DNA from: Actinomycetes bacterium
Lineage (GTDB): Bacteria; Actinomycetota; Acidimicrobiia; Acidimicrobiales; RAAP-2
Direction of reading: 5' to 3'
DNA length: 64,000 nt
Assembly: GCA_021791895.1 (NCBI GenBank)
Contig: JAJYVS010000008.1
Location: 17,973 to 81,972, forward strand
Notes under the pieces: model-generated
Databases searched by the model: none
What the model saw: the letters and a program-made list of their open reading frames with translations, nothing else
What the model was told of the DNA's origin: nothing
In this document: positions 1-64,000 of the stretch, piece after piece
Layout of the letters: each line of letters opens with the position of its first letter
Position numbering within the stretch: the first letter of the stretch is position 1
Translations under genes and position numbers: made by a program

Positions 1-912
1 GGCACAGGAGGCCAGCGGTTCGAAGCCGTGCTCGGTGCCGATGGCGACGGAGAGGCCCCGGTCGAGCACGTCACGCAACAGCGTCACCACGACCAGCTGC
101 TGCTCCAGGATGCTCAGCACCGAGCGGACCGTCTCGACGGCGTCGAACGCCTCGGCCAGGCGGGACGGCCCGCCGAGGTAGACCTGATCGCTCTCCTCGG
201 CCCGGGCGATCTCGTGCAAGGCCCGACCCACCGACGCCAAGAAGTCGGAGCTCGCCCCGGCGGCGTCGGGGACCAGCTCGGCTGCGCCATCGAGGTCGCA
301 GCCCACGAGGCCCTGGATCAGGCGGGTGCTCAGGCGACCGAGCTCCTCCTCGCTCAGCTCCTCGTCGAGCTCGAGGGTCCGCTTCTCGACCGCCCCGTCG
401 GAGAGGACCACGACCAAGAGCACCAATCGGGGCGCCAGGGAGACCAGCTGCACCGAACGGACGGTGGACGACCCGTGCGAGGGACTCACCACCACCGCCG
501 CGTACGGCGTGAGTTCGGAGAGCAGCGTGGAGGCCCGTTCGAGCATCTCCTCCATCTCGCCGTGCACCCGGTCGAAGAACCGCTTCACGCGCTGGCGCTG
601 GGGGGTCCCAAGGACCCCCGCCGGCGCCAGGTGGTCGACGAAGAACCGGTAGCCCTTGTCGGTCGGGATCCGTCCCGCGCTCGTGTGCGGCTGCACCAGG
701 TACCCGTCGCGCTCGAGGGCCACCATGTCGGAGCGGACGGTGGCCGAGGACACGTTGACCCCCGGGGTCCGGGCGACGTACGCCGACCCGACCGGCGTGG
801 CCGTCCCCACGTACTCGGTCACCACCGCCTCGAGGATGGCGGCGCGCCGGAGGTCGAGCTCGCCAGCTGCTGGCCCTCCTGGGGCCTTGGAACCACGGGT
901 CTTGGTCGACAT
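1..912 (-). CDS. hrcA: Heat-inducible transcription repressor HrcA (3' end truncated by window start)
   Basis: Reverse-strand reading from the ATG at 912 gives MSTKTRGSKAPGG..RRAAILEAVVTEYVGTATPVGSAYVA..VSSATVRSDMVALERDGYLVQPHTSAGRIPTDKGYRFFVDHL, typical of the HrcA N-terminus. Adjacent to lepA. Confidence 0.93.
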   Translation of the reverse strand, partial: MSTKTRGSKAPGGPAAGELDLRRAAILEAVVTEYVGTATPVGSAYVARTPGVNVSSATVRSDMVALERDGYLVQPHTSAGRIPTDKGYRFFVDHLAPAGVLGTPQRQRVKRFFDRVHGEMEEMLERASTLLSELTPYAAVVVSPSHGSSTVRSVQLVSLAPRLVLLVVVLSDGAVEKRTLELDEELSEEELGRLSTRLIQGLVGCDLDGAAELVPDAAGASSDFLASVGRALHEIARAEESDQVYLGGPSRLAEAFDAVETVRSVLSILEQQLVVVTLLRDVLDRGLSVAIGTEHGFEPLASCA

Positions 913-992
913 CGGAACTGGCACTTGATTCTACCGACTGCCAGTTTCCCTCGACGGTGCGCTCGGTCCCGGCCCCAAAAGCCCCTCCACGC

Positions 993-2804
<1,812 letters not shown>

Positions 2805-3255
2805 GATGCCCCAATGGTATCGAGGCGGTGCCGCCGACCAGGTCGTCGAGCAGGGTGACCGGCCCGCCCGGCCCCGATCCCTGGGGGCCGGCATCGAGAT
2901 CGGCCCCCGGCTAGCGGATCGGTCGAAAGCGCCCGGCCTCGGATGGCCAGCCGAGCGCCCGACCAAGCCAGGGCCCAACGTCCCCTCCGGCTGTGACCCG
3001 CCATGACGGTTCCCAGCACTCGACGCGTGAACCTGGTCCGGACCGTCGGGCACCTGGGGCCGCCACCCGCAGGAGCGTGCCGGCTTTTGGGACCAACGTC
3101 TCTGGAACAGGGCGTTCTCGCTCTACAGGCTCAATGGCAGAAGCGAGGTGTGGCGATGGTCGAGCCCTCCCGATCCCCCGGCGTGCGCTCCTTCGGCCGC
3201 TTCTTGGACCCGAGCCGCCGGGTCAACGCCCAGCTCCGGCAGAAGGAGGAGCGTC

Positions 3256-6066
3256 GTGAGGTCTCAAGGCCCCAGTCGACCGACCGGCCCGCGAGGGCGA
3301 GGCACCGAAGACGAGCGGGCCCGCCGCGTCCTTGATCTGGTCGACGAACTCGTCAACGAGCTCCACCCGCACCATGCCCCAGCTGCCACCCTCGACAGCG
3401 ACCTCGAACACGACCTCGGACTGGACAGCCTGGCCGTCGCCGAACTCCTGGTGCGGCTCGAGAACGACTTCTCGGTGAGCCTCCCGGACCACACGCTGCA
3501 GCATGCGACCACCGCGCGCGACCTGGCTCAGGCGATCGGGCCGGCCGCCCGACTCTCGGCCAAACCGAGGCCGGCCCACGCGATCGAGGCGACGCCAACG
3601 CGCCAACCGCGCGGCATGAAAACGCTGGTCGAGAGCCTGGCTTGGCATGCCGAGACACACCCTGGCCGCCTCCACGTACGGGTTCTCGCCGAGGACAACG
3701 TCGCCACCGAGCTGACCTACGCAGAACTCACCCGGGCCGCTCGGGCCACCGGCGCCGGCCTGGCGGAGCTCGGCGTCGCCCCAGGCGACTCGGTCGCCGT
3801 CATGCTCCCGACCGGTCGAGACTACTTCGTTACCTTCCTCGGCATCCTTCTCGCCGGGGCTGTCGCCGTGCCCCTGTACCCGCCGTCTCGCCCCGCCCAA
3901 CTGGAGGAGCACCTGCGACGGCAGACCGGCATCTTGCGAAACGCCCGAGCGACGCTTCTCGTCAGCCCGCCAGAGGCGAGACCGCTGACCCGACTGGTGC
4001 GTTCCAGCGTCGAGACGCTCCGGGAGCTGCGAAGCCCGAGCGAGCTGTCGACCTCGGCCTCTTCGTCACTCCCGGTGGCTCAGCCCGACGACATCGCCCT
4101 CTTGCAGTACACCTCGGGGAGCACCGGCAACCCCAAGGGGGTAGTGCTGAGTCATCGCCATCTCCTCACGAACATCGAGGCGATGGCCCGGGCGGCTCGG
4201 GCCGAGCCCGAGGACATCTTCGTGAGCTGGCTCCCCCTCTACCACGACCTCGGGTTGATCGGCGCCTGGCTGGGTTCCCTGCACCTCGGGATGCCGCTCG
4301 TGGCCATGTCGCCGGCCATGTTCCTCATGCGCCCAGTGCGCTGGCTCCAAGCCATCTCCGAACACCGTGGGACCCTGTCAGCTGCGCCAAACTTCGCCTT
4401 CGAGCTCTGCCTGCGCCGAGTGCAGGACGAGGAGCTGGCTGCACTCGACCTCTCGAGGTGGCGCATCGCTTTCAACGGCGCCGAGGCGGTGAACCCGTCG
4501 ACGTTGCGACGGTTCACCAGGCGCTTCGAGCCCTGCGGCCTGCGGGCCGAAACCCTGCTACCCGTCTACGGCCTGGCCGAAGCAGCAGTCGGTCTGTGCT
4601 TCTCACCACCCGGACGGCCATTCGTCGTCGACCGAATCGAGAGGGCCGAATTCCTTGACTCCGGACGTGCGAGACCGGCTCAGCCTGAGGATCCCGAGGC
4701 CGTCGAGTTCGCTTCGTGCGGCCTGCCCCTCCCCGGCTACGAGGTGCGCGTGGTCGACGACACCGACCACGAGCAACCGGACCGGACCGAGGGGCACATC
4801 CAGTTTCAAGGGCCCTCGGTCACGAGCGGGTACTTCCGCAACCCCGAAGCCACCCACGAGCTTTTCCACGGTGATTGGCTCGACACCGGCGACCTGGGTT
4901 ATGTGGCCGACGGCGAGCTCTACGTCACCGGGCGAGAGAAAGACCTCATCGTCCGGGCCGGGCGTAACCTGCACCCCGACGAGCTCGAAGCGGCGGTCGG
5001 GCAACTGCCTGGGGTGCGCAAGGGGTGCGTCGCGGTCTTCGGTGTGCCCGACGAGGCAACCGGCACCGAACGGCTGGTCGTGGTGGCCGAGACCCATGAG
5101 ACCGAGCCCGGGGTCCTGGCCGACCTCCGCAACCGAGTGATTGCAACCACCGTTGAGCTGCTCGCGACGCCACCAGACGAGGTCGTGTTCGCGGCGCCCG
5201 GGACCGTTCCGAAAACCTCCAGCGGCAAGATCCGTCGGGCCGAGGCCCGGTCTCGCTTCGAGCACAGCCGCCTACGGCCAGAGCGTCGGAGCATCTCCCG
5301 ACAGCTGTCGCGCTTCGTGTTCTTCGGCCTTCCGGCCCGGTGGGTCCGGTTCCGTCATGCGATGGGCGACGACGCTCACGCCCTGGTCGGTTGGGCGATC
5401 CTCGTCGGCATCGGCATCCCGCTCGGTCTCCTGCTCATGGTGCCGGGTCGGCGCCTGCGCTGGCGACTGGTCAAAGCGGCGGTTCGCTGCGCTCTCGTGC
5501 TCTCGCGAACGCCGGTCAGGGTCCACGGCGCGGACCGCCTTCCCCAAGGTCCGGCGATCATCGTGGCCAATCACGCCAGCTGGGCCGATGGGATCGCCCT
5601 CATCGCCGCCCTGCCCGAGCCACTGCGATTCGTCGCCGGGGAGGTCTTCGCTCGTCAGCGCGTCGTCGGGTTCATGCTCGGGCGCATCGGCACGGCCTTC
5701 ATCCAACGCTGGGACCGGGAGCAGAGCGTCGCCGACGCCAACCGCCTGGCCGAACTGGCCAAGGATAGCGAGCACCTCGTCGTCTTCGCCGAGGGCGGCC
5801 TCGCCAGCCTTCCGGGCCTCCGGCCCTTCCACCTCGGAGCGTTCGTGGCGGCCGCCACCGCGCAGGTGCCGGTCGTTCCCATCGCCATCCGAGGCACCCG
5901 TCGGATCGTCCGACCGGGCCACGTCCGCCTCCAGCGCGGCGTCGTTGACGTCGTCGTGACCGAGCCGCGGTGGCCGCGAGGCAGCGACTGGCACGCGGCG
6001 GTCGAGCTCAAAGACGCCGCCCGGGCCGAGATCCGCCGGCATTGCGGCGAGCCTGACCTCGAATGA
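3256..6066 (+). CDS. ACP - fatty acyl-AMP ligase - PlsC-type acyltransferase fusion
   Basis: GTG start with AGGAGG upstream. ACP motif DLGLDSLAVAELL, AMP-ligase motif LQYTSGSTGNPKGVVLSH, C-terminal PlsC motifs NHASWADG and FAEGG. Confidence 0.9.
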   Translation: MRSQGPSRPTGPRGRGTEDERARRVLDLVDELVNELHPHHAPAATLDSDLEHDLGLDSLAVAELLVRLENDFSVSLPDHTLQHATTARDLAQAIGPAARLSAKPRPAHAIEATPTRQPRGMKTLVESLAWHAETHPGRLHVRVLAEDNVATELTYAELTRAARATGAGLAELGVAPGDSVAVMLPTGRDYFVTFLGILLAGAVAVPLYPPSRPAQLEEHLRRQTGILRNARATLLVSPPEARPLTRLVRSSVETLRELRSPSELSTSASSSLPVAQPDDIALLQYTSGSTGNPKGVVLSHRHLLTNIEAMARAARAEPEDIFVSWLPLYHDLGLIGAWLGSLHLGMPLVAMSPAMFLMRPVRWLQAISEHRGTLSAAPNFAFELCLRRVQDEELAALDLSRWRIAFNGAEAVNPSTLRRFTRRFEPCGLRAETLLPVYGLAEAAVGLCFSPPGRPFVVDRIERAEFLDSGRARPAQPEDPEAVEFASCGLPLPGYEVRVVDDTDHEQPDRTEGHIQFQGPSVTSGYFRNPEATHELFHGDWLDTGDLGYVADGELYVTGREKDLIVRAGRNLHPDELEAAVGQLPGVRKGCVAVFGVPDEATGTERLVVVAETHETEPGVLADLRNRVIATTVELLATPPDEVVFAAPGTVPKTSSGKIRRAEARSRFEHSRLRPERRSISRQLSRFVFFGLPARWVRFRHAMGDDAHALVGWAILVGIGIPLGLLLMVPGRRLRWRLVKAAVRCALVLSRTPVRVHGADRLPQGPAIIVANHASWADGIALIAALPEPLRFVAGEVFARQRVVGFMLGRIGTAFIQRWDREQSVADANRLAELAKDSEHLVVFAEGGLASLPGLRPFHLGAFVAAATAQVPVVPIAIRGTRRIVRPGHVRLQRGVVDVVVTEPRWPRGSDWHAAVELKDAARAEIRRHCGEPDLE

Positions 6067-7349
6067 CGGCGACATCGCGTGGTCCCGCCTCGCTCCAGTC
6101 GCCCGCACCGGAGTACCTGCGGCTTCTCATGACCCTGTTGCTCCCGGCGGCCCTGTTCAACGCGTACGACGGCGAGCTGCGAGCGGTGCTGCTCACCCAA
6201 TTGAAGGAGAGCTTCCACGTCGGCACCGCGGCGATCGGCGTCGCCAACATTCCCATCGGGTCGGGGCAGTTCATCGCCTTTTTCGTGGTGCTCCTCGCCG
6301 ACCGGATCGGTCGGCGGCCCATCCTGTTGTGGTCCATCCTCGGCTACACCGTGTTCACCACGCTCAGCGCGGCGGCATGGGACCTGTGGTCCTTCGCCGC
6401 CTTCCAATCGGTGGCTCAGGTGTTCATCGGCGCGGAGTTCGGGGTGGCCGTCACGCTGCTCGCCGAAGAGGTGCCGGCGGAGCGCAGAGGCCATTACCTT
6501 TCGCTGCTGCTCCTCGTCAGCCCACTCGGCGCGGTTTTGGGCGGGCTCCTCGTAGCCGTCGGGTTCCTCCACAACCCCATCGGGTGGCGCGCCTTCTTCC
6601 TCATCGCCACCGTCCCCCTGCTCGTCGCATCGGTGGCCCGACGTCGCCTACGCGAGAGCCACGCGTTCGAGGTCGCCAAGGTCGAACCCAGCCCTCCCCG
6701 TCGCTCCGCGGGCCGAGCGCTCATCGACGCCACCTTCATCTGGCAGACGCAATCGCGCGCCCGCGCCTTCGCGGTCGGTTGGGTCGCCCTCCTCCAGGGA
6801 TTGGCGTCGGCGTCGGCGATCGGCTGGTGGACCTACTACGCCGAGCACGAGCGGCACATCAGTACGGGGACGGCAGGAGCCCTTTTCGCTGTCGCGGCCC
6901 TGGTCAGCGCGGGCGGCTACCTCTCGTGTGGATGGATGATGGACCGGATCGGACGCAAGCCGACGGCGGCGGTTTACATCGGCGGCGCCGTCGCCTGTGC
7001 GCTCATCACCTTCGAGCAGTCGAGCCCTTTGACCATGGCGCCGTTCCTCGTCGGCACAGCCTTCTTCGGGATCGGTGTCGCCCCGGTACTGTCGGGCTTC
7101 GCCAGCGAGCTGTTCCCCACAACGGTGCGGGCACAGGCCTCGGCGTGGATCCGCAACGGCTTCGGAAACGCCGGCTCGGTGATCGGACCAGCCATCGTCG
7201 GCGTGCTCGGGGCCAGCGGCGGCCCGCTCCACTCCATTGGGAGCGCGGTGAGCGTGCTCGCGCTCGTCTACCTCGCCGCGATACCGATCATCTGGTGGGC
7301 CATTCCCGAGACCAAGGACGTCCGCCTCGACGTGCCTGAGCCGGGTTAG
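6063..7349 (+). CDS. MFS transporter (sugar/metabolite:H+ symporter type)
   Basis: About 12 hydrophobic segments; motifs DRIGRRPILLWSILGY and DRIGRKPTAAVYIGG. ATGA overlap with the upstream gene. Confidence 0.9.
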   Translation: MTATSRGPASLQSPAPEYLRLLMTLLLPAALFNAYDGELRAVLLTQLKESFHVGTAAIGVANIPIGSGQFIAFFVVLLADRIGRRPILLWSILGYTVFTTLSAAAWDLWSFAAFQSVAQVFIGAEFGVAVTLLAEEVPAERRGHYLSLLLLVSPLGAVLGGLLVAVGFLHNPIGWRAFFLIATVPLLVASVARRRLRESHAFEVAKVEPSPPRRSAGRALIDATFIWQTQSRARAFAVGWVALLQGLASASAIGWWTYYAEHERHISTGTAGALFAVAALVSAGGYLSCGWMMDRIGRKPTAAVYIGGAVACALITFEQSSPLTMAPFLVGTAFFGIGVAPVLSGFASELFPTTVRAQASAWIRNGFGNAGSVIGPAIVGVLGASGGPLHSIGSAVSVLALVYLAAIPIIWWAIPETKDVRLDVPEPG

Positions 7350-7359
7350 TTGGACCTGC

Positions 7360-7751
7360 TCAGTCCGAACTGCTCGGCGACCCAAAACGAATGACGTTGC
7401 CGTCGGGGTCGACGTTCGAGCCCTCGCGCAGACCGTAGGGGGGTGGGGGGTGTCTGCGAGCGGATGGGTGATGCCGACCCCCGCCCGCTGCCACTCACCC
7501 GCCAGAGCCTCGACGTCGAGGTACGCGAGTCGGGGAGAAGGGTGGATGGGCGTGATCCCATGGCCGTGGTTGGAGTCGTCGTGCTCGTGCTCGTGCTCGT
7601 GGTGCAACGACAGGTGGACCCAACGGCGAACCCGAAGAAGTCTCTCGACTCCTAAGCGCGCGGCGTGAAGCCCAACAACCGGTAGTGCTCGATGGCGGCG
7701 CGCAGGTCCCGGACAGGAAAGATCGGGGCGAACCTGTCGAGCCTGGTGACC
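7360..7751 (-). pseudogene. VOC/glyoxalase-superfamily protein, frameshifted
   Basis: MVTRLDRFAPIFPVRDLRAAIEHYRLLGFTPRA* in one frame; RRWVHLSLHHEHEHEHDDSNHGHG..RLAYLDVEALAGEWQRAGVGITHPLADTPHPP in another; YGLREGSNVDPDGNVIRFGSPSSSD* in a third. Together these make a complete VOC domain split by at least two frameshifts. Confidence 0.8.
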
Positions 7752-7900
7752 ATGGTTCCGTGGTGCAGCGGGGGATCGAGTGCTGCCGGACGCCACAGCA
7801 GGGGATCTGGTCGGTCAACGTTCCCGAAGGGTCCGATCAGCGTCGTGGCGGCTGGGTCGGATCGGTAGAGTCGGTGGCCACCAGCGAACGAGGAGCCGAG

Positions 7901-9136
7901 ATGAGCACCACCGCGCTCGGGGCCGAGGCGGTCCGTACCGAGGTCCGCTCGTGGTTGGCCGAGCACTGGGACCCGAAACGAGACGCTCGGGAGTGGCGGG
8001 GCCTCGTCGTCGACGCCGGTTGGGCCTACCCCAGCTGGCCGGCCGGCTGGTACGGGCGCGGCCTGGACAAGGACGGTTCGGCGGTCGTGGCCGCCGAGTT
8101 CGCCGCGCTCCAGGCGCCCTTCGGGGCCCTCGACGTCGTGCCCGGCGCCGGCCAAATCGAGCTGCAGATCGGGGCGAACGTGCTCATCGTGCACGGGAGC
8201 GACCGGCTCAAAAGGGAGCTGCTCCGCCCGATCCTCATGGGCGACGAGCGGGCCTGCCTCCTCTATTCGGAGCCCGGAGCGGGCTCGGACCTGGCCTCGA
8301 TTCAGACCCGGGCCGAGCGCGACGGTGACGAGTGGGTGGTGAACGGCCAGAAGGTCTGGACCACGGTGGCCCAGCACGCCGACTTCGGCCTCTTGATCGC
8401 CAGGACCGACTGGGACCAGCCCAAGCACCAAGGCATCAGCTACTTCATCTTGCCGATGCACCAGCCCGGCGTGGAGGTCCGACCCCTCAAGCAGATGACC
8501 GGTGATTCCCAGTTCAACGAGGTGTTCCTGACCGACGCCAGGATGCCCGTGCACCACGTGGTCGGCGACGTGAACGACGGCTGGCGGGTGCTGCGCACCG
8601 CGCTCGGCTTCGAGCGCCTGGTCATGGGGTCCACCGGCACCCGTAGCCGGGACGAGCGCCGCCTCCCGGTCGGGGGGTCGATCGACCTGTTCGAGTTGGC
8701 CGAGCGGGTGGGCAAGGTCCACGACCCGCTCCTGCGTCAGGCCATGGTCGAGCTCTTCATCCTGCGGACGGTCATCGGCTGGAACGCCCGTCGGGCGGCC
8801 GAGATCACGAGACAGGGCGGCTTCTCCCCCGCCGCCTCGCTCGGGAAGCTGGCCATGTCACGGTTGCTCCACGACTCCGCCGGGGTGGCCGACCGGCTGC
8901 TCGGGATGACGGGCACCCTCTACGGCGAACACGTTCCCGACGCCCACGCGGCCAACTACTCCTTGATGATGGCGTTCATGAACTCGATCGGCGGCGGCTC
9001 GGACCAGATCCAGCGCAACATCATCGCCGAGCGCATCCTCGGGCTCCCGAAGGACATCTCGACCGACCACGATCTGCCGTTCCGTGACGTCCCCAAGGCC
9101 GCGGGAGTTCGACCGCTGGGGACGCCGGCCGGCTAG
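7901..9136 (+). CDS. Acyl-CoA dehydrogenase family protein
   Basis: MSTTALGAEAVRTEVRSWLAEHW..LLYSEPGAGSDLASIQTRAERDGDEWVVNGQKVWTT..GGGSDQIQRNIIAERILGLPKD. Confidence 0.95.
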   Translation: MSTTALGAEAVRTEVRSWLAEHWDPKRDAREWRGLVVDAGWAYPSWPAGWYGRGLDKDGSAVVAAEFAALQAPFGALDVVPGAGQIELQIGANVLIVHGSDRLKRELLRPILMGDERACLLYSEPGAGSDLASIQTRAERDGDEWVVNGQKVWTTVAQHADFGLLIARTDWDQPKHQGISYFILPMHQPGVEVRPLKQMTGDSQFNEVFLTDARMPVHHVVGDVNDGWRVLRTALGFERLVMGSTGTRSRDERRLPVGGSIDLFELAERVGKVHDPLLRQAMVELFILRTVIGWNARRAAEITRQGGFSPAASLGKLAMSRLLHDSAGVADRLLGMTGTLYGEHVPDAHAANYSLMMAFMNSIGGGSDQIQRNIIAERILGLPKDISTDHDLPFRDVPKAAGVRPLGTPAG

Positions 9137-9163
9137 CTCCGCGCCCTCACCAGCCGACGCGGG

Positions 9164-9972
9164 TCACGACGTCGGCGCCGGGAGAAAGTCGACGATCACG
9201 CACGGCTGCTCACCGATCACCCAGGCGTCGTGCCCCGGTGACACCTCGTGGGCATCGCCGGGCCCGAGATCCATCTCGGTCCCGTCCTCCATCCGCACGT
9301 GCAGCTGGCCGGAGATGACGAAGGCGATGTGACGGCCTTGGCAGAAGTCGGTCCCGGCCTGAGGTCCGACGTCCGTCGTCCACCTAAAGCCCGGCGCGAA
9401 ACGAGCCCAGCCGATGGTCGCCCCGGGCGGTTGCCGGCCAGAAGGTCGAGGACGCCGAGGGTGTCGGGGTCGGCCCAGTGGAGATCCTCCAAAACAAGCA
9501 GGGGCCCCCTTCGCCCGGCCGAGTGCCCCGAGGGCCCGGAGCACCGCCGCTGCGCGGGCCGCGACGCTGTGGACGGCGGCAGGGACATCGGTGAGACCGG
9601 GCACGATGGCACCGAGCGCGGGGAGCCACGGTGCGAGCTCGCGGTCGGCCGGCAGGGCCCGCTGGTGAGCGCCTGGAGCATCGCCTCGGTCAGCGCCCCG
9701 TAGGCGCTCGTCCGGCCATCGGGGCCGGCGCGACCGACAACGACGAGGAAGCCCCGCTCGGCGAGCCCACGGGCCAGCCGGGACTTGCCGATTCCGGCCT
9801 CACCGGTCAAGACGACGACCCGGCCCCGACCCGCGGCCGCCTCCGCCAGGGCGAGGTCCAGCTCGTCGAGCTCGGTCTCCGGGCCGAAAACGACCGGGCA
9901 CCGCAGGTCGGGCACCGGGCCAGTCTGCCGCTGGTAGGCTCGGCGTCCGCTTCGGAACGACCGAGGCTCCAT
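9164..9972 (-). pseudogene. Chimeric remnant: N-terminus of LuxR/MalT-type AAA ATPase joined to a cupin-domain C-terminus
   Basis: [22 protein letters not shown] (Walker A), LLVLEDLHWADPDTLGVLDLLAGNRPG (Walker B) in shifting frames, running into GATIGWARFAPGFRW..GRHIAFVISGQLHVRMEDGTEMDLGPGDAHEVSPGHDAWVIGEQPCVIVDFLPA (cupin). Confidence 0.75.
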
Positions 9973-9996
9973 CTCCTTCGACCCGGGATCCGTCAC

Positions 9997-10269
9997 GTGG
10001 CCAACATCAAGAGCCAGATCAAGCGCAATCGTCAGAACGAGAAGCGCCGCCTGCGGAACAAGGCCGTGCGCTCGGAGCTGCGCACACGGACCAAGACGGC
10101 GATCGCCGCGACGGCGGAGGGGTCCGAAGGCGCCGTCGAGGCACTGCGGCTCGCGATGAAGCGGATCGACAAAGCAGCCAGCCACGGGGTGATCCACAAG
10201 AACCAGGCGGCCAATCGCAAGTCACGGCTCATGCGCCAGATCGCCGCGCTCAGCAGCGAGGCCGAGTAA
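9997..10269 (+). CDS. rpsT: 30S ribosomal protein S20 (GTG start)
   Basis: [64 protein letters not shown]. Confidence 0.98.
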
Positions 10270-10275
10270 GCGAAC

Positions 10276-11289
10276 TCAGCCCCGGGAGACCGGACGGGCG
10301 CGCATCTGGCGGCTGAGCCTCGCCACCAGCACCTCGAGAACCAGGTCGGGAGGGAGTGCGGTCCGTCCCTTCACGTCGAGGTCGGCGTCGGCAAGGAGAT
10401 TGATCGCTTGGGCGATGCGCTCGCCACCGAGCCGCCTCCCTTGCTCCATCGCCTTCTTGGCCACGAAGGAGCTGCGCACCCCGAGGAGGCCCGCGGCTTC
10501 GGACGCGTCAACCTCGTCGAGGCCGTCGAGGCGGAGCATGTTGGCGTAGTGGCGGTGCAGCACCCCCAGCACCTCGGTCGGGGCCCGGCCGCCGGCATCG
10601 AGCATCCGTCGCAACGCTCCGAGCGCCCGGGGGATCGAGCTGGCATCGATGGCATCGGTCAGCTCCCAGGGCGGCACCGATCCGGCGCTGCCCAAGAACG
10701 GCTCGAGCTGGGCCACCGAGATCGAGGCCCCCTGGCCGAAGGCGGCCACCAGGGCGTCGACGATGCCCGAGAGGCGACCGAGATCGTCGCCCAGGTGGGC
10801 CTGGATCCTGGCCCGGGCAGCGGCGTCGAGACGGACCGGGGCGTCACGCAGCTGGGCCGCCACCCAGCTCGTCCGCTCGCGCCCGGTCCCGGCCGACGCG
10901 TCGAGAAGCTCCCCGGCCGCGCCGACCGCCTTCACGAGCGACTGGGGCACCGTGCCGCCGCCGCCCACCAGCACGAGGAACGTGGTCGGTGGCGGGTCCG
11001 CCACGACGGCGGCCAGGGCGGTGGCGTCACCAGCACCGATCCGACCCGCCTCCCGGACCACCACCACCCGGCGGTCGCCGAGGAACGGCGGCGTCAGGCA
11101 GGCGTCGATCACCGCCTTGACGTCGAGCTCCTCGCCGGAGGCCCCGTGCTCTTCGACCACGAAGCTCGACTCCCGGGACCCGACCATCCGGTCGATGACG
11201 CGACGAGCTTCCTGGGCGACCAGTGCCGGGTCATCACCCCGCACGAGCAGGGTGTGCGGCTCGGCGAGCACCGTCGTCTCCGAGGACAT
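10276..11289 (-). CDS. holA: DNA polymerase III subunit delta
   Basis: LLVRGDDPALVAQEARRVIDRMVG..CLTPPFLGDRRVVVVREAG architecture; adjacent to rpsT as is common. Confidence 0.93.
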   Translation of the reverse strand: MSSETTVLAEPHTLLVRGDDPALVAQEARRVIDRMVGSRESSFVVEEHGASGEELDVKAVIDACLTPPFLGDRRVVVVREAGRIGAGDATALAAVVADPPPTTFLVLVGGGGTVPQSLVKAVGAAGELLDASAGTGRERTSWVAAQLRDAPVRLDAAARARIQAHLGDDLGRLSGIVDALVAAFGQGASISVAQLEPFLGSAGSVPPWELTDAIDASSIPRALGALRRMLDAGGRAPTEVLGVLHRHYANMLRLDGLDEVDASEAAGLLGVRSSFVAKKAMEQGRRLGGERIAQAINLLADADLDVKGRTALPPDLVLEVLVARLSRQMRARPVSRG

Positions 11290-12122
11290 CAGGCGGCTTC
11301 GGAGATCGCGGCCATGACGTCTCGGACCCGCACCGTCCCGGCGACATCGTGGACCCGCAACACTCGTGCTCCTCGCGCCATCCCGAGCGCACAGGCGGCC
11401 AGCGACGCCTCACGGCGCTCATCGATATCGAGATCGAGGGTCCGGCCGAGAAACGTCTTGTTCGAGGCGGAGAGCAAGAGGGGGTGGCCGAGCGCGGCCA
11501 GTGATTCGGAACGGCGCAGGAGCTCGAGGGACTGCAGGGCCGTCTTGCCGAGGTCGAATCCGGCGTCGACGACGATCCGGGCCGGCTCGATGCCCGCAGC
11601 GCGCGCCCGCGCCGCCCGGTCCTCGAGGAAGGCCGACACCTCGGCCACCACGTCACCGTAGGTCGGCTCGGGATCCGGGACCCGGGGGGCCACGCGGATG
11701 TGGGTGGCGACCACGCTCGCGCCGGCCGCCGCCGCCACCTCGAGATAGGCCGGGTCGCCGAAGCCACTGATGTCGTTGCCGAGCACCGCGCCGGCGTCAT
11801 AGGCGGCCTTGGCCACCGACGCCCGCCAGGTGTCGACGGAGACCGGGACGTCGAACCGCTCCACCAGGCCGGCGATCGGCTCGACGACTCGGTCGAGCTC
11901 CTCGGCCTCGGTGACTTCGGGCCCTGGACCCGCCTTCACCCCGCCGACGTCGAGGATGTCCGCGCCCTCGGCCACCAGCTGCTCGGCCCGTCGCCAGAAG
12001 GCGTCGAGCTCGAAGGTCAGCCCGTGGTCATAGAACGAGTCGGGCGTGCGGTTCAAAATCGCCATCACGAGGGCGCGGTGGGTCAGGTCGTAGGACCGGT
12101 TCCCGAGCGCCAGCTTTGGCAT
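11289..12122 (-). CDS. folP: Dihydropteroate synthase
   Basis: VMAILNRTPDSFYDHG, GADILDVGGVKAGPG, VSVDTWRASVAKAAYDAGA, VVDAGFDLGKT; C-terminal RVHDVAGTVRVRDVM. Confidence 0.93.
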   Translation of the reverse strand: MPKLALGNRSYDLTHRALVMAILNRTPDSFYDHGLTFELDAFWRRAEQLVAEGADILDVGGVKAGPGPEVTEAEELDRVVEPIAGLVERFDVPVSVDTWRASVAKAAYDAGAVLGNDISGFGDPAYLEVAAAAGASVVATHIRVAPRVPDPEPTYGDVVAEVSAFLEDRAARARAAGIEPARIVVDAGFDLGKTALQSLELLRRSESLAALGHPLLLSASNKTFLGRTLDLDIDERREASLAACALGMARGARVLRVHDVAGTVRVRDVMAAISEAA

Positions 12123-12826
12123 CAGAAGAGTCGGGCCGACAACGCCTTGCGGTAGTGCAGGGTCCTCGGGTCTGCCGGGCCCATCGCCTCTAAGAGGTCG
12201 AGAAACTCCTGGCGGGCCTGTTCATCGTCGCGCACCCGCTCGAGCAGGGCGTCGAGCAGTGTGGTGGCGTCATCGGCGACGTTCACGTCCCGCTCGCTCA
12301 GGCGGGCCCGGGCGGCGAGGCTCCGGGTCTCGGCCGACTCGGGGATCCGGGCCAGAAGTCCGAGCGCCTCCTCGGACTCACCTCGGTCCACCAAGAGGCT
12401 GGCCAGTGCGAGCACCGCGCCCGGATGGTCGTGCTCGACCTCCAGGGCCTCGCGAAGGGACGCTTCATCCCCCTTGGCCACGAGGAGGTCGGCCTCGCTC
12501 GGCGCCGGGGCCAGGCGGGCCACGAACTGGGCCACCTGGGCCTCGGGAAGGGCCCCGACGAACCCGTCGACGACCTTGGCGTCGGCCAACGCGTAGACGG
12601 CCGGGATCGACTGGACCTGGAAGGTGGCCGACACCCTGGGGTTCTCGTCCACGTTGACCTTGGCGAGCTCGACGGCGCCACCGGTCGCGTCGACCACTCG
12701 CTCGAGGATGGGGCCGAGCGTCCGGCACGGACCGCACCAAGGTGCCCACAGGTCCACGACCACCGGCACCTGCCTGGAGCGTTCGACGACGGCGGCTTCG
12801 AACGTGTCGTCGGTCACCTCGATCAT
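12122..12826 (-). CDS. Thioredoxin / YbbN-CnoX-like co-chaperone (thioredoxin + TPR-like tail)
   Basis: MIEVTDDTFEAAVVERSRQVPVVVDLWAPWCGPCRTLGPILERV, followed by tetratricopeptide-like helices. Confidence 0.92.
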   Translation of the reverse strand: MIEVTDDTFEAAVVERSRQVPVVVDLWAPWCGPCRTLGPILERVVDATGGAVELAKVNVDENPRVSATFQVQSIPAVYALADAKVVDGFVGALPEAQVAQFVARLAPAPSEADLLVAKGDEASLREALEVEHDHPGAVLALASLLVDRGESEEALGLLARIPESAETRSLAARARLSERDVNVADDATTLLDALLERVRDDEQARQEFLDLLEAMGPADPRTLHYRKALSARLF

Positions 12827-12911
12827 GACCCGGGACCCTACCTGGTGGAACGGCCGGGTCGACCGCCTTCGCCAGGACCTGGTCGCAGAGGACCCACTAT
12901 CGTCTCTCACC

Positions 12912-13946
12912 GTGGCGGTCCGAGGTATCGACGAGGAAAATGTCTCCCGCTGGTTCCAGGCAAACGTGAAGGACGCGGTCCTTCCGCTCGACTTCCAGCT
13001 CATCGCCGGCGGGCGCTCCAACCTGACCTTCAAGGTCGAGGACGCGGCCGGCCACCGCTGGGCGCTGCGACGCCCCCCGGTCAGCCACGTCTTGCCGACT
13101 GCGCACGACATGGGCCGGGAGCACCGGATCATCAGCGCGCTCGGCCCTGCCGGGGTGCCGGTGGCGACGGCGATCGGGCTGTGCGCCGACGAGGCCGTCA
13201 ACCAGGCTCCCTTCTACGTCATGGAGTTCGTGGACGGCCACATCCTGCGCAGCGCCGAGCAGGTCGTGGCCGCGTTCGATCCCGACGAGCGCTTCGCCAT
13301 CGGCATCAACCTGGCCGAGACGCTGGCCTCGCTGCACCGGATCGATCCCGACCAGGTCGGGCTGGGCGATCTGGCCCGCAGGGAGGGGTACATCGAACGG
13401 CAGATCCGGCGCTGGAGCGAGCAGTTCCGCAACGGCATCGTGGGCGGCGACGACTACGACGGGCTGGTGGAGCGGGTCGGCGGAGAGCTGGCGGCGCGGA
13501 TCCCCGAGCAGCACGGGGTCGGGATCGTCCACGGCGACTACCGGCTCGACAACACCGTCTTCAACGATGAGGCGAAGGTGCAGGCCATCTTGGACTGGGA
13601 GCTGTGCACGCTCGGCGATCCGATGGCCGACCTCGGCTTGCTCATGGTCTATTGGAACGACCGCAGCGACGAAGGCAGTGCCGTGGGGGGGTCCGCCACC
13701 ATGGCGCCGGGCATGGCCAAACGGCACGACATCGTCGAGCACTACGTCAAGGAGTCAGGACGCGACGTCGCCGCGCTCCCCTTCTTCACCGCCTTCGGCT
13801 ACTGGAAACTGGCCTGCATCATGCAGGGCGTCTACGCCCGCTACCTGGGCGGGGCGGGCGGCGGGGACACCGGCGGCTTCGACGGTTACCCCGAGACGGT
13901 CCGCCGCCTGGCCGCGACGGCGGCCGAGAATCTCGCCGCGTGGTGA
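12912..13946 (+). CDS. Phosphotransferase family protein (APH/ACAD10-like)
   Basis: LIAGGRSNLTFKVEDAAGHRWALRRPP, GIVHGDYRLDNTVF, AILDWELCTLGDPMADLGLLMVYW. Confidence 0.92.
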   Translation: MAVRGIDEENVSRWFQANVKDAVLPLDFQLIAGGRSNLTFKVEDAAGHRWALRRPPVSHVLPTAHDMGREHRIISALGPAGVPVATAIGLCADEAVNQAPFYVMEFVDGHILRSAEQVVAAFDPDERFAIGINLAETLASLHRIDPDQVGLGDLARREGYIERQIRRWSEQFRNGIVGGDDYDGLVERVGGELAARIPEQHGVGIVHGDYRLDNTVFNDEAKVQAILDWELCTLGDPMADLGLLMVYWNDRSDEGSAVGGSATMAPGMAKRHDIVEHYVKESGRDVAALPFFTAFGYWKLACIMQGVYARYLGGAGGGDTGGFDGYPETVRRLAATAAENLAAW

Positions 13947-13962
13947 TGGCGCAGCGGGTCCG

Positions 13963-14847
13963 ATGAGCCCGGAGGAACGGACCCTCTACCGGCTGCACAG
14001 CGAGCGCAGGCTCGAGCGGCCAGTGCTGATCGTCGGGTTGGAGGGTTGGGTCGATGCCGGCCTCGGTGCCGCCACCGCCGTCGCCACCATGGTCGCAGCC
14101 AGCGACAGTGACCTCATTGCCACCTTCGACAGCGACCACTTCTTGGACCAGCGGGCGCGCCGGCCGGTCGTCCACCTGCTCGACGGGGTCAACACCGAGA
14201 TGACCTGGCCACAAACCCAACTGCGGGCCGCCGAGGACGCCGCCGGCCGGGACGTCTTGTACCTGGTCGGCCCGGAGCCCGACTTCCACTGGCGGGGGTT
14301 CGTCGACGCGTCGGTCCAGCTGGCCAAGCACTTCGAGGTTCGCCTGGTCGTCGCCCTGGGCGCCTTCCCGGCTCCCGCCCCCCACACGAGACCGGTCCGC
14401 CTGGTGGCGACGGCGCCTCCCACCTCCTCCGAACTGATCGACCGGGTGGGTCGGACTCGAGGGGAACTCGAGGTCCCGGCCGGCGTGAGCTCGGCCCTCG
14501 AGATCGGTTTCGCCGAGTCCGCCATCGACATGGTCACCATCTGGGCCCGGGTTCCGCACTACGTCGCCGCGATGGCCTTTCCCGAGGCGTCGGCGGCACT
14601 GATCGACGGGGTGGCCAAGGTGGCCGGGCTCAGCTACGACGCCTCGGAACTGCGTCGGGCGGCCGACGCCTCACGCCGCCAGGTTGACGAGGTGATCGCA
14701 TCGAGTCGCGAACACGTCGAGATGGTGCGCAAGCTCGAGCACGCCGTCGACGCGTCGGAGGGCAACCCGCTCGGGATCGAGACGCTCCCCTCAGGCGATG
14801 AGCTGGCAGCGGAGCTCGAGAAGTTCCTCCGAGACGAGGAGCGTTGA
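13963..14847 (+). CDS. PAC2 family protein
   Basis: RPVLIVGLEGWVDAGLGAATAVATM..FDSDHFLDQRARRPVVHLLDGV..PVRLVATAPP. Confidence 0.88.
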   Translation: MSPEERTLYRLHSERRLERPVLIVGLEGWVDAGLGAATAVATMVAASDSDLIATFDSDHFLDQRARRPVVHLLDGVNTEMTWPQTQLRAAEDAAGRDVLYLVGPEPDFHWRGFVDASVQLAKHFEVRLVVALGAFPAPAPHTRPVRLVATAPPTSSELIDRVGRTRGELEVPAGVSSALEIGFAESAIDMVTIWARVPHYVAAMAFPEASAALIDGVAKVAGLSYDASELRRAADASRRQVDEVIASSREHVEMVRKLEHAVDASEGNPLGIETLPSGDELAAELEKFLRDEER

Positions 14848-14889
14848 GAACCTGGCGGCGCCCGGCGCCGGCCGTGAGAGGGGAAATCC

Positions 14890-15897
14890 ATGAAGATTGA
14901 CGGCGGCATCGGCTTCAGCCCGAGCGGGGTCGGCCAGGCGGCGAGAGAGGTTGAGGAGCTGGGTTACGACGGCGCGTGGAGCGCCGAGACCGGCCACGAC
15001 CCCTTCTTGCCCCTCGCTATCGCGGCCGAGGCGACCGAGCACCTCGAGCTCGGCACCGCGATCGCGGTTGCGTTCGCTCGGAACCCGATGAACCTGGCGA
15101 TGATGGCCAACGACCTCCAGCTCATCTCGAAAGGTCGCTTCATCTTGGGTCTCGGCTCCCAGATCAAGCCGCACATCACCAAGCGCTTCTCCATGGAGTG
15201 GTCGCACCCGGCCGCCCGCATGCGCGAGATGCTGCTCGCCATCCGGGCCATCTGGGACTGCTGGGAGCACGGCACCAAGCTCGACTTCCGGGGCGACTTC
15301 TACACCCACACCCTGATGACGCCGTTCTTCAACCCCGGCCCCAACCCCCACGGACGCCCCAGGATCATCCTGGCCGCGGTGGGCGAACGCATGACCGAGG
15401 TGGCCGGCGAGGCCGGGGACGGCATGATCGTGCACGGGTTCACCACCTACCGGTACCTGCGCGAGGTGACCATCCCGGCGCTCGAACGGGGGGCGGCCAA
15501 GGCCGGCAAGACCCGGTCCGATTTGACCGTGGCCTACCCGGGGTTCGTGGTCACCGGCCACGGGGAGCAGCTCGAGCAGGCCAAGACGGCCACCAAGCGC
15601 CAGATCGCCTTCTACGGGTCGACCCCCGCGTACCGGGGGGTCCTCGAACTCCACGGCTGGGGTGAGCTCGGCGATCAGCTCAACGTGATGTCCAAGCGGG
15701 GCGAGTGGGAGGCGATGGGCGAGCTCATCACCGACGAGATGCTCGACGCCTTCGCCGTGGTCGGCCCCATGGACGAGGTTCCGGCCAAGGTCGGCGAGCG
15801 CTTCGGCGACCTGGTCGACCGGTTCAGCTTCTACGCCCCCTACCGGATGGAGGCCGAGCACCTGGGCCAGGTGCTGGCGGCGTTCAAGAAGATCTAG
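14890..15897 (+). CDS. LLM-class F420-dependent oxidoreductase
   Basis: Luciferase-like fold motifs: DGAWSAETGHDPFLPLAIAAEATEHLELGTAIAVAFARNPMNLAMMANDLQLISKGRFILGLGSQIKPHI. Confidence 0.93.
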   Translation: MKIDGGIGFSPSGVGQAAREVEELGYDGAWSAETGHDPFLPLAIAAEATEHLELGTAIAVAFARNPMNLAMMANDLQLISKGRFILGLGSQIKPHITKRFSMEWSHPAARMREMLLAIRAIWDCWEHGTKLDFRGDFYTHTLMTPFFNPGPNPHGRPRIILAAVGERMTEVAGEAGDGMIVHGFTTYRYLREVTIPALERGAAKAGKTRSDLTVAYPGFVVTGHGEQLEQAKTATKRQIAFYGSTPAYRGVLELHGWGELGDQLNVMSKRGEWEAMGELITDEMLDAFAVVGPMDEVPAKVGERFGDLVDRFSFYAPYRMEAEHLGQVLAAFKKI

Positions 15898-16039
15898 GAA
15901 CGCGGCCTTCGCCCCAGCGGCCCTGACCAGGGCTGCGCGCTCGCGTACCTGCCGCGTCGATGCGGGGTCGAACCCACCTTGCCAAGAGGTGGCCGAGGCC
16001 GCAGCGCAGGTTGTCGCGCGCCCGTCCCCCCACTTTCTT

Positions 16040-16112
16040 TAGGAATCCACTACACGTTATGGTTCCACTGCACGTAGAGTAGAGAACCGTAGAACTACGT
16101 AGGTCGTAGAGG
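16040..16112 (+). promoter_or_regulatory. Candidate promoter/operator region of the diiron operon
   Basis: Locally AT-rich. Near-direct repeat TCCACTACACGT (16046) / TCCACTGCACGT (16064), palindrome CTACGTAG (16095-16102), several GTAG elements. Lies just upstream of the 16151 start. Confidence 0.5.
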
Positions 16113-16150
16113 CAACGGCGTCGGGGGCACCCCCAGGGAAGGAGCAGACC

Positions 16151-17296
16151 ATGGCTTCTCAGACAGCTCAGGACCTCGGCGTGCAGACACCGGCGCCCGA
16201 AGGGGGGACCCCTTCGATGACGTGGAACGGCCACACCCTCCCGGCGATTGGCCCCTCGGGCGCGCCGCTCGACTGGGCCTGGCTCCGGGGAACGAGGAGC
16301 GAGTGGGGCGTACGAGCCAAGCCGAGCTCGAAGGGCCTCACCATGGCCGACATCGCCGTGGGCACCTACGGTGCGGTCCCCGACCACCCGCCCCGCCGGA
16401 CCATGGCGCCACGGGGGGCCGACATCGACGCCGATGTCCCCGACATGGGCTACCTGGTCAACGACAAGTCCCACGTGTGGGCGGAGAACGTCTACGAGCT
16501 CTACGAGGAGGCGGTTGCCCGCCAGTGGTCGGCGACGAGAGACATTCCCTGGGGTGAGGTCGCCCCGCTCCCCGAGGAGCTCGAACGCGCGGTGTGCCAG
16601 ATCTGCACCCTGCTCTCCGAGGTCGAGATGATCGCCACCGACCTGCCGGCCAAGTGGCTGTGGAGGATCAACCACGACCTGCTCGAGGCGAAGATGTTCC
16701 TCGCCACCCAGGTGATGGACGAGGCGCGGCACACCGAGGTGTTCCGGAAGCGGGCGCTCGTCAACGGCGGAGGGCTGCTCCACTCCCGCAAGGGGACCGA
16801 GGAGTTGCTCCGCACCATCTTGCAGGCCCGGACCTTCGCCCAAGCGTCGGCGCTCATGCACCTGCTGGGCGAGGGGTTCGTCCTCGACCTGTTCCGCCAG
16901 GGCGAGCTCATCGCCCCCACCGAGGTCGAGAAGCGCATCTTCCGCCTCACCATGCAAGACGAGGCCCGTCACGTCGCCTACGGCACCCTGCACCTGCGCT
17001 ACGCCATCGAGCACGACCCGGACCTGGCCGAGGAGATCCACGAGGCGCTCGATCACGGCGAGCAGATGCTGGTCGCCTTCGGAACTCAGACCGACACCAC
17101 CGAGGCGCTGGCGGTCCTGTTGGCCGGTGGCGTGGACAAGGTCGAGGAGGTGGGGTTCCCGATGCTCGCCCAACTCCAGGCCAAAGTGCTCACGTCCTAT
17201 CTCGCCCGTTGCGAGCGGGCCGGGCTCAATCGGGTCCAACGAACCAAGCTGCCCGTCGAAGAGCTCGGCATCGACCGTGACGTCCGGGTCGCCTGA
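16151..17296 (+). CDS. Ferritin-like diiron oxygenase (R2-like)
   Basis: Paired metal-ligand motifs: EVEMIATDL..EAKMFLATQVMDEARHTEVFRKRAL and EVEKRIFRLTMQDEARHVAYG. Confidence 0.82.
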   Translation: MASQTAQDLGVQTPAPEGGTPSMTWNGHTLPAIGPSGAPLDWAWLRGTRSEWGVRAKPSSKGLTMADIAVGTYGAVPDHPPRRTMAPRGADIDADVPDMGYLVNDKSHVWAENVYELYEEAVARQWSATRDIPWGEVAPLPEELERAVCQICTLLSEVEMIATDLPAKWLWRINHDLLEAKMFLATQVMDEARHTEVFRKRALVNGGGLLHSRKGTEELLRTILQARTFAQASALMHLLGEGFVLDLFRQGELIAPTEVEKRIFRLTMQDEARHVAYGTLHLRYAIEHDPDLAEEIHEALDHGEQMLVAFGTQTDTTEALAVLLAGGVDKVEEVGFPMLAQLQAKVLTSYLARCERAGLNRVQRTKLPVEELGIDRDVRVA

Positions 17297-17309
17297 GGGA
17301 GGGACGCAC

Positions 17310-17768
17310 ATGACGGTCACCACGCGACACCTGCCGGTCGACAGCACGGCCTTCTTCGAAGCGCTGGCCGAGCGCATGAACGCCGACCCCGAGCGCTACC
17401 GCCCACTCGGCTTCTGTGACCTCGACCTGGGCGTGGTCATCCACCGGCCCTCCTCCGAGGACTTCCGAGCCCTGGTGCGCTTCGCCGACTACGGCTGCCT
17501 GGGGGTCGAGGCCTTCCCTGAAGGCGCCGAGGACCGCGCCAGCTGCTGGCTGGAGGGCGACCTCGGCACCTGGGAGGAGATGGTGGCCGACATCCGGGCC
17601 AACGGCCGAGCCACCGCGCGCCGGACGCTGGCCTCGCTGGTGCTCCTCGGCGACCGCATCGGCCTCCGAGGCGACGACTCAATGGGGGTGGACCGGTTCT
17701 TCCGGTACGCCGCCACCGTCCAGCAGTTCATCGACGGCGCGGCCGATTCGGTATCGGTCCCGGCCTGA
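17310..17768 (+). CDS. SCP2 sterol-carrier-like protein
   Basis: SWLEGDLGTWEEMVADIRANG..LASLVLLGDRIGLRGDDSMGVDRFFRYAATVQQFIDGAAD, SCP2-like pattern. Confidence 0.6.
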   Translation: MTVTTRHLPVDSTAFFEALAERMNADPERYRPLGFCDLDLGVVIHRPSSEDFRALVRFADYGCLGVEAFPEGAEDRASCWLEGDLGTWEEMVADIRANGRATARRTLASLVLLGDRIGLRGDDSMGVDRFFRYAATVQQFIDGAADSVSVPA

Positions 17769-17774
17769 ACGGAG

Positions 17775-17999
17775 ATGACCATGAGCGAAGAGATGCCGAC
17801 CTGCCCGTCGTGCGGGCAACCCATGCGGCGAGTGCTGGACCTCTCCTACGGCTACTGGGAGTGGCAGGACGGGGGATACGTCCAACGCTTCACCGGAACC
17901 GGGGTGCGAGTGCCCCCCTTTGCCTGCGGTGAGTGCCTGAGGGGCTTCGACGGCCTGCACCCGCAGGACCCGGCCAGCTGGTCCCGGGTCGTGGCCTGA
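17775..17999 (+). CDS. Small zinc-ribbon-like protein
   Basis: CPSCGQPMRR..FACGECLRGF, two CxxC knuckles in a 74-aa protein within an apparent operon. Confidence 0.65.
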   Translation: MTMSEEMPTCPSCGQPMRRVLDLSYGYWEWQDGGYVQRFTGTGVRVPPFACGECLRGFDGLHPQDPASWSRVVA

Positions 18000-18009
18000 G
18001 GAGGTCGCC

Positions 18010-18414
18010 ATGGCGCTCCGAGTCAACAGCGACGATTGCATCGGCTGCGGCGCCTGCGAGTTCGCCTGCCCCCCCGGTGCCCTGACGAAGACCGCGACCT
18101 TCCTCGGGATCTTCGTGATCGACCCCTACACCTGCGACGACTGCCAGCGCTGCCAACAGGTCTGCCCGGTCGATGCCATCGTCGTCGACACCGACTGGCC
18201 GGAGTGCCACGGCCGTGGCTGTCCGCTCCGGTCGAGCCGGTTGAGCGGTTACGAGTGCGCCGTCTGGGCACACCGCTGTCCGAGCTGTGGGGACACCCTG
18301 TGGCGCCGATCCGAGGACGAGAACTGGGCCTGCCCCACCTGCGACCTCGGGATGCGCGTCATGTGCCCCAAGATCCACCACCTCGAACGAGCGGAGAGTC
18401 TCACCACGAACTGA
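18010..18414 (+). CDS. 2[4Fe-4S] ferredoxin with C-terminal Cys-rich (zinc-ribbon-like) extension
   Basis: CIGCGACEFACPPGA and CDDCQRCQQVCPVDA, then CPSCGDTLWRRSEDENWACPTCDLGMRVMCP. Confidence 0.9.
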   Translation: MALRVNSDDCIGCGACEFACPPGALTKTATFLGIFVIDPYTCDDCQRCQQVCPVDAIVVDTDWPECHGRGCPLRSSRLSGYECAVWAHRCPSCGDTLWRRSEDENWACPTCDLGMRVMCPKIHHLERAESLTTN

Positions 18415-18466
18415 GTTCGACCTAGGTCGAGGGGCCACGCCCCCAGGCCCCGAGAACCCGGCATCG

Positions 18467-18507
18467 CGAGACCCGGCCATGGCTCCCCGCGCCGTGGCCG
18501 GGTCTCG
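18467..18507. terminator. Strong hairpin between convergent genes, candidate bidirectional terminator
   Basis: CGAGACCCGGCCATGG - CTCCCCGCG - CCGTGGCCGGGTCTCG; 15 of 16 stem positions are Watson-Crick. Lies between the ferredoxin stop (18414) and the peptidase stop (18527). Confidence 0.7.
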
Positions 18508-18526
18508 TCGCTGGGGTGCGGGCGGG

Positions 18527-19156
18527 TTAGTGGCCGACCGTGGTCTCGGCGTCGAGCCCCAGGGCGTACCCCTCGAGGAAGGTCGAGGCGTCCTTCTGGC
18601 GTGGGTGGCGGTCGGCGATCGCGTAGAAGCGGGGCGAATGGTCGGGGTGAACAAGGTGGGCCAGCTCGTGCACCAAGACGGCGTCGAGCACCCAGCTCGG
18701 GACCCCCTTCAGCCGGTGCGAGAGCCGGATCTCGCCCGAGTCGGCAGTACAGGACGCCCAGCGCTTGTGCTGGTTGGTCACCCAACGGACCGAGACCGGG
18801 ACCACACCGGGCACGTACCGACCGGCCAGCTCGACGGCCCGACGTTGGAGCGCCTCGTCCGACGCGGCCGCCGCCGGGCGGCGGGCCATGACCCGCGCCA
18901 CGAGCCAGTCGACCATCTCCTGACGCTCAGCGCCCCGCAGGTGACCCGGGAGGAGCACGACGATGCGGCCCTCGCCCCAGTAGGCCGTCGCGCTCTTGCG
19001 GCGGCGCTTGGAGGTGCGGACCTCGACGTCGGGGGGCCCGGTCTTCCCCATGGTCCTTCTCGGGGGGACGCCGGCGGCCTCCTTGGCCGTCGGATGCTCC
19101 GCCACCTCGCCGGGACGACCGTCGGCGTCGAAGAGCGCCTGTTGGAGGACCTCCAT
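18527..19156 (-). CDS. YgjP-like (DUF45) metallopeptidase domain protein
   Basis: RWASCTADSGEIRLSHRLKGVPSWVLDAVLVHELAHLVHPDHSPRFYAI (HELAH..H). Confidence 0.9.
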   Translation of the reverse strand: MEVLQQALFDADGRPGEVAEHPTAKEAAGVPPRRTMGKTGPPDVEVRTSKRRRKSATAYWGEGRIVVLLPGHLRGAERQEMVDWLVARVMARRPAAAASDEALQRRAVELAGRYVPGVVPVSVRWVTNQHKRWASCTADSGEIRLSHRLKGVPSWVLDAVLVHELAHLVHPDHSPRFYAIADRHPRQKDASTFLEGYALGLDAETTVGH

Positions 19157-19166
19157 CGAGCCCTAT

Positions 19167-21650
19167 TTATGGCACGACGTTGACGAGCGACGGTGGACGC
19201 ACGATCACCCGCCTGGGCGTCGCGCCACCGAGGGCCGACCGCACCCGTTCCGAGGAGAGGGCGAGCACCTCCGCCTCAGCCGCAGCGATGGACGGCGCGA
19301 CCTCGATGCGGTCGCGCACCTTGCCGTTCACCTGGACCACCATCGTGACGTGGTCTTCGACCACCAGGGCAGGGTCGAACGAAGGCCAGGGCTGGAGGTG
19401 GACGCCCGGCTGGCCGAGGTGGCGTCGTTCCCAGATCTCCGCACTCACGTGCGGGGTCATCGGCGCGAGCAACAAGAGGAGGGAGTCGGCCGCCTCGGCG
19501 AACACTTCGTCGTGTGGGCCGCCATCGATCCGTCCGTACCGCACGATGGCGTTGGAGAGCTCCTGGCAGTGGGCGACCGCGGTGTTGAACGACCAGCGCT
19601 CGATGTCCTCGGAGACCACCTTGATGGTCCGGTGCACGAAGCGGCGGAGTTCGACGTCGTCTGCGGTCAACTCCCCCTCACGTCGGGGCGCCGGTCCCTC
19701 GAGGAGGGAACGCCACACCCGGTCGAGGAAGCGCCCGCACCCGTCGATGATCTCGTCGGTCTGATCGCTCCAGTCGAAGTCGTCCTCGGGTGGCCCCACG
19801 AAGAGGTGGAAGAGCCGGAGCGCATCGGCACCGACCCGTTCGTAGTAGGAGGACGGGGCGATGAGGTTGCCCTTTGACTTGGACATCTTGGACCCGTCCA
19901 TGCGGATCATGCCCTGGGCGAAGTAATGGCTGAACGGCTCCCGCTCGATCTCGGGGAGCAGGCCGACGTCGATCAGGGCCCGCTGGAAGAAGCGGGCGTA
20001 GAGCAGGTGCAAGATGGCGTGCTCGACACCGCCGATGTACTGGTCGACCGGCATCCAGCGCCGAACCGCCTCGGCGTCGGCCGGGCCGTCGTGCCACCAC
20101 GGATCGCAGAACCGGAGGAAGTACCAGCTGGAGTCGACGAAGGTGTCCATCGTGTCGGTCTCCCGCTGGGCGGGCCCCCCGCAGATCGGACAGGTGGTGC
20201 GGAGGAACTCCTCGTGGAGGGCGAGGGGCGACTGACCGCTCGGGAGGAATTCGACGTCGTCGGGGGCGAGCACCGGGAGCTGCTCCTCGGGAACGCCGAC
20301 GATGCCGTGGTCCGGGCAGTACACCACCGGGATCGGACAACCCCAGAAGCGCTGGCGGGAGACGAGCCAGTCCCGGAGCCGGTAGTTCACCTTGCGGGTC
20401 CCGATCCCCTCCTTCTCCAGCCACTCGGTGGCCCGTTCCTTGGCCGTCGCCACGTCGAGGCCGTTTAAGAAGCCACTGTTGATCTTCTCCCCCTCGCCGC
20501 TGTAGGCACCCCCGTCGAAGGCCTCCGGCGGTTGGACCGTTCGGACCACCGGGAGCCCGTAGGTCTGGGCGAACGCGAAGTCGCGCTCGTCCTCGGCCGG
20601 AACGGCCATGATCGCGCCGGTCCCGTAACCCATGAGCACGTAGTCGGCTACGTACACCGGAACCGACTCTCCATTGAACGGGTTGATCACGGAGCTGCCG
20701 GTGAACACCCCGCGCTTTTCGAGCTCTGGCCCGGCCTCGGCCGCACGCATCCGTTCGAGCTCGCTGGACGCGCTGGCCCGGCGGACCAGCGCCTCGACCG
20801 CTTTCTTGTGCTCGTCCGAGGTGAGACGCTCGACCATCGGGTGCTCGGGGGCGAGCACGGCATAGGTCATGCCGAAGCTGGTGTCGGGCCTGGTGGTGAA
20901 GACCCTGACCGAGAGATCCGACGGGGCGCCGTCGGGGCCTTGGACGGCGAGATCGAACTCGGCCCCCTCCGAGCGGCCGATCCAGTTGCGCTGCATGATC
21001 TTCACCCGGTCGGGCCACTGGAGGCCGTCGAGCGCGCTGAGCAGCTCGTCGGCGTAGCTGGTGATCCGGAAGAACCACTGCTCGAGATCCCGCTTCTCGA
21101 CCAGGTCGCCGGACCGTTCACAACGCCCGTCCGAGAGCACCTGCTCATTGGCGAGGACCGTCCGGCAACCGGGGCACCAGTTCACCTGGGCGCTTGCCCG
21201 ATAGGCGAGCCCGGCGTCAAGGAACCGGAGGAAGATGACCTGGTTCCAGTGCATGTACTCGGGGTCGTGGCTACGAACCTCCCGGCGCCAGTCGTAGACG
21301 GCGCCCAACCGACTGAGCGAGTCCTTGAGCTCGGCGATGCGAGCCTCGGTGAAGACGCGCGGATGGGTACCGGTCTGGATGGCGGCGTTCTCGGCCGGGA
21401 GCCCGAAGGAGTCGAAACCGATGGGCGAGAGGACGGCGTACCCGTTCATGGTCCGGTGCCTGACCACCAGGTCGCCGAAGGTGTAGTTCCGCACGTGCCC
21501 CTGGTGCGCCGGTCCCGACGGGTAGGGGTACATGCACAGGCTGTAGAAGAGCGGCCGAGGGTCGTCGTTCTCGACCTCGTAGGTCTTCTCGGCCCGCCAG
21601 CGGTTCTGCCACTTCCGCTCGACGGCGGCGACGTCGTACACCCGTGCCAT
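19167..21650 (-). CDS. leuS: Leucyl-tRNA synthetase
   Basis: MYPYPSGPAHQGHVRNYTFGD (HIGH region), KMSKSKGN, RQRFWGCPIPVVYC, editing domain. Confidence 0.98.
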   Translation of the reverse strand: MARVYDVAAVERKWQNRWRAEKTYEVENDDPRPLFYSLCMYPYPSGPAHQGHVRNYTFGDLVVRHRTMNGYAVLSPIGFDSFGLPAENAAIQTGTHPRVFTEARIAELKDSLSRLGAVYDWRREVRSHDPEYMHWNQVIFLRFLDAGLAYRASAQVNWCPGCRTVLANEQVLSDGRCERSGDLVEKRDLEQWFFRITSYADELLSALDGLQWPDRVKIMQRNWIGRSEGAEFDLAVQGPDGAPSDLSVRVFTTRPDTSFGMTYAVLAPEHPMVERLTSDEHKKAVEALVRRASASSELERMRAAEAGPELEKRGVFTGSSVINPFNGESVPVYVADYVLMGYGTGAIMAVPAEDERDFAFAQTYGLPVVRTVQPPEAFDGGAYSGEGEKINSGFLNGLDVATAKERATEWLEKEGIGTRKVNYRLRDWLVSRQRFWGCPIPVVYCPDHGIVGVPEEQLPVLAPDDVEFLPSGQSPLALHEEFLRTTCPICGGPAQRETDTMDTFVDSSWYFLRFCDPWWHDGPADAEAVRRWMPVDQYIGGVEHAILHLLYARFFQRALIDVGLLPEIEREPFSHYFAQGMIRMDGSKMSKSKGNLIAPSSYYERVGADALRLFHLFVGPPEDDFDWSDQTDEIIDGCGRFLDRVWRSLLEGPAPRREGELTADDVELRRFVHRTIKVVSEDIERWSFNTAVAHCQELSNAIVRYGRIDGGPHDEVFAEAADSLLLLLAPMTPHVSAEIWERRHLGQPGVHLQPWPSFDPALVVEDHVTMVVQVNGKVRDRIEVAPSIAAAEAEVLALSSERVRSALGGATPRRVIVRPPSLVNVVP

Positions 21651-22170
21651 CACCAAATCGTAATGAACCTTGGCGGCACTCCCTGCCACCGGGGGGGATC
21701 GGACGACCTCACCGGGTCGCCCCCGGCCGGGGACCCGTCGGGCCCCGAGCGGGCCGGGTTGGGCCGAACGGGCAGAAGAACACCACGGTCCCCGTCGGTG
21801 AGATCGAGCGGGGTCCCGGGGTTCAACCTGGGCCGGGAAGCCGTCGCCGATTCCCGACCGGGGCCCGGCCGCTCGAGCTCACGGGCTCCGACGGCCACCG
21901 TGGGGTGGTCGGTGATGGGCCCGTCGACGACGTGCCCGGCGACCCCAAAGCGCTCGGCGAGCCCGGCGGCGGCTCGACCTGCGGGTCCGCTCACCCTGCG
22001 GCGCGAGAATCGCGGGGTGGCCGAGCCGTTACGAGCCCGTCGTGACCTCGGCGGCCGGCTCTCCTCGGGTCGTGTTCACGGTGGGGGCCGAGGTGCCAGG
22101 CGCGCACGACACCCCGACCCGCCGGGCTCGGCTCGACGAGTTCGCCTTTGGAGGATTCGGAGGTCAATCC

Positions 22171-23037
22171 ATGAATGAGTTCACGACCGTCACCTACGAG
22201 GTCGTTGGTCGCCAGGCCCATCTCACCCTCAATCGGCCAGAACGTCTGAACGCGATCAACGGGGCCATGCCCCGCGAGATCAGACGGGCCGTGGAGATGG
22301 CCAACGACGACCCCGGGGTACACGTGATCGTCCTCTCCGGTGCCGGCCGGTCGTTCTGCGCTGGCTACGACCTGAAGGACTATGCCGAGGCAGGCCGGGG
22401 CACCCAGCGCGCGGTTTGGGACCCACTCAAGGACTACCGGACCATGAAGCGCAACACCGACGACTTCATGAGCCTGTTCCGGTCGCTCAAGCCCACCATC
22501 TGCAAGGTCCAAGGGCATGCGATCGCCGGAGGAAGCGATATCGCGCTCTGCTGCGACCTGGTGATCATGGCCGACGACGCCCGAATCGGCTACATGCCGG
22601 CACGGGTTTGGGGTTGTCCGACCACGGGGATGTGGGTGTACCGGCTCGGGGCGGAAAAGGCCAAGCGGATGCTGCTCACCGGAGACACCATCGACGGGAA
22701 GCAGGCGGCGGTCTGGGGACTCGTACTCGAGTCGGTGCCTCCCGACCGGCTCGATGCCCGTGTCGCGGAGCTGGCCGGGCGAGTCGCGGGCGTGCCGACC
22801 AACCAGCTGGCCATGCAGAAACTGATGATCAACCAGGCATACGACAACATGGGGCTCCAGGGCACTCAGATCCTCGCCACCCTCTTCGACGGCATCACGC
22901 GCCATTCGCCCGAAGGCCGGTGGTTTCAGCAACTTGCGGCCACCCACGGGTTTCACGAAGCCGTGGCATGGCGGGATTCGGGGCGGGAGATCCCCGAGGG
23001 GGGTGGCGAGATCCCGGCCCAGCTCGAGGGCCAATGA
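22171..23037 (+). CDS. Enoyl-CoA hydratase/isomerase family protein
   Basis: AHLTLNRPERLNAINGAM..VLSGAGRSFCAGYDLKDY..KVQGHAIAGGSDIALCCDLVIMADDARIGYMPARVWG. Confidence 0.95.
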   Translation: MNEFTTVTYEVVGRQAHLTLNRPERLNAINGAMPREIRRAVEMANDDPGVHVIVLSGAGRSFCAGYDLKDYAEAGRGTQRAVWDPLKDYRTMKRNTDDFMSLFRSLKPTICKVQGHAIAGGSDIALCCDLVIMADDARIGYMPARVWGCPTTGMWVYRLGAEKAKRMLLTGDTIDGKQAAVWGLVLESVPPDRLDARVAELAGRVAGVPTNQLAMQKLMINQAYDNMGLQGTQILATLFDGITRHSPEGRWFQQLAATHGFHEAVAWRDSGREIPEGGGEIPAQLEGQ

Positions 23038-23104
23038 GACCGTGGCGACGCGCCGGGAGACAATTTGGGGGACCCAGAGGGGCTGCTAGCCTGGACCTTC
23101 CGTT

Positions 23105-23178
23105 GGGGGCGTAGCTCAGCTGGTAGAGCGCTTGACTGGCAGTCAAGAGGTTCGTGGGTTCAAGTCCCATCGCCTCCA
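23105..23178 (+). tRNA. tRNA-Ala (anticodon GGC)
   Basis: Cloverleaf: acceptor GGGGGCG/CGCCTCC with G3-U70; D-arm GCTCAGCTGGTAGAGC; anticodon arm CTTGA-CTGGCAG-TCAAG; T-arm GTGGGTTCAAGTCCCAT. Confidence 0.96.
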
Positions 23179-23399
23179 CCGAAAGTCCCAGCTCGGGCTC
23201 CATCATCGGACTCGTTGTAGGGCATGGTCCAGAGTCTCCGAGGCGCAGGAAAACAATGGCGTCCCCTGTGGTGTCCACGGCTTGGGGGTAGAGCTCGTTG
23301 TTGGCCCGAGGTAGCAACCGCGCGGAAATTCCACTTCGTGCAAGGGGTCGACTGACGGGATAGAAGAGCGCGACGATCCGCCGCGGATTGGAGTACAGC

Positions 23400-23663
23400 A
23401 TGCCGAGAGTCGTCATCACCTACGGTGTCGAGGATGTCGAGAGATGGCTGAGAGGAAAACAGGAGCGCGCCGGGGCCATTGGCATGACGAACGGGAAAAA
23501 TGTGGTGAATCACGTGGCGCAAGACGGGAGCAACAGGATCGCAGTCACCAGCGATGTTGACGATGTCGAGACGGTCATGGCGAGCACCGCGTCTCCTTCC
23601 GCCGAGGTGGCCGCCGCTAGGCAGCGCCATGGCGTGGTTCCACCGCTCACCGTCTCTACATAG
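23400..23663 (+). CDS. Small conserved-looking hypothetical protein
   Basis: MPRVVITYGVEDVERWLRGKQERAGAIGMTNGKNVVNHVAQDGSNRIAVTSDVDDVETVMAS; compact, protein-like composition. Confidence 0.5.
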   Translation: MPRVVITYGVEDVERWLRGKQERAGAIGMTNGKNVVNHVAQDGSNRIAVTSDVDDVETVMASTASPSAEVAAARQRHGVVPPLTVST

Positions 23664-23825
23664 AGAGGCAGTCCTTCTCCTGAAGCTGGCCCACAAGGGC
23701 GCGCGGCTGGCTTCTATGGGGATGATCAATCTCCTAGTTGGCGTGCGCCAAGGCGATGAACTGAAGGGACAGGTCAGTAGGAGGGGACCGACCGCGATCG
23801 CTCCGGGCTCGGGGGACAGGTCGCT

Positions 23826-24089
23826 TTACTGAACAATACGAAGGCGCTCCTGGCGAAATGTGGCGACGACGACCAACGCCTTGACTCTCCGGGAGTAGTC
23901 GTCGATGAAGTTGACGATCTCCACGTGGGCGTCGGCGGCCAGTGTCCAATGGGTCACGTCGCTCTGCCAGCACTCATTGGCAGGTCGGCCTCGAACCGCT
24001 GCCAGCTGGACCGGGGCCGCCGCTTCTGGGGCTGACCGAAGACTGCGGCCACGGCACCTTGGCCCGCCGGTAGGGGTCACCTGCTTCAC
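23826..24089 (-). pseudogene. IS3/IS481-type transposase integrase-core fragment
   Basis: RPANECWQSDVTHWTLAADAHVEIVNFIDDYSRRVKALVVVATF, the DDE integrase core around the first Asp. Truncated at both ends. Confidence 0.8.
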
Positions 24090-24153
24090 GATCGAGGTCC
24101 GCGAGCGCTACCGCCTCGACCTCACTGTCTAGGACCTGTGGTGCCGGCTGCAA

Positions 24154-24522
24154 CTACTTGCCGCTGCTGGCCGCGAGCACCTCCGCGAGCACCGCGGCCC
24201 CCGAGTGCCCGAGATCGCGGGTGGCGGTCAACACCACGAGGTGGCCGCGGCCACGGGCGAACGCCCGCAGCCGCTCAACGACCGCGGCACCAGGGTCCAG
24301 GTCCAGCTCGGCGCGGTAGCGAGAGGCGAACTCACAGAACCGTCCGGGGTCGTGGCTGTACCACCGGCGAAGCTCGGTGCTCGGCGCCACCTCCTTCGCC
24401 CACTCGTCGATATCGAGCGCCGCTCTTTGCACCCCTCGGGGCCACATGCGATCGACAAGCACCCGGTGCTCGCCGGACCGACGCCTGCGATCCTCGTAGA
24501 CACGGACCACCTCGACGGCCAT
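24154..24522 (-). CDS. DUF488 family protein
   Basis: MAVEVVRVYEDRRRRSGEHRVLVDRMWPRGVQRAALDIDEWAKEVAPSTELRRWYSHDPGRFCEFASRYRAEL. Confidence 0.9.
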   Translation of the reverse strand: MAVEVVRVYEDRRRRSGEHRVLVDRMWPRGVQRAALDIDEWAKEVAPSTELRRWYSHDPGRFCEFASRYRAELDLDPGAAVVERLRAFARGRGHLVVLTATRDLGHSGAAVLAEVLAASSGK

Positions 24523-24551
24523 TCTCGGCTTCGAGGTCCTGCTGTCGGGGC

Positions 24552-24962
24552 TCACCGTGCCCGGAATCCGAGCACGGCGGCGGCCTCCTCGTTGACCATT
24601 GCCGGGCTCCACGGTGGGTCCCATACGATGCGAACGTCCACAGAGACAGCGTCGCCGACGGAATCGGCGATCGCCTCACGGGCAATCTCGGAGAGCGCCT
24701 CGGAGACCGGGCATCCTGGCGTAGTCATCGTCATCTCCGCGACAACCACCCTGCCTTCGGCGCGGACGTCATAGACCAGCCCGAGCGACACCACGTCGAG
24801 ATGGAGCTCGGGGTCGTACACGCCCCGCAGCGCATCCCAGGCGGCGTCGATCACGTCGGACGCCGAGAGGTGCAACCAGCCCGGCGCCGTCGGCGCGCCA
24901 CTCTTCTCCCCACAAACTGGTGTTTCGCCGGTCACGACGGCCGACGGAAGGTGACCCGCCAA
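24552..24962 (-). CDS. DUF59 / metal-sulfur cluster assembly factor (SufT/PaaD-like)
   Basis: DVIDAAWDALRGVYDPELHLDVVSLGLVYDVRAEGRVVVAEMTMTTPGCPVSEALSEIAREAI. Confidence 0.92.
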   Translation of the reverse strand: MAGHLPSAVVTGETPVCGEKSGAPTAPGWLHLSASDVIDAAWDALRGVYDPELHLDVVSLGLVYDVRAEGRVVVAEMTMTTPGCPVSEALSEIAREAIADSVGDAVSVDVRIVWDPPWSPAMVNEEAAAVLGFRAR

Positions 24963-25153
24963 TCGCCGTCGCCGAGGTCTTCGACTTCATAGGAGAAGCC
25001 CTGGCAAGACAGGACTCCTTCAAGCGGCACCGGTTCGAAGGGGGCAAGGATCACCAGTTCTTCGCCATCATCGAGGGCGCTGACCGCGGCCATGATCGTC
25101 TCGAACGGCTCGTCGCCTGACGCGATGATCGGGCGGGCGTCGACGGTTGCCAT
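24932..25153 (-). CDS. DUF2249 domain protein
   Basis: VDARPIIASGDEPFETIMAAVSALDDGEELVILAPFEPVPLEGVLSCQGFSYEVEDLGDGDWRVTF. Confidence 0.88.
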   Translation of the reverse strand: MATVDARPIIASGDEPFETIMAAVSALDDGEELVILAPFEPVPLEGVLSCQGFSYEVEDLGDGDWRVTFRRPS

Positions 25154-25189
25154 CGGCTCCTCCCTTCCCGGTCCGGTGAGAACCGGCTA

Positions 25190-25222
25190 GCCTATTATTC
25201 TGTTCCTTACTAGAATTTAACA
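25190..25222. promoter_or_regulatory. AT-rich divergent promoter with ATTCT-N10-AGAAT inverted repeat
   Basis: ATTCT (25197-25201) and AGAAT (25212-25216) inside CCTATTATTCTGTTCCTTACTAGAATTTAA, upstream of the DUF2249 gene. Confidence 0.4.
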
Positions 25223-25543
25223 TGATGCGGTTCCCAACGGAACCCCGATCCGGTGCAGCGGGACCATCGCCGCAACCGTGCGGGGTGGAGCACCCAAAGT
25301 GTGGCAACCCCGCCCGGTCGATGCTCGACAAAGACCACCGATCGCCGAGGACGCAGTGCTGGGGGAACTCGACGTTGGAGCGGAGGACCTCGGCGACCTG
25401 TCTGACGCCATGTGCGAGGAACTGCCTGCGCGGACCGCAAGACTCGAGTTCGACCCCTCTGACCTCGACCCGCACATGACCCTGTCCCGGGGCGGCCAGA
25501 GCGATGGCGCCTCTGCTCGCCGGCACGGCCACGGGGGAAGCAC

Positions 25544-26938
25544 ATGAATGGGAGCAATGAACCCCGAGTGGCAAAGCACTCCGGATCCTGGGCCACCCGG
25601 CCCCCCGGGGTGCCTGGCGCAGTACCGCCACCGTCGGTGCCGCTGTCGTTCCTGGCAGCGGCGTCCATCGGCATCGTCGCCTGCGGCGTTGCCTTGGGCT
25701 GGGTACGGGCCGCGGCGGTCGCCGACCCCAACAGCGACTCGGCGATCGCTGCCGTGCACTTCGGGGTGCTCGCCGCGCTGACCATGGGCATCCTCGGCGC
25801 CACCCATCAGTTCACCCCAGTCATCACTGGCCGGCCCCTGCGGTCGGTGCGCGTGGCTCACGCCACGTTCGTCGTGTGGCTAGCGACGTCGTGGCTGCTG
25901 CCGCTCGGAGTCGGCTTCGAACAAACCGTCTTGACCGCTGCGAGCGGCAGTCTCGCCGTGGTGGGACTTGTCCTGCTCGTTTGGAACTTCGCGGGGCCCT
26001 TGTCGGTAGGAGCGAAGGGATCTCCGGTCACCGGCCTTCGCCTCGCCTTTCTCGGCGCCGTGGCAACCACGCTGTTCGGCGCCACTTTCATCGGCGACCG
26101 TCAGGGCAACTGGTTCGCCCTCTCCGCCCACGTCGACTCGGCGATGGGTGTGCTTGGTCTGTTCGCCTGGCTGGGGGTCACCTACATCTCGGTTTCGCAG
26201 AAACTGTGGCCCATGTTCATGCTCGCCCACGTTCCCGGCCAGCACCGCTCTGGGAGGGTGGAGGTGTGGGCTACCTGGTTCGGTGCCGCCGTCTTGGCCG
26301 GGGGGCTGGCCAACGGGAACCCCGTCTCCGAGTGGGCCGGCGCCAGTGTGCTCGGCGTCGGCCTCAGCGCCCACCTCGTGTCGCTGGGCGCGCATCTCCA
26401 CCACCGCCGCCGCAAGGCCGACCTGCATCTGGCCTTCGTCGTCACCGCCGGCGCATGGCTGGTCGTTTCCGCCGGGCTCGCTCTTGCCGGGGCACTCGTC
26501 CTCCCTCACCACCACCTCGAGGGGGTCGCGCTCGTGACCGCAGCCATGGTCGCCAGTGGTGGCTGGCTGCTCGAAGCACTCGTTGGTCACGCCCACAAGG
26601 TTGTGCCGTTCATCGCGTGGTCACTGCTGCGCTCGCAGGGCACGCCGAGCGGACCGTCGGGCAAGCCCCTCATGTTCGCCGATCTCTACCATCACGGTTG
26701 GGCTACGGCCACCTACGGATTCGTCACCGCCGGCATCGGCGCGCTATGCGTCGGGTTCGGCACGCGCTCCGCGTCGGTGATCGCGGCCGGCGGCGTCCTC
26801 CTGGCAGCAACAGGCATCGTGGCCGCTGCCAACCTGTCAGCGCGTTTTATCCATCAATTGCGCGCGGTCCGGACAGGTTCCGGCGTCTCGTCTATCGAGA
26901 CCATCGACCGGTCGGAGCCCACTGAGCGCCGGATGTGA
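25544..26938 (+). CDS. Polytopic His-rich membrane protein, NnrS/heme-copper-oxidase-subunit-I-like
   Basis: About 12 hydrophobic segments with intramembrane His: AAVHFGVLAALTMGILGATHQFTP, SAHVDSAMGVLGLFAWLGVTYISVSQKLWPMFMLAH, SAHLVSLGAHLHHRR, LVGHAHKVVPFIAW. Confidence 0.65.
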   Translation: MNGSNEPRVAKHSGSWATRPPGVPGAVPPPSVPLSFLAAASIGIVACGVALGWVRAAAVADPNSDSAIAAVHFGVLAALTMGILGATHQFTPVITGRPLRSVRVAHATFVVWLATSWLLPLGVGFEQTVLTAASGSLAVVGLVLLVWNFAGPLSVGAKGSPVTGLRLAFLGAVATTLFGATFIGDRQGNWFALSAHVDSAMGVLGLFAWLGVTYISVSQKLWPMFMLAHVPGQHRSGRVEVWATWFGAAVLAGGLANGNPVSEWAGASVLGVGLSAHLVSLGAHLHHRRRKADLHLAFVVTAGAWLVVSAGLALAGALVLPHHHLEGVALVTAAMVASGGWLLEALVGHAHKVVPFIAWSLLRSQGTPSGPSGKPLMFADLYHHGWATATYGFVTAGIGALCVGFGTRSASVIAAGGVLLAATGIVAAANLSARFIHQLRAVRTGSGVSSIETIDRSEPTERRM

Positions 26939-27081
26939 CCTGATGCGAGAGGAGTCTCTCTTCTCTGAAGCGAGCCCGAATACCTCGGAGAGTCGTGCGA
27001 CTCGAGATCCGTATCGAGGTCGGTAGGAAGCCAGAGGCGTTCCCCAACGGCCAGCTCAGCCAGCGACCTGCTTGAGCAGCC

Positions 27082-28047
27082 TCACGCCTGGGTTCCTGCC
27101 GGCCGGCCGATGCGCACCCGCCACACCTCGGGACCAGCTTCGAGGTAGTCCCAGCTGTAGCGGCCGGCGTGCTGGGCGTCGAACTGGTAGCGAAGGGGCC
27201 GGGGGTCGTGGTCGTTCACAAGGACAAACGCGGTACCTGCCCCGAGGGCGCCATAAGCGGCGAAGATCCTCGCATGGCGCTCGGCCGGGGCGAGCACACG
27301 CACGTCGAGCACGGCATCCGCGCTTCCTCCTTCTGGGCGCCTCGGCAACAACGTCACTGGCTCGGTCGTCGCCGAGCTCACGAGCCGGTGGAGGACCACG
27401 GTGACCCGCCCGGCGAGCTCGGGGCGCGCGACCAGCACCGCCGCCCACGTCTCGGCCGCCAGCCGACACGCGGCGTCACCCTGTCCGACATCGGCGAGCT
27501 GTGCGGCTGCACGGAGCAACAGGCGTGTGAGCGTGGCCTCGGTGTCAGGGGTCGCCAGCTCCTCGGGATGCGGCGGCTCGTCCTGCGCTACTTCGGTGAA
27601 GCGCCGCATCTTGACAAGCAGCCCGTCCAGGTCCACCGTAGGGTCGGCTGCGAGCGGAGACAAGAGCAGCTCGTTCTCCTCGGTCACGTGCCCTGCGAAC
27701 AGGACGCCGATCGCCTCCGCTACCGCTGCCGCCGTGGTCCCGTTATCGGCCGTCGCCAGTCGCTCGGCCAGCGAGGTGAGCTTCCGGTGTTCGTCGACCA
27801 TCCGGGCCACCGGCTTAGCAAGATCCTCCTTGGTCGCGGCAGTCCGGTAGAGGGTGTGCTCCTCAGCCAGGGCGTGCGGGAGGACCTCCTTCCCCAGGTA
27901 GACAACGAGTTCGACCGCTGCCGCCTCGTAACGATCGTCTGCCTCGACCGCGGCACGCAACGCTGTGACACGTCGGGCCACGCCGGCAGCGAGCGCGAAG
28001 TGGTGGGTCAGCATCGCCTGCAGGGCGTCGGCATCGGCGCTCGTCAT
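27082..28047 (-). CDS. Hemerythrin HHE domain - DUF2249 fusion protein
   Basis: LTHHFALAAGVARRV..EVLPHALAEEHTLYRTA..MVDEHRKL..FAGHVTEENELLLSPL (HHE) plus C-terminal VLDVRVLAPAERHARIFAAYGALGAGTAFVLVNDHDPRPLRYQFDAQHAGRYSWDYLEAGPEVWRVRIGR (DUF2249). AAGGAG RBS before the ATG. Confidence 0.88.
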   Translation of the reverse strand: MTSADADALQAMLTHHFALAAGVARRVTALRAAVEADDRYEAAAVELVVYLGKEVLPHALAEEHTLYRTAATKEDLAKPVARMVDEHRKLTSLAERLATADNGTTAAAVAEAIGVLFAGHVTEENELLLSPLAADPTVDLDGLLVKMRRFTEVAQDEPPHPEELATPDTEATLTRLLLRAAAQLADVGQGDAACRLAAETWAAVLVARPELAGRVTVVLHRLVSSATTEPVTLLPRRPEGGSADAVLDVRVLAPAERHARIFAAYGALGAGTAFVLVNDHDPRPLRYQFDAQHAGRYSWDYLEAGPEVWRVRIGRPAGTQA

Positions 28048-28079
28048 GGTGCGCTCCTTCTTCAAACAGCCTCGGACAC

Positions 28080-28105
28080 TTTATCTCTATAGTCGACTAG
28101 ATAAA
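28080..28105. promoter_or_regulatory. Perfect inverted repeat TTTATCT-N12-AGATAAA, candidate operator of the hemerythrin-DUF2249 gene
   Basis: TTTATCT (28080-28086) and AGATAAA (28099-28105), about 33 bp upstream of the ATG at 28047, in an AT-rich island. Nested TAGTCGACTA palindrome (28090-28099). Confidence 0.55.
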
Positions 28106-28390
28106 CTATCTTGAGGTCCGCCACAAGAGAAGTGGCGAGGCGATCACGCACCCTGTGACGGTCGGGCCCGTGGCTGCTCCAATCTGGATCGGCAACCTCG
28201 TGCGCGGGCCGCTGGCTCACAGGAAACGCGACACTCAAAGGTCCAGCCCAAGTCGCCTTCGTTCGTGCGCTGGGGCGCCCGTTCTTGATCTCCGGCTCCG
28301 AAGGCGCTCAGGGAGTGACGCGCCCAACCTCGCCGGGCCAGTGACCGCCACGGGTCGGTGCCGGGATCGATCGATGCGAGTCCTCGGCCA

Positions 28391-29083
28391 TCATGGGGTG
28401 GCCTTGGCCAACGCATCCTCGCTCCGGACCGTGAGCCGGCACCCGGCTCGGTGCGGGTCCTTCGCCACCAATCCCTCGACGGAGAGTCCGCCTAGGCCTT
28501 CGGCCAACCCTTCGGCCAGACCCAGGTGCAACTGGCACACCGTGTCAGGAGACGGCCCCGCCACATCGGCGAACGGGCAGCGCCCCAGCACGAAATCGAC
28601 CTTGCGGCCCCGCTCCACCCGGGTGGGCCTGAATCCTCGTCGCTCGATCTCGCTCTCCAAGAGGAAAAGGGGTTCGCCGCTGCCCGCCAGTTCCGCCCCC
28701 CGCCGATGTCCCTCCTGGCGGCCGATCTGGCGAGGTTCGAGGTGGCGGCGTACTGCGTCGGAGAGCAGGCTTGCCAACCAGGCATAGGCACCCAGGGTGC
28801 CCCAGCGTCCTGCCATCTCGGGCGCCAGGCGGTAGAGCAAACGAGGACGACCGGGCCGGGTGCGTTGCTCGACCTCCTCGACCACAAGGCCGGTGTCCTT
28901 CAATACGGCGAGGTGCTGGCGCACCGCATTGTGGTTCAGCCGCACGAAGTCGGTCAGCTCAGCTACCCCAACAGGGCCAGGCGCCTCGGCGATGTACCGG
29001 AACAGGCGATGACGAGTTGGGTCACCTAGCGCCCGTGCCTCTTGTTGCACCTCATCTTCCACGATGGCGCATCTTTCCAACAA
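28391..29083 (-). CDS. ArsR-fold / SufR-like HTH regulator with C-terminal Cys cluster
   Basis: ALGDPTRHRLFRYIAEAPGPVGVAELTDFVRLNHNAVRQHLAVLKDTGLVVEEVEQRTRPGRPRLLYRL; C-terminal GRCPFADVAGPSPDTVCQLH..HRAGCRL. Confidence 0.85.
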   Translation of the reverse strand: MLERCAIVEDEVQQEARALGDPTRHRLFRYIAEAPGPVGVAELTDFVRLNHNAVRQHLAVLKDTGLVVEEVEQRTRPGRPRLLYRLAPEMAGRWGTLGAYAWLASLLSDAVRRHLEPRQIGRQEGHRRGAELAGSGEPLFLLESEIERRGFRPTRVERGRKVDFVLGRCPFADVAGPSPDTVCQLHLGLAEGLAEGLGGLSVEGLVAKDPHRAGCRLTVRSEDALAKATP

Positions 29084-29670
29084 TCAATCTTCTACCCCAG
29101 ACCATAACAACGATCGCCCCGGCATCGGATCGAAGGGCTGTCGGCAATTGACTTTTGGGCCGGCCCACGAGCACATCTGGTTGCTCTCAACCGAGCAAGG
29201 CCACCTCTTGGACATTCGGCGGCCGGTTCTAGTTGCGCCGTGTCAACCGCTGTCGTGTCTCCTCGGCAGATCCTGCGCGGACCAAGCCGACGAGAAGGAC
29301 TGCTGGAAGAGGTCGTTCTGAGCATCGCGACCGCCCACGCAGTTCACCGATTGAAGACCGGCGTCATGAACCGAGTGGCACTCCCCCAGGACTCCTCGCC
29401 ATCCCGCAGCAATGGCAGGGGTGAGCGCCTCCTCCACGCCGCCCGCCTGCGAGGTGGAGCGACGCCAGGTGCCATGCGTTGTGCTCAGGGAGCCGAGGCT
29501 GTGGTGCCCCACGAAGCCAGGAAGGCCGCGACGGTCATCAACCCCTCACCCAAAGCGGCCGGTGTTGAAGAAGACGTGACCGAGAGCGTGGTGGACCCAG
29601 GGGGTGTCCGACGTCAATCCGGAGCGCCCCTTCGGCTCACCATGTGGAACCGATGTCGGTCGGTTTTGGA

Positions 29671-30075
29671 TTAGACCTTGCGGACCTGCAAGGGTGGATG
29701 GGCTCTCGCCATCTGGTCGTAGTCGTCGTCCTGGGTCACCACTGGCAACCCGAGGTCGACAGCGGTGGCAGCGATCAGGGTGTCGGTCAGTTTGACCGTC
29801 CGATGTACGCCGGCGCGCCGGCAGTCCATGACGAGGCGAGCCCACGCGCCCATGACGGGTTCGCTGATGGGGACGGGGTCCACCCTCCGAGCCAGCATCA
29901 GCGTGTCTGCCCGGCGCGCTCGCGACTCGACGTCAGTGGCATTCAGCACACCCAGTTCCAGCTCGCCGATGGTCACGACCGACACTGTCACCCGGTCGGG
30001 CAACTCTCCGAGTGGTCGGCCCACCTCACGGGCGATGAACACCGAGGTGTCAAGAAGCCCGACCGGGTCGCTCAA
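29671..30075 (-). CDS. PIN-domain ribonuclease toxin (VapC-like)
   Basis: VGLLDTSVFIAREVGR..VSVVTIGELELGVL..KLTDTLIAATAVDLGLPVVTQDDDYDQM. Confidence 0.92.
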   Translation of the reverse strand: MSDPVGLLDTSVFIAREVGRPLGELPDRVTVSVVTIGELELGVLNATDVESRARRADTLMLARRVDPVPISEPVMGAWARLVMDCRRAGVHRTVKLTDTLIAATAVDLGLPVVTQDDDYDQMARAHPPLQVRKV

Positions 30076-30317
30076 AGCTCGTCCAAGGTCTGTCCGGCGA
30101 GCACCTCGAGGTCTCCACGCAACCCCGGGTCGGCTGCCCGCTCCGCCAGCTCTCGACGAACGAGGTCACCTGGAAGCCAACGGGACCGCTGGGCCTCGTG
30201 GGGAACGATGTCGGCGACCGCCTCGCCGTGGACCGTGAGGACCACCCGCTCCCCCGCCCGGACAGCATCGATCACCTGGCTGGTCCGATTTCGAAGGTCG
30301 CGCACGCCGATCTCCAT
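30072..30317 (-). CDS. Phd/YefM (VapB)-family antitoxin
   Basis: MEIGVRDLRNRTSQVIDAVRAGERVVLTVHGEAVADIVP; 4-nt overlap with the PIN toxin. Confidence 0.92.
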   Translation of the reverse strand: MEIGVRDLRNRTSQVIDAVRAGERVVLTVHGEAVADIVPHEAQRSRWLPGDLVRRELAERAADPGLRGDLEVLAGQTLDEL

Positions 30318-30627
30318 GTGCTACAGCGTAGCACCCTATCCTTGCGCCACGTCGGAGGCGACGATCGCCGCGGGTCACTGGCGCTCGGGGAGTGCCCGGG
30401 CGCCGTTCCCTTGCACCGTCATGGCATCGGAGCATCTGATTCGCGGGCCGTTGGTTCGGCGCGATTCTTTGCGCGCGGTCCGCCGGACTCCAAGCTTCCG
30501 TGGCGCCTCCCCTTCCTCGCCAGCATGGCTGCCGGGATCACCACGACGCTGTCGGCAACGAGGGTGTCTGGGGCTGGGGACCAGCGGGATCGGGCATGCG
30601 AGGCTCCGCCCGGTACGTTCTCGGCCC

Positions 30628-31200
30628 ATGGAGCAGGCTCTCGCCGATCTGGTGGGTCCCGATCTGCGCGTCCTCTTCTGTGGGATCAACCCTGGAACGC
30701 TTTCAGGTGAACTCGGTCTGCACTTTGCCCGGCCGGGGAACCGGTTCTGGAAATTGCTCTACGCCGGCGGGTTTACTGAGTCAGTTCTCTCACCGGCGGA
30801 GCAGCACATCCTGCCTGAGCTTGGCGTTGGCATCACGAACCTCGTGGGGCGAGTGACAGCGGCGGCGAGTGAGCTCGGAGTCGCTGAGCTGCGTGAAGGC
30901 GCGAAGCGTCTCGAGGTCAAGGCGAAGACGCTGCGGCCCCGGTGCGTCGCGGTGCTCGGACTGGGGGCGTACAGGACGGCCTTCCGCAGACCCGGAGCAA
31001 CGATCGGTCCCCAGCCAGATCTGCTCGGCGAAACCCTCCTTTGGCTCCTACCGAACCCAAGCGGCCTTCAGGCTCGTTATCAAATCCCTGAAATGAACGA
31101 GATGTTCAAATCGCTCTTTCTCGCGACGAAGCGGCCTGACTCCAGACTGGGACATGGCCATCGCGGTCTCCAGCGACACCAACCGATGTCGGAGTCCTGA
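30628..31200 (+). CDS. Mismatch-specific (G:U/T) DNA glycosylase, MUG family
   Basis: LRVLFCGINPGTLSGELGLHFARPGNRFWKLLYAGGFT..LPNPSGLQARYQIPEM. Confidence 0.92.
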   Translation: MEQALADLVGPDLRVLFCGINPGTLSGELGLHFARPGNRFWKLLYAGGFTESVLSPAEQHILPELGVGITNLVGRVTAAASELGVAELREGAKRLEVKAKTLRPRCVAVLGLGAYRTAFRRPGATIGPQPDLLGETLLWLLPNPSGLQARYQIPEMNEMFKSLFLATKRPDSRLGHGHRGLQRHQPMSES

Positions 31201-31325
31201 GTCCATGGGCATCGGCGACGAGTGACCACTTTCCCCGCTTGCCGCACTCGGCCGAGTTCCGGCCAGCGCCATCTCCCCCTGACCATGTCTGGTCCACAAG
31301 CCGTCAACCGCGGCGGACGGAAGCG

Positions 31326-31643
31326 ATGGCAGGTGGTGATGCCGGATCTGTCCCGGACTGCGAGAGACCCGACCGCCTCGTCGAGCCGGTGACCGAGATG
31401 ACCGGCTGGGTCGCCGATCGCGGCGCCCGGGCGTTCTGCGGCTGCACGTTCGAGTGGCTAGCCGGAGTCCATCTCGAGGTCGATCTACCCTTCCCGAGCG
31501 AGCACGGCTTGGTCGGCGCGACCCGATTGGAGACCGCGACGTGGCGCGGCCAGGAGGTGCCGGTTTCCCCGCTCAACCTGCAACTGGCAGTGGCTCGTCA
31601 CCGCGGCCTCGACGACCGTGTCGCCAAGATCATGAACTGGTAG
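31326..31643 (+). CDS. Hypothetical protein (possible nucleotidyltransferase-like C-terminal fragment)
   Basis: MAGGDAGSVPDCERPDRLVEPVTEMTGWVADRGARAFCGCTFEWLAGVHLEVDLPFPSEHGLVGATRLETATWRGQEVPVSPLNLQLAVARHRGLDDRVAKIMNW. Confidence 0.4.
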   Translation: MAGGDAGSVPDCERPDRLVEPVTEMTGWVADRGARAFCGCTFEWLAGVHLEVDLPFPSEHGLVGATRLETATWRGQEVPVSPLNLQLAVARHRGLDDRVAKIMNW

Positions 31644-31754
31644 CCGTGGGCCCCACCCGGGCGTCACCGTCTCGGGCTGGAGGACCAAACTCATGCGGCC
31701 AGCCCGATCGGGATCCATGCCGGCACGACCTCCACGTGCGTCGGCGCTGGACGG

Positions 31755-34130
31755 TCAGCGGTCGGCGACCTTGCGTTCACCGCCCTCGTGGGCCGCTCGT
31801 ATCGCCTCCCAGACCCGCTGCGGTGAAGCCGGCATCGCGATGTCGCGGACGCCGAGGTGGAAGAGCGCGTCGACGACCGCGTTCATCACCGCTGGCGTGG
31901 CCGCGATGGTGCCGGCCTCGCCGACGCCCTTCACACCCAAGGGGTTCGTCGGGCTGGGCGTCACCGTGTTGGCCAGCCGGAGAGCCGGCACATCGGCCGC
32001 CGAGGGGACGAGGTAGTCGGCCAGCGTGGCGGTGCGAAGATTGCCGTCCTCGTCGTAGACGGCCTCCTCGAACAGCGCCTGGGCGAGGCCCTGCACCACG
32101 CCGCCGTGGACCTGGCCCTCGACGATCAGGGGGTTCACCTGATTGCCGCAGTCGTCCACGGCGACGTAGTCGCGCACCGTTACCTGCCCGGTCGCCTCGT
32201 CTACCTCGACCACGCAGGCGTGGGTCCCGAACGGAAAGGTGAAGTTGGGTGGATCCCATGTGACGCTGGCGGACAGACCGGGCTCCATACCGTCGGGAAG
32301 GTTGTGCGCGGTGAACGCCTCGAAGGCGATAACGGCGAACGGCACCGACCGGCTCGGCGACCCGGCGACCCGGAATCCGCCGTCGGCCAGCTCGATGTCC
32401 TCGGGCGCCGCCTCGAGCTGGTGCGCCGCGATCGTCTTCGCCTTCTCCAGCACCTTCTCGGTGGCCAGGTACAGGGCCGTTCCCCCGACCGACAGCGAGC
32501 GCGAGCCGTACGTGTCGAGCCCCGAAGGGGAGACGGCGGTGTCGGAGTGGAGCACGTCCACGTCCGCCGGGTCGATGCCAAGCTTGTCGGCCACGATCAT
32601 CGACCAGCTCGTCTCGTGCCCCTGACCATGGGGGGAGGTACCGGTGACGACCTCGACCTTGGCGGTCGGCAACACCCGGACGGTTGCCGCCTCCCACCCA
32701 CCGGCCGAGTAGTTGAGCGAGGCCAACACCCGGCTCGGCGCCAGGCCGCACATCTCCACGTAGGACGACAGGCCCACGCCGAGGTGGACCCGGCTACCCG
32801 CCGCCCGGCGTTTCGCCTGCTCGTCGCGGATCTTCGCGTACCCGATCAGCTCCAGGGCCTTGTCGAGGGCACCCTCGTAGTTGCCGCTGTCGAACACCAG
32901 GCCGGGAGCCGAGTGGTACGGAAAGGCTTCGGGCGCGATGAAGTTGCGTCGCCGGAGCTCGGCCGGGTCGATACCCACTTCCACCGCCAGCGCGTCCATG
33001 GCCCGCTCGATGGCGTAGGTGGCCTCCGGACGGCCCGCCCCCCGATAGGCGTCGGTCGGCGTCTTGTTGGTGAACACCGAGGTGCACCGAAACGAGTAAG
33101 CGGGGACGTCGTAGACGCCGTGGTACAAGAACGCGCCCAAAAGCGGGATCCCGGGGGTGACCAGCTGTAGATAAGCACCCATGTCGGCCAACAGCCGCAC
33201 CCGCACCCCGGTCACCTTCCCCTCGGCGTCGGCCGCCAGATCGATCTCCTGGACCTGGCCCCGGCCCTGGATCGTGGCCACGCTGTTCTCCGACCGCTCC
33301 TCGGTCCAGCGGATCGGCCGCTTCAGACGCCGGGCGATCGCCAGAGCGAGCAACTCCTCGGCGTACACGTCGAGCTTGGACCCGAAGCCACCCCCGACCA
33401 CCGGAACGACCACTCGGAGCTTGTGCTCGGGGATCCCGCAGGTGATGCCGAGCATGATCTTCAAGATGTGGGGAATCTGGGTGGACGAGTGGACGATGAA
33501 CTCACCCCCGAACGGCTGGGGCAGCACGCACACCCCTCGGGGCTCCATGGCCGACGGGATGAGCCGCTGCTGGACGTAACGCTCGGACACACGGTGGGCG
33601 GCGGAGGCGAACGCCGCTTCGACCATGTCGGGGTCGGGGGTGAGCTCCCAGACATACGAGGTGTTGGTCCCGAGCTCCTCATGGATCACCACCCGGTCGG
33701 ACAGGGCGTCGTCGAGTTCGATCACCGCCGGGAGGGGTTCGTAGTCGACGACCACAGCTCCGAGCGCATCAGCCGCCTGCGAGGACGATTCGGCGACCAC
33801 CACGGCGACGGCGTCGCCCACGTAGTTCGCCTTGTGGACCGCCACTGGGAAGTGGGGAGGGTTCCTCATGTCCGGGGTCACCGGCCACGCGCAGGGCATG
33901 GGTGCCGCCCACTCACCAACGAGATCCGCTCCGGTGAACACCTCCACCACGCCAGGCATCGACCGGGCCGACGACGTGTCGATCGAGCGAATGCAAGCGT
34001 TCGCCAGGACCGAACGCACCACGGCGAGATGGAGTGCACCCGGCACGACCAGGTCGGCTATATAGCGGGCCTCCCCCGTGAGGAGAGCCGGGTCCTCCTT
34101 GCGGAGCATTCGGGTACCGATCACGGGCAT
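31755..34130 (-). CDS. Xanthine dehydrogenase / CO-dehydrogenase-like molybdopterin-binding large subunit (form II CoxL-like)
   Basis: IGTRMLRKEDPALLTGEARYIADL, VGGGFGSKLDVYAEE, TDAYRGAGRPEATYAIERAMD, GQGHETSWSMI, GVKGVGEAGTIAATPAVMNAVVDAL. Confidence 0.95.
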   Translation of the reverse strand: MPVIGTRMLRKEDPALLTGEARYIADLVVPGALHLAVVRSVLANACIRSIDTSSARSMPGVVEVFTGADLVGEWAAPMPCAWPVTPDMRNPPHFPVAVHKANYVGDAVAVVVAESSSQAADALGAVVVDYEPLPAVIELDDALSDRVVIHEELGTNTSYVWELTPDPDMVEAAFASAAHRVSERYVQQRLIPSAMEPRGVCVLPQPFGGEFIVHSSTQIPHILKIMLGITCGIPEHKLRVVVPVVGGGFGSKLDVYAEELLALAIARRLKRPIRWTEERSENSVATIQGRGQVQEIDLAADAEGKVTGVRVRLLADMGAYLQLVTPGIPLLGAFLYHGVYDVPAYSFRCTSVFTNKTPTDAYRGAGRPEATYAIERAMDALAVEVGIDPAELRRRNFIAPEAFPYHSAPGLVFDSGNYEGALDKALELIGYAKIRDEQAKRRAAGSRVHLGVGLSSYVEMCGLAPSRVLASLNYSAGGWEAATVRVLPTAKVEVVTGTSPHGQGHETSWSMIVADKLGIDPADVDVLHSDTAVSPSGLDTYGSRSLSVGGTALYLATEKVLEKAKTIAAHQLEAAPEDIELADGGFRVAGSPSRSVPFAVIAFEAFTAHNLPDGMEPGLSASVTWDPPNFTFPFGTHACVVEVDEATGQVTVRDYVAVDDCGNQVNPLIVEGQVHGGVVQGLAQALFEEAVYDEDGNLRTATLADYLVPSAADVPALRLANTVTPSPTNPLGVKGVGEAGTIAATPAVMNAVVDALFHLGVRDIAMPASPQRVWEAIRAAHEGGERKVADR

Positions 34131-34393
34131 GGTCCCACCCCCTTCTGCCACCCGTCCATGAACGAGTGCAGCCCTGTCATGATGCCGCAACGTCTCCACC
34201 AGCGCTCGGGGCCGGGGGCGACGTCCTCGGCACGCCGTGCGACCGGACGTCTCGGCCTACCAGGACACCGGGCATCGTCGCCTGCTCGCAGTCACGAGCG
34301 TCATGGATCCGACCGGGCCGCGATGGCGCCGCGTCGGGGCGCTCGCCCTTCGATCCCGAGCGGAGGCGACGTGATCGGCTCAGGCGATCGGGC

Positions 34394-34681
34394 TCACCCG
34401 ATTGGCGACGTCCGGGTGATCCACAGTCCGAAGACGATGATGCCTGCGTACGCCACCGAACCGAGTAGGACCCAAACAGCAACGGGAAGTCGAAGTCTCA
34501 CAGGCTCGGACGATAGCTCCGGGTTCGAGACGAGTTCGGGGCCGCAGGGCACCGCGACCTCCGAGTCGCTGACGGCGAAGAATCCAGATGCCGGGGAATG
34601 TCTCTTCGGATCGGCGTCGTCCCCGGGCATGGCCATGCAACGGGGGCCCTCAGAGCGGGGGCAGGGCTGGCGAAGATCCAA
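34394..34681 (-). CDS. Small single-TM hypothetical protein
   Basis: C-terminal LRLPVAVWVLLGSVAYAGIIVFGLWITRTSPIG; cotranscribed orientation with the kinase gene. Start uncertain. Confidence 0.35.
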   Translation of the reverse strand: MDLRQPCPRSEGPRCMAMPGDDADPKRHSPASGFFAVSDSEVAVPCGPELVSNPELSSEPVRLRLPVAVWVLLGSVAYAGIIVFGLWITRTSPIG

Positions 34682-36059
34682 CCGCTAGCGGGATGCGCCC
34701 CTCGACCACGGTGCCGGTGCCCGGGGTCGAGCGCACGTCGAGCACCCCGCCGAGCAGCCTCGCCCGTTCGCGCATGCCCAGCAGGCCGAGATGGCTATCG
34801 CCAGGTTGTTCGCCCATCCGCTCCGAGGCGAATCCCCTCCCGTCATCGCTCACCCGCAGACCGAGGCCCTCCGCCCCGAAGTCGAGGTTCACCTGGACCT
34901 TGGTCGCCATCGCGTGGCGGAGCGTGTTGCGCACCGCCTCCTGGACGATCCGGAACGCGCCGAGCTCGACCTCTGGGGCCAGTCGGACCTCCGAGCCGGT
35001 GACGACCAGCTGGGCGGCCAGCTCCGACTCGTCCTCGACCTCGCTCATGAGCGTCGAGAGCGCCGGTACCAGGCCGAGCTCGTCGAGTGCCGGAGGTCGA
35101 AGGTCGCGAGCGAGGGTTCGCAGTCTCGCCGCCGCGTCGAGCGCCTGGCTGCGCGCCTCGTCGAGCCCACCGACCACCGCGCCGGGAAGGCCGGGGGTGC
35201 CCCCCAGGCTCTCCAGGCGACGGGCCAGGTGCAAGAAGAGCTGGAGCGGCTCGTCGTGCAGCTCGCGCGAGAGCCGCCTGCGCTGGTCCTCTTCCGCCTG
35301 GACCAGGATCTGGGCATAGCGGGTGGCTCGTCGCCCCTCGCTGCGCTCCTCGGTGACGTCCTCGAAGATCACCTGGGTAGTCCCCTGGTCCGACCCCGAC
35401 GGCAGCGACACGAAGTCCAGCCGGTAGTCCCGACCGTCGGGCAGATCGACAACCTGGCCGGAGGGGTGCTCGACGGCCCCGCCGCGCTCGAAGAAGGTCC
35501 CGATCAGGTCCTTCCCCAGAAGCCGCCGTGCCGCCGGATTGGCGTCGAGCACTTCGTCACGGTCGTTGAGCACGAGGATCGGCGAACGATTGGTCTCGAA
35601 CAGCTGCCCGTAGCGAACTTCGGCCGACCGGCGCTCGGCGATTGCACTCTCCTCCCGGGAGCGCGCCAGCCGTTCGGATTCGATGTGCTGGCCGAACACC
35701 AACCCCACCACGACGACGAGAGCCAGCTCCACCAGGTCCGACCCGACGTGGCCCTGGTCGTTGGAGAGCAAGAGGTCGGGAAGCCAGGCGAGCGTCGCCC
35801 AGACCGCTGTCGAGGCCGAGCCGGTCAGGCCGTATCGGAGCGCGGCGTACACGACCGGGATGATGAGCAGGGCCACCGGGAGACCGGCCGGGAAGGCGCC
35901 GGTCTCGGCGGAGACGTGCAGGTCGACCACCAGGTGGACGCCGGCGATGAGCAGCACCATTGCCTGGATGATCCAGAAGCGGGCCTCCCGCACCGGTGGG
36001 TGCGCAGCCCGCCGCAGCACCGTTGCGAGCTCAACCAGTCTTTGGTGCCGATCCGTCAT
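34650..36059 (-). CDS. Sensor histidine kinase (NarL-type HisKA_3, PAS domain, N-terminal TM)
   Basis: QRRRLSRELHDEPLQLFLHLARRLESL (H-box), LRVSDDGRGFASERMGEQPGDSHLGLLGMRERARLLGG (N/G box). Confidence 0.93.
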   Translation of the reverse strand: MTDRHQRLVELATVLRRAAHPPVREARFWIIQAMVLLIAGVHLVVDLHVSAETGAFPAGLPVALLIIPVVYAALRYGLTGSASTAVWATLAWLPDLLLSNDQGHVGSDLVELALVVVVGLVFGQHIESERLARSREESAIAERRSAEVRYGQLFETNRSPILVLNDRDEVLDANPAARRLLGKDLIGTFFERGGAVEHPSGQVVDLPDGRDYRLDFVSLPSGSDQGTTQVIFEDVTEERSEGRRATRYAQILVQAEEDQRRRLSRELHDEPLQLFLHLARRLESLGGTPGLPGAVVGGLDEARSQALDAAARLRTLARDLRPPALDELGLVPALSTLMSEVEDESELAAQLVVTGSEVRLAPEVELGAFRIVQEAVRNTLRHAMATKVQVNLDFGAEGLGLRVSDDGRGFASERMGEQPGDSHLGLLGMRERARLLGGVLDVRSTPGTGTVVEGRIPLAVGSSPALPPL

Positions 36060-36777
36060 GACCCTCGTGGCCGACTAGCCCGTGACCCAACGCGTAGGCC
36101 ACGGCCTCGGCCCTCGACGCCACCCCGAGCTTGGCCAGGACGCTCGACACGTGGCCCTCGACCGTGCGTTGGCCGAGGCCGAGCTCCGCCGCGATCTGCT
36201 GGTTCGAGCGACCCCGGGCGAGCACGGAGAGGACCTCGCTCTCCCGCCTGGTGAGGGCCGTCGGGGCGGCCGCGGTGCCGGTCCGCCGCCTGGTCAGCCG
36301 GCTGGAGAGCGCCTGGTCCAGCACGAAGACCCCGCCGGCGACGGCCCGCACCGCGTCGACCAGCTCTCTCGTGGTCGCCGTCTTCAGCAGGTACCCGGCG
36401 ACCCCGATCTCGAGCGCCTCGGTCAGGTACGCGTAGTCGTCGTAGGCACTGACGATCACGACCTTGACGTCGGGGAGTTCGCTGACCACCGTCCGGGCCA
36501 GGTCGAGGCCGCTCATCTTCGGCAGATGGACGTCGACCAGGGCGACGTCGGGGTGGAGCGACTGGAGGACGGTGAGCCCCTCCTCCCCCGAGCCGGCCTG
36601 GCCCACCACCTCGACCTCGGCCTCCTGCTCGAAAAGCTGGATCGTGCCCTCGCGCACCAACGTGTGGTCGTCGACGATGACCACCCGGATCGGCCGGGAC
36701 CCTCGGTCAGCGCTCCGGTCGGTCCCGGCCGCTGCCGTCTCGGGCCGCTCGTACCCGGTCGACGCGTGGTCGCTCAT
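36031..36777 (-). CDS. NarL/LuxR-family response regulator
   Basis: IRVVIVDDHTLVREGTIQLFEQ..ALVDVHLPKMSGLDLA..LTRRESEVLSVLARGRSNQQIAAELGLGQRTVEGHVSSVLAKLGV. Confidence 0.96.
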   Translation of the reverse strand: MSDHASTGYERPETAAAGTDRSADRGSRPIRVVIVDDHTLVREGTIQLFEQEAEVEVVGQAGSGEEGLTVLQSLHPDVALVDVHLPKMSGLDLARTVVSELPDVKVVIVSAYDDYAYLTEALEIGVAGYLLKTATTRELVDAVRAVAGGVFVLDQALSSRLTRRRTGTAAAPTALTRRESEVLSVLARGRSNQQIAAELGLGQRTVEGHVSSVLAKLGVASRAEAVAYALGHGLVGHEGHDGSAPKTG

Positions 36778-36922
36778 CTCACCACCGGCCCTCCCGGCCC
36801 ACCCGACGCGTCAACGGAGGATACCTACGTGGAACTTCGGCCCGGTCCCGGATGATCCGGGGTCCCCGAGGCGTACTCTCCCCGTTCCCGACCGGGCTCG
36901 TCGGGCGCACGATGGAGGGGTG

Positions 36923-37126
36923 ATGATCGTGGTTGCAGTCCTGATGGGGGCGGCCGTCGTGGCCCTCACCCTCTGGCTGCTCGCGGCGGTGACGGCCACG
37001 GCTCTCACGCTGGTCGATGCCCGACGGCACCGGCGGCTGGCCGCGGACCTCGACGCGGCGCTGGTCGAGATTCTCGGGCCGAGAACCCCCGAGGCCCCCC
37101 AGGTGCACGCGACCGGACGAGGCTGA
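36923..37126 (+). CDS. Small single-TM hypothetical protein
   Basis: MIVVAVLMGAAVVALTLWLLAAVTATALTLVDARRHRRLAADLDAALVEILG. Confidence 0.5.
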   Translation: MIVVAVLMGAAVVALTLWLLAAVTATALTLVDARRHRRLAADLDAALVEILGPRTPEAPQVHATGRG

Positions 37127-37164
37127 GCGCTCCGAGCGGGGACTGGCCTCGGAGCGGCCGTCGG

Positions 37165-38160
37165 TCACTGCGTGACCAGTGCCGGCTCGGCCGGTGGCTC
37201 GATCGCCGACCCACCCTGGTCGGGAGGGACGTCGGGCGGTGACGTCTGTTCCTCCAGGGTGTGGGCAACCCGCCGGAGGAAGGAGCGCACGGTGGCACTG
37301 GCGACGCGCGCCAGCACCGTCTCGTCCAGCACCTGACCGGCCCGGCCGAACGGTGGCCGATAGCGACCCGAGAGCGTGAGCTCGGTCCGTTCGGCGTCGA
37401 TGGCCCGGAGCCCTAGCTCCCCGTCGAACCGGGGGAACAGCCCCGTCGGCCCGGTGGCCGCCCAACCAACCGGAATGACCAGGGCCTCGTCGGTCCCCTC
37501 GGGCTGACCGAGGCGCACGGCCACGGTCTTGCCGAGCCAGCTGGGCCCCCCAGGGCCGACCCGCAGCCTGGTCGTCTCGTGCTCGGCCGAGGCCGCCTCG
37601 ACGTGCGGCGTCAGCCAGGACCCGCCGGCCCGCAGCCGGGCCGCCACCGCGGCCGAGGCCAGCTCGATCTGGATGGAGTCGGCCAACGACACCGTGAGCG
37701 CCGGCCACTGGGCGTCCGCCGGCCACCCCGTGTCGTCCCCGGCCGGCGCCGCCGGTTGCGCCACGTCGGCCAGGCTGGCCGAGACGAGCTCGGAGCGGAG
37801 GGCGGCCGTGGCCGCGCTCCAACGCTCGTGCAGGGGGCAGAACGCACCGCTGTCGCACGGCCCCTCACCGAGCGTGCAGGTCTCGGCGACCAGGGGACCC
37901 TCGCCGGCCTCGACCAGCTCCAAAAGGGTGATCTCCTCTGGCGGGCGAGCCAGGCGGTAGCCCCCGTCCCGGCCGAAGGAGGGGACGGCGAGCCCGGCAT
38001 GGACCAGGTCGCCGAGGATCTGGGAGACGAAGGTCCGGGGGATCCCCATCTCGGCCGCCACCTGGCGCAGCTTCCTCGGCACCCCCGACTCGTGGGCCCG
38101 GGCGAGATAGATCGCCGAGCGCACCACGTAGTCCCCGCGCTTGGAGAGCTTCAGGTTCAC
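37165..38160 (-). CDS. Rrf2-family Fe-S regulator fused to an SRPBCC/START-like domain
   Basis: N-term LKLSKRGDYVVRSAIYLARAHESGVPRKLRQVAAEMGIPRTFVSQILGDLVHAGLAVPSFGRDGGYRLARPPEEITLLELVEAGEG; Cys cluster ETCTLGEGPCDSGAFCPLH; C-term WLGKTVAVRLGQPEGTDEALVIPVGWAATGPTGLFPRFDGELGLRAIDAERTELTLSGRYRPPFGRAGQVLD. Confidence 0.85.
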   Translation of the reverse strand: MNLKLSKRGDYVVRSAIYLARAHESGVPRKLRQVAAEMGIPRTFVSQILGDLVHAGLAVPSFGRDGGYRLARPPEEITLLELVEAGEGPLVAETCTLGEGPCDSGAFCPLHERWSAATAALRSELVSASLADVAQPAAPAGDDTGWPADAQWPALTVSLADSIQIELASAAVAARLRAGGSWLTPHVEAASAEHETTRLRVGPGGPSWLGKTVAVRLGQPEGTDEALVIPVGWAATGPTGLFPRFDGELGLRAIDAERTELTLSGRYRPPFGRAGQVLDETVLARVASATVRSFLRRVAHTLEEQTSPPDVPPDQGGSAIEPPAEPALVTQ

Positions 38161-38164
38161 AACA

Positions 38165-38230
38165 TCAAGTGTAGTCCCTAACTTGACATTTACTCAAGTA
38201 GTAGTACTGTGCCAATAGGTAGTTCTACGG
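38165..38230. promoter_or_regulatory. Divergent promoter/operator of Rrf2 regulator and NapH-like gene
   Basis: Perfect inverted repeat ACTTGA (38181-38186) N7 TCAAGT (38194-38199), extra half-site TCAAGT (38165-38170), TTGACA -35-like element (38183-38188) with TACTGT at 38205-38210, and GTAGTTCTACGG (38219-38230). Confidence 0.65.
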
Positions 38231-38278
38231 GATACATAGAGAAGAACGGTAACGGTAAGGAAGGACGGGGAGGCGGAC

Positions 38279-39832
38279 ATGGTCCTCGAGGTGCAAGATC
38301 GAGCAGCCCCTCAATCCGACCCCATCGCCGCGGCGGTCAAGCTGCGTCCACGGGTGCTTGAGGGGTCCGAGCAGCGCTTCGGTCCTTCGGACCCGGATCC
38401 CAACCTCGACCTGCTCCAGCGGCCGAGGATCGCCAGGCTGGTCCGCAACCGCAAGTTCCAGTTCCTGCTCATCCTGCCCAACCAGATCGTCTTTTGGACG
38501 GTGATCTTCGTCGGCCTGCTCGGGACGGCGATTCCCGGCCTCAACTTCGGCGCCGCCATCACCTGGTACGTCTGGTTCTGCCTGGTCTTCGTCATGATGG
38601 TGGTGGTCGGCCGGGCGTGGTGCGCGATGTGCCCCTTTGGCGGCTTCGCCGAGTGGATCCAGCGCCGCACCCTCTGGCAGCGCACCCAGAAGGCCCTCGG
38701 ACTCGGCCGGAAGTTCCCCGAGCCCCTCGCCCGGCTCGGCTTCATCCTCCCGGTGGGCACCTTCCTCCTCCTCACCTGGATCGAGGAGTTCTTCAACATC
38801 GCGGGGCCCGGCAATCCGGCCGCCACCAGCTTCATGGTGATCGGCATCGTGGTCACCGCCCTCGCCTTCTTCTTGGTCTTCGAGCGGCGCACCTTCTGTC
38901 GCTACATCTGCCCGCTCACCTCGCTCATCGGCACCGTCGGCTCGATGGGGACGGTGGCCGGGTTCCGCACCAAGGACCGCGACGTGTGTCTCAACTGCAA
39001 GACCAAGGACTGCATGCGCGGTGGTGAGCAGGGCTTCGGATGTCCCTGGTACACGTGGCCCGCGAGCGCCGACTCGAACCTGTACTGCGGCCTGTGCAGC
39101 GAGTGCTACAAGTCCTGCCCGGAGGGCAACGTCGGGCTGTTCTTGCAGAAGCCCTTCACTTCGGTGGTCGCCCCCCGGCGTCGGCGGGCCGACATCGCCT
39201 GGGCGATCGCCCTGCTGTGGGGTCTCGTGCTCTACCAGCAGATCAACGCCACCAACTTCTTCGGCGTCATCGACAACTGGCTGAACACCGAGCTGCACTT
39301 CCCCCACTACCCCAACCCGGTCGACTACCTGGGCATGATCGGGGTGCTGGCCCTGGCCACCGCCGGCGTGGGCTGGATGATCGCCAAGATCTTCGCCCGC
39401 CGTGACCTCGAGCTCGACCGCCCGGGCGCCTTCGCCGATCGGAGTTCTCGGTTCCGGGCCTTCTTCGTCCCCTTCGCCTATGGGCTCATCCCGATCGTCG
39501 GGGCCGACTACTTCGCCCGCCAACTGCCGAAGTTCCTCCAGCACGCCCCGCGGGTGGTGCCGGCGGTGGCCCACATCTTCGGGGCCTCCTCGTCACACTC
39601 GGCCATCTACAACTTCTCACTCGCCACCAACGGCTGGATCGTGGTCGTCCAAGTGGTGGTGGTGGCACTCGGCACCCTGGCCGCCGCCTGGTCGATGTGG
39701 AAGATCTCGGGCCGAGAGCTGGCCTCCATCAGCACGAGCCGGCTCGGTGTGCGCCTGACCACGCTGGCGGTGGTGCTCGGCTCGGGGACCGTGGCGGCGT
39801 TGTTGTACGTGATCATGCACGCAGCGGACTAG
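38279..39832 (+). CDS. NapH/NosR-like membrane-bound 4Fe-4S polyferredoxin
   Basis: Several TM segments; RAWCAMCPFGGFAEWIQRR, RRTFCRYICPLTSLIG, CLNCKTKDCMRGG..GCPW, LYCGLCSECYKSCPEGNVGL. Confidence 0.9.
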   Translation: MVLEVQDRAAPQSDPIAAAVKLRPRVLEGSEQRFGPSDPDPNLDLLQRPRIARLVRNRKFQFLLILPNQIVFWTVIFVGLLGTAIPGLNFGAAITWYVWFCLVFVMMVVVGRAWCAMCPFGGFAEWIQRRTLWQRTQKALGLGRKFPEPLARLGFILPVGTFLLLTWIEEFFNIAGPGNPAATSFMVIGIVVTALAFFLVFERRTFCRYICPLTSLIGTVGSMGTVAGFRTKDRDVCLNCKTKDCMRGGEQGFGCPWYTWPASADSNLYCGLCSECYKSCPEGNVGLFLQKPFTSVVAPRRRRADIAWAIALLWGLVLYQQINATNFFGVIDNWLNTELHFPHYPNPVDYLGMIGVLALATAGVGWMIAKIFARRDLELDRPGAFADRSSRFRAFFVPFAYGLIPIVGADYFARQLPKFLQHAPRVVPAVAHIFGASSSHSAIYNFSLATNGWIVVVQVVVVALGTLAAAWSMWKISGRELASISTSRLGVRLTTLAVVLGSGTVAALLYVIMHAAD

Positions 39833-39844
39833 CGGGGAGATCCA

Positions 39845-42088
39845 ATGACCATCAGCGACACGATGTCAGCGGCGACAATGACCCACCCCGGAGTGAGGAT
39901 CCTCGCCGACCGCTGCGCCGGATGCGAGGAGTGCGTCGTCCGTTGCCCCACCCAGGCCTTGACCATGGACACCGAGCACTGGGTGGCACTCGCGAACAGC
40001 GATCTGTGCGTCGGCTGCCGGCAGTGCGTTCGGACCTGCCCGTTCAGCGCCGTCGTCGTCGAAGGACCGGCGCTCGTCGCCCCCCGCATCGACCCTGAGC
40101 CGATCCATCCGGCCCGTCTCCGCAACGACGTGAGCGAGATCCGTGCCGGGTTCGACGGTTGGGTGGAAGCCCTCTCCGAGGCCGAGCGGTGCCTCCAGTG
40201 TCCCGACCCGACCTGCGTGCGAGGCTGCCCGGCCCACAACGACATCCCCGGCTTCATCAACAAGATCCGCCAGGGGGACCTGACCGGTGCCCAGACGATC
40301 CTCCGTCGAACCTCGGTCTTGACCGACATCTGCTCCCGGGTCTGCAACCACGCGGCCCAATGTGAGGGTGCCTGCAGCTGGTCGCTCGCCGGGGACGTCC
40401 CTGTCGCCATCGGCCGCCTCGAGCGGTTCGTGGCTGACACCCAGCCGGTGCCGCCCCCCTTCGTGCCCTCGACCGACACCAACCTGTCCGTCGGCATCAT
40501 CGGGGCGGGACCGGGGGGAGCGGGCGCGGCGTGGGAGCTCGTCGAGGCCGGGGCGTCGGTCACCGTCTACGAGAAGGACCCCACGCCCGGCGGCCTCTGC
40601 CACTGGGGCATCCCCGACTTCACCCTGCCCGAGGCGGTGTCCTCCAGGCCGTGGCGCCAGCTGGTGGACGCCGGCGTCGACCTGCGCTCCGGCGTCGAGG
40701 TGAGCCCCGGGGACCTCGAGGAACTCCTCGGGCGTCACGACGCCGTGATCGTCGCCCTCGGCGCCAGCCAGCCCATGCGGCTCTCGGTGCCCGGTTCGGA
40801 CCTGGGCGGCGTCATCGACGCCACCACCTTCCTCCAGGGGGCCAAGGCAGCCCTCGGCGATGGTGGGGACCCGGAGGGATGGTGCAGCGCGCTCGGGGTC
40901 GAGAGCCAGGACGTCCGCCACGGACGCTTCGGCTCCCGGGTGCTGGTGCTCGGCGCCGGCAACACCGCGATGGACGTGGCCCGGAGCGCCCGGCGCCTCG
41001 GGCTCGACGCCACCTGCGTCGACTGGCTCGACGAGCGCTTCGCCCTCACCCGCCCCGACGAGCTCGACGAGGCCCGCCAGGAGGGGGTCGAGGTCCGGTT
41101 CCTGCGCACCCTGGTCGCCTTGCACGCCAAGGACGATCGGGTCGGTCGGGCCGAGCTGGCACTCACGACCCAGGACCGTGCCGACCGGCGTCCCAACGTG
41201 CTCGCCAAGGGTCACGAGTTCCTCGACGTCGACCTAGTCGTGATGGCCATGGGCTATCGCCGGGACCCGGCGTTCACCGACGCACTCCCCGACACCCCGG
41301 TGCGCCGGGTCGTCGTCGGTGTCCCCGACCGCCGCTGGACGGCGAGCGGGATCCTGGCTGCGCCGGCGTCCTCCTACGCCGACGGCAACCCGGTCGGGAC
41401 CCTCGCCCTCGGTCGTGAAGTGGGCCTCGAGAGCGCGGCTCTGCCGGTCACCGATCGCCTGTGGGTCATCGGCGACGCCCTCATCGGGCCGGCGACGGTG
41501 GTCGAGGCCATGGCGCAAGGACGACGGGCCGCGCTGGCCGTGCTCGACGCCCGCCCGGCACGGCCGGGGTCGACCACCGGGGAGTCGGCCGATCGGCCTC
41601 GCCGGGTCCTCGTCTGCTACGAGAGCCTCGGCGGCAAGACGGCCAAGGCGGCCGAAGCGCTCGCCGACCGCCTCTCGGTGGACGGAGACGAGGTCCGGGT
41701 CCTGCCGATCCGCAAGGTCGGGCGGACCGAGCTGGCGGCGTCGGACCTGGTCGTCGTGGGAACTTGGGTCGAGGGGCTCCTGGTCGCCGGGGTCCGGCCA
41801 GCCAAGGCGATGCGGGCTTGGCTGGCCGGGCTTCCCCGACTCGGGGGCAAGCAGTTCGCCCTGTTCTGCACCTACGCGCTGGCGCCGAAGGGCACGATCC
41901 CGGCCATGCGCCGAGCGCTCGAGGCAAAAGGGGCGGTGGTCGTGGCGCAGGCCGCCTTCGGGCCGCGCGAGCTCGCCGACACGGCGGCCGCGTTCGGACC
42001 AGCGGCTTTCGGCCAGGAGCTCGCCCACCGAGCCCGGGCAGGAGCTTCATCGGGGGCCTCCGTCGGGTATCGGACGGTCCCTCGGTGA
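39845..42088 (+). CDS. Ferredoxin - GltD-like FAD/NADPH oxidoreductase - flavodoxin triple-fusion protein
   Basis: CAGCEECVVRCPTQA and CVGCRQCVRTCPFSA; CLQCPDPTCVRGCPAHNDIPGFINKIRQGDLTGA; VGIIGAGPGGAGAAWELVEAG; VLVLGAGNTAMDVARSARRLG; C-terminal VLVCYESLGGKTAKAAEALADRL..DLVVVGTWVEGLL. Confidence 0.9.
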   Translation: MTISDTMSAATMTHPGVRILADRCAGCEECVVRCPTQALTMDTEHWVALANSDLCVGCRQCVRTCPFSAVVVEGPALVAPRIDPEPIHPARLRNDVSEIRAGFDGWVEALSEAERCLQCPDPTCVRGCPAHNDIPGFINKIRQGDLTGAQTILRRTSVLTDICSRVCNHAAQCEGACSWSLAGDVPVAIGRLERFVADTQPVPPPFVPSTDTNLSVGIIGAGPGGAGAAWELVEAGASVTVYEKDPTPGGLCHWGIPDFTLPEAVSSRPWRQLVDAGVDLRSGVEVSPGDLEELLGRHDAVIVALGASQPMRLSVPGSDLGGVIDATTFLQGAKAALGDGGDPEGWCSALGVESQDVRHGRFGSRVLVLGAGNTAMDVARSARRLGLDATCVDWLDERFALTRPDELDEARQEGVEVRFLRTLVALHAKDDRVGRAELALTTQDRADRRPNVLAKGHEFLDVDLVVMAMGYRRDPAFTDALPDTPVRRVVVGVPDRRWTASGILAAPASSYADGNPVGTLALGREVGLESAALPVTDRLWVIGDALIGPATVVEAMAQGRRAALAVLDARPARPGSTTGESADRPRRVLVCYESLGGKTAKAAEALADRLSVDGDEVRVLPIRKVGRTELAASDLVVVGTWVEGLLVAGVRPAKAMRAWLAGLPRLGGKQFALFCTYALAPKGTIPAMRRALEAKGAVVVAQAAFGPRELADTAAAFGPAAFGQELAHRARAGASSGASVGYRTVPR

Positions 42089-42106
42089 CGAGAAGAGGGG
42101 GGTGCC

Positions 42107-42703
42107 ATGAAAAAGCGTCCCGGGTACCGGAGGCATCTGGCTAGCGCCTACGTTCGGATCTACCGACCGCTCGCACCTCGGGGTCGACGGCGTTTCTCCT
42201 TCGATCAGAGGATGGCGCGCTGGTGGACCCGGCTCGACGTGATCGCCTACCGCCACTTCCGCCTCAGTCTCGGCGTCAAGGCCCTCGGGGTCGACGACGT
42301 GCTCGTGCTGCGCACCCGTGGCAGACGGAGCGGCCAGGTGCGAGAGGTGTTGGTGGCCTACGTCGAACTCGACGGGTCGCCGGTCGTCTGCGGCGCCAAC
42401 GGGGGCTGGGACCACGTCCCGGCCTGGTTCGTGAACCTACGGGCCGGCGGACCGGTCGAGATCGAGCGACACGGCCGCCGCCAGGTCGTGCGACCCGTGG
42501 TCCTCGAAGGTGAGGCGGGCGAGGCGGGCCTGTCGGCCGTGCTCTGCGCCTTCCCCCACGTCGGCCTGTATCGCTCCCGCACCCGGCGCAGCTTCCCCCT
42601 GGTGCGCCTGGAGACGATCGATGCCCCACCCGGCGCGCTCGCGGCCGACGAGACGGCGGCCACCCGTCGGGGTCCGCTCCTCGTCTCCGCCTCGTCGGGC
42701 TAA
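42107..42703 (+). CDS. Nitroreductase/deazaflavin (F420)-dependent family protein (Ddn-like)
   Basis: VLVLRTRGRRSGQVREVLVAYVELDGSPVVCGANGGWDHVPAWFVNLRAGGPVEIERHGRRQVV. Confidence 0.85.
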   Translation: MKKRPGYRRHLASAYVRIYRPLAPRGRRRFSFDQRMARWWTRLDVIAYRHFRLSLGVKALGVDDVLVLRTRGRRSGQVREVLVAYVELDGSPVVCGANGGWDHVPAWFVNLRAGGPVEIERHGRRQVVRPVVLEGEAGEAGLSAVLCAFPHVGLYRSRTRRSFPLVRLETIDAPPGALAADETAATRRGPLLVSASSG

Positions 42704-42790
42704 CAGCCCAGGAAAGGAACGGCTCTTGGCGCGGGCGGTCCGGCCGCGCCCGGTCGGTGCCCGTCGGTCAAAGGCGGTGATCCCGGCGCG

Positions 42791-43360
42791 TCAGTTGCCG
42801 GCGCAGCGGACAAAACGCGTCAACGCCCCGAGGCAGCGTCGGGTGATGGCGAGCTGCATCGCCCGACCCACTGGAGCGACCACCCAGGGCAAGGCGCCGG
42901 CCGGTCGCGAAAAGGCGGTGATCACGAAGAAGGTGCCCTCGTTACGGCGCTCGACCACGAAGGCCTCCTCGCCGCGCTCTGGGTGCCCCGGCAGCGTGCC
43001 GTAGACGAACCCGAACCGGTCGGCCTCCTCGACGACCGAGACCACCCGGCAGGGGGCGACGATCTCGGCCGGTCCGAACGCCAGGTGGGCCAGGAAGGTG
43101 GCGCCCTCGAGCAGCGGTTGGCCGGGCGGGAAGACGTGGATGTCCGCCCCCTCGTGCGGCACCCAGCGGCGGAGGCCGGTGACGGCCCGATCGAACGCTT
43201 CCGGCCCGCCGAGCCGCAGGTCGTGGCGGTCGTGGCGATAGCCGGACGGGAGATCGCCGCCGAGGGTCGCGCCGCGCTCGGGATAGGAGAGCTCCTCCTT
43301 GTTCGCCTCGCCGAGGAGCGCATCGAGCGTCGCCGCCGAGGGATGGCCGAGGACGAGCAT
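42791..43360 (-). CDS. DUF1990 family protein
   Basis: LSYPERGATLGGDLPSGYRHDRHDLRLGGPEAFDRAVTGLRRWVPH..VSVVEEADRFGFVYGTLPGHPERGEEAFVVER. Confidence 0.85.
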   Translation of the reverse strand: MLVLGHPSAATLDALLGEANKEELSYPERGATLGGDLPSGYRHDRHDLRLGGPEAFDRAVTGLRRWVPHEGADIHVFPPGQPLLEGATFLAHLAFGPAEIVAPCRVVSVVEEADRFGFVYGTLPGHPERGEEAFVVERRNEGTFFVITAFSRPAGALPWVVAPVGRAMQLAITRRCLGALTRFVRCAGN

Positions 43361-43509
43361 TTTGCCTTCCTATCACCCGCCGTCAGGGGCCTGTCACCCG
43401 CAGTCAGCAGGGTGAGGCGACGAGGCCTCCCGCTTTGCGGCGCGCCGAGGGCTCGATCACGGCCACGACGAGCTGGCGCCGGTCCGGGTACCTGGCTTCG
43501 GGACCGCGC

Positions 43510-44307
43510 TCAGTGCTTCACGCCGACCACGACCGCCGCCTCGGCGACGATCGGGGTGACCGACAGATCGGAGAACCCGGCGGCCTCGAAGTACTGCTGC
43601 CAGCGCTCGATCGTGACCGGACGCTCGCCGAGGCGGAGCGAGAACCGAACAATGCCCTTCACGATCCGCCACCACCCAGCCGGGCCCCGACGAAGGAACA
43701 CCATGACCTTGGAGGCGATGATCGAGCGGTCCCGGGCACTCGCTCCCCGGCCGAACATCATGTCCCCGACCACGAAACGCCCCCCCGGCCGGAGCCAGCG
43801 ATGGGCCATCTTCACCAGTCTCTGCTTGTCGGCGTCGAGCAGGTGGTGGAGCGTGTAGTTGGTCACCACCAGGTCGACGGTCTCGGGTCCGAGATCGAGC
43901 TGCTCGATCGGGGACACGATGCCCGAGATCCCCTCGAGCCCCTCCTGGGTCGCCTTGGCCGTCAGGGTGCGGATCATCTCAGGGCTGAGGTCGACCGCAG
44001 TGACCTCGGCCCCCGATCGGGCCAATGGCAGGCTGAGCTGCCCGGTCCCGCAGCCGAGATCGACCACCACGGTGCCCGGACCGGCCGAAGCCGTGCGCAG
44101 CACGGCTTCGATCACCGACTCGAGCCCGAGTGACCCCTCCTTCTCCCAGGACTCGGCCCGGCGGTCCCAGAGCCGACGCTGGAGACGGTCGGTGGCCGCG
44201 GTGCGAACGGAGGAGAGCGTGCTCAAGACCGAAGCCCCCTCACCGCACCGGCCCCCGGGTGAGCGCTCCGCCGCCCGGTGCACTCGGCTCTCGGCGCGGC
44301 GCGGCAC
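43510..44307 (-). CDS. Class I SAM-dependent methyltransferase (true start may be internal)
   Basis: TVVVDLGCGTGQLSLPLARSGAEVTAVDLSPEMIRTL..VVTNYTLHHLLDADKQRLVKMAHRWLRPGGRFVVGDMMFG. Confidence 0.88.
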   Translation of the reverse strand: MPRRAESRVHRAAERSPGGRCGEGASVLSTLSSVRTAATDRLQRRLWDRRAESWEKEGSLGLESVIEAVLRTASAGPGTVVVDLGCGTGQLSLPLARSGAEVTAVDLSPEMIRTLTAKATQEGLEGISGIVSPIEQLDLGPETVDLVVTNYTLHHLLDADKQRLVKMAHRWLRPGGRFVVGDMMFGRGASARDRSIIASKVMVFLRRGPAGWWRIVKGIVRFSLRLGERPVTIERWQQYFEAAGFSDLSVTPIVAEAAVVVGVKH

Positions 44308-44429
44308 ACGTCTGCACTCCAGGCATTATCCCCCGGCACCCTGACGGCCACATGAAGACCCTCGAGCCCCTGGTTCTGGTCCAGGGCGCGCCGTGCGGGG
44401 GGTCCGTTCGTGGCTACGCTCCCCGCCAG

Positions 44430-45479
44430 ATGTACCGGCCATCCCACCGGCGTGCCCGCCGGCGCAACTCGGTTGTCCTGGTCGTCATGGTCCTGGCAGG
44501 CATCGGGCTGGGCCTGGGACTCAGTGTCTGGGCCCAAGGGGGCTCCACGCCGCCCCCGACCACCTCGGCTCCCCCCACCACGCCCCCACCCACCACGACC
44601 ACGACCGAGGCGACCCCAAGCGTCCCGGGCGCCTACCGGGTCGGCACGACCAGCATCACCGTGGTCGAGTCGTCGACCCGGAGCCTCCCGACCGGCGTGT
44701 GGTACCCGAGCGCGACGGGCACCGGGGGGTCGCTCCACGGCGCGCACTTCCCGCTCCTCGTCTTCTCCCAGGGCTACGACCTCTCGGTCTCGGCCTATGC
44801 CGACCTGATCACGGCATGGGCCTCGGCCGGCTACGTGGTCGTGGCCCCGACCTACCCCGACACCGCGCCGACGTCGCCCACCCTCAACGAGTCCGACATC
44901 GTCAACCACCCCGGGGACCTGAAGAGCGTGATCACCACGGTCCTCCAACTGGCCGGCCAGGCGGGCTCGGTCCTCGCGGCGGTGAACACCGGGGAGATCG
45001 GCCTCGTGGGTCACTCCGACGGCGGCGACGTGAGCCTGACCGTCGCCGAGAACTCGGCGTACCAGGACCCCCGGGTCAAGGCGGTCGCGGTGTTGTCGGG
45101 AGCCGAGCTGGCCAGCTTCGGGGGGACCTACTTCGGCGGGGCCACCGTCCCGTTGCTGGCGGTGCAGGGGTCGGCCGACACGATCAACCCACCGGGCTGC
45201 AGCGTGCAGTTCTACACGCAAGCGCCCGAGCCCAAGTACTACCTCGACCTGCTGGGCGCCCAGCACGAGCCGCCGTACACGGTGGCCGGGTCACCGGCCG
45301 AGCAGGTCGTGGCCCGGGTCACCACCGAGTTCTTCGACGCCGAGCTGGCCGGGAACAAGACCGCAGCCAGCGCGATGGCGACCGCCGGCAACCAAGCCGG
45401 GGTCTCGCAGTTCTACCCCGGGACCCCGCCACCGGTGGCCACCGGGTGCCCGGGCGCGCCGGGCGGCGGGGCCTACTAG
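44430..45479 (+). CDS. Secreted/membrane-anchored alpha/beta hydrolase (dienelactone hydrolase/chlorophyllase-like)
   Basis: N-terminal TM, P/T-rich linker TPPPTTSAPPTTPPPTTTTT, nucleophile elbow IGLVGHSDGGDVSL, LLAVQGSADTINPP. Confidence 0.82.
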   Translation: MYRPSHRRARRRNSVVLVVMVLAGIGLGLGLSVWAQGGSTPPPTTSAPPTTPPPTTTTTEATPSVPGAYRVGTTSITVVESSTRSLPTGVWYPSATGTGGSLHGAHFPLLVFSQGYDLSVSAYADLITAWASAGYVVVAPTYPDTAPTSPTLNESDIVNHPGDLKSVITTVLQLAGQAGSVLAAVNTGEIGLVGHSDGGDVSLTVAENSAYQDPRVKAVAVLSGAELASFGGTYFGGATVPLLAVQGSADTINPPGCSVQFYTQAPEPKYYLDLLGAQHEPPYTVAGSPAEQVVARVTTEFFDAELAGNKTAASAMATAGNQAGVSQFYPGTPPPVATGCPGAPGGGAY

Positions 45480-46654
45480 GAACCCGGCGGCCGCTCCGCC
45501 CCGTCGGCGGGCGGGTCGGGCACGTGGGGGAAGAGCTCCTGGAACGCCCCGATCCGGATGCGGCGGCTGACCGACTCCTCCAGGCCGTCGAAGAGCTCGT
45601 GGAGGGTCTTCTGGGTGTGCCCGAAGGTGCCCTCGAAGTGGGGGTAGTCGCTCCCCCAGCAGACGTTGCGCCATCCCATGGCCCAGTTGGCGGCCGGAGC
45701 ACTGACGTCGTGCTGGAACGACGCGTAGACCTGCTCGTAGAGGAAGGCGCTCGGCAACCGGGAGAGCTTCGGCCGGACCGCCGCCCCGTGCTGGCGGTAG
45801 GCCTCGTCCATGCGGTCGGCCAGGAGCGGCCCCCAAGTGGCGCCCCCTTCGGAGACGAGCACTCGCAGCTCGGGATGCCGATCGAGGGCCCCCGAGGCGA
45901 TCAACTTGGTGACGGCCCGCTGCCCGCCGTAGGTGGTCTCGACGTAGTTGAGCACGGCGCCGCCCCGACCGTGGTAGGAGACCCCGATCCGCTCGGTCGG
46001 GATCTTCGGCTCGGTGCCGATGTGGAACCCGATCACCATCCCGGTCTCGGCGAACGCGGCCCACATCGGATCCCACTCCTCGTCGTGCCAGTCGGGGCGC
46101 CCGAACGGCGGGAGAGTCGGGAGGAACCCGCACCGGAAGCCGTCGCTGGCGGACCGACGGATCTCGGCGACTGCGTCGTCGATGTCGAGCAGGGGGATGG
46201 CCGCCGTGCAGACAAAACGCGGCGAGTGGCTTTGGAAGGCGAGCGCCCAGTCGTTGAGGGCCCGTGCCCCCTCCCGCATCACCTCGGGGGTCCGGAGGTT
46301 GAAGGCCCAAATCCCGAGGGAGGGGTAGCAGACCTCGGCCCAGATACCCTCTGTGTCGAGGTCCTCCAGACGTCGCGCCGGGTCGTTGCCGCCCCGCACC
46401 CGCTCGATGAACTCCGCCTCGGTGGCGCCCTCGGGTCGGGCGCTCAGGCTGGTCCCCCGGCCCGGGCGGGGCACCTCCCGGGTGAACGCCTGCCCGTCGA
46501 CGTAGATGGTCTCGGTGGCGCCGTCATCGCTCCGGACGCTGCGGGGCATGCGCGCCCGCACCTCCTCGGGCAAGCGGTCGAAGAGTCCAGGCGGCTCGAG
46601 AAGGTGTGAGTCCCCCGAGTTGGCCCAGAGCTTCTTCTCGGTGGCTGAGCCCAT
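45476..46654 (-). CDS. Amidohydrolase family (TIM-barrel metal-dependent) protein
   Basis: SGDSHLLEPPGLFDRLPEEVRARMP..RHPELRVLVSEGGATWGPLLADRMDE..NVCWGSDYPHFEGTF. Confidence 0.93.
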   Translation of the reverse strand: MGSATEKKLWANSGDSHLLEPPGLFDRLPEEVRARMPRSVRSDDGATETIYVDGQAFTREVPRPGRGTSLSARPEGATEAEFIERVRGGNDPARRLEDLDTEGIWAEVCYPSLGIWAFNLRTPEVMREGARALNDWALAFQSHSPRFVCTAAIPLLDIDDAVAEIRRSASDGFRCGFLPTLPPFGRPDWHDEEWDPMWAAFAETGMVIGFHIGTEPKIPTERIGVSYHGRGGAVLNYVETTYGGQRAVTKLIASGALDRHPELRVLVSEGGATWGPLLADRMDEAYRQHGAAVRPKLSRLPSAFLYEQVYASFQHDVSAPAANWAMGWRNVCWGSDYPHFEGTFGHTQKTLHELFDGLEESVSRRIRIGAFQELFPHVPDPPADGAERPPGS

Positions 46655-46731
46655 GGCGACCTCCGGAACCGTCCCACCCGTCCTCACGCGATGTTCCCAC
46701 AAGCAGGCAGAAGCGGCCGGCAAGCCGAGGC

Positions 46732-47065
46732 TCAGGGCTTCACGGCCTCGAGGTAGAGGCGGGTGGTGGCCTCATGTCCATGGGGGGCCGGGATTCGGCT
46801 CCGGTCACGACCAGCCCGCAGACCCGAGCGCCGACGCGAGCTCCTCGATCCCGAACAAGGTGGCGACAAAGGGCACCCGCTCGCCCACGAACTTGCCCAC
46901 CTGGCCCGGCCCACAACCGAGATCAACGACGGGTCCACAGGTGGCGTCGGCGAACGCCACCAGCAGCTCCCGGTCCTTGGGCTTCACGTCCAACTCCTCG
47001 ACGAAGCGCTCCTCGTAGCGATCGGCCACCGAGTCGCAGGAAGCACCAAGGGCATGCCAGGCCAT
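46732..47065 (-). pseudogene. SAM-dependent methyltransferase with apparent internal deletion and frameshift
   Basis: MAWHALGASCDSVADRYEERFVEELDVKPKDRELLVAFADATCGPVVDLGCGPGQVGKFVGERVPFVATLFGIEELASALGSAGWS*, then HGHEATTRLYLEAVKP* in another frame. The middle of the domain is absent. Confidence 0.7.
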
Positions 47066-47162
47066 CCGATCGCCTCCCTCACGCGGGCCGTTGCCGAGTC
47101 ACCCGGGTTCACCAACGTCGGCGGCGGTATGGGTCGGTTCGACCGTGCGGTGGCCACGAGCG

Positions 47163-47543
47163 ATGCCGGCGCCGAGATGGCGCCCGAGCGCAGAAGAGCT
47201 CGAGGCCCTGCGGCAACTGGCCCGGAGCGACGCGCCGACGGAGCGCCGGTTGGCGGCGAAGAACCTATGCACCTGCCAGGGCAGAGCAACGACGACCCGG
47301 TGGGTGACACCCAGCTGCGCGGGTTCGAGGACCCCGGTCCAGGTGAGCGTCGAGACGCCCTCCATGACCGACAGCACCGCCCCGCGACCGGGTTTCGACC
47401 GTGGTCGCGGCCCTGGAGAGGCACTGGAACGATCCGGATCCCTGGCTGCGACGCGGCATCCGCAAGACGCTCGCCCACTACCGGCGTTCTCGGACCTTGA
47501 GCGACGCGCCCGGCGTCCCTCTTGGACACCGGACACGACGTGG
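47163..47543 (+). pseudogene. HEAT-repeat-like protein, frameshifted
   Basis: MPAPRWRPSAEELEALRQLARSDAPTERRLAAKNLCTC in one frame; VVAALERHWNDPDPWLRRGIRKTLAHYRRSRTLSDAP downstream in another. Confidence 0.55.
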
Positions 47544-48746
47544 CTAGTCGGCGGTCGTGTCGCCCCCCGCCACCGCCACCGCGGTCTCGGCCATCACCCG
47601 GGCCGCCACCGCCAGGGCCCGCTCGTCGATGGCGAAGCGGGGGCTGTGGTGCGTGCCGCTGCTGCCATCGGCCAGCGCCGCACCCACGAAGAAGTAACAG
47701 CCCGGGAGGCGGTTCAGGAATTCGCTCACGTCGTCGCTCGGAGTGACCGGCGGCAGGGCGAGGACCCCTGTCGCACCGAGCACCCGCCTGGCCACCGCCT
47801 GGGTGACGGCGGTCACTGATGGGTCGTTGACCACTGCCGGGGCGCTGCCCAGCACCTGGAACTCGACCTCCACGCCGTGCTGGTCACCGAGGCGCCGGCA
47901 CAGCGAACCGAGCCGGGCGAGGGCCTCGGCGCACTGTTGGGGGGTGAAGGTCCGGAGCGTCCCCCAGAGGGTCGCCCGGTCGGGCACCACGTTCGGCGCG
48001 CTGCCCGCCACCACCTTGCCGGCAGTACACATGCAGGGCACCTGTTCGAAGTCCATGCCAGCCACCGCGGAGCCAAGATCCAAGACCGCCTGGCCGATAG
48101 CCACGACCACGTCGCCGCCGGATCGGGCGATCGCCCCGTGCCCGCCCGGTCCCGAGACCGTGATGGCAAAGACGTGGACCTCGGCCATGGTCACTCCGGG
48201 GCGGATCCCCACCATGCCGACCGGGGCGAGAGAGGTGACGTGGTGTCCGATCACGGCACCGCCTTCGGTGCCGTCGAGCACCCCGGCGTCGAGCATCGAG
48301 CTGGCCCCACCGAGGAGCTCTTCTGCTGGCTGGAACACGAAGAGGTAGCTGCCGGCCAAGTCCTCGGCCCGCTCGGCGAGCACCCTCGCCACACCGAGCA
48401 GCGCCGCGGTGTGCGCGTCGTGGCCGCAGGCGTGCATCCGTCCGGCCATTTCCGAGGCGAAGGGGAGATCGACACCCTCGGTCACGGGCAGCGCGTCGAT
48501 GTCTGCCCGCAGGACGACCGGCCGGCCCGGTCGACCGCCGGTCAAGGCGAAGGCAGCTCCGGTCGGTGTGCGCAACGGGCGCTCGTCGAGACCGAGCGAG
48601 CCGAGACGCTGCTTGATGAGCGAGGTGGTCTCGACTTCCTCGAACCCGAGCTCGGGACGGCGATGAAGCAGGCGACGGGTGTCAATCATCTCGTCGAATG
48701 CCGCGTCCACCAGGGCACCGAGGGACAAGGAGGGCTCGCTCACCAC
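47544..48746 (-). CDS. M20-family amidohydrolase (hippurate/IAA-amino-acid hydrolase type)
   Basis: DTRRLLHRRPELGFEEVETTSLIKQRL..VVLRADIDALPVTE..GRMHACGHDAHTAALLGVARVLAE..TPSDDVSEFLNRLPGCYFFVG. Confidence 0.95.
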   Translation of the reverse strand: MVSEPSLSLGALVDAAFDEMIDTRRLLHRRPELGFEEVETTSLIKQRLGSLGLDERPLRTPTGAAFALTGGRPGRPVVLRADIDALPVTEGVDLPFASEMAGRMHACGHDAHTAALLGVARVLAERAEDLAGSYLFVFQPAEELLGGASSMLDAGVLDGTEGGAVIGHHVTSLAPVGMVGIRPGVTMAEVHVFAITVSGPGGHGAIARSGGDVVVAIGQAVLDLGSAVAGMDFEQVPCMCTAGKVVAGSAPNVVPDRATLWGTLRTFTPQQCAEALARLGSLCRRLGDQHGVEVEFQVLGSAPAVVNDPSVTAVTQAVARRVLGATGVLALPPVTPSDDVSEFLNRLPGCYFFVGAALADGSSGTHHSPRFAIDERALAVAARVMAETAVAVAGGDTTAD

Positions 48747-48795
48747 TCGAAGACCCTACCGGGTCGCCGACAAGGCAACGGGTCCTCGGGTCGGT

Positions 48796-49581
48796 TCAGC
48801 GGGCCTCGAGCACCGATCGAAGTCGGGCGATCTCGTTGCTGACGAGCGCGTCGACCCCCGCATCGAGCACTCGGTGCATCTCGGCCTCGTCGTCCACCGT
48901 CCAGGTGGAGACCCGACGGCCGGCCTGGTGGGCGGCGTCGACACGCTCCGGTGTGACCAGCCAGAATGCCGGGTTCCAGTACTCGGCCTTGAGTGCGTCG
49001 AGCAGGTCGAGAGGAACGGGAGCGTCGGCACCCCAACTCAGGCCGATCCGGGACTCGGGCGCGAGCACCCGAAGCAGGCGCAAGGCGTCGGCGTTGCCTG
49101 TCACGAAGAGGGACCGGTCCATGGCCGTCGCCGCGCGGACCACCTCGATCGCACCCTCGACGACGTCGGCAGTCGTGAAGTCGACCATGAGCGGAACCTC
49201 GATGGTTTTGACAACCTGGGCGAGCGTCGGAATCCGCATATCGCCCGTGCCGACCTGGACCAGGTCAACCAGGTCGAGCTCGGCGACCGGCCGGTCGATG
49301 CCCCAGAGCCGCTCGAGCGTGGGGTCGTGGAGCACGACGATCTCCCCGTCCCGAGTGACCCGCAGGTCGAGTTCGACCATGTCCGCACCCGCGGCCACCG
49401 CGCCTTCGAACGCGGCCAGGGTGTTCTCCCGGTGGTGCACCGGGTCACCCCGATGGGCGATGGCGATCGGCAAGCCCACATCAGACCGCGGGTGCGGGCC
49501 CTTCGCCAGTCCCCGGCCACCCCCAGGATCGCATGATCGACCTCCGCAGCCCGACTCGGCTCGGTCGAGGGCGTCGGTCAA
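48796..49581 (-). CDS. Glycerophosphodiester phosphodiesterase family protein (true start probably internal)
   Basis: IAIAHRGDPVHHRENTLAAFEGAVAAGADMVELDLRVTRDGEIVVLHDPTLERL. Confidence 0.93.
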   Translation of the reverse strand: MTDALDRAESGCGGRSCDPGGGRGLAKGPHPRSDVGLPIAIAHRGDPVHHRENTLAAFEGAVAAGADMVELDLRVTRDGEIVVLHDPTLERLWGIDRPVAELDLVDLVQVGTGDMRIPTLAQVVKTIEVPLMVDFTTADVVEGAIEVVRAATAMDRSLFVTGNADALRLLRVLAPESRIGLSWGADAPVPLDLLDALKAEYWNPAFWLVTPERVDAAHQAGRRVSTWTVDDEAEMHRVLDAGVDALVSNEIARLRSVLEAR

Positions 49582-49649
49582 GAATGGGTGGCCCGCTGAA
49601 CCCGACGCCGATCCTGGAGCTCCGGCTGTAGTGCCGCGCCCAAGGATCT

Positions 49650-49899
49650 CCTCACCGTTGCGGTGGACCGGGGTCCGGGCAGCAACATGACCGCGTACGT
49701 CAGCTGGAACCGGGCAACCGAGGTCGACTCCTGGCGAGTTCTTGCCGGTCAGAACGCCGGATCACTCGTTCCGGTCGCCACCTCACGGCGCCAAGGCTTC
49801 GAGACGGCGTTCAACGTGCCGTCTCGACCCGCGGTCGCCGTGCGTGCCCTCGACCGCATCGGTCACGTCCTCGCCACCACCAAGGTGAGGTCCACCTAG
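49650..49899 (+). pseudogene. C-terminal fragment of an arylsulfotransferase (ASST)-like protein
   Basis: MTAYVSWNRATEVDSWRVLAGQNAGSLVPVATSRRQGFETAFNVPSRPAVAVRALDRIGHVLATTKV resembles the C-terminal beta domain; no catalytic portion upstream. Confidence 0.55.
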
Positions 49900-50047
49900 C
49901 CGACACCACCCTGCGGGTCCGTCGTGTCACCCGCACCTAAATGAGCACGTCCCTCGGCGGCGCGCCGAGGCCGGGCCAATTGCTCGGCGTCCACCCCGGG
50001 GTCCGGTGGGGTCCAGCTAGCGTCCCGGCCGTGCACACGGGGCACCC

Positions 50048-52066
50048 GTGATCTCGGAACGGTCGTGGGGTCGGGTGGGAGTCCGTCGTGCACAGGACGG
50101 CGACAGCGGGACTGCGGACACCTCGCAGGCGCTCGGCCTCGCCCTCACCGGCGCCTACGTGCTCCTCGGCCTCCAGCTGGTCGGGATGCTCTGTCTCAGC
50201 TGGTTCGTCTACCACCGGTGGTCCAACACCTGGGATTACGCGATCCGCTACCAGGGCTGGTGGGGGATCGCCCACGGGAACCTGGACCCGTTCAGCTCGG
50301 TGGCCAACCGGTTCTTCTTGCAGGACCACTTCGCCCTCATCAACTGGCCCCTCGCCGTGCTCTCCAGACTGTGGCCCCACGGGCTCTGGCCCCTGTGGAT
50401 CCAAGACCTCATGGTGGCCGCCGCCGAAGTGGGTGCGCTGCGCATCGTGACCGACTCTTTCGAGGGCGGACGATGGAGCCGTCTGTTGCCCGGGTGGAGC
50501 GCCGTGTGCCTGGTGACCGTGATGCTGGTGGCCAACCCGTTCATCTACGAGTCGGTCGGGTTCGACTTCCACTACCAGAGCGTCGGCGCGGCCTGCTTCG
50601 CCCTCCTCGCCTGGCGCGAGCTGATGGCGGGTTCTCGGGCCGGCCTCGTCGTCTTCTCGGTCCTGTGCCTCGCCTGTGGCGACATCGCCGCGACGTACCT
50701 GATCGCCCTCGGGGTGAGCGCCATGTTGGCCGGTCGAGCCACACGCCGGCAGGGGGCGGTGATGACAACGGGCGGCTTCTTTTGGATGGCCCTTGTCATC
50801 GCGCTCGGCGGCAACCGGGGGTCGAGCCTTTTCACCCACTACGGCTACCTGGCCGGGGCGGCACCCGGGGCGGCCGTGTCGATCGGGGCGGTCCTCAAGG
50901 GAGCATTCGGCGATCCCGGTCGCTGGCTGGCTCATCTGTGGTCGGATCGGGTCGACCTCTTCGCCTACGCCGGCAGCGCCGGGTTGATCGGGCTGTTCAG
51001 CCCGTGGGGGGTGCTGCCCATCCTCGTGCTGACCGAGAACGGCCTCGCCGCCGGGAGGGGGGTCGCGGCGACCGCCTACGAGAGCTTCGGCGCGGTCATC
51101 TTCCTCATCCCGTCGAGCGTGCTGGTGCTCGGCCGCTTCGCCCGCCGCCTCGAGGTGACCGCGCCGTCCCGGGCGAACCCGAAATGTTGGCGATCGGCGC
51201 TGTCTTCGGCCTTGGCCAGCGTCCTCGGGCTCTACGCGCTCGGATGGGGCGTGCTCTGGGTTCCCCGGGTCCCCGGGCGCTGGGTCCAGGTGAGCGCCGC
51301 CACCGCGTCCACCCTCGACCGGGTGAAGCAGATGATCCCCGGCACCTCCGAGGTGGTCGCCTCCCAAGGGATCATCGGTCGATTCGCCGACCGACGGTGG
51401 CTCTATCGCCTCTCCCACGGCACGACGGTCGCGCTCGAGACCCCCGAAACGTTCTTCGTCATCGTCCCGGAGGCGGGCATCGAGCTCACCACGATCCAGG
51501 AGTGCGAGGACCTCATCGGCCAGCTCCGCGGTCCACTCGGTGGGCTGCTCCTCCTTCACGCCGACGGAGTCTGGTTGCTCGAGCTGCACCGCGGGCCCGC
51601 GCTTCGTTCGGTCAGCGTGACGTCGCGCCCGATGACCCTGCCCGCCTGGATCGGCCAGACCGCCACCGGCCGCGTGATCCGCCAGGGGCCGGTTCCGAGC
51701 TGGCACGTTGCCCAGGTGTCCTCGAAGCCCGGTCGCCTCCTCTTCGGGATCGCCTGGGATGCCCGGCCCGGGTCCTACGCCCTCGCGACCAGCATCTCGA
51801 ATCGGTCCGGTGTGCAGATCGAGGTCCGGGACACCTCGAATGGACGAGTCCTCGCCCGCCGGCGAGTCGGTCCGGGCCCGTTGCGCTCGGTGACCACCGA
51901 CCTCACCGTCCCCCCGGACCGAAACGACCGCCCCTACGGCGGAGTGATCCCGTTCCGCTTCTCCCCCGCCCACCCCGACCCGGGCCAACGCCTCGAGCTA
52001 GTCATCCGCTCCCCGGGGACTGGAGCCGTCTCGATCTACCGTGCGGCGCTCCGACCCGACCGCTGA
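50048..52066 (+). CDS. DUF2079 family polytopic membrane protein (GT-C-like)
   Basis: YHRWSNTWDYAIRYQGWWGIAHGNLDPFSSVANRFFLQDHFALINWPLAVL..SVGFDFHYQSVGAACFALLAWRELM. Confidence 0.88.
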   Translation: MISERSWGRVGVRRAQDGDSGTADTSQALGLALTGAYVLLGLQLVGMLCLSWFVYHRWSNTWDYAIRYQGWWGIAHGNLDPFSSVANRFFLQDHFALINWPLAVLSRLWPHGLWPLWIQDLMVAAAEVGALRIVTDSFEGGRWSRLLPGWSAVCLVTVMLVANPFIYESVGFDFHYQSVGAACFALLAWRELMAGSRAGLVVFSVLCLACGDIAATYLIALGVSAMLAGRATRRQGAVMTTGGFFWMALVIALGGNRGSSLFTHYGYLAGAAPGAAVSIGAVLKGAFGDPGRWLAHLWSDRVDLFAYAGSAGLIGLFSPWGVLPILVLTENGLAAGRGVAATAYESFGAVIFLIPSSVLVLGRFARRLEVTAPSRANPKCWRSALSSALASVLGLYALGWGVLWVPRVPGRWVQVSAATASTLDRVKQMIPGTSEVVASQGIIGRFADRRWLYRLSHGTTVALETPETFFVIVPEAGIELTTIQECEDLIGQLRGPLGGLLLLHADGVWLLELHRGPALRSVSVTSRPMTLPAWIGQTATGRVIRQGPVPSWHVAQVSSKPGRLLFGIAWDARPGSYALATSISNRSGVQIEVRDTSNGRVLARRRVGPGPLRSVTTDLTVPPDRNDRPYGGVIPFRFSPAHPDPGQRLELVIRSPGTGAVSIYRAALRPDR

Positions 52067-52177
52067 GCGGACCCGCGGCGCCGAACCCCCGGCTGGTGTC
52101 GGCACGGCACCCGCCCACGCTCGACCCCCGAGCCCTCCGAGCCGGCGCGATCGTGGGCTCGAACTCCGACCCGGTGT

Positions 52178-53389
52178 TCAGGGGAAGATCGTCCAGCTCC
52201 CCACGGTGTAGGCGGTCATCGCGACCAGAAAGGCCAACGAACCGGTCAAGAGCACGGTGTACTTCCAGCCGTCGCGGTAGCGGAGGGCGACCGCGACGAT
52301 GAGGGGGAACGCGTCGAGGACAAGGCGCGGACGAAGCCCGACCGGCTGGGTGACCGTGGCGATGGCGGCCACCGCGATCGCGTAGATGACGAGCAACGAG
52401 GGTTGCCGGTCCCGCAGGGCGATGACGGCGGCGGCGACGGCTCCCAGCAGACAGAAGAACACGAGCCGCGGGTTGGCCGTCGTCGTGATCGGGTGGGCCA
52501 GGTTGGCCCAGAGGATCTTGAACGGGTAGGCGATCGACAGGTAGCTGTGCCACCCGCCGCGCTCGGTCTGGGTGAACGCGCCGAGACTCCCGGTGTGCTG
52601 CCAGGACCACAAAAGGTAGGCGATGGTGCCGAGAGGGGAGAGGGCCGGGGCAGCCAGCGAACTCCAGTCACGTTCACGTCGGATGGCCACGAACGCGGCC
52701 CACCCGCAGCTGAGGACGAAGGCGAGGGCGATCGGCGCCGCCGCGGTGGCGACGAAGCCGAGCGCACCGGCTAGGACCCAACGACGGCGCATCAGCGCGA
52801 GCAACCCGAAGGCAACGCCGGTGATGACGAGGCCCTCCGAGTAGATCATCGAGAACACGAAGGATCCGCCGAAGAACGCGAAGAGCAATGTGGCGCGATC
52901 GGCGGCACGTTCGCCGGCGTACTCACGGACGAGCAGCCACACCCCGATGGTCGCGGTGAGCCCGGTCAGGCTCGAGACCGCCACGCCGGCGGCGAAGTGC
53001 GACAGGCCGGTGACCCCGGACACCGCGCGGATGATGAGCGGCAGCCCGGGAAAGAAGGCGATGGTGTTGGCCAACACGTGGCCGTTCGCCGTCGGGAGGT
53101 GCGACGGGTAGCCCCCGTCCACCGCCCGCAGGTACCAGACGCTGTCCCACCGGTCGATCCGGGAGCCGAGACTCCCTCCGCCGACGACGGCGACGACCCC
53201 CATGGTGAGCAGGACCAGCGCCCGGGAGGCGAGGTAGACGAGGCCCGCCCGCCAGACGGCGACCCAGGCCCGCTCCCCCAGCCGGCCCGCGACGACCTCG
53301 CCGGCGGGCCCGGCGCGCACCGGCCTGAGGGGCTCGGTCGTCGCGGGGACGACCCACAGGTGACGACGGGTCTCGGGTGTCGACGTCAT
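52178..53389 (-). CDS. PIG-V-like membrane mannosyltransferase
   Basis: RIDRWDSVWYLRAVDGGYPSHL..NTIAFFPGLPLIIRAV..LFAFFGGSFVFSMIYSEGLVITGVAFGLLALMRRRWVLAGALGFVATAAAPIAL. Confidence 0.8.
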   Translation of the reverse strand: MTSTPETRRHLWVVPATTEPLRPVRAGPAGEVVAGRLGERAWVAVWRAGLVYLASRALVLLTMGVVAVVGGGSLGSRIDRWDSVWYLRAVDGGYPSHLPTANGHVLANTIAFFPGLPLIIRAVSGVTGLSHFAAGVAVSSLTGLTATIGVWLLVREYAGERAADRATLLFAFFGGSFVFSMIYSEGLVITGVAFGLLALMRRRWVLAGALGFVATAAAPIALAFVLSCGWAAFVAIRRERDWSSLAAPALSPLGTIAYLLWSWQHTGSLGAFTQTERGGWHSYLSIAYPFKILWANLAHPITTTANPRLVFFCLLGAVAAAVIALRDRQPSLLVIYAIAVAAIATVTQPVGLRPRLVLDAFPLIVAVALRYRDGWKYTVLLTGSLAFLVAMTAYTVGSWTIFP

Positions 53390-54969
53390 GGTGCTGCCGG
53401 GCTGGAGCTCGGGCCGAGGATCACCTCGGCCCACCGCCGTCGAGAGGCTAGCCAGACACACCCCACCACGGTGGTCACCGAGACGCCCCAGTACCAGTAC
53501 CCCGACAGCTCGGGCGACCCGACCGCGCCGACCAGAAGGATCGTCGCACCGGCGGTCAGGGCCAGGATCCGAGAGCGCTGCGAAGAGGTGGTGGCGAGGA
53601 GGATGAGACCCCAGCTGAGGTACCAGGGCCACAGGGTCGGGCCGGCCAGCACCACGAGCACCAGGACCGCCCCGAGCACCCGGACGAGGTTCTCCCGCCG
53701 GACCCGCCACAACAGCCACAACGTCCCGACGGCCGCCAGGACGCCGCCGATCGTCTGCACTGCCGTGATCGTGCCCGGCTGGGAGACGTGGAGATGGACC
53801 AGGCCGAGGATGCGGTTGATCGCCACGCCGAGCGAGACCGTCGGGGTGGCGTTGATCCGGAGCTCGGCCGGGATCCGCAGGTTGGACGGCTGGAGCCAAC
53901 GCCACCCGAGCCCACTCGCCAACGTCACACCCACGACGGTGGCCGCGACGACACCGGCGTCCTTGGCGAGGACCCGCCACCCCCGTCGTCCCCCGCCGCT
54001 CGCCCGCAGCTCGTCGACGACCAAGAAAACCACGGCGGCACCGGCGGACGCTTTGATCATGGTGGCCAGAGTGCAGAGCACGAGCGCCACGGCGCGGCGG
54101 TGATCGAGGGAGAGCGAGACCCCGGCGACCACCAGGCCCATCATCAAACAGTCGTTGTGGCCCGAAGCCATGAAGCTCAAGAGCACCAAGGGGCTGAGCA
54201 CCCCGAGCCAGACCGCCATGGCCGGGTCGGTGCCCAGCTGTCGCGCCAGACGGGGCACGAAGAAGGCCAACAGGGCCATGCCGACGATCTCGACGCCGCG
54301 CATGACCAGCACCTCGGGAACGATCGAGGTGCCGACCACCGCGGTCACCGCTCGGGCGATCTCCACGAAGACCGGTCCATAGGGGGCCGGCGAGTGGCGC
54401 CACACGCTGGCGATGGAGTTGAGCAGGGGGCCCGGTCCGAGCGCCGAGGGGGAGGCCGAATACGGATTCAGCCCGCGATGGGCGATCAGCCCCTGGCCGA
54501 TGTAGCTGTAGACGTCCTTGCTGAAGATGGGCGGGCCGAAGAGGAGGGGGATCGACCACACGACCAGGACGACGAGAGCGGCCGACATCGACAGACGTCG
54601 GTGCCGGGCTTCCACGCCCACCCCGATCCAGCCGGCGATGGCGAGGGCGGTGGCCACATAGAAGAGCACGCGCAGCACCCCGAGGTTCCCGGGCGGGAGG
54701 TGGAACCACCACTGCCCGCTCGGGGGGTTGGGCAGGGGGCCCAGCCGGGTCCCGGTGAGCGTCATCCCCGAGTAGCCGACGAACCCAAGCGCGCCGGAGA
54801 GCCACAGCGGCACCCGTCGACCCTCCGGCGTGCGGGCCCCGAGCGCCGCTCGTCCGGCCGTCGGCCGGGACAGGCCCGAAGCGGGGTCGCCGGGTGCGCC
54901 GGGCCCTCGACGGGACAGGCCGACCTTCACCGACCGGCGATCCCCATGCGCTCGGCCCGCGACAAACAC
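53386..54969 (-). CDS. Polyprenol-phosphate-mannose-dependent alpha-mannosyltransferase (MptB-like GT-C)
   Basis: IFSKDVYSYIGQGLIAHRGLNPYSASPSALGPGPLLNSIASVWRHSPAPYGPVFVEIARAV..SGHNDCLMMGLVVAGVSLSL. Confidence 0.85.
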   Translation of the reverse strand: MFVAGRAHGDRRSVKVGLSRRGPGAPGDPASGLSRPTAGRAALGARTPEGRRVPLWLSGALGFVGYSGMTLTGTRLGPLPNPPSGQWWFHLPPGNLGVLRVLFYVATALAIAGWIGVGVEARHRRLSMSAALVVLVVWSIPLLFGPPIFSKDVYSYIGQGLIAHRGLNPYSASPSALGPGPLLNSIASVWRHSPAPYGPVFVEIARAVTAVVGTSIVPEVLVMRGVEIVGMALLAFFVPRLARQLGTDPAMAVWLGVLSPLVLLSFMASGHNDCLMMGLVVAGVSLSLDHRRAVALVLCTLATMIKASAGAAVVFLVVDELRASGGGRRGWRVLAKDAGVVAATVVGVTLASGLGWRWLQPSNLRIPAELRINATPTVSLGVAINRILGLVHLHVSQPGTITAVQTIGGVLAAVGTLWLLWRVRRENLVRVLGAVLVLVVLAGPTLWPWYLSWGLILLATTSSQRSRILALTAGATILLVGAVGSPELSGYWYWGVSVTTVVGCVWLASRRRWAEVILGPSSSPAAP

Positions 54970-55121
54970 CCTGCTCTGAAGGCGTTCATAGCCGCATCGC
55001 AGCCCGACACCTTCTTCGGTCGGTAGCCGCCATGAAGCGTCGAGCCTACTGGCCCCGCCCGGGGGGACCGATGCAGGGCGCGCGCCTCTGCGAGACTCGG
55101 GGCGGCACCATCACCTTGGTC

Positions 55122-56909
55122 ATGGCAAACCCCCTCCTCCTCATCCGGCGCCGGACGGCGGCCGCCGCCGGCTCGTCCCCCCTTCCCAACGGTGCCGGAC
55201 CGGGCCTGCCCGGCGGGGAGCCCGACCGGCTCCTCCTGGCGGAACGGAGCACGTGGAGCCTGGCCTGGATCGGAGTCCTGGTCGGCGGGGTCAGCCTGTG
55301 GGGTTCATGGACCTCGTGGCCGGTCATCGACGTGCTCGCCCCGACGATCGTCGCCGTGGCCCTCTTGGGCTTCGTGCTCTGCTGGTGGGGGCCGAGCCCG
55401 AGAGCGTGGTACCACGAGGCCCTGGCCTTCACCGGTGCCCTCACCGCCGTGACCGCCAACCAGATCGTCAGCCTGCACACCCGCCGCTACTACCTCACCG
55501 ACGACTCGGCGCTCGACCACGTCGCCGCCCGCATCCTGGCCAACGGTCACAACCCCTACGGGCGGGCGCTGTCCCACGCCGCGGCACTGTTGCTCCAGAA
55601 CCCCGCCCAGTACTGGACCTACCTCGTCACCGGGGGCCACGTGGGAACGGTGTCGTACCCGGCCGGGTCCTTCCTCGTCTACGCCCCGGCCTTCGCCCTC
55701 GGCTTCCACCACCTGGTGGTGGACTGGATGGACCTCTACTTCTGGCTGGCGAGCGCGGTGCTCCTCTTCTTCCTGGTTCCCCGTTCTCTGCGGTGGCTGG
55801 CGGTGCTCGTCACCTTGACCGGGATCTTCACGGCGATGTTCACCCGCGGGAGCACCGATGCCGCCTTCCTCCCGTTCGCGATGCTCGCCCTGTGGCGCTG
55901 GGACCGTTACGGCCGGGGCCGGGGTGCCGGACTGGCCGGCTGGGTCGGCCCCGTTGCCCTCGGCATCGCGTGTTCGATCAAGCAGACGCCGTGGTTCCTC
56001 GTCCCGTTCCTTCTGATCGGCATCGTCATCGAGACCCGGCGGGCCGGGCGGGCCGCGTGGCCAGTCGTCGCCCGCTACGTCGGCATCCTGGCCGCGATCT
56101 TCGTGGCGGCGAACCTCCCGTTCATCGTGATGGATGCCGGGGCGTGGTGGCACGGGACCGTGCTGCCGTTCAGCCAACCGCTGGTCGCCGACGGTCAGGG
56201 CCTGATCTCCCTCGCCCTCCACGGCATCACCGGCGGCGCCGATCTTGGCCTGCTCACGGTGGCGGCCGGCCTGTGCTACCTGGCCACGGTGGCGGCCTTC
56301 GTGGCCTGGTATCGGCCGCTCAAGCGGCTCTGGCCGCTCCTCATCCCGGTGCCCTTCTTCTTCTCCCCCCGCAGCTTCACCAGCTACCTGATCGACCTCA
56401 TCCCGGCCGCACTGGTCGCCTTGGTCTCGGTCGAGACACCGGCGGGGCGAACCGAGCAGCCGGCACGGACGCCCCGACTACCCGGGGCCCGCCTGGCCGT
56501 GGGGGCACTGGCGGCGGCCACCGGGGTGGTGGCCGGACTGGGCCTGAGCGCCGCCCCCCTCTCGGTGGCCTATCTGTCGGCCCGCATCGGGCCCGACCAG
56601 CAGCACATCTTCGCCGTGACCGTGGCGGTGACCAACCGCACCGACACCACGTTGCGACCCCGCTTCATGGTCGACATCGGCGCCTCCCATCCGACCGGTT
56701 TCTGGACCACCCCCGGCCACCGACCGGTGGTCATCGGCCCCCATGCCACCGTCGGGGTCACGCTGTTCCCGCCGGCGCAGATCCTCGCCTACCTGCCCCC
56801 GTGGGCAGCCGACTTTGTCGTGCAGGCCTACACCGCCCACCCGAACGCCCTCAGCACCACCAACGACATCTGGCACAACTACGTCCCGAAGACGACGAAG
56901 GGACCCTGA
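55122..56909 (+). CDS. GT-C-like polytopic membrane protein (putative glycosyltransferase)
   Basis: TDDSALDHVAARILANGHNPYGRALSHAA..SYPAGSFLVYAPAFALGFHHLVVDWMDLYFWL..TRGSTDAAFLPFAMLALWRWDRY. Confidence 0.75.
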   Translation: MANPLLLIRRRTAAAAGSSPLPNGAGPGLPGGEPDRLLLAERSTWSLAWIGVLVGGVSLWGSWTSWPVIDVLAPTIVAVALLGFVLCWWGPSPRAWYHEALAFTGALTAVTANQIVSLHTRRYYLTDDSALDHVAARILANGHNPYGRALSHAAALLLQNPAQYWTYLVTGGHVGTVSYPAGSFLVYAPAFALGFHHLVVDWMDLYFWLASAVLLFFLVPRSLRWLAVLVTLTGIFTAMFTRGSTDAAFLPFAMLALWRWDRYGRGRGAGLAGWVGPVALGIACSIKQTPWFLVPFLLIGIVIETRRAGRAAWPVVARYVGILAAIFVAANLPFIVMDAGAWWHGTVLPFSQPLVADGQGLISLALHGITGGADLGLLTVAAGLCYLATVAAFVAWYRPLKRLWPLLIPVPFFFSPRSFTSYLIDLIPAALVALVSVETPAGRTEQPARTPRLPGARLAVGALAAATGVVAGLGLSAAPLSVAYLSARIGPDQQHIFAVTVAVTNRTDTTLRPRFMVDIGASHPTGFWTTPGHRPVVIGPHATVGVTLFPPAQILAYLPPWAADFVVQAYTAHPNALSTTNDIWHNYVPKTTKGP

Positions 56910-56941
56910 GCCCTGTCGGGCGGGGGCCAGCCCGGAGGTGC

Positions 56942-57760
56942 TTACGAGGCAAAGAACGCGGCGGTGGTGGCGCGCCGGCCAACGGCCGCCCGATCGCTGA
57001 ACGCGAACGTGCCCGGGCCGGCGAGCTCGGCGGCCGCCTCGGCCAGGGCCCCGAACGCAACCCAGGCGAACGCCGAGCCGACCGAGATGCGGGCCACGCC
57101 CGCCTCAGCCAGCGCCGCGACCCCGGGCATCCCCGGACCCACGAGCACGCTGAGCGGCCGGTCCACGTTACGCACCACCATCGCGATGTCGGCCAGCGCG
57201 CTCAGCCCCGGCGCGAACAGGACGTCTGCTCCGACCTCCTGGTACCCCTGGAGGCGGTCGATGGTCTCTTGCAAATCCCGACCGTGCCCCAGCGTCTCGG
57301 CCCGGGCGGTGAGCACCAGGCGCAATGGCCCACGGTGCGCCGCCTCGGCGGCGGCGGCCACCCGGTCGACGGCCAGCGACCGCTCATAGAGGGGGGTACG
57401 AGGGTCGCCCGAGGCGTCCTCGACGGAGCACCCGGCGAGACCGGTTCGCGTGGCCAGCTCGACGGTCTCGGCCACCGTCGCCGGGTCGTCGGCGAAGCCG
57501 TGCTCGAGGTCGGCCGAGACCGGGACCCCGACGGCGCCAACCACCGAGGCGGCGTGGGCGAGGGCCTCGTCCCGTCCGACGGTCCCGTCGGGCCGGCCGA
57601 GGGAGGCGGCGAAGCCACCACTCGTGGTGGCGAGGGCGGCGAACCCCATCGACTCGAGGATCCGGGCAGAACCGGGGTCCCACGGGTTGGGCATGAGGAG
57701 CGGGCCCGGCCCGTGGTGGAGGGCCAAGAAGGCCTGCGCACGCTCGGGCGGGCTCGACAT
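56942..57760 (-). CDS. Isocitrate lyase / phosphoenolpyruvate mutase family protein
   Basis: LLMPNPWDPGSARILESMGFAALATTSGGFAASLGRPDG..VSADLEHGFADDPATVAETVELATRTGLAGCSVEDASGD. Confidence 0.95.
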   Translation of the reverse strand: MSSPPERAQAFLALHHGPGPLLMPNPWDPGSARILESMGFAALATTSGGFAASLGRPDGTVGRDEALAHAASVVGAVGVPVSADLEHGFADDPATVAETVELATRTGLAGCSVEDASGDPRTPLYERSLAVDRVAAAAEAAHRGPLRLVLTARAETLGHGRDLQETIDRLQGYQEVGADVLFAPGLSALADIAMVVRNVDRPLSVLVGPGMPGVAALAEAGVARISVGSAFAWVAFGALAEAAAELAGPGTFAFSDRAAVGRRATTAAFFAS

Positions 57761-57843
57761 CGTCGAGAACTCTACGGGCCGGGCTCTCGACGGGCGCGGG
57801 CGCGCCGTCTAGGAAGGACGCCGGCGGGCGCGCGGAGGCGACC

Positions 57844-59228
57844 ATGAACGTGGTGCTCATCACCCTGGACCAGTTCCGGGGCGACTGTCTGTCGGTGGCC
57901 GGCCACCGGGTGGTCCGGACGCCCAACCTCGACCGGCTGGCCGCCTCGGGGACCCTGCTCGGGCGGCACTACAGCCAGTCGGCCCCGTGCTCGCCGGGGC
58001 GGGCGTCGCTGTACACCGGCACCTACCAGATGAACCACCGGGTCGTGGGCAACGGCACCCCCCTCGACGACCGCCTGGACAACGTGGCCCGGGCGGCCGG
58101 GCGGGCCGGCTACCGACCCGCGCTGTTCGGCTACACCGACCAGGGCATCGACCCGCGCCTCGCCGAGGGGCCCGAGGACCCCAGGCTCTCCACCTACGAG
58201 GGGACCCTGCCGGGGTTCGAGCCGGCACTCGAGCTCGTGGGCGCCCAACAGCCGTGGCTGGCGTGGCTCCAGGACCACGGCTACGTCGTGACCGACGGAC
58301 CGGCGGCGCTGCGCACCGAGCCCGAGCGCCCGGCCGAGCACGGCATCTCGGCCTTCCTGACTGACGCCGTCCTGTCCTGGCTGGGCCGGCAGGAGCGGCC
58401 TCCGACGCCTACGACCCCGACGAGGTCGACGACCCGGTCCCGCCGCCCGAGCGGCCGGTGCCCTCGGCCGGAGGGCTGGCGGCGCAACCGGCCCCGGCGG
58501 ACGAGGCCGGGCTGCGACGCGTGCGGGCCCAGTACTACGGGATGATCTCCGACGTCGACGAGCAGGTCGGTCGGTTGCGAGCCGGGCTCGAGGAGCTTCG
58601 AGTGTGGGACGACACGGTTGTCGTGGTCACCTCGGACCACGGCGAGCAGCTCGGGGACCAGGGCACCTTGGGCAAGGGCGGGTGCTTCGAGGCCAGCTAC
58701 CGGGTGCTCGGCATCGTGGCGGACCCGCGCCAGCGGGGCGGCCGCGGACGGGTCGTCGACGCCTTCACCGAGAACGTCGACGTCATGCCCACCTTGTGCG
58801 AGGCCATGGGACTCGAGGTGCCGGCAGCGTGCGACGGCATGCCGCTCACCCCGTTCCTCGCCGGCGAGGAGCCGCCCTGGTGGCGTGACGCCGCCCACTG
58901 GGAGTACGACTGGCGCGCCGAACGGATCCCCTTCGGCCCCCACCCCTGGCCCTGGGACCGCCGCCTCGAGCGCCAGAACCTCGCCGTCGTGCGCTCGTCG
59001 TCCGCGGCCTACGTCCAGTACGGCAACGGCGAGTGGCGCTGCTTCGACCTCGGGGCCGACCCGAGCTGGCGGACCGAGACGACCGACCCGGCGGCGGTCC
59101 TCCCCCCCGCCCAGTCCATGCTCTCCTGGCGGGCCACCCACGCCGAGCGCCAGTTCACCGACATGGTGTTGGTCGACGGCGGGGTGGGCCGGGTCCCGGC
59201 CGGGCTCAGTCCCGGCCCGACCCGCTGA
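57844..59228 (+). pseudogene. Sulfatase, split by deletion plus frameshift near 58400
   Basis: MNVVLITLDQFRGDCL..CSPGRASLYTGTY (formylglycine motif) in the first ORF; YDPDEVDDPVPPPERP..VVVTSDHGEQLGDQGTLGKGG in a second frame. The conserved central segment (RPHPP-type) is missing. Confidence 0.85.
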
Positions 59229-59643
59229 GACCCGAATCCGGCTCGCCGTCTCCTTCCTCGGGAGCACCGGGTTCTCCGGGAGCACCGGGCTCGGTCGCTC
59301 GAGGGTCCGTGCGCCTCGGGCCGAAGACGGCGGTCGATCGCTCGGGGTGCTCGAAGTCGAGGTGGAGCCGGAACGGTTCGTCACCCCCGGGCTCCGAAGC
59401 GCCCTCGGCCACGATGGCCACCTCGTCGCCCTGGCCCCCGGTGATCGCGTTGGCCAGCCCCACCATGGCCTGGCCGAGCAGGTGGCCCCCGGTCGTGTGG
59501 GTGAGGCGGCCGAACGTGGTCACCGGCCGCTCGGCCCGGTGGGGGTCGGTCGCCTTCAGCCAGGCCAACCACTCCTCGTCCGACCACTCCTCGGGATCGG
59601 CCGGCGGGCCCTCGGGTGCTTCCCGGTCGACGTCGTCCACCAC
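59206..59643 (-). CDS. Hypothetical protein
   Basis: MVDDVDREAPEGPPADPEEWSDEEWLAWLKATDPHRAERPVTTFGRLTHTTGGHLLGQAMVGLANAITG; protein-like, acidic. Confidence 0.65.
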   Translation of the reverse strand: MVDDVDREAPEGPPADPEEWSDEEWLAWLKATDPHRAERPVTTFGRLTHTTGGHLLGQAMVGLANAITGGQGDEVAIVAEGASEPGGDEPFRLHLDFEHPERSTAVFGPRRTDPRATEPGAPGEPGAPEEGDGEPDSGLSGSGRD

Positions 59644-59706
59644 CTCAACGTACCCGGGGCGACCGGATCGCCGGTCCCCGGAGGCGGCGATGGCCTATCG
59701 TCGGCC

Positions 59707-60462
59707 GTGTCCTCGCCCGCCGACGCCGCGCTCTTGGTCGGTGCCGGGGTGCTCGCCGGGGCCATGGGGTCGGCCGGGGCCATCACCTCGCTCATCTCCT
59801 ATCCGGCCCTCCTCTCGGTCGGCATCGCCCCGCTGCCCGCCAACGTGACCAACGCGGTCGCCCTGGTCGGGTCGTTCACCGGCTCGGCCATGGGTTCGCG
59901 CCCCGAGCTGGCCGGCCAGCTGGGCTGGCTCCGCCGGTGGGCGCCGCTCCTCGCCGCCGGTTCGGCCGGCGGGGTCGCCCTCCTCCTCGGCACCCCCGAG
60001 CGGCTCTTCACCCGGATCGTCCCCTTCCTCTTGGTCCTGGCGGTGCTGGCCCTCGTCCTCCAGCCCCGGATCTCCCGGTGGCGGGCGGGGCGCCCGGGCC
60101 GTGGCCGGCGGCTCGAGCTCACCCTCGGTCTGGCGGCCATGGCCGTCTACAGCGGGTACTTCGGCGCCGGGTCGGGGGTGCTCGTCCTCGCCCTTCTCCT
60201 CGTGACGGTGGAGGAGCGGGTCCATCTGGCCAACGCCCTCAAGAACATGCTCCTCGGATTCGCCGACCTGGTGGCGGCGGTGGCCTTCGCCATCTTCGGT
60301 CCGGTGCACTGGACCGCGGCCCTGCCGCTGTTCGCCGGTCTGGTGGTGGGGAGCACCCTCGGGCCGGCGGCCATCCGACGGGTGCCCGGAGGAGTCGTGC
60401 GGGGGCTGGCGGCTGCGGCCGGCCTCGGGCTGGCCGTGTGGTTCTGGGTCGCCTCGGGGTAG
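59707..60462 (+). CDS. TauE/SafE (TSUP) family sulfite exporter-like permease
   Basis: GAGVLAGAMGSAGAITSLISYPALLSVGIAPLPANVTNAVALVGSFTGSAMGSRPEL..GYFGAGSGVLVLALLLVTVEERVHLANALKNMLLGFAD. Confidence 0.92.
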   Translation: MSSPADAALLVGAGVLAGAMGSAGAITSLISYPALLSVGIAPLPANVTNAVALVGSFTGSAMGSRPELAGQLGWLRRWAPLLAAGSAGGVALLLGTPERLFTRIVPFLLVLAVLALVLQPRISRWRAGRPGRGRRLELTLGLAAMAVYSGYFGAGSGVLVLALLLVTVEERVHLANALKNMLLGFADLVAAVAFAIFGPVHWTAALPLFAGLVVGSTLGPAAIRRVPGGVVRGLAAAAGLGLAVWFWVASG

Positions 60463-60472
60463 GAGGTCGCCG

Positions 60473-61711
60473 TCACCTCGGGGCGCCGAGCGCCCCGTGC
60501 AGGCTGGAGGCCAGGTTGCCCCGCCGGACCACCCGCACCGAGTCGAGCCCGAGCCACCCGGCCAGGTCGGTCAGCTCGATCGACGCCGCCTCGGCCACCT
60601 CCGCCGGATCCTCGCCGCGCTCGGCGTGGGCCGCCTGGACCAGGAGCGCCGAGGTACCCCGGTCGGCCTTCAGGTCGACCCGACCCACCATCCGGTCCCC
60701 CATGAGCATGGGCAGCACGTAGTAGCCGTGGGTGCGCTCGGGGCCCGGGACGTAGATCTCGATCCGGTAGCCGAACCCGAACAGTCGCTCGGTGCGCTGG
60801 CGGGTCCAGATCAGCGAGTCGAACGGGGAGAGCAACGTGACCCCGTCCCGTCGGGGCGCTTGGGGCCGGGGTTTGGCCAGCACGTAGGCAGGCTGCGCCC
60901 AGCCCTCCACCGCCACCTCGATCAGCCGGCCCGCCTCGACCAGCTCGCCGACCCGTCGCCTCGCCGAGGTGGCGGGCGGGACCGAGAAGTAGGCGGCCAG
61001 GTCGGCGGCGCTGCCCACCCCGAGGCAGCGGGCCGCCACGGCGAGCAGCTCTCGCTCGGCGTCGTCCTCGTCCGGGACCGGGGCGGCCAGGACCTCGGCC
61101 GGGATCACCCGTTCGGCCAAGTCGTAGACCCGCTCGAAGGACTCGCTCCGCCAGGCGGCCAGCACGCCCTCGCCGAAGAGGAGCTCGAGGGCCCGACGGC
61201 CGTGGCTGCGCCGGTCCCACCACGTCCCGCGCTGGCGCCGGGGATCGCTCAGCTGGGAGGCGGCCAGCGGTCCCCGCTCGGTCACCTCGGCCAGCACCGC
61301 CCGGAGGTAGGGGGCGTTGGCCCGTCGCCAGCCGGCCCGGGACCGCTGGCGTGAGGAGGCACCGACGCCGTCGTCGGCGAAGCGGGCCATCCGAGGCCGG
61401 AAGAGCGGGTAGCGGGACACCGGCATCAAGGAGGCGGCGTGGCCCCAGTGTTCGAACCACGGCCGCCCGGGGCCGCTCAGCTTGAGAAGGAGGTCACGAT
61501 CGTAGGGGCCGAGACGGCTGAAGGGCACGAGGAACTGGGTCCGGCACACCACGTTGACCGCGTCGAGCTGGATGGCCCCGATGCGTCCGAGGAGCCGCTC
61601 GAGGGCACCCGGACCTGGGCGCCGGGTCGAGCCCGCTCCACGGCGTCCGCCCAGGCCCTGGGCAAAGAGGGCCAGCCAGCGGGCCTCCCGGTTCGACAGC
61701 GTCGCCGTCAT
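60473..61711 (-). CDS. YcaQ/winged-helix crosslink-repair DNA glycosylase family protein
   Basis: LERLLGRIGAIQLDAVNVVCRTQFLVPFSRLGPYDRDLL..WFEHWGHAASLMPVSRYPLFRPRM..LLSPFDSLIWTRQRTERLFGFGYRIEIYVP. Confidence 0.93.
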   Translation of the reverse strand: MTATLSNREARWLALFAQGLGGRRGAGSTRRPGPGALERLLGRIGAIQLDAVNVVCRTQFLVPFSRLGPYDRDLLLKLSGPGRPWFEHWGHAASLMPVSRYPLFRPRMARFADDGVGASSRQRSRAGWRRANAPYLRAVLAEVTERGPLAASQLSDPRRQRGTWWDRRSHGRRALELLFGEGVLAAWRSESFERVYDLAERVIPAEVLAAPVPDEDDAERELLAVAARCLGVGSAADLAAYFSVPPATSARRRVGELVEAGRLIEVAVEGWAQPAYVLAKPRPQAPRRDGVTLLSPFDSLIWTRQRTERLFGFGYRIEIYVPGPERTHGYYVLPMLMGDRMVGRVDLKADRGTSALLVQAAHAERGEDPAEVAEAASIELTDLAGWLGLDSVRVVRRGNLASSLHGALGAPR

Positions 61712-61765
61712 CGGAGCTTCCTCGCCTCCCCGCCCCGGCCCTGGCGCGACCCGCCGTCGGGGTCC

Positions 61766-62611
61766 TCAGACGAAGGCGTGGACGACCGCCCGGTAGTAGG
61801 TGAGGTTCGGGTGGTCGGTCGGGCCGGTGGAGGCGGTCGGCGAGAGCACCCGGCGGACCCGGGTGGCCAACGAGGGGGTGGCGACCGGGGGGACGACTTG
61901 AGGGACCACCCGGGCGAACCCGGCGGCCAGCGCCCACTCCGAGAGGCCGGCCATGGTCGGCACGTACCAGTTGCCGTAGTCGCCGATGAACTCCCCGCCG
62001 AAGAACTGGACCAGGTTCTGCCCCTCCATGCCCGCGACCGAGACGGCCTGGGTCTCGATCACCGCCACCTCGGTCGTCACCGCTCGGAGTCGCTCCAAGA
62101 CGGTGAGCGGCTCTTTCATGTGGTAAAGGACCCCGAGGTACAGCACGACGTCGAACGTGCCGACCTCGGACACATCGACGGTGGCGAAGTCGGCGAGCAG
62201 GGGTTCGACCTTGGAGGAGAGGACCTCCTTCGCGAAGTCGAAGGCGGCCCGCCCGGGCAGCTCCGGGCGCCAGAAGTCGGTGGTGTCCCGGGAGTGGTCG
62301 GGCAGGACGCCGGCCTCGGCGCACTCGGCCCAGTAGCGCTGGCGGGCGCCCAGGTCGACGCCCCAGACGTAGTGGTCGAGGGCCACGACCCGACGGGCCC
62401 CCAGCCGTTCGGCCTGGAACGAGTAGTACCCATCCCAGGCCCCGATGTCGAGCACGCTCTTGCCGGTCAGCTCGGGCATCTTGTCCGGGCCCACATAGGG
62501 CCCCGACGACAGGCCGTTCGTGACCACCCCCTGGCCGAGATCAATGCGGTGGAACCAGCCGAGGGCGTCGGCGCGCGCCCGCAGTTCCTCGGCGCTCTGC
62601 ACGGGCGCCAT
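61766..62611 (-). CDS. CmoB-like (DUF1698) class I SAM methyltransferase
   Basis: WFHRIDLGQGVVTNG..LTGKSVLDIGAWDGYYSFQAERLGARRVVALDHYVWG..FDVVLYLGVLYHMKEPLTVLERL. Confidence 0.9.
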   Translation of the reverse strand: MAPVQSAEELRARADALGWFHRIDLGQGVVTNGLSSGPYVGPDKMPELTGKSVLDIGAWDGYYSFQAERLGARRVVALDHYVWGVDLGARQRYWAECAEAGVLPDHSRDTTDFWRPELPGRAAFDFAKEVLSSKVEPLLADFATVDVSEVGTFDVVLYLGVLYHMKEPLTVLERLRAVTTEVAVIETQAVSVAGMEGQNLVQFFGGEFIGDYGNWYVPTMAGLSEWALAAGFARVVPQVVPPVATPSLATRVRRVLSPTASTGPTDHPNLTYYRAVVHAFV

Positions 62612-62661
62612 CGTACAGAAGTCGGTTGTCCGCTCCGCCCCCGTCCGCCTAGACATGCACC

Positions 62662-63747
62662 ATGCGCGGAGCCGTTCTCAACACCAGCCCGGGCGAGCTC
62701 GAGATCACCGAGCTCGCCATCGACAACCCGGCACCGAGGGAGGTGCTGGTCCGCACGGCCGCTGCCGGCCTGTGCCACAGCGACCTGCACATGATCGACG
62801 GGTCGCTGCCCGGCCGCCTGCCGGCCTGCCTCGGCCACGAGTCGGCGGGCGTGGTGGAGGCCGTCGGCGACCAGGTCGATTACCTGAAGCCGGGCGACCA
62901 CGTGATCAGCTGCCTGTCGGTCTTCTGTGGCCATTGCGAGCACTGCCTGAGCGGCTACCCCAACCGGTGCCAGTCGGCCGAGATGCGGCGGGGCCAGGGG
63001 CAAGGTTCGCGCCTCTCTCGCTCCGACGGCACGCCCATCAACCAGGCCTTCCAGCTCTCGAGCTTCGCCGAGCTCATGCTCGTGCACGAGAACGCCCTCG
63101 TGAAGGTCACCGACGAGATCCCCCTCGACCGCGCCGCCCTCATCGGCTGCGGGGTCATGACCGGGGTCGGTGCGGTCGTCCACACGGCCCGGGTGGAGCC
63201 GGGCCAGACGGTGGCCGTCATCGGCTGCGGGGGCATCGGGCTGAACGTCATCCAGGGCGCCCGTCTGGCCGGGGCGGGCCGGGTGATCGCCGTCGACCGT
63301 GTTCCGGTCAAATTCGCGCTGGCCAAGGAGTTCGGCGCCACCGACACCGTCGACGCCTCGAACGTCGATCCGGTCCAGGCGGTGAACGAGATGACCGGCG
63401 GCGGGGTCGACCACGCGTTCGAGGCCATCGGCCTCAAGGCGACGGCCGAGGCCGCCTACGGGATGCTGAAGTCGGGCGGGACGGCCACCGTGGTGGGGCT
63501 GCTCCCCTTCGGGGCCACGATCGAGATCCCCGGCCTCTCCCTCCTCGGGGAGCGCAAGTTACAGGGTTCGCTCATGGGCTCCAACCGGTTCCGGGTCGAC
63601 ATGCCCCGGCTGGTCGACCTCTACCTGCAGGGCCGGCTCGAGCTCGACCGGCTGATCTCGGCCCGGATCTCCCTCCAGGAGGTCAACGAGGGCTTCAAGG
63701 CGATGCAGGGCGGCGAGGTGGCCCGCTCGGTCATCATCTTCGACTGA
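62662..63747 (+). CDS. Zn-dependent alcohol dehydrogenase (class III/NDMA-dependent-like MDR)
   Basis: GLCHSDLHMIDGSLPGRLPACLGHESAGVVEAVGDQV..VFCGHCEHCLSGYPNRC..VAVIGCGGIGLNVIQGARLAGAGRVIAVD. Confidence 0.96.
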   Translation: MRGAVLNTSPGELEITELAIDNPAPREVLVRTAAAGLCHSDLHMIDGSLPGRLPACLGHESAGVVEAVGDQVDYLKPGDHVISCLSVFCGHCEHCLSGYPNRCQSAEMRRGQGQGSRLSRSDGTPINQAFQLSSFAELMLVHENALVKVTDEIPLDRAALIGCGVMTGVGAVVHTARVEPGQTVAVIGCGGIGLNVIQGARLAGAGRVIAVDRVPVKFALAKEFGATDTVDASNVDPVQAVNEMTGGGVDHAFEAIGLKATAEAAYGMLKSGGTATVVGLLPFGATIEIPGLSLLGERKLQGSLMGSNRFRVDMPRLVDLYLQGRLELDRLISARISLQEVNEGFKAMQGGEVARSVIIFD

Positions 63748-63866
63748 TTCCCTCTGGGTTCGCGATGGGGGACCGGCTGTCGAGCAGGTGATCCAAGCAG
63801 GTGCTCGACCCGCCGCGGCGAACCCCACGAGGATGCCTACCCCAGAAGGTCGCCCTCAGGCGACGC

Positions 63867-64000
63867 TCAGTCGATCGCCTCGCGATCCACCCCCCGCTCC
63901 GGCAGGACGTCCAACGGGGCCGGACGGCCGAGCAGGAAGCCCTGGGCCTCGTCGCAGTTGGCCACCTTCAGCTGCTCGAGCTCGGCCTCGGTCTCCACCC
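63867..64000 (-). CDS. C-terminus of EAL-domain (c-di-GMP phosphodiesterase) protein, truncated by window end
   Basis: Reverse-strand reading GVETEAELEQLKVANCDEAQGFLLGRPAPLDVLPERGVDREAID*. Confidence 0.85.
   Translation of the reverse strand, partial: VETEAELEQLKVANCDEAQGFLLGRPAPLDVLPERGVDREAID

Follow-up and report, generated by a model that had tools for sequence, protein, structure and literature searches.

A conserved NapH-like and GltD-type gene pair with an optional flavodoxin domain in Acidimicrobiales: a candidate NAD(H)-linked electron-transfer unit

Introduction

Members of the Acidimicrobiales are often met in acidic soils, peat and mine waters, and little is known of the wiring of their electron transport. 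We analysed a stretch of 64,000 nucleotides (hereafter the window) from an Acidimicrobiales metagenome-assembled genome (MAG; 2.83 Mb in 102 contigs), in which a gene for a NapH-like membrane polyferredoxin stands directly before one for a ferredoxin-GltD-flavodoxin fusion. What would such a pair of proteins do, and with which partners would it exchange electrons? A preliminary description had proposed a membrane-linked branch point between NAD(P)H, quinone and flavodoxin, perhaps serving nitrogen oxides, Fe-S repair or F420. We found no account of a polyferredoxin, GltD and flavodoxin unit in the open-licence literature, and the NapH-like/GltD-type pair looks like an undescribed electron-transfer unit. 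It is compact, conserved and self-regulated, and its presence in a sequenced cultured species, Acidimicrobium ferrooxidans, makes it directly testable.

Results

Gene layout

Three genes had been placed on one strand, and the open reading frames bear this out: they lie on the + strand at 38279-39832, 39845-42088 and 42107-42703, separated by 12 bp (NapH-like to fusion) and 18 bp (fusion to Ddn-like), with a purine-rich, ribosome-site-like stretch before each of the three starts. Gene calls come from a simple ORF script, and most of the loci considered are metagenome-assembled. The features of the locus are as follows.

34650..36059, - strand: membrane histidine kinase (MASE1-like segment, PAS, HisKA_3, HATPase), a neighbour conserved in 45 loci
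36031..36777, - strand: NarL/LuxR-type response regulator, a neighbour conserved in 45 loci
37165..38160, - strand: Rrf2-family regulator, 331 aa (Pfam Rrf2), divergent from the operon
38167..38187, no strand assigned: operator-like repeat AAGTGTAGTCCCTAACTTGAC, in the intergenic region that separates rrf2 from the napH-like gene
38279..39832, + strand: NapH-like membrane polyferredoxin, 517 aa (Pfam Fer4_5; about 9 TM helices)
39845..42088, + strand: ferredoxin-GltD/NfnL-flavodoxin fusion, 747 aa (Pfam Fer4, Fer4_20, Pyr_redox_2, weak Flavodoxin_1)
39893..40063, + strand: N-terminal 2[4Fe-4S] ferredoxin domain of the fusion, about aa 17-73 (C24/27/30/34 and C55/58/61/65 invariant)
40076..41569, + strand: GltD/NfnL-type core of the fusion, about aa 78-575 (Cys for 2 more [4Fe-4S]; FAD and nicotinamide Rossmann domains)
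41597..42049, + strand: C-terminal flavodoxin domain of the fusion, about aa 585-735 (FMN phosphate loop S-x-x-G-x-T)
42107..42703, + strand: Ddn-like / F420H2-dependent quinone reductase family protein, 198 aa (Pfam F420H2_quin_red; TIGR00026)

A DUF1990 protein is encoded just downstream on the opposite strand (42791-43360, - strand; Pfam E 4e-46). In the gap between the response regulator and rrf2, at about 36916-37126 (+ strand), lies the end of a short reading frame with a single hydrophobic helix (MIVVAVLMGAAVVALTLWLLAAVTATALTLVDARR...), which could be a small membrane protein. A gene at 31755-34199 (- strand) encodes the large subunit of a molybdenum hydroxylase; we take its AYRGAGR motif to mark the type of form II CoxL / aldehyde oxidase.

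A conserved two-gene unit

Scanning one genome per species (85,462 genomes), we retained 80 loci matching the fusion protein, and in nearly every one the NapH-like gene adjoins the fusion gene. Conservation over 80 loci excludes a chance arrangement, and the gene order establishes the NapH-like and GltD-type genes as a two-gene unit conserved among Acidimicrobiales from soil and mine water. The neighbours that recur are an Rrf2 gene (54 loci), the kinase (45), the response regulator (45) and the Ddn-like gene (9); beyond these, no further conserved gene family surrounds the pair in the 80 loci.

The Ddn-like assignment itself stood up. The protein matches F420H2_quin_red, passes TIGR00026 (Ddn / F420H2-dependent quinone reductase family) at 62.6 bits against a cut-off of 46.35, and matches 3r5l with E 2e-6; since an F420 ligase gene is present in its own genome, it could have its cofactor available. 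However, with this gene in only 9/80 loci we rejected F420 as the core function: judged by gene neighbourhood, the two-gene unit is the essential part and the Ddn-like gene a lineage add-on.

The 80 loci are titled almost without exception as Acidimicrobiales, Acidimicrobiaceae or actinobacterial MAGs, and the few titled Acidobacteria are interleaved with these on the tree or by identity. Within the species collection the closest relative is an Acidimicrobiaceae MAG (L004), with 95% identity in the fusion protein. The NapH-like protein is encoded (E <= 1e-60) by 62 of 299 genomes from the order, among them that of A. ferrooxidans, where the pair lies at L084 8618-12495, and the pair is also present, without the flavodoxin, in one genome of another class of the phylum (G384, L092). 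Four genomes (G582, G591, G619 and G059; loci L103, L106, L109 and L087) hold a second, paralogous pair of NapH-like and flavodoxin-less GltD genes, which forms a separate, well supported clade.

The membrane subunit

The polyferredoxin had been credited with at least four Cys clusters, and conserved cysteines are indeed found at four motifs: C115/C118, C207/C211, C237/C240/C245/C255 and C270/C273/C276/C280 are invariant or more than 90% conserved among 59 homologues, distant relatives included. The protein shares with NapH, NosR and RdhC a Fer4_5 membrane module with Cys-Cys-Pro motifs, and with NapH and NosR two [4Fe-4S] motifs, here C237/240/245/255 and C270/273/276/280. The CX3CP motif is typical of NapH, NosR and RdhC (PMC5928378), whereas here only the second motif (C207-x3-C211-P) has that spacing, the first being CX2CP (C115-x2-C118-P). 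We call the protein NapH-like rather than NapH because of this first motif and its additional helices, about five in number. It scores 29.9 bits against the whole-protein NapH model TIGR02163 (cut-off 213.05), the FMN-binding domain of NosR/RdhC was not found in it, and its partner, unlike those of NapH, NosR and RdhC, is a cytoplasmic NAD(H)-type flavoenzyme. Its structural model has a mean pLDDT of 79, falling to about 50 around residues 241-270, and neither a fold search with this model nor a PDB profile search returned a significant relative.

The topology signal is seen in the sequence: the loops predicted to lie inside contain 11, 7, 14 and 5 Lys plus Arg against 0, 0 and 0 for those outside, as the positive-inside rule would have it. 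On hydropathy and loop charge, the cysteine motifs are therefore predicted to face the cytoplasm.

NapH membrane segments are proposed to oxidise quinol, and NapH/NosR proteins serve periplasmic reductases (PMC5928378). By analogy, the pair might supply electrons to a dedicated terminal reductase encoded elsewhere, for ferric iron, nitrogen oxides or some other acceptor. Ferric iron is reduced by A. ferrooxidans as well as by further cultured Acidimicrobiaceae (PMC8790237), the module is present in at least 11 genomes with the family code of A. ferrooxidans (f3), and by distribution alone a link to ferric-iron reduction is suggested. The predicted cytoplasmic orientation weakens that link, as the Fe-S clusters would face the cytoplasm whereas ferric iron and periplasmic reductases would be outside. 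In addition, the module turns up in MAGs titled after peat (palsa) or permafrost sites, settings in which iron respiration is unproven, and among the conserved neighbours in 80 loci neither a terminal reductase nor any napG-, napC- or napA-like family recurs. The nitrogen-oxide role raised in the preliminary description fares no better: such a reductase does not recur near the module in the 80 loci, none was seen by eye at the A. ferrooxidans and G134 loci, and we rejected this link. Supply of a dedicated terminal reductase is thus, in our estimation, distinctly unlikely.

Distant NapH-like relatives occur in other settings as well. In G450 (L095:2605-10721) the gene follows those for a molybdopterin oxidoreductase, an ethylbenzene-dehydrogenase-type (EB_dh) subunit and a cupredoxin; a quinone-linked setting is plausible for this neighbourhood, possibly that of a quinone-linked enzyme of another kind.

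The soluble subunit: cluster domains, core and nicotinamide preference

An alignment of 61 relatives of the fusion protein has 16 invariant Cys together with an invariant E193. The GltD/Nfn cluster ligands of the core are C116/119/124/128, C163/167/173/177 and E193, and by their number the 16 Cys would suffice for four [4Fe-4S] clusters. The AlphaFold model (mean pLDDT 87.9; like all structures here, a prediction without cofactors) matches Nfn large subunits, Xfn, GltD and dihydropyrimidine dehydrogenase in Foldseek, with 5jca_L at E 5.5e-34.

Fer4_20, two Rossmann domains and the conserved cluster ligands place the core in the GltD/NfnL type, at 30% identity to NfnL/NfnB and GltD, but the whole protein belongs to none of the characterised families. 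It scores 246 bits against the NADPH-dependent glutamate synthase model (cut-off 471.75) and 216.7 against the GltD model (cut-off 482.95), while the best GltD-like curated model gives 252 bits against 516; by whole-protein scores both core proteins fall far below every curated family cut-off. The fusion differs from NfnL/NfnB and GltD in its extra N-terminal 2[4Fe-4S] domain, its C-terminal flavodoxin, its membrane partner and its V-D-W in place of YRR, and no gene for the NfnS or GltB partner of NfnL and GltD is adjacent. DsrL likewise combines a GltD-type core with an added 2[4Fe-4S] ferredoxin domain, and the same cofactor motif logic applies to it (PMC7596348), but its ferredoxin domain is C-terminal and it works with DsrAB, whereas that of the fusion is N-terminal and the partner is NapH-like. 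AegA/YgfT (formate-dependent urate utilisation) also have Fer4 domains before a GltD core. Plasmid matches reach 28-31% identity but leave the flavodoxin region unmatched, no plasmid record covering 80% of the fusion, and the fusion scores only 197.5 and 183.9 bits against the AegA and YgfT cut-offs of 1003 and 1154.

The YRR motif binds the NADP phosphate in NfnB and DsrL-2, and DsrL enzymes without YRR prefer NAD(H) (PMC7596348). YRR is absent from the fusion, which has V-D-W at that position, and the acidic form V/I-[DE]-W is found family-wide, including flavodoxin-less members with a readable motif. Since YRR is replaced in this way, we predict that the enzyme uses NAD(H) and not NADP(H).

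An optional, tethered flavodoxin

On the single sequence the domain scores no higher than the Pfam thresholds, and the Flavodoxin_1 match is weak (22.1 bits, cut-off 25). However, a profile built from 39 relatives hits short-chain flavodoxins with E 1e-10 to 4e-12 (PDB 2fz5, E 3.7e-12), the FMN phosphate loop residues S594, G597 and T599 are invariant, and most blocks of residues 590-715 are modelled at pLDDT 93-97. Failure to show an FMN-flavodoxin fold had been named as grounds for abandoning the proposed system; instead, profile, loop and confident model indicate that the domain is genuine, and from its loop it is predicted to bind FMN. It resembles clostridial-type short-chain flavodoxins in fold and in the S-x-x-G-x-T loop, and differs in being fused to a reductase and in having another loop after strand 3.

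The triple fusion is thus real in the window but is not the general form, since 17 relatives end before the flavodoxin domain with no contig break, and these keep the adjacency of the NapH-like and GltD-type genes. On a tree of the core (a quick search), the flavodoxin state needs at least 7 changes, 4 of them forced by well supported branches, and both the outgroup and the paralogous clade lack the domain; this suggests that the domain was gained and then lost repeatedly. Close stand-alone homologues of the flavodoxin occur in G059, G619, G591 and G582. We rejected a stand-alone flavodoxin as a general substitute in flavodoxin-less genomes, as it was found in G059, G619 and G591 but not in most others. 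The natural forms with and without the domain provide a ready experiment on the role of the tethered flavodoxin.

The core is most like the large subunit of bifurcating Nfn, and there are two possible exits, ferredoxin/flavodoxin and the membrane. These features raise the possibility that NADH electrons are split, one branch running through the NapH-like subunit to quinone and the other to a low-potential acceptor, the N-terminal ferredoxin or the flavodoxin, in the manner of Nfn or FixABCX. But non-bifurcating GltD-type enzymes have the same core, no NfnS-like subunit stands beside the pair or among its conserved neighbours in the 80 loci, and many relatives lack the flavodoxin, and we consider bifurcation very unlikely. 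We give equally little credence to its fullest form, a new quinone-coupled flavin-based bifurcating complex in which the GltD/NfnL-type FAD would oxidise NADH and send one electron to quinone and the other to the tethered ferredoxin/flavodoxin, feeding low-potential metabolism such as hydrogenase-4-like complexes. If bifurcation were true, it would constitute a new coupling site.

A local, probably Rrf2-controlled switch

The divergent Rrf2 protein has the Fe-S ligand pattern C95-x6-C102-x5-C108-P, and its three Cys (C-x6-C-x5-C), the mark of Fe-S-sensing regulators of the IscR/NsrR/RirA type, are conserved in 95, 89 and 91% of 88 homologues. It nevertheless falls far below the IscR, NsrR and RirA equivalog cut-offs, and its C-terminal domain is unusual, being weakly like polyketide cyclase/SRPBCC in relatives.

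An Rrf2-controlled promoter had been proposed from the gene order, and the conserved operator-like repeat at 38167-38187 supports it. The AAGTGTAGTCCCTAACTTGAC repeat overlaps a -35-like TTGACA, and ACTTGAC is found upstream of the napH-like gene in 46/70 loci against a mean of 1.3 and a maximum of 5 in shuffled sequence, which establishes the operator as a sequence signal; the regulator that binds it would be the operon's own Fe-S-type Rrf2 protein. With one mismatch allowed, the full operator pattern has 1 match in the window's own genome, just upstream of the napH-like gene, and in seven other genomes there are single matches in three, each again just upstream of that gene. We rejected a regulon beyond the operon, since the operator occurs at most once per genome and always before the napH-like gene; on this pattern it is a local switch.

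Fe-S-type Rrf2 control resembles that by IscR-type regulators, and together with the flavodoxin domain it could point to Fe-S repair or cofactor reduction, that is, to a ferredoxin/flavodoxin reductase for IspG/H, P450 or cluster assembly that is merely membrane-attached. Such a role would have no need of a nine-helix quinone-type subunit, and no isc/suf or similar family recurs nearby, which leaves it highly doubtful.

A proposed membrane-anchored NAD(H)-linked oxidoreductase

In the reading that we favour, with a probability of about 0.45, the core pair codes for an oxidoreductase of two subunits that is anchored in the membrane, linked to NAD(H) and of the quinone type, the tethered flavodoxin being optional. 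The membrane-linked NAD(P)H/Fe-S/flavin unit of the preliminary description survives in this reading, narrowed to NAD(H) by the motif, while quinone is the partner that we infer, in line with the quinol oxidation proposed for NapH membrane segments (PMC5928378) and with the plausibly quinone-linked neighbourhood in G450. NAD(H) and FAD would be bound in the GltD/NfnL-type core of the soluble subunit, and electrons would pass along its four [4Fe-4S] clusters. If the subunits form a complex, these clusters would make contact, at the cytoplasmic face, with the NapH-like subunit and its own two [4Fe-4S] clusters, and that subunit would exchange electrons with the quinone pool, in whichever direction the flow is set. 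In many species the tethered FMN flavodoxin may act as a one-electron buffer or outlet. The operon's own Fe-S-type Rrf2 sensor, commonly with the kinase/regulator pair, would switch the operon. Because it stands under these controls, the operon probably serves to keep NADH and quinone in balance as oxygen or redox state shifts. If the unit is an NAD(H)-quinone oxidoreductase, two known parts are joined in an arrangement that we did not find described in the open-licence literature.

Complex I and hydrogenase-4-like complexes

A NuoF-type complex I subunit is encoded in all 62 genomes tested, and we rejected the module as a complex I replacement. Since complex I is present throughout, a second NADH:quinone route would be redundant unless conditional. 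Partnership with 2-oxoacid:ferredoxin oxidoreductase was also rejected, with no association between the two (24/30 genomes with the module, 23/32 without).

A search for the [NiFe] hydrogenase large subunit gave partial matches almost confined to module-bearing genomes, and most of these belong to hydrogenase-4-like complexes. A HyfF-like gene is present in 23/30 module-bearing genomes and 0/32 others (Fisher 3e-11, with sampling not independent of phylogeny); in the family to which the window belongs the split is 3/3 against 0/9 (p 0.0045). We treat this association as a lead. It would fit an electron feeder, in which the module connects NADH/quinone with a ferredoxin/flavodoxin pool for hydrogenase-4-like (Ehr/Hyf-like) complexes or [NiFe] hydrogenases. 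In G654 (L115:9868-16708) group 3b hydrogenase genes begin 70 bp downstream of the pair on the same strand (hydrogenase/sulfhydrogenase beta, gamma and alpha, and a maturation-protease-like ORF), and in G582 the stand-alone flavodoxin lies about 6.5 kb from a HyfF-like gene. However, 7/30 module genomes, including A. ferrooxidans, lack a HyfF-like gene, outside these cases the hydrogenase and Ehr-like complexes do not lie next to the module, and presence follows clades, such that lifestyle alone could explain the correlation. A feeder role is therefore unlikely, though not negligibly so.

The NuoD/HyfG-like large subunit of the Ehr-like complexes (L135-L143) lacks CxxC in 8/9 cases, only L140 having two. 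We use the term Ehr-like for this reason: with these ligands missing, the large subunit would be unable to bind NiFe, and most of the complexes are probably not hydrogenases. Next to these complexes (L135-L143) a gene for a small regulator of the ArsR type is found repeatedly. The window's own genome encodes a hydrogenase-4-like (Hyf/Ehr-like) membrane complex (L134, G000:C26:1-20000; 7523-14892, - strand), whose NuoB-like subunit (9550-10578) has GSDGAEE, GTDAT and GSPP where relatives such as L135 have the Cys ligands of GSCNGCE, GDCA and GCPP; judging from these replacements, it seems to have lost its cluster.
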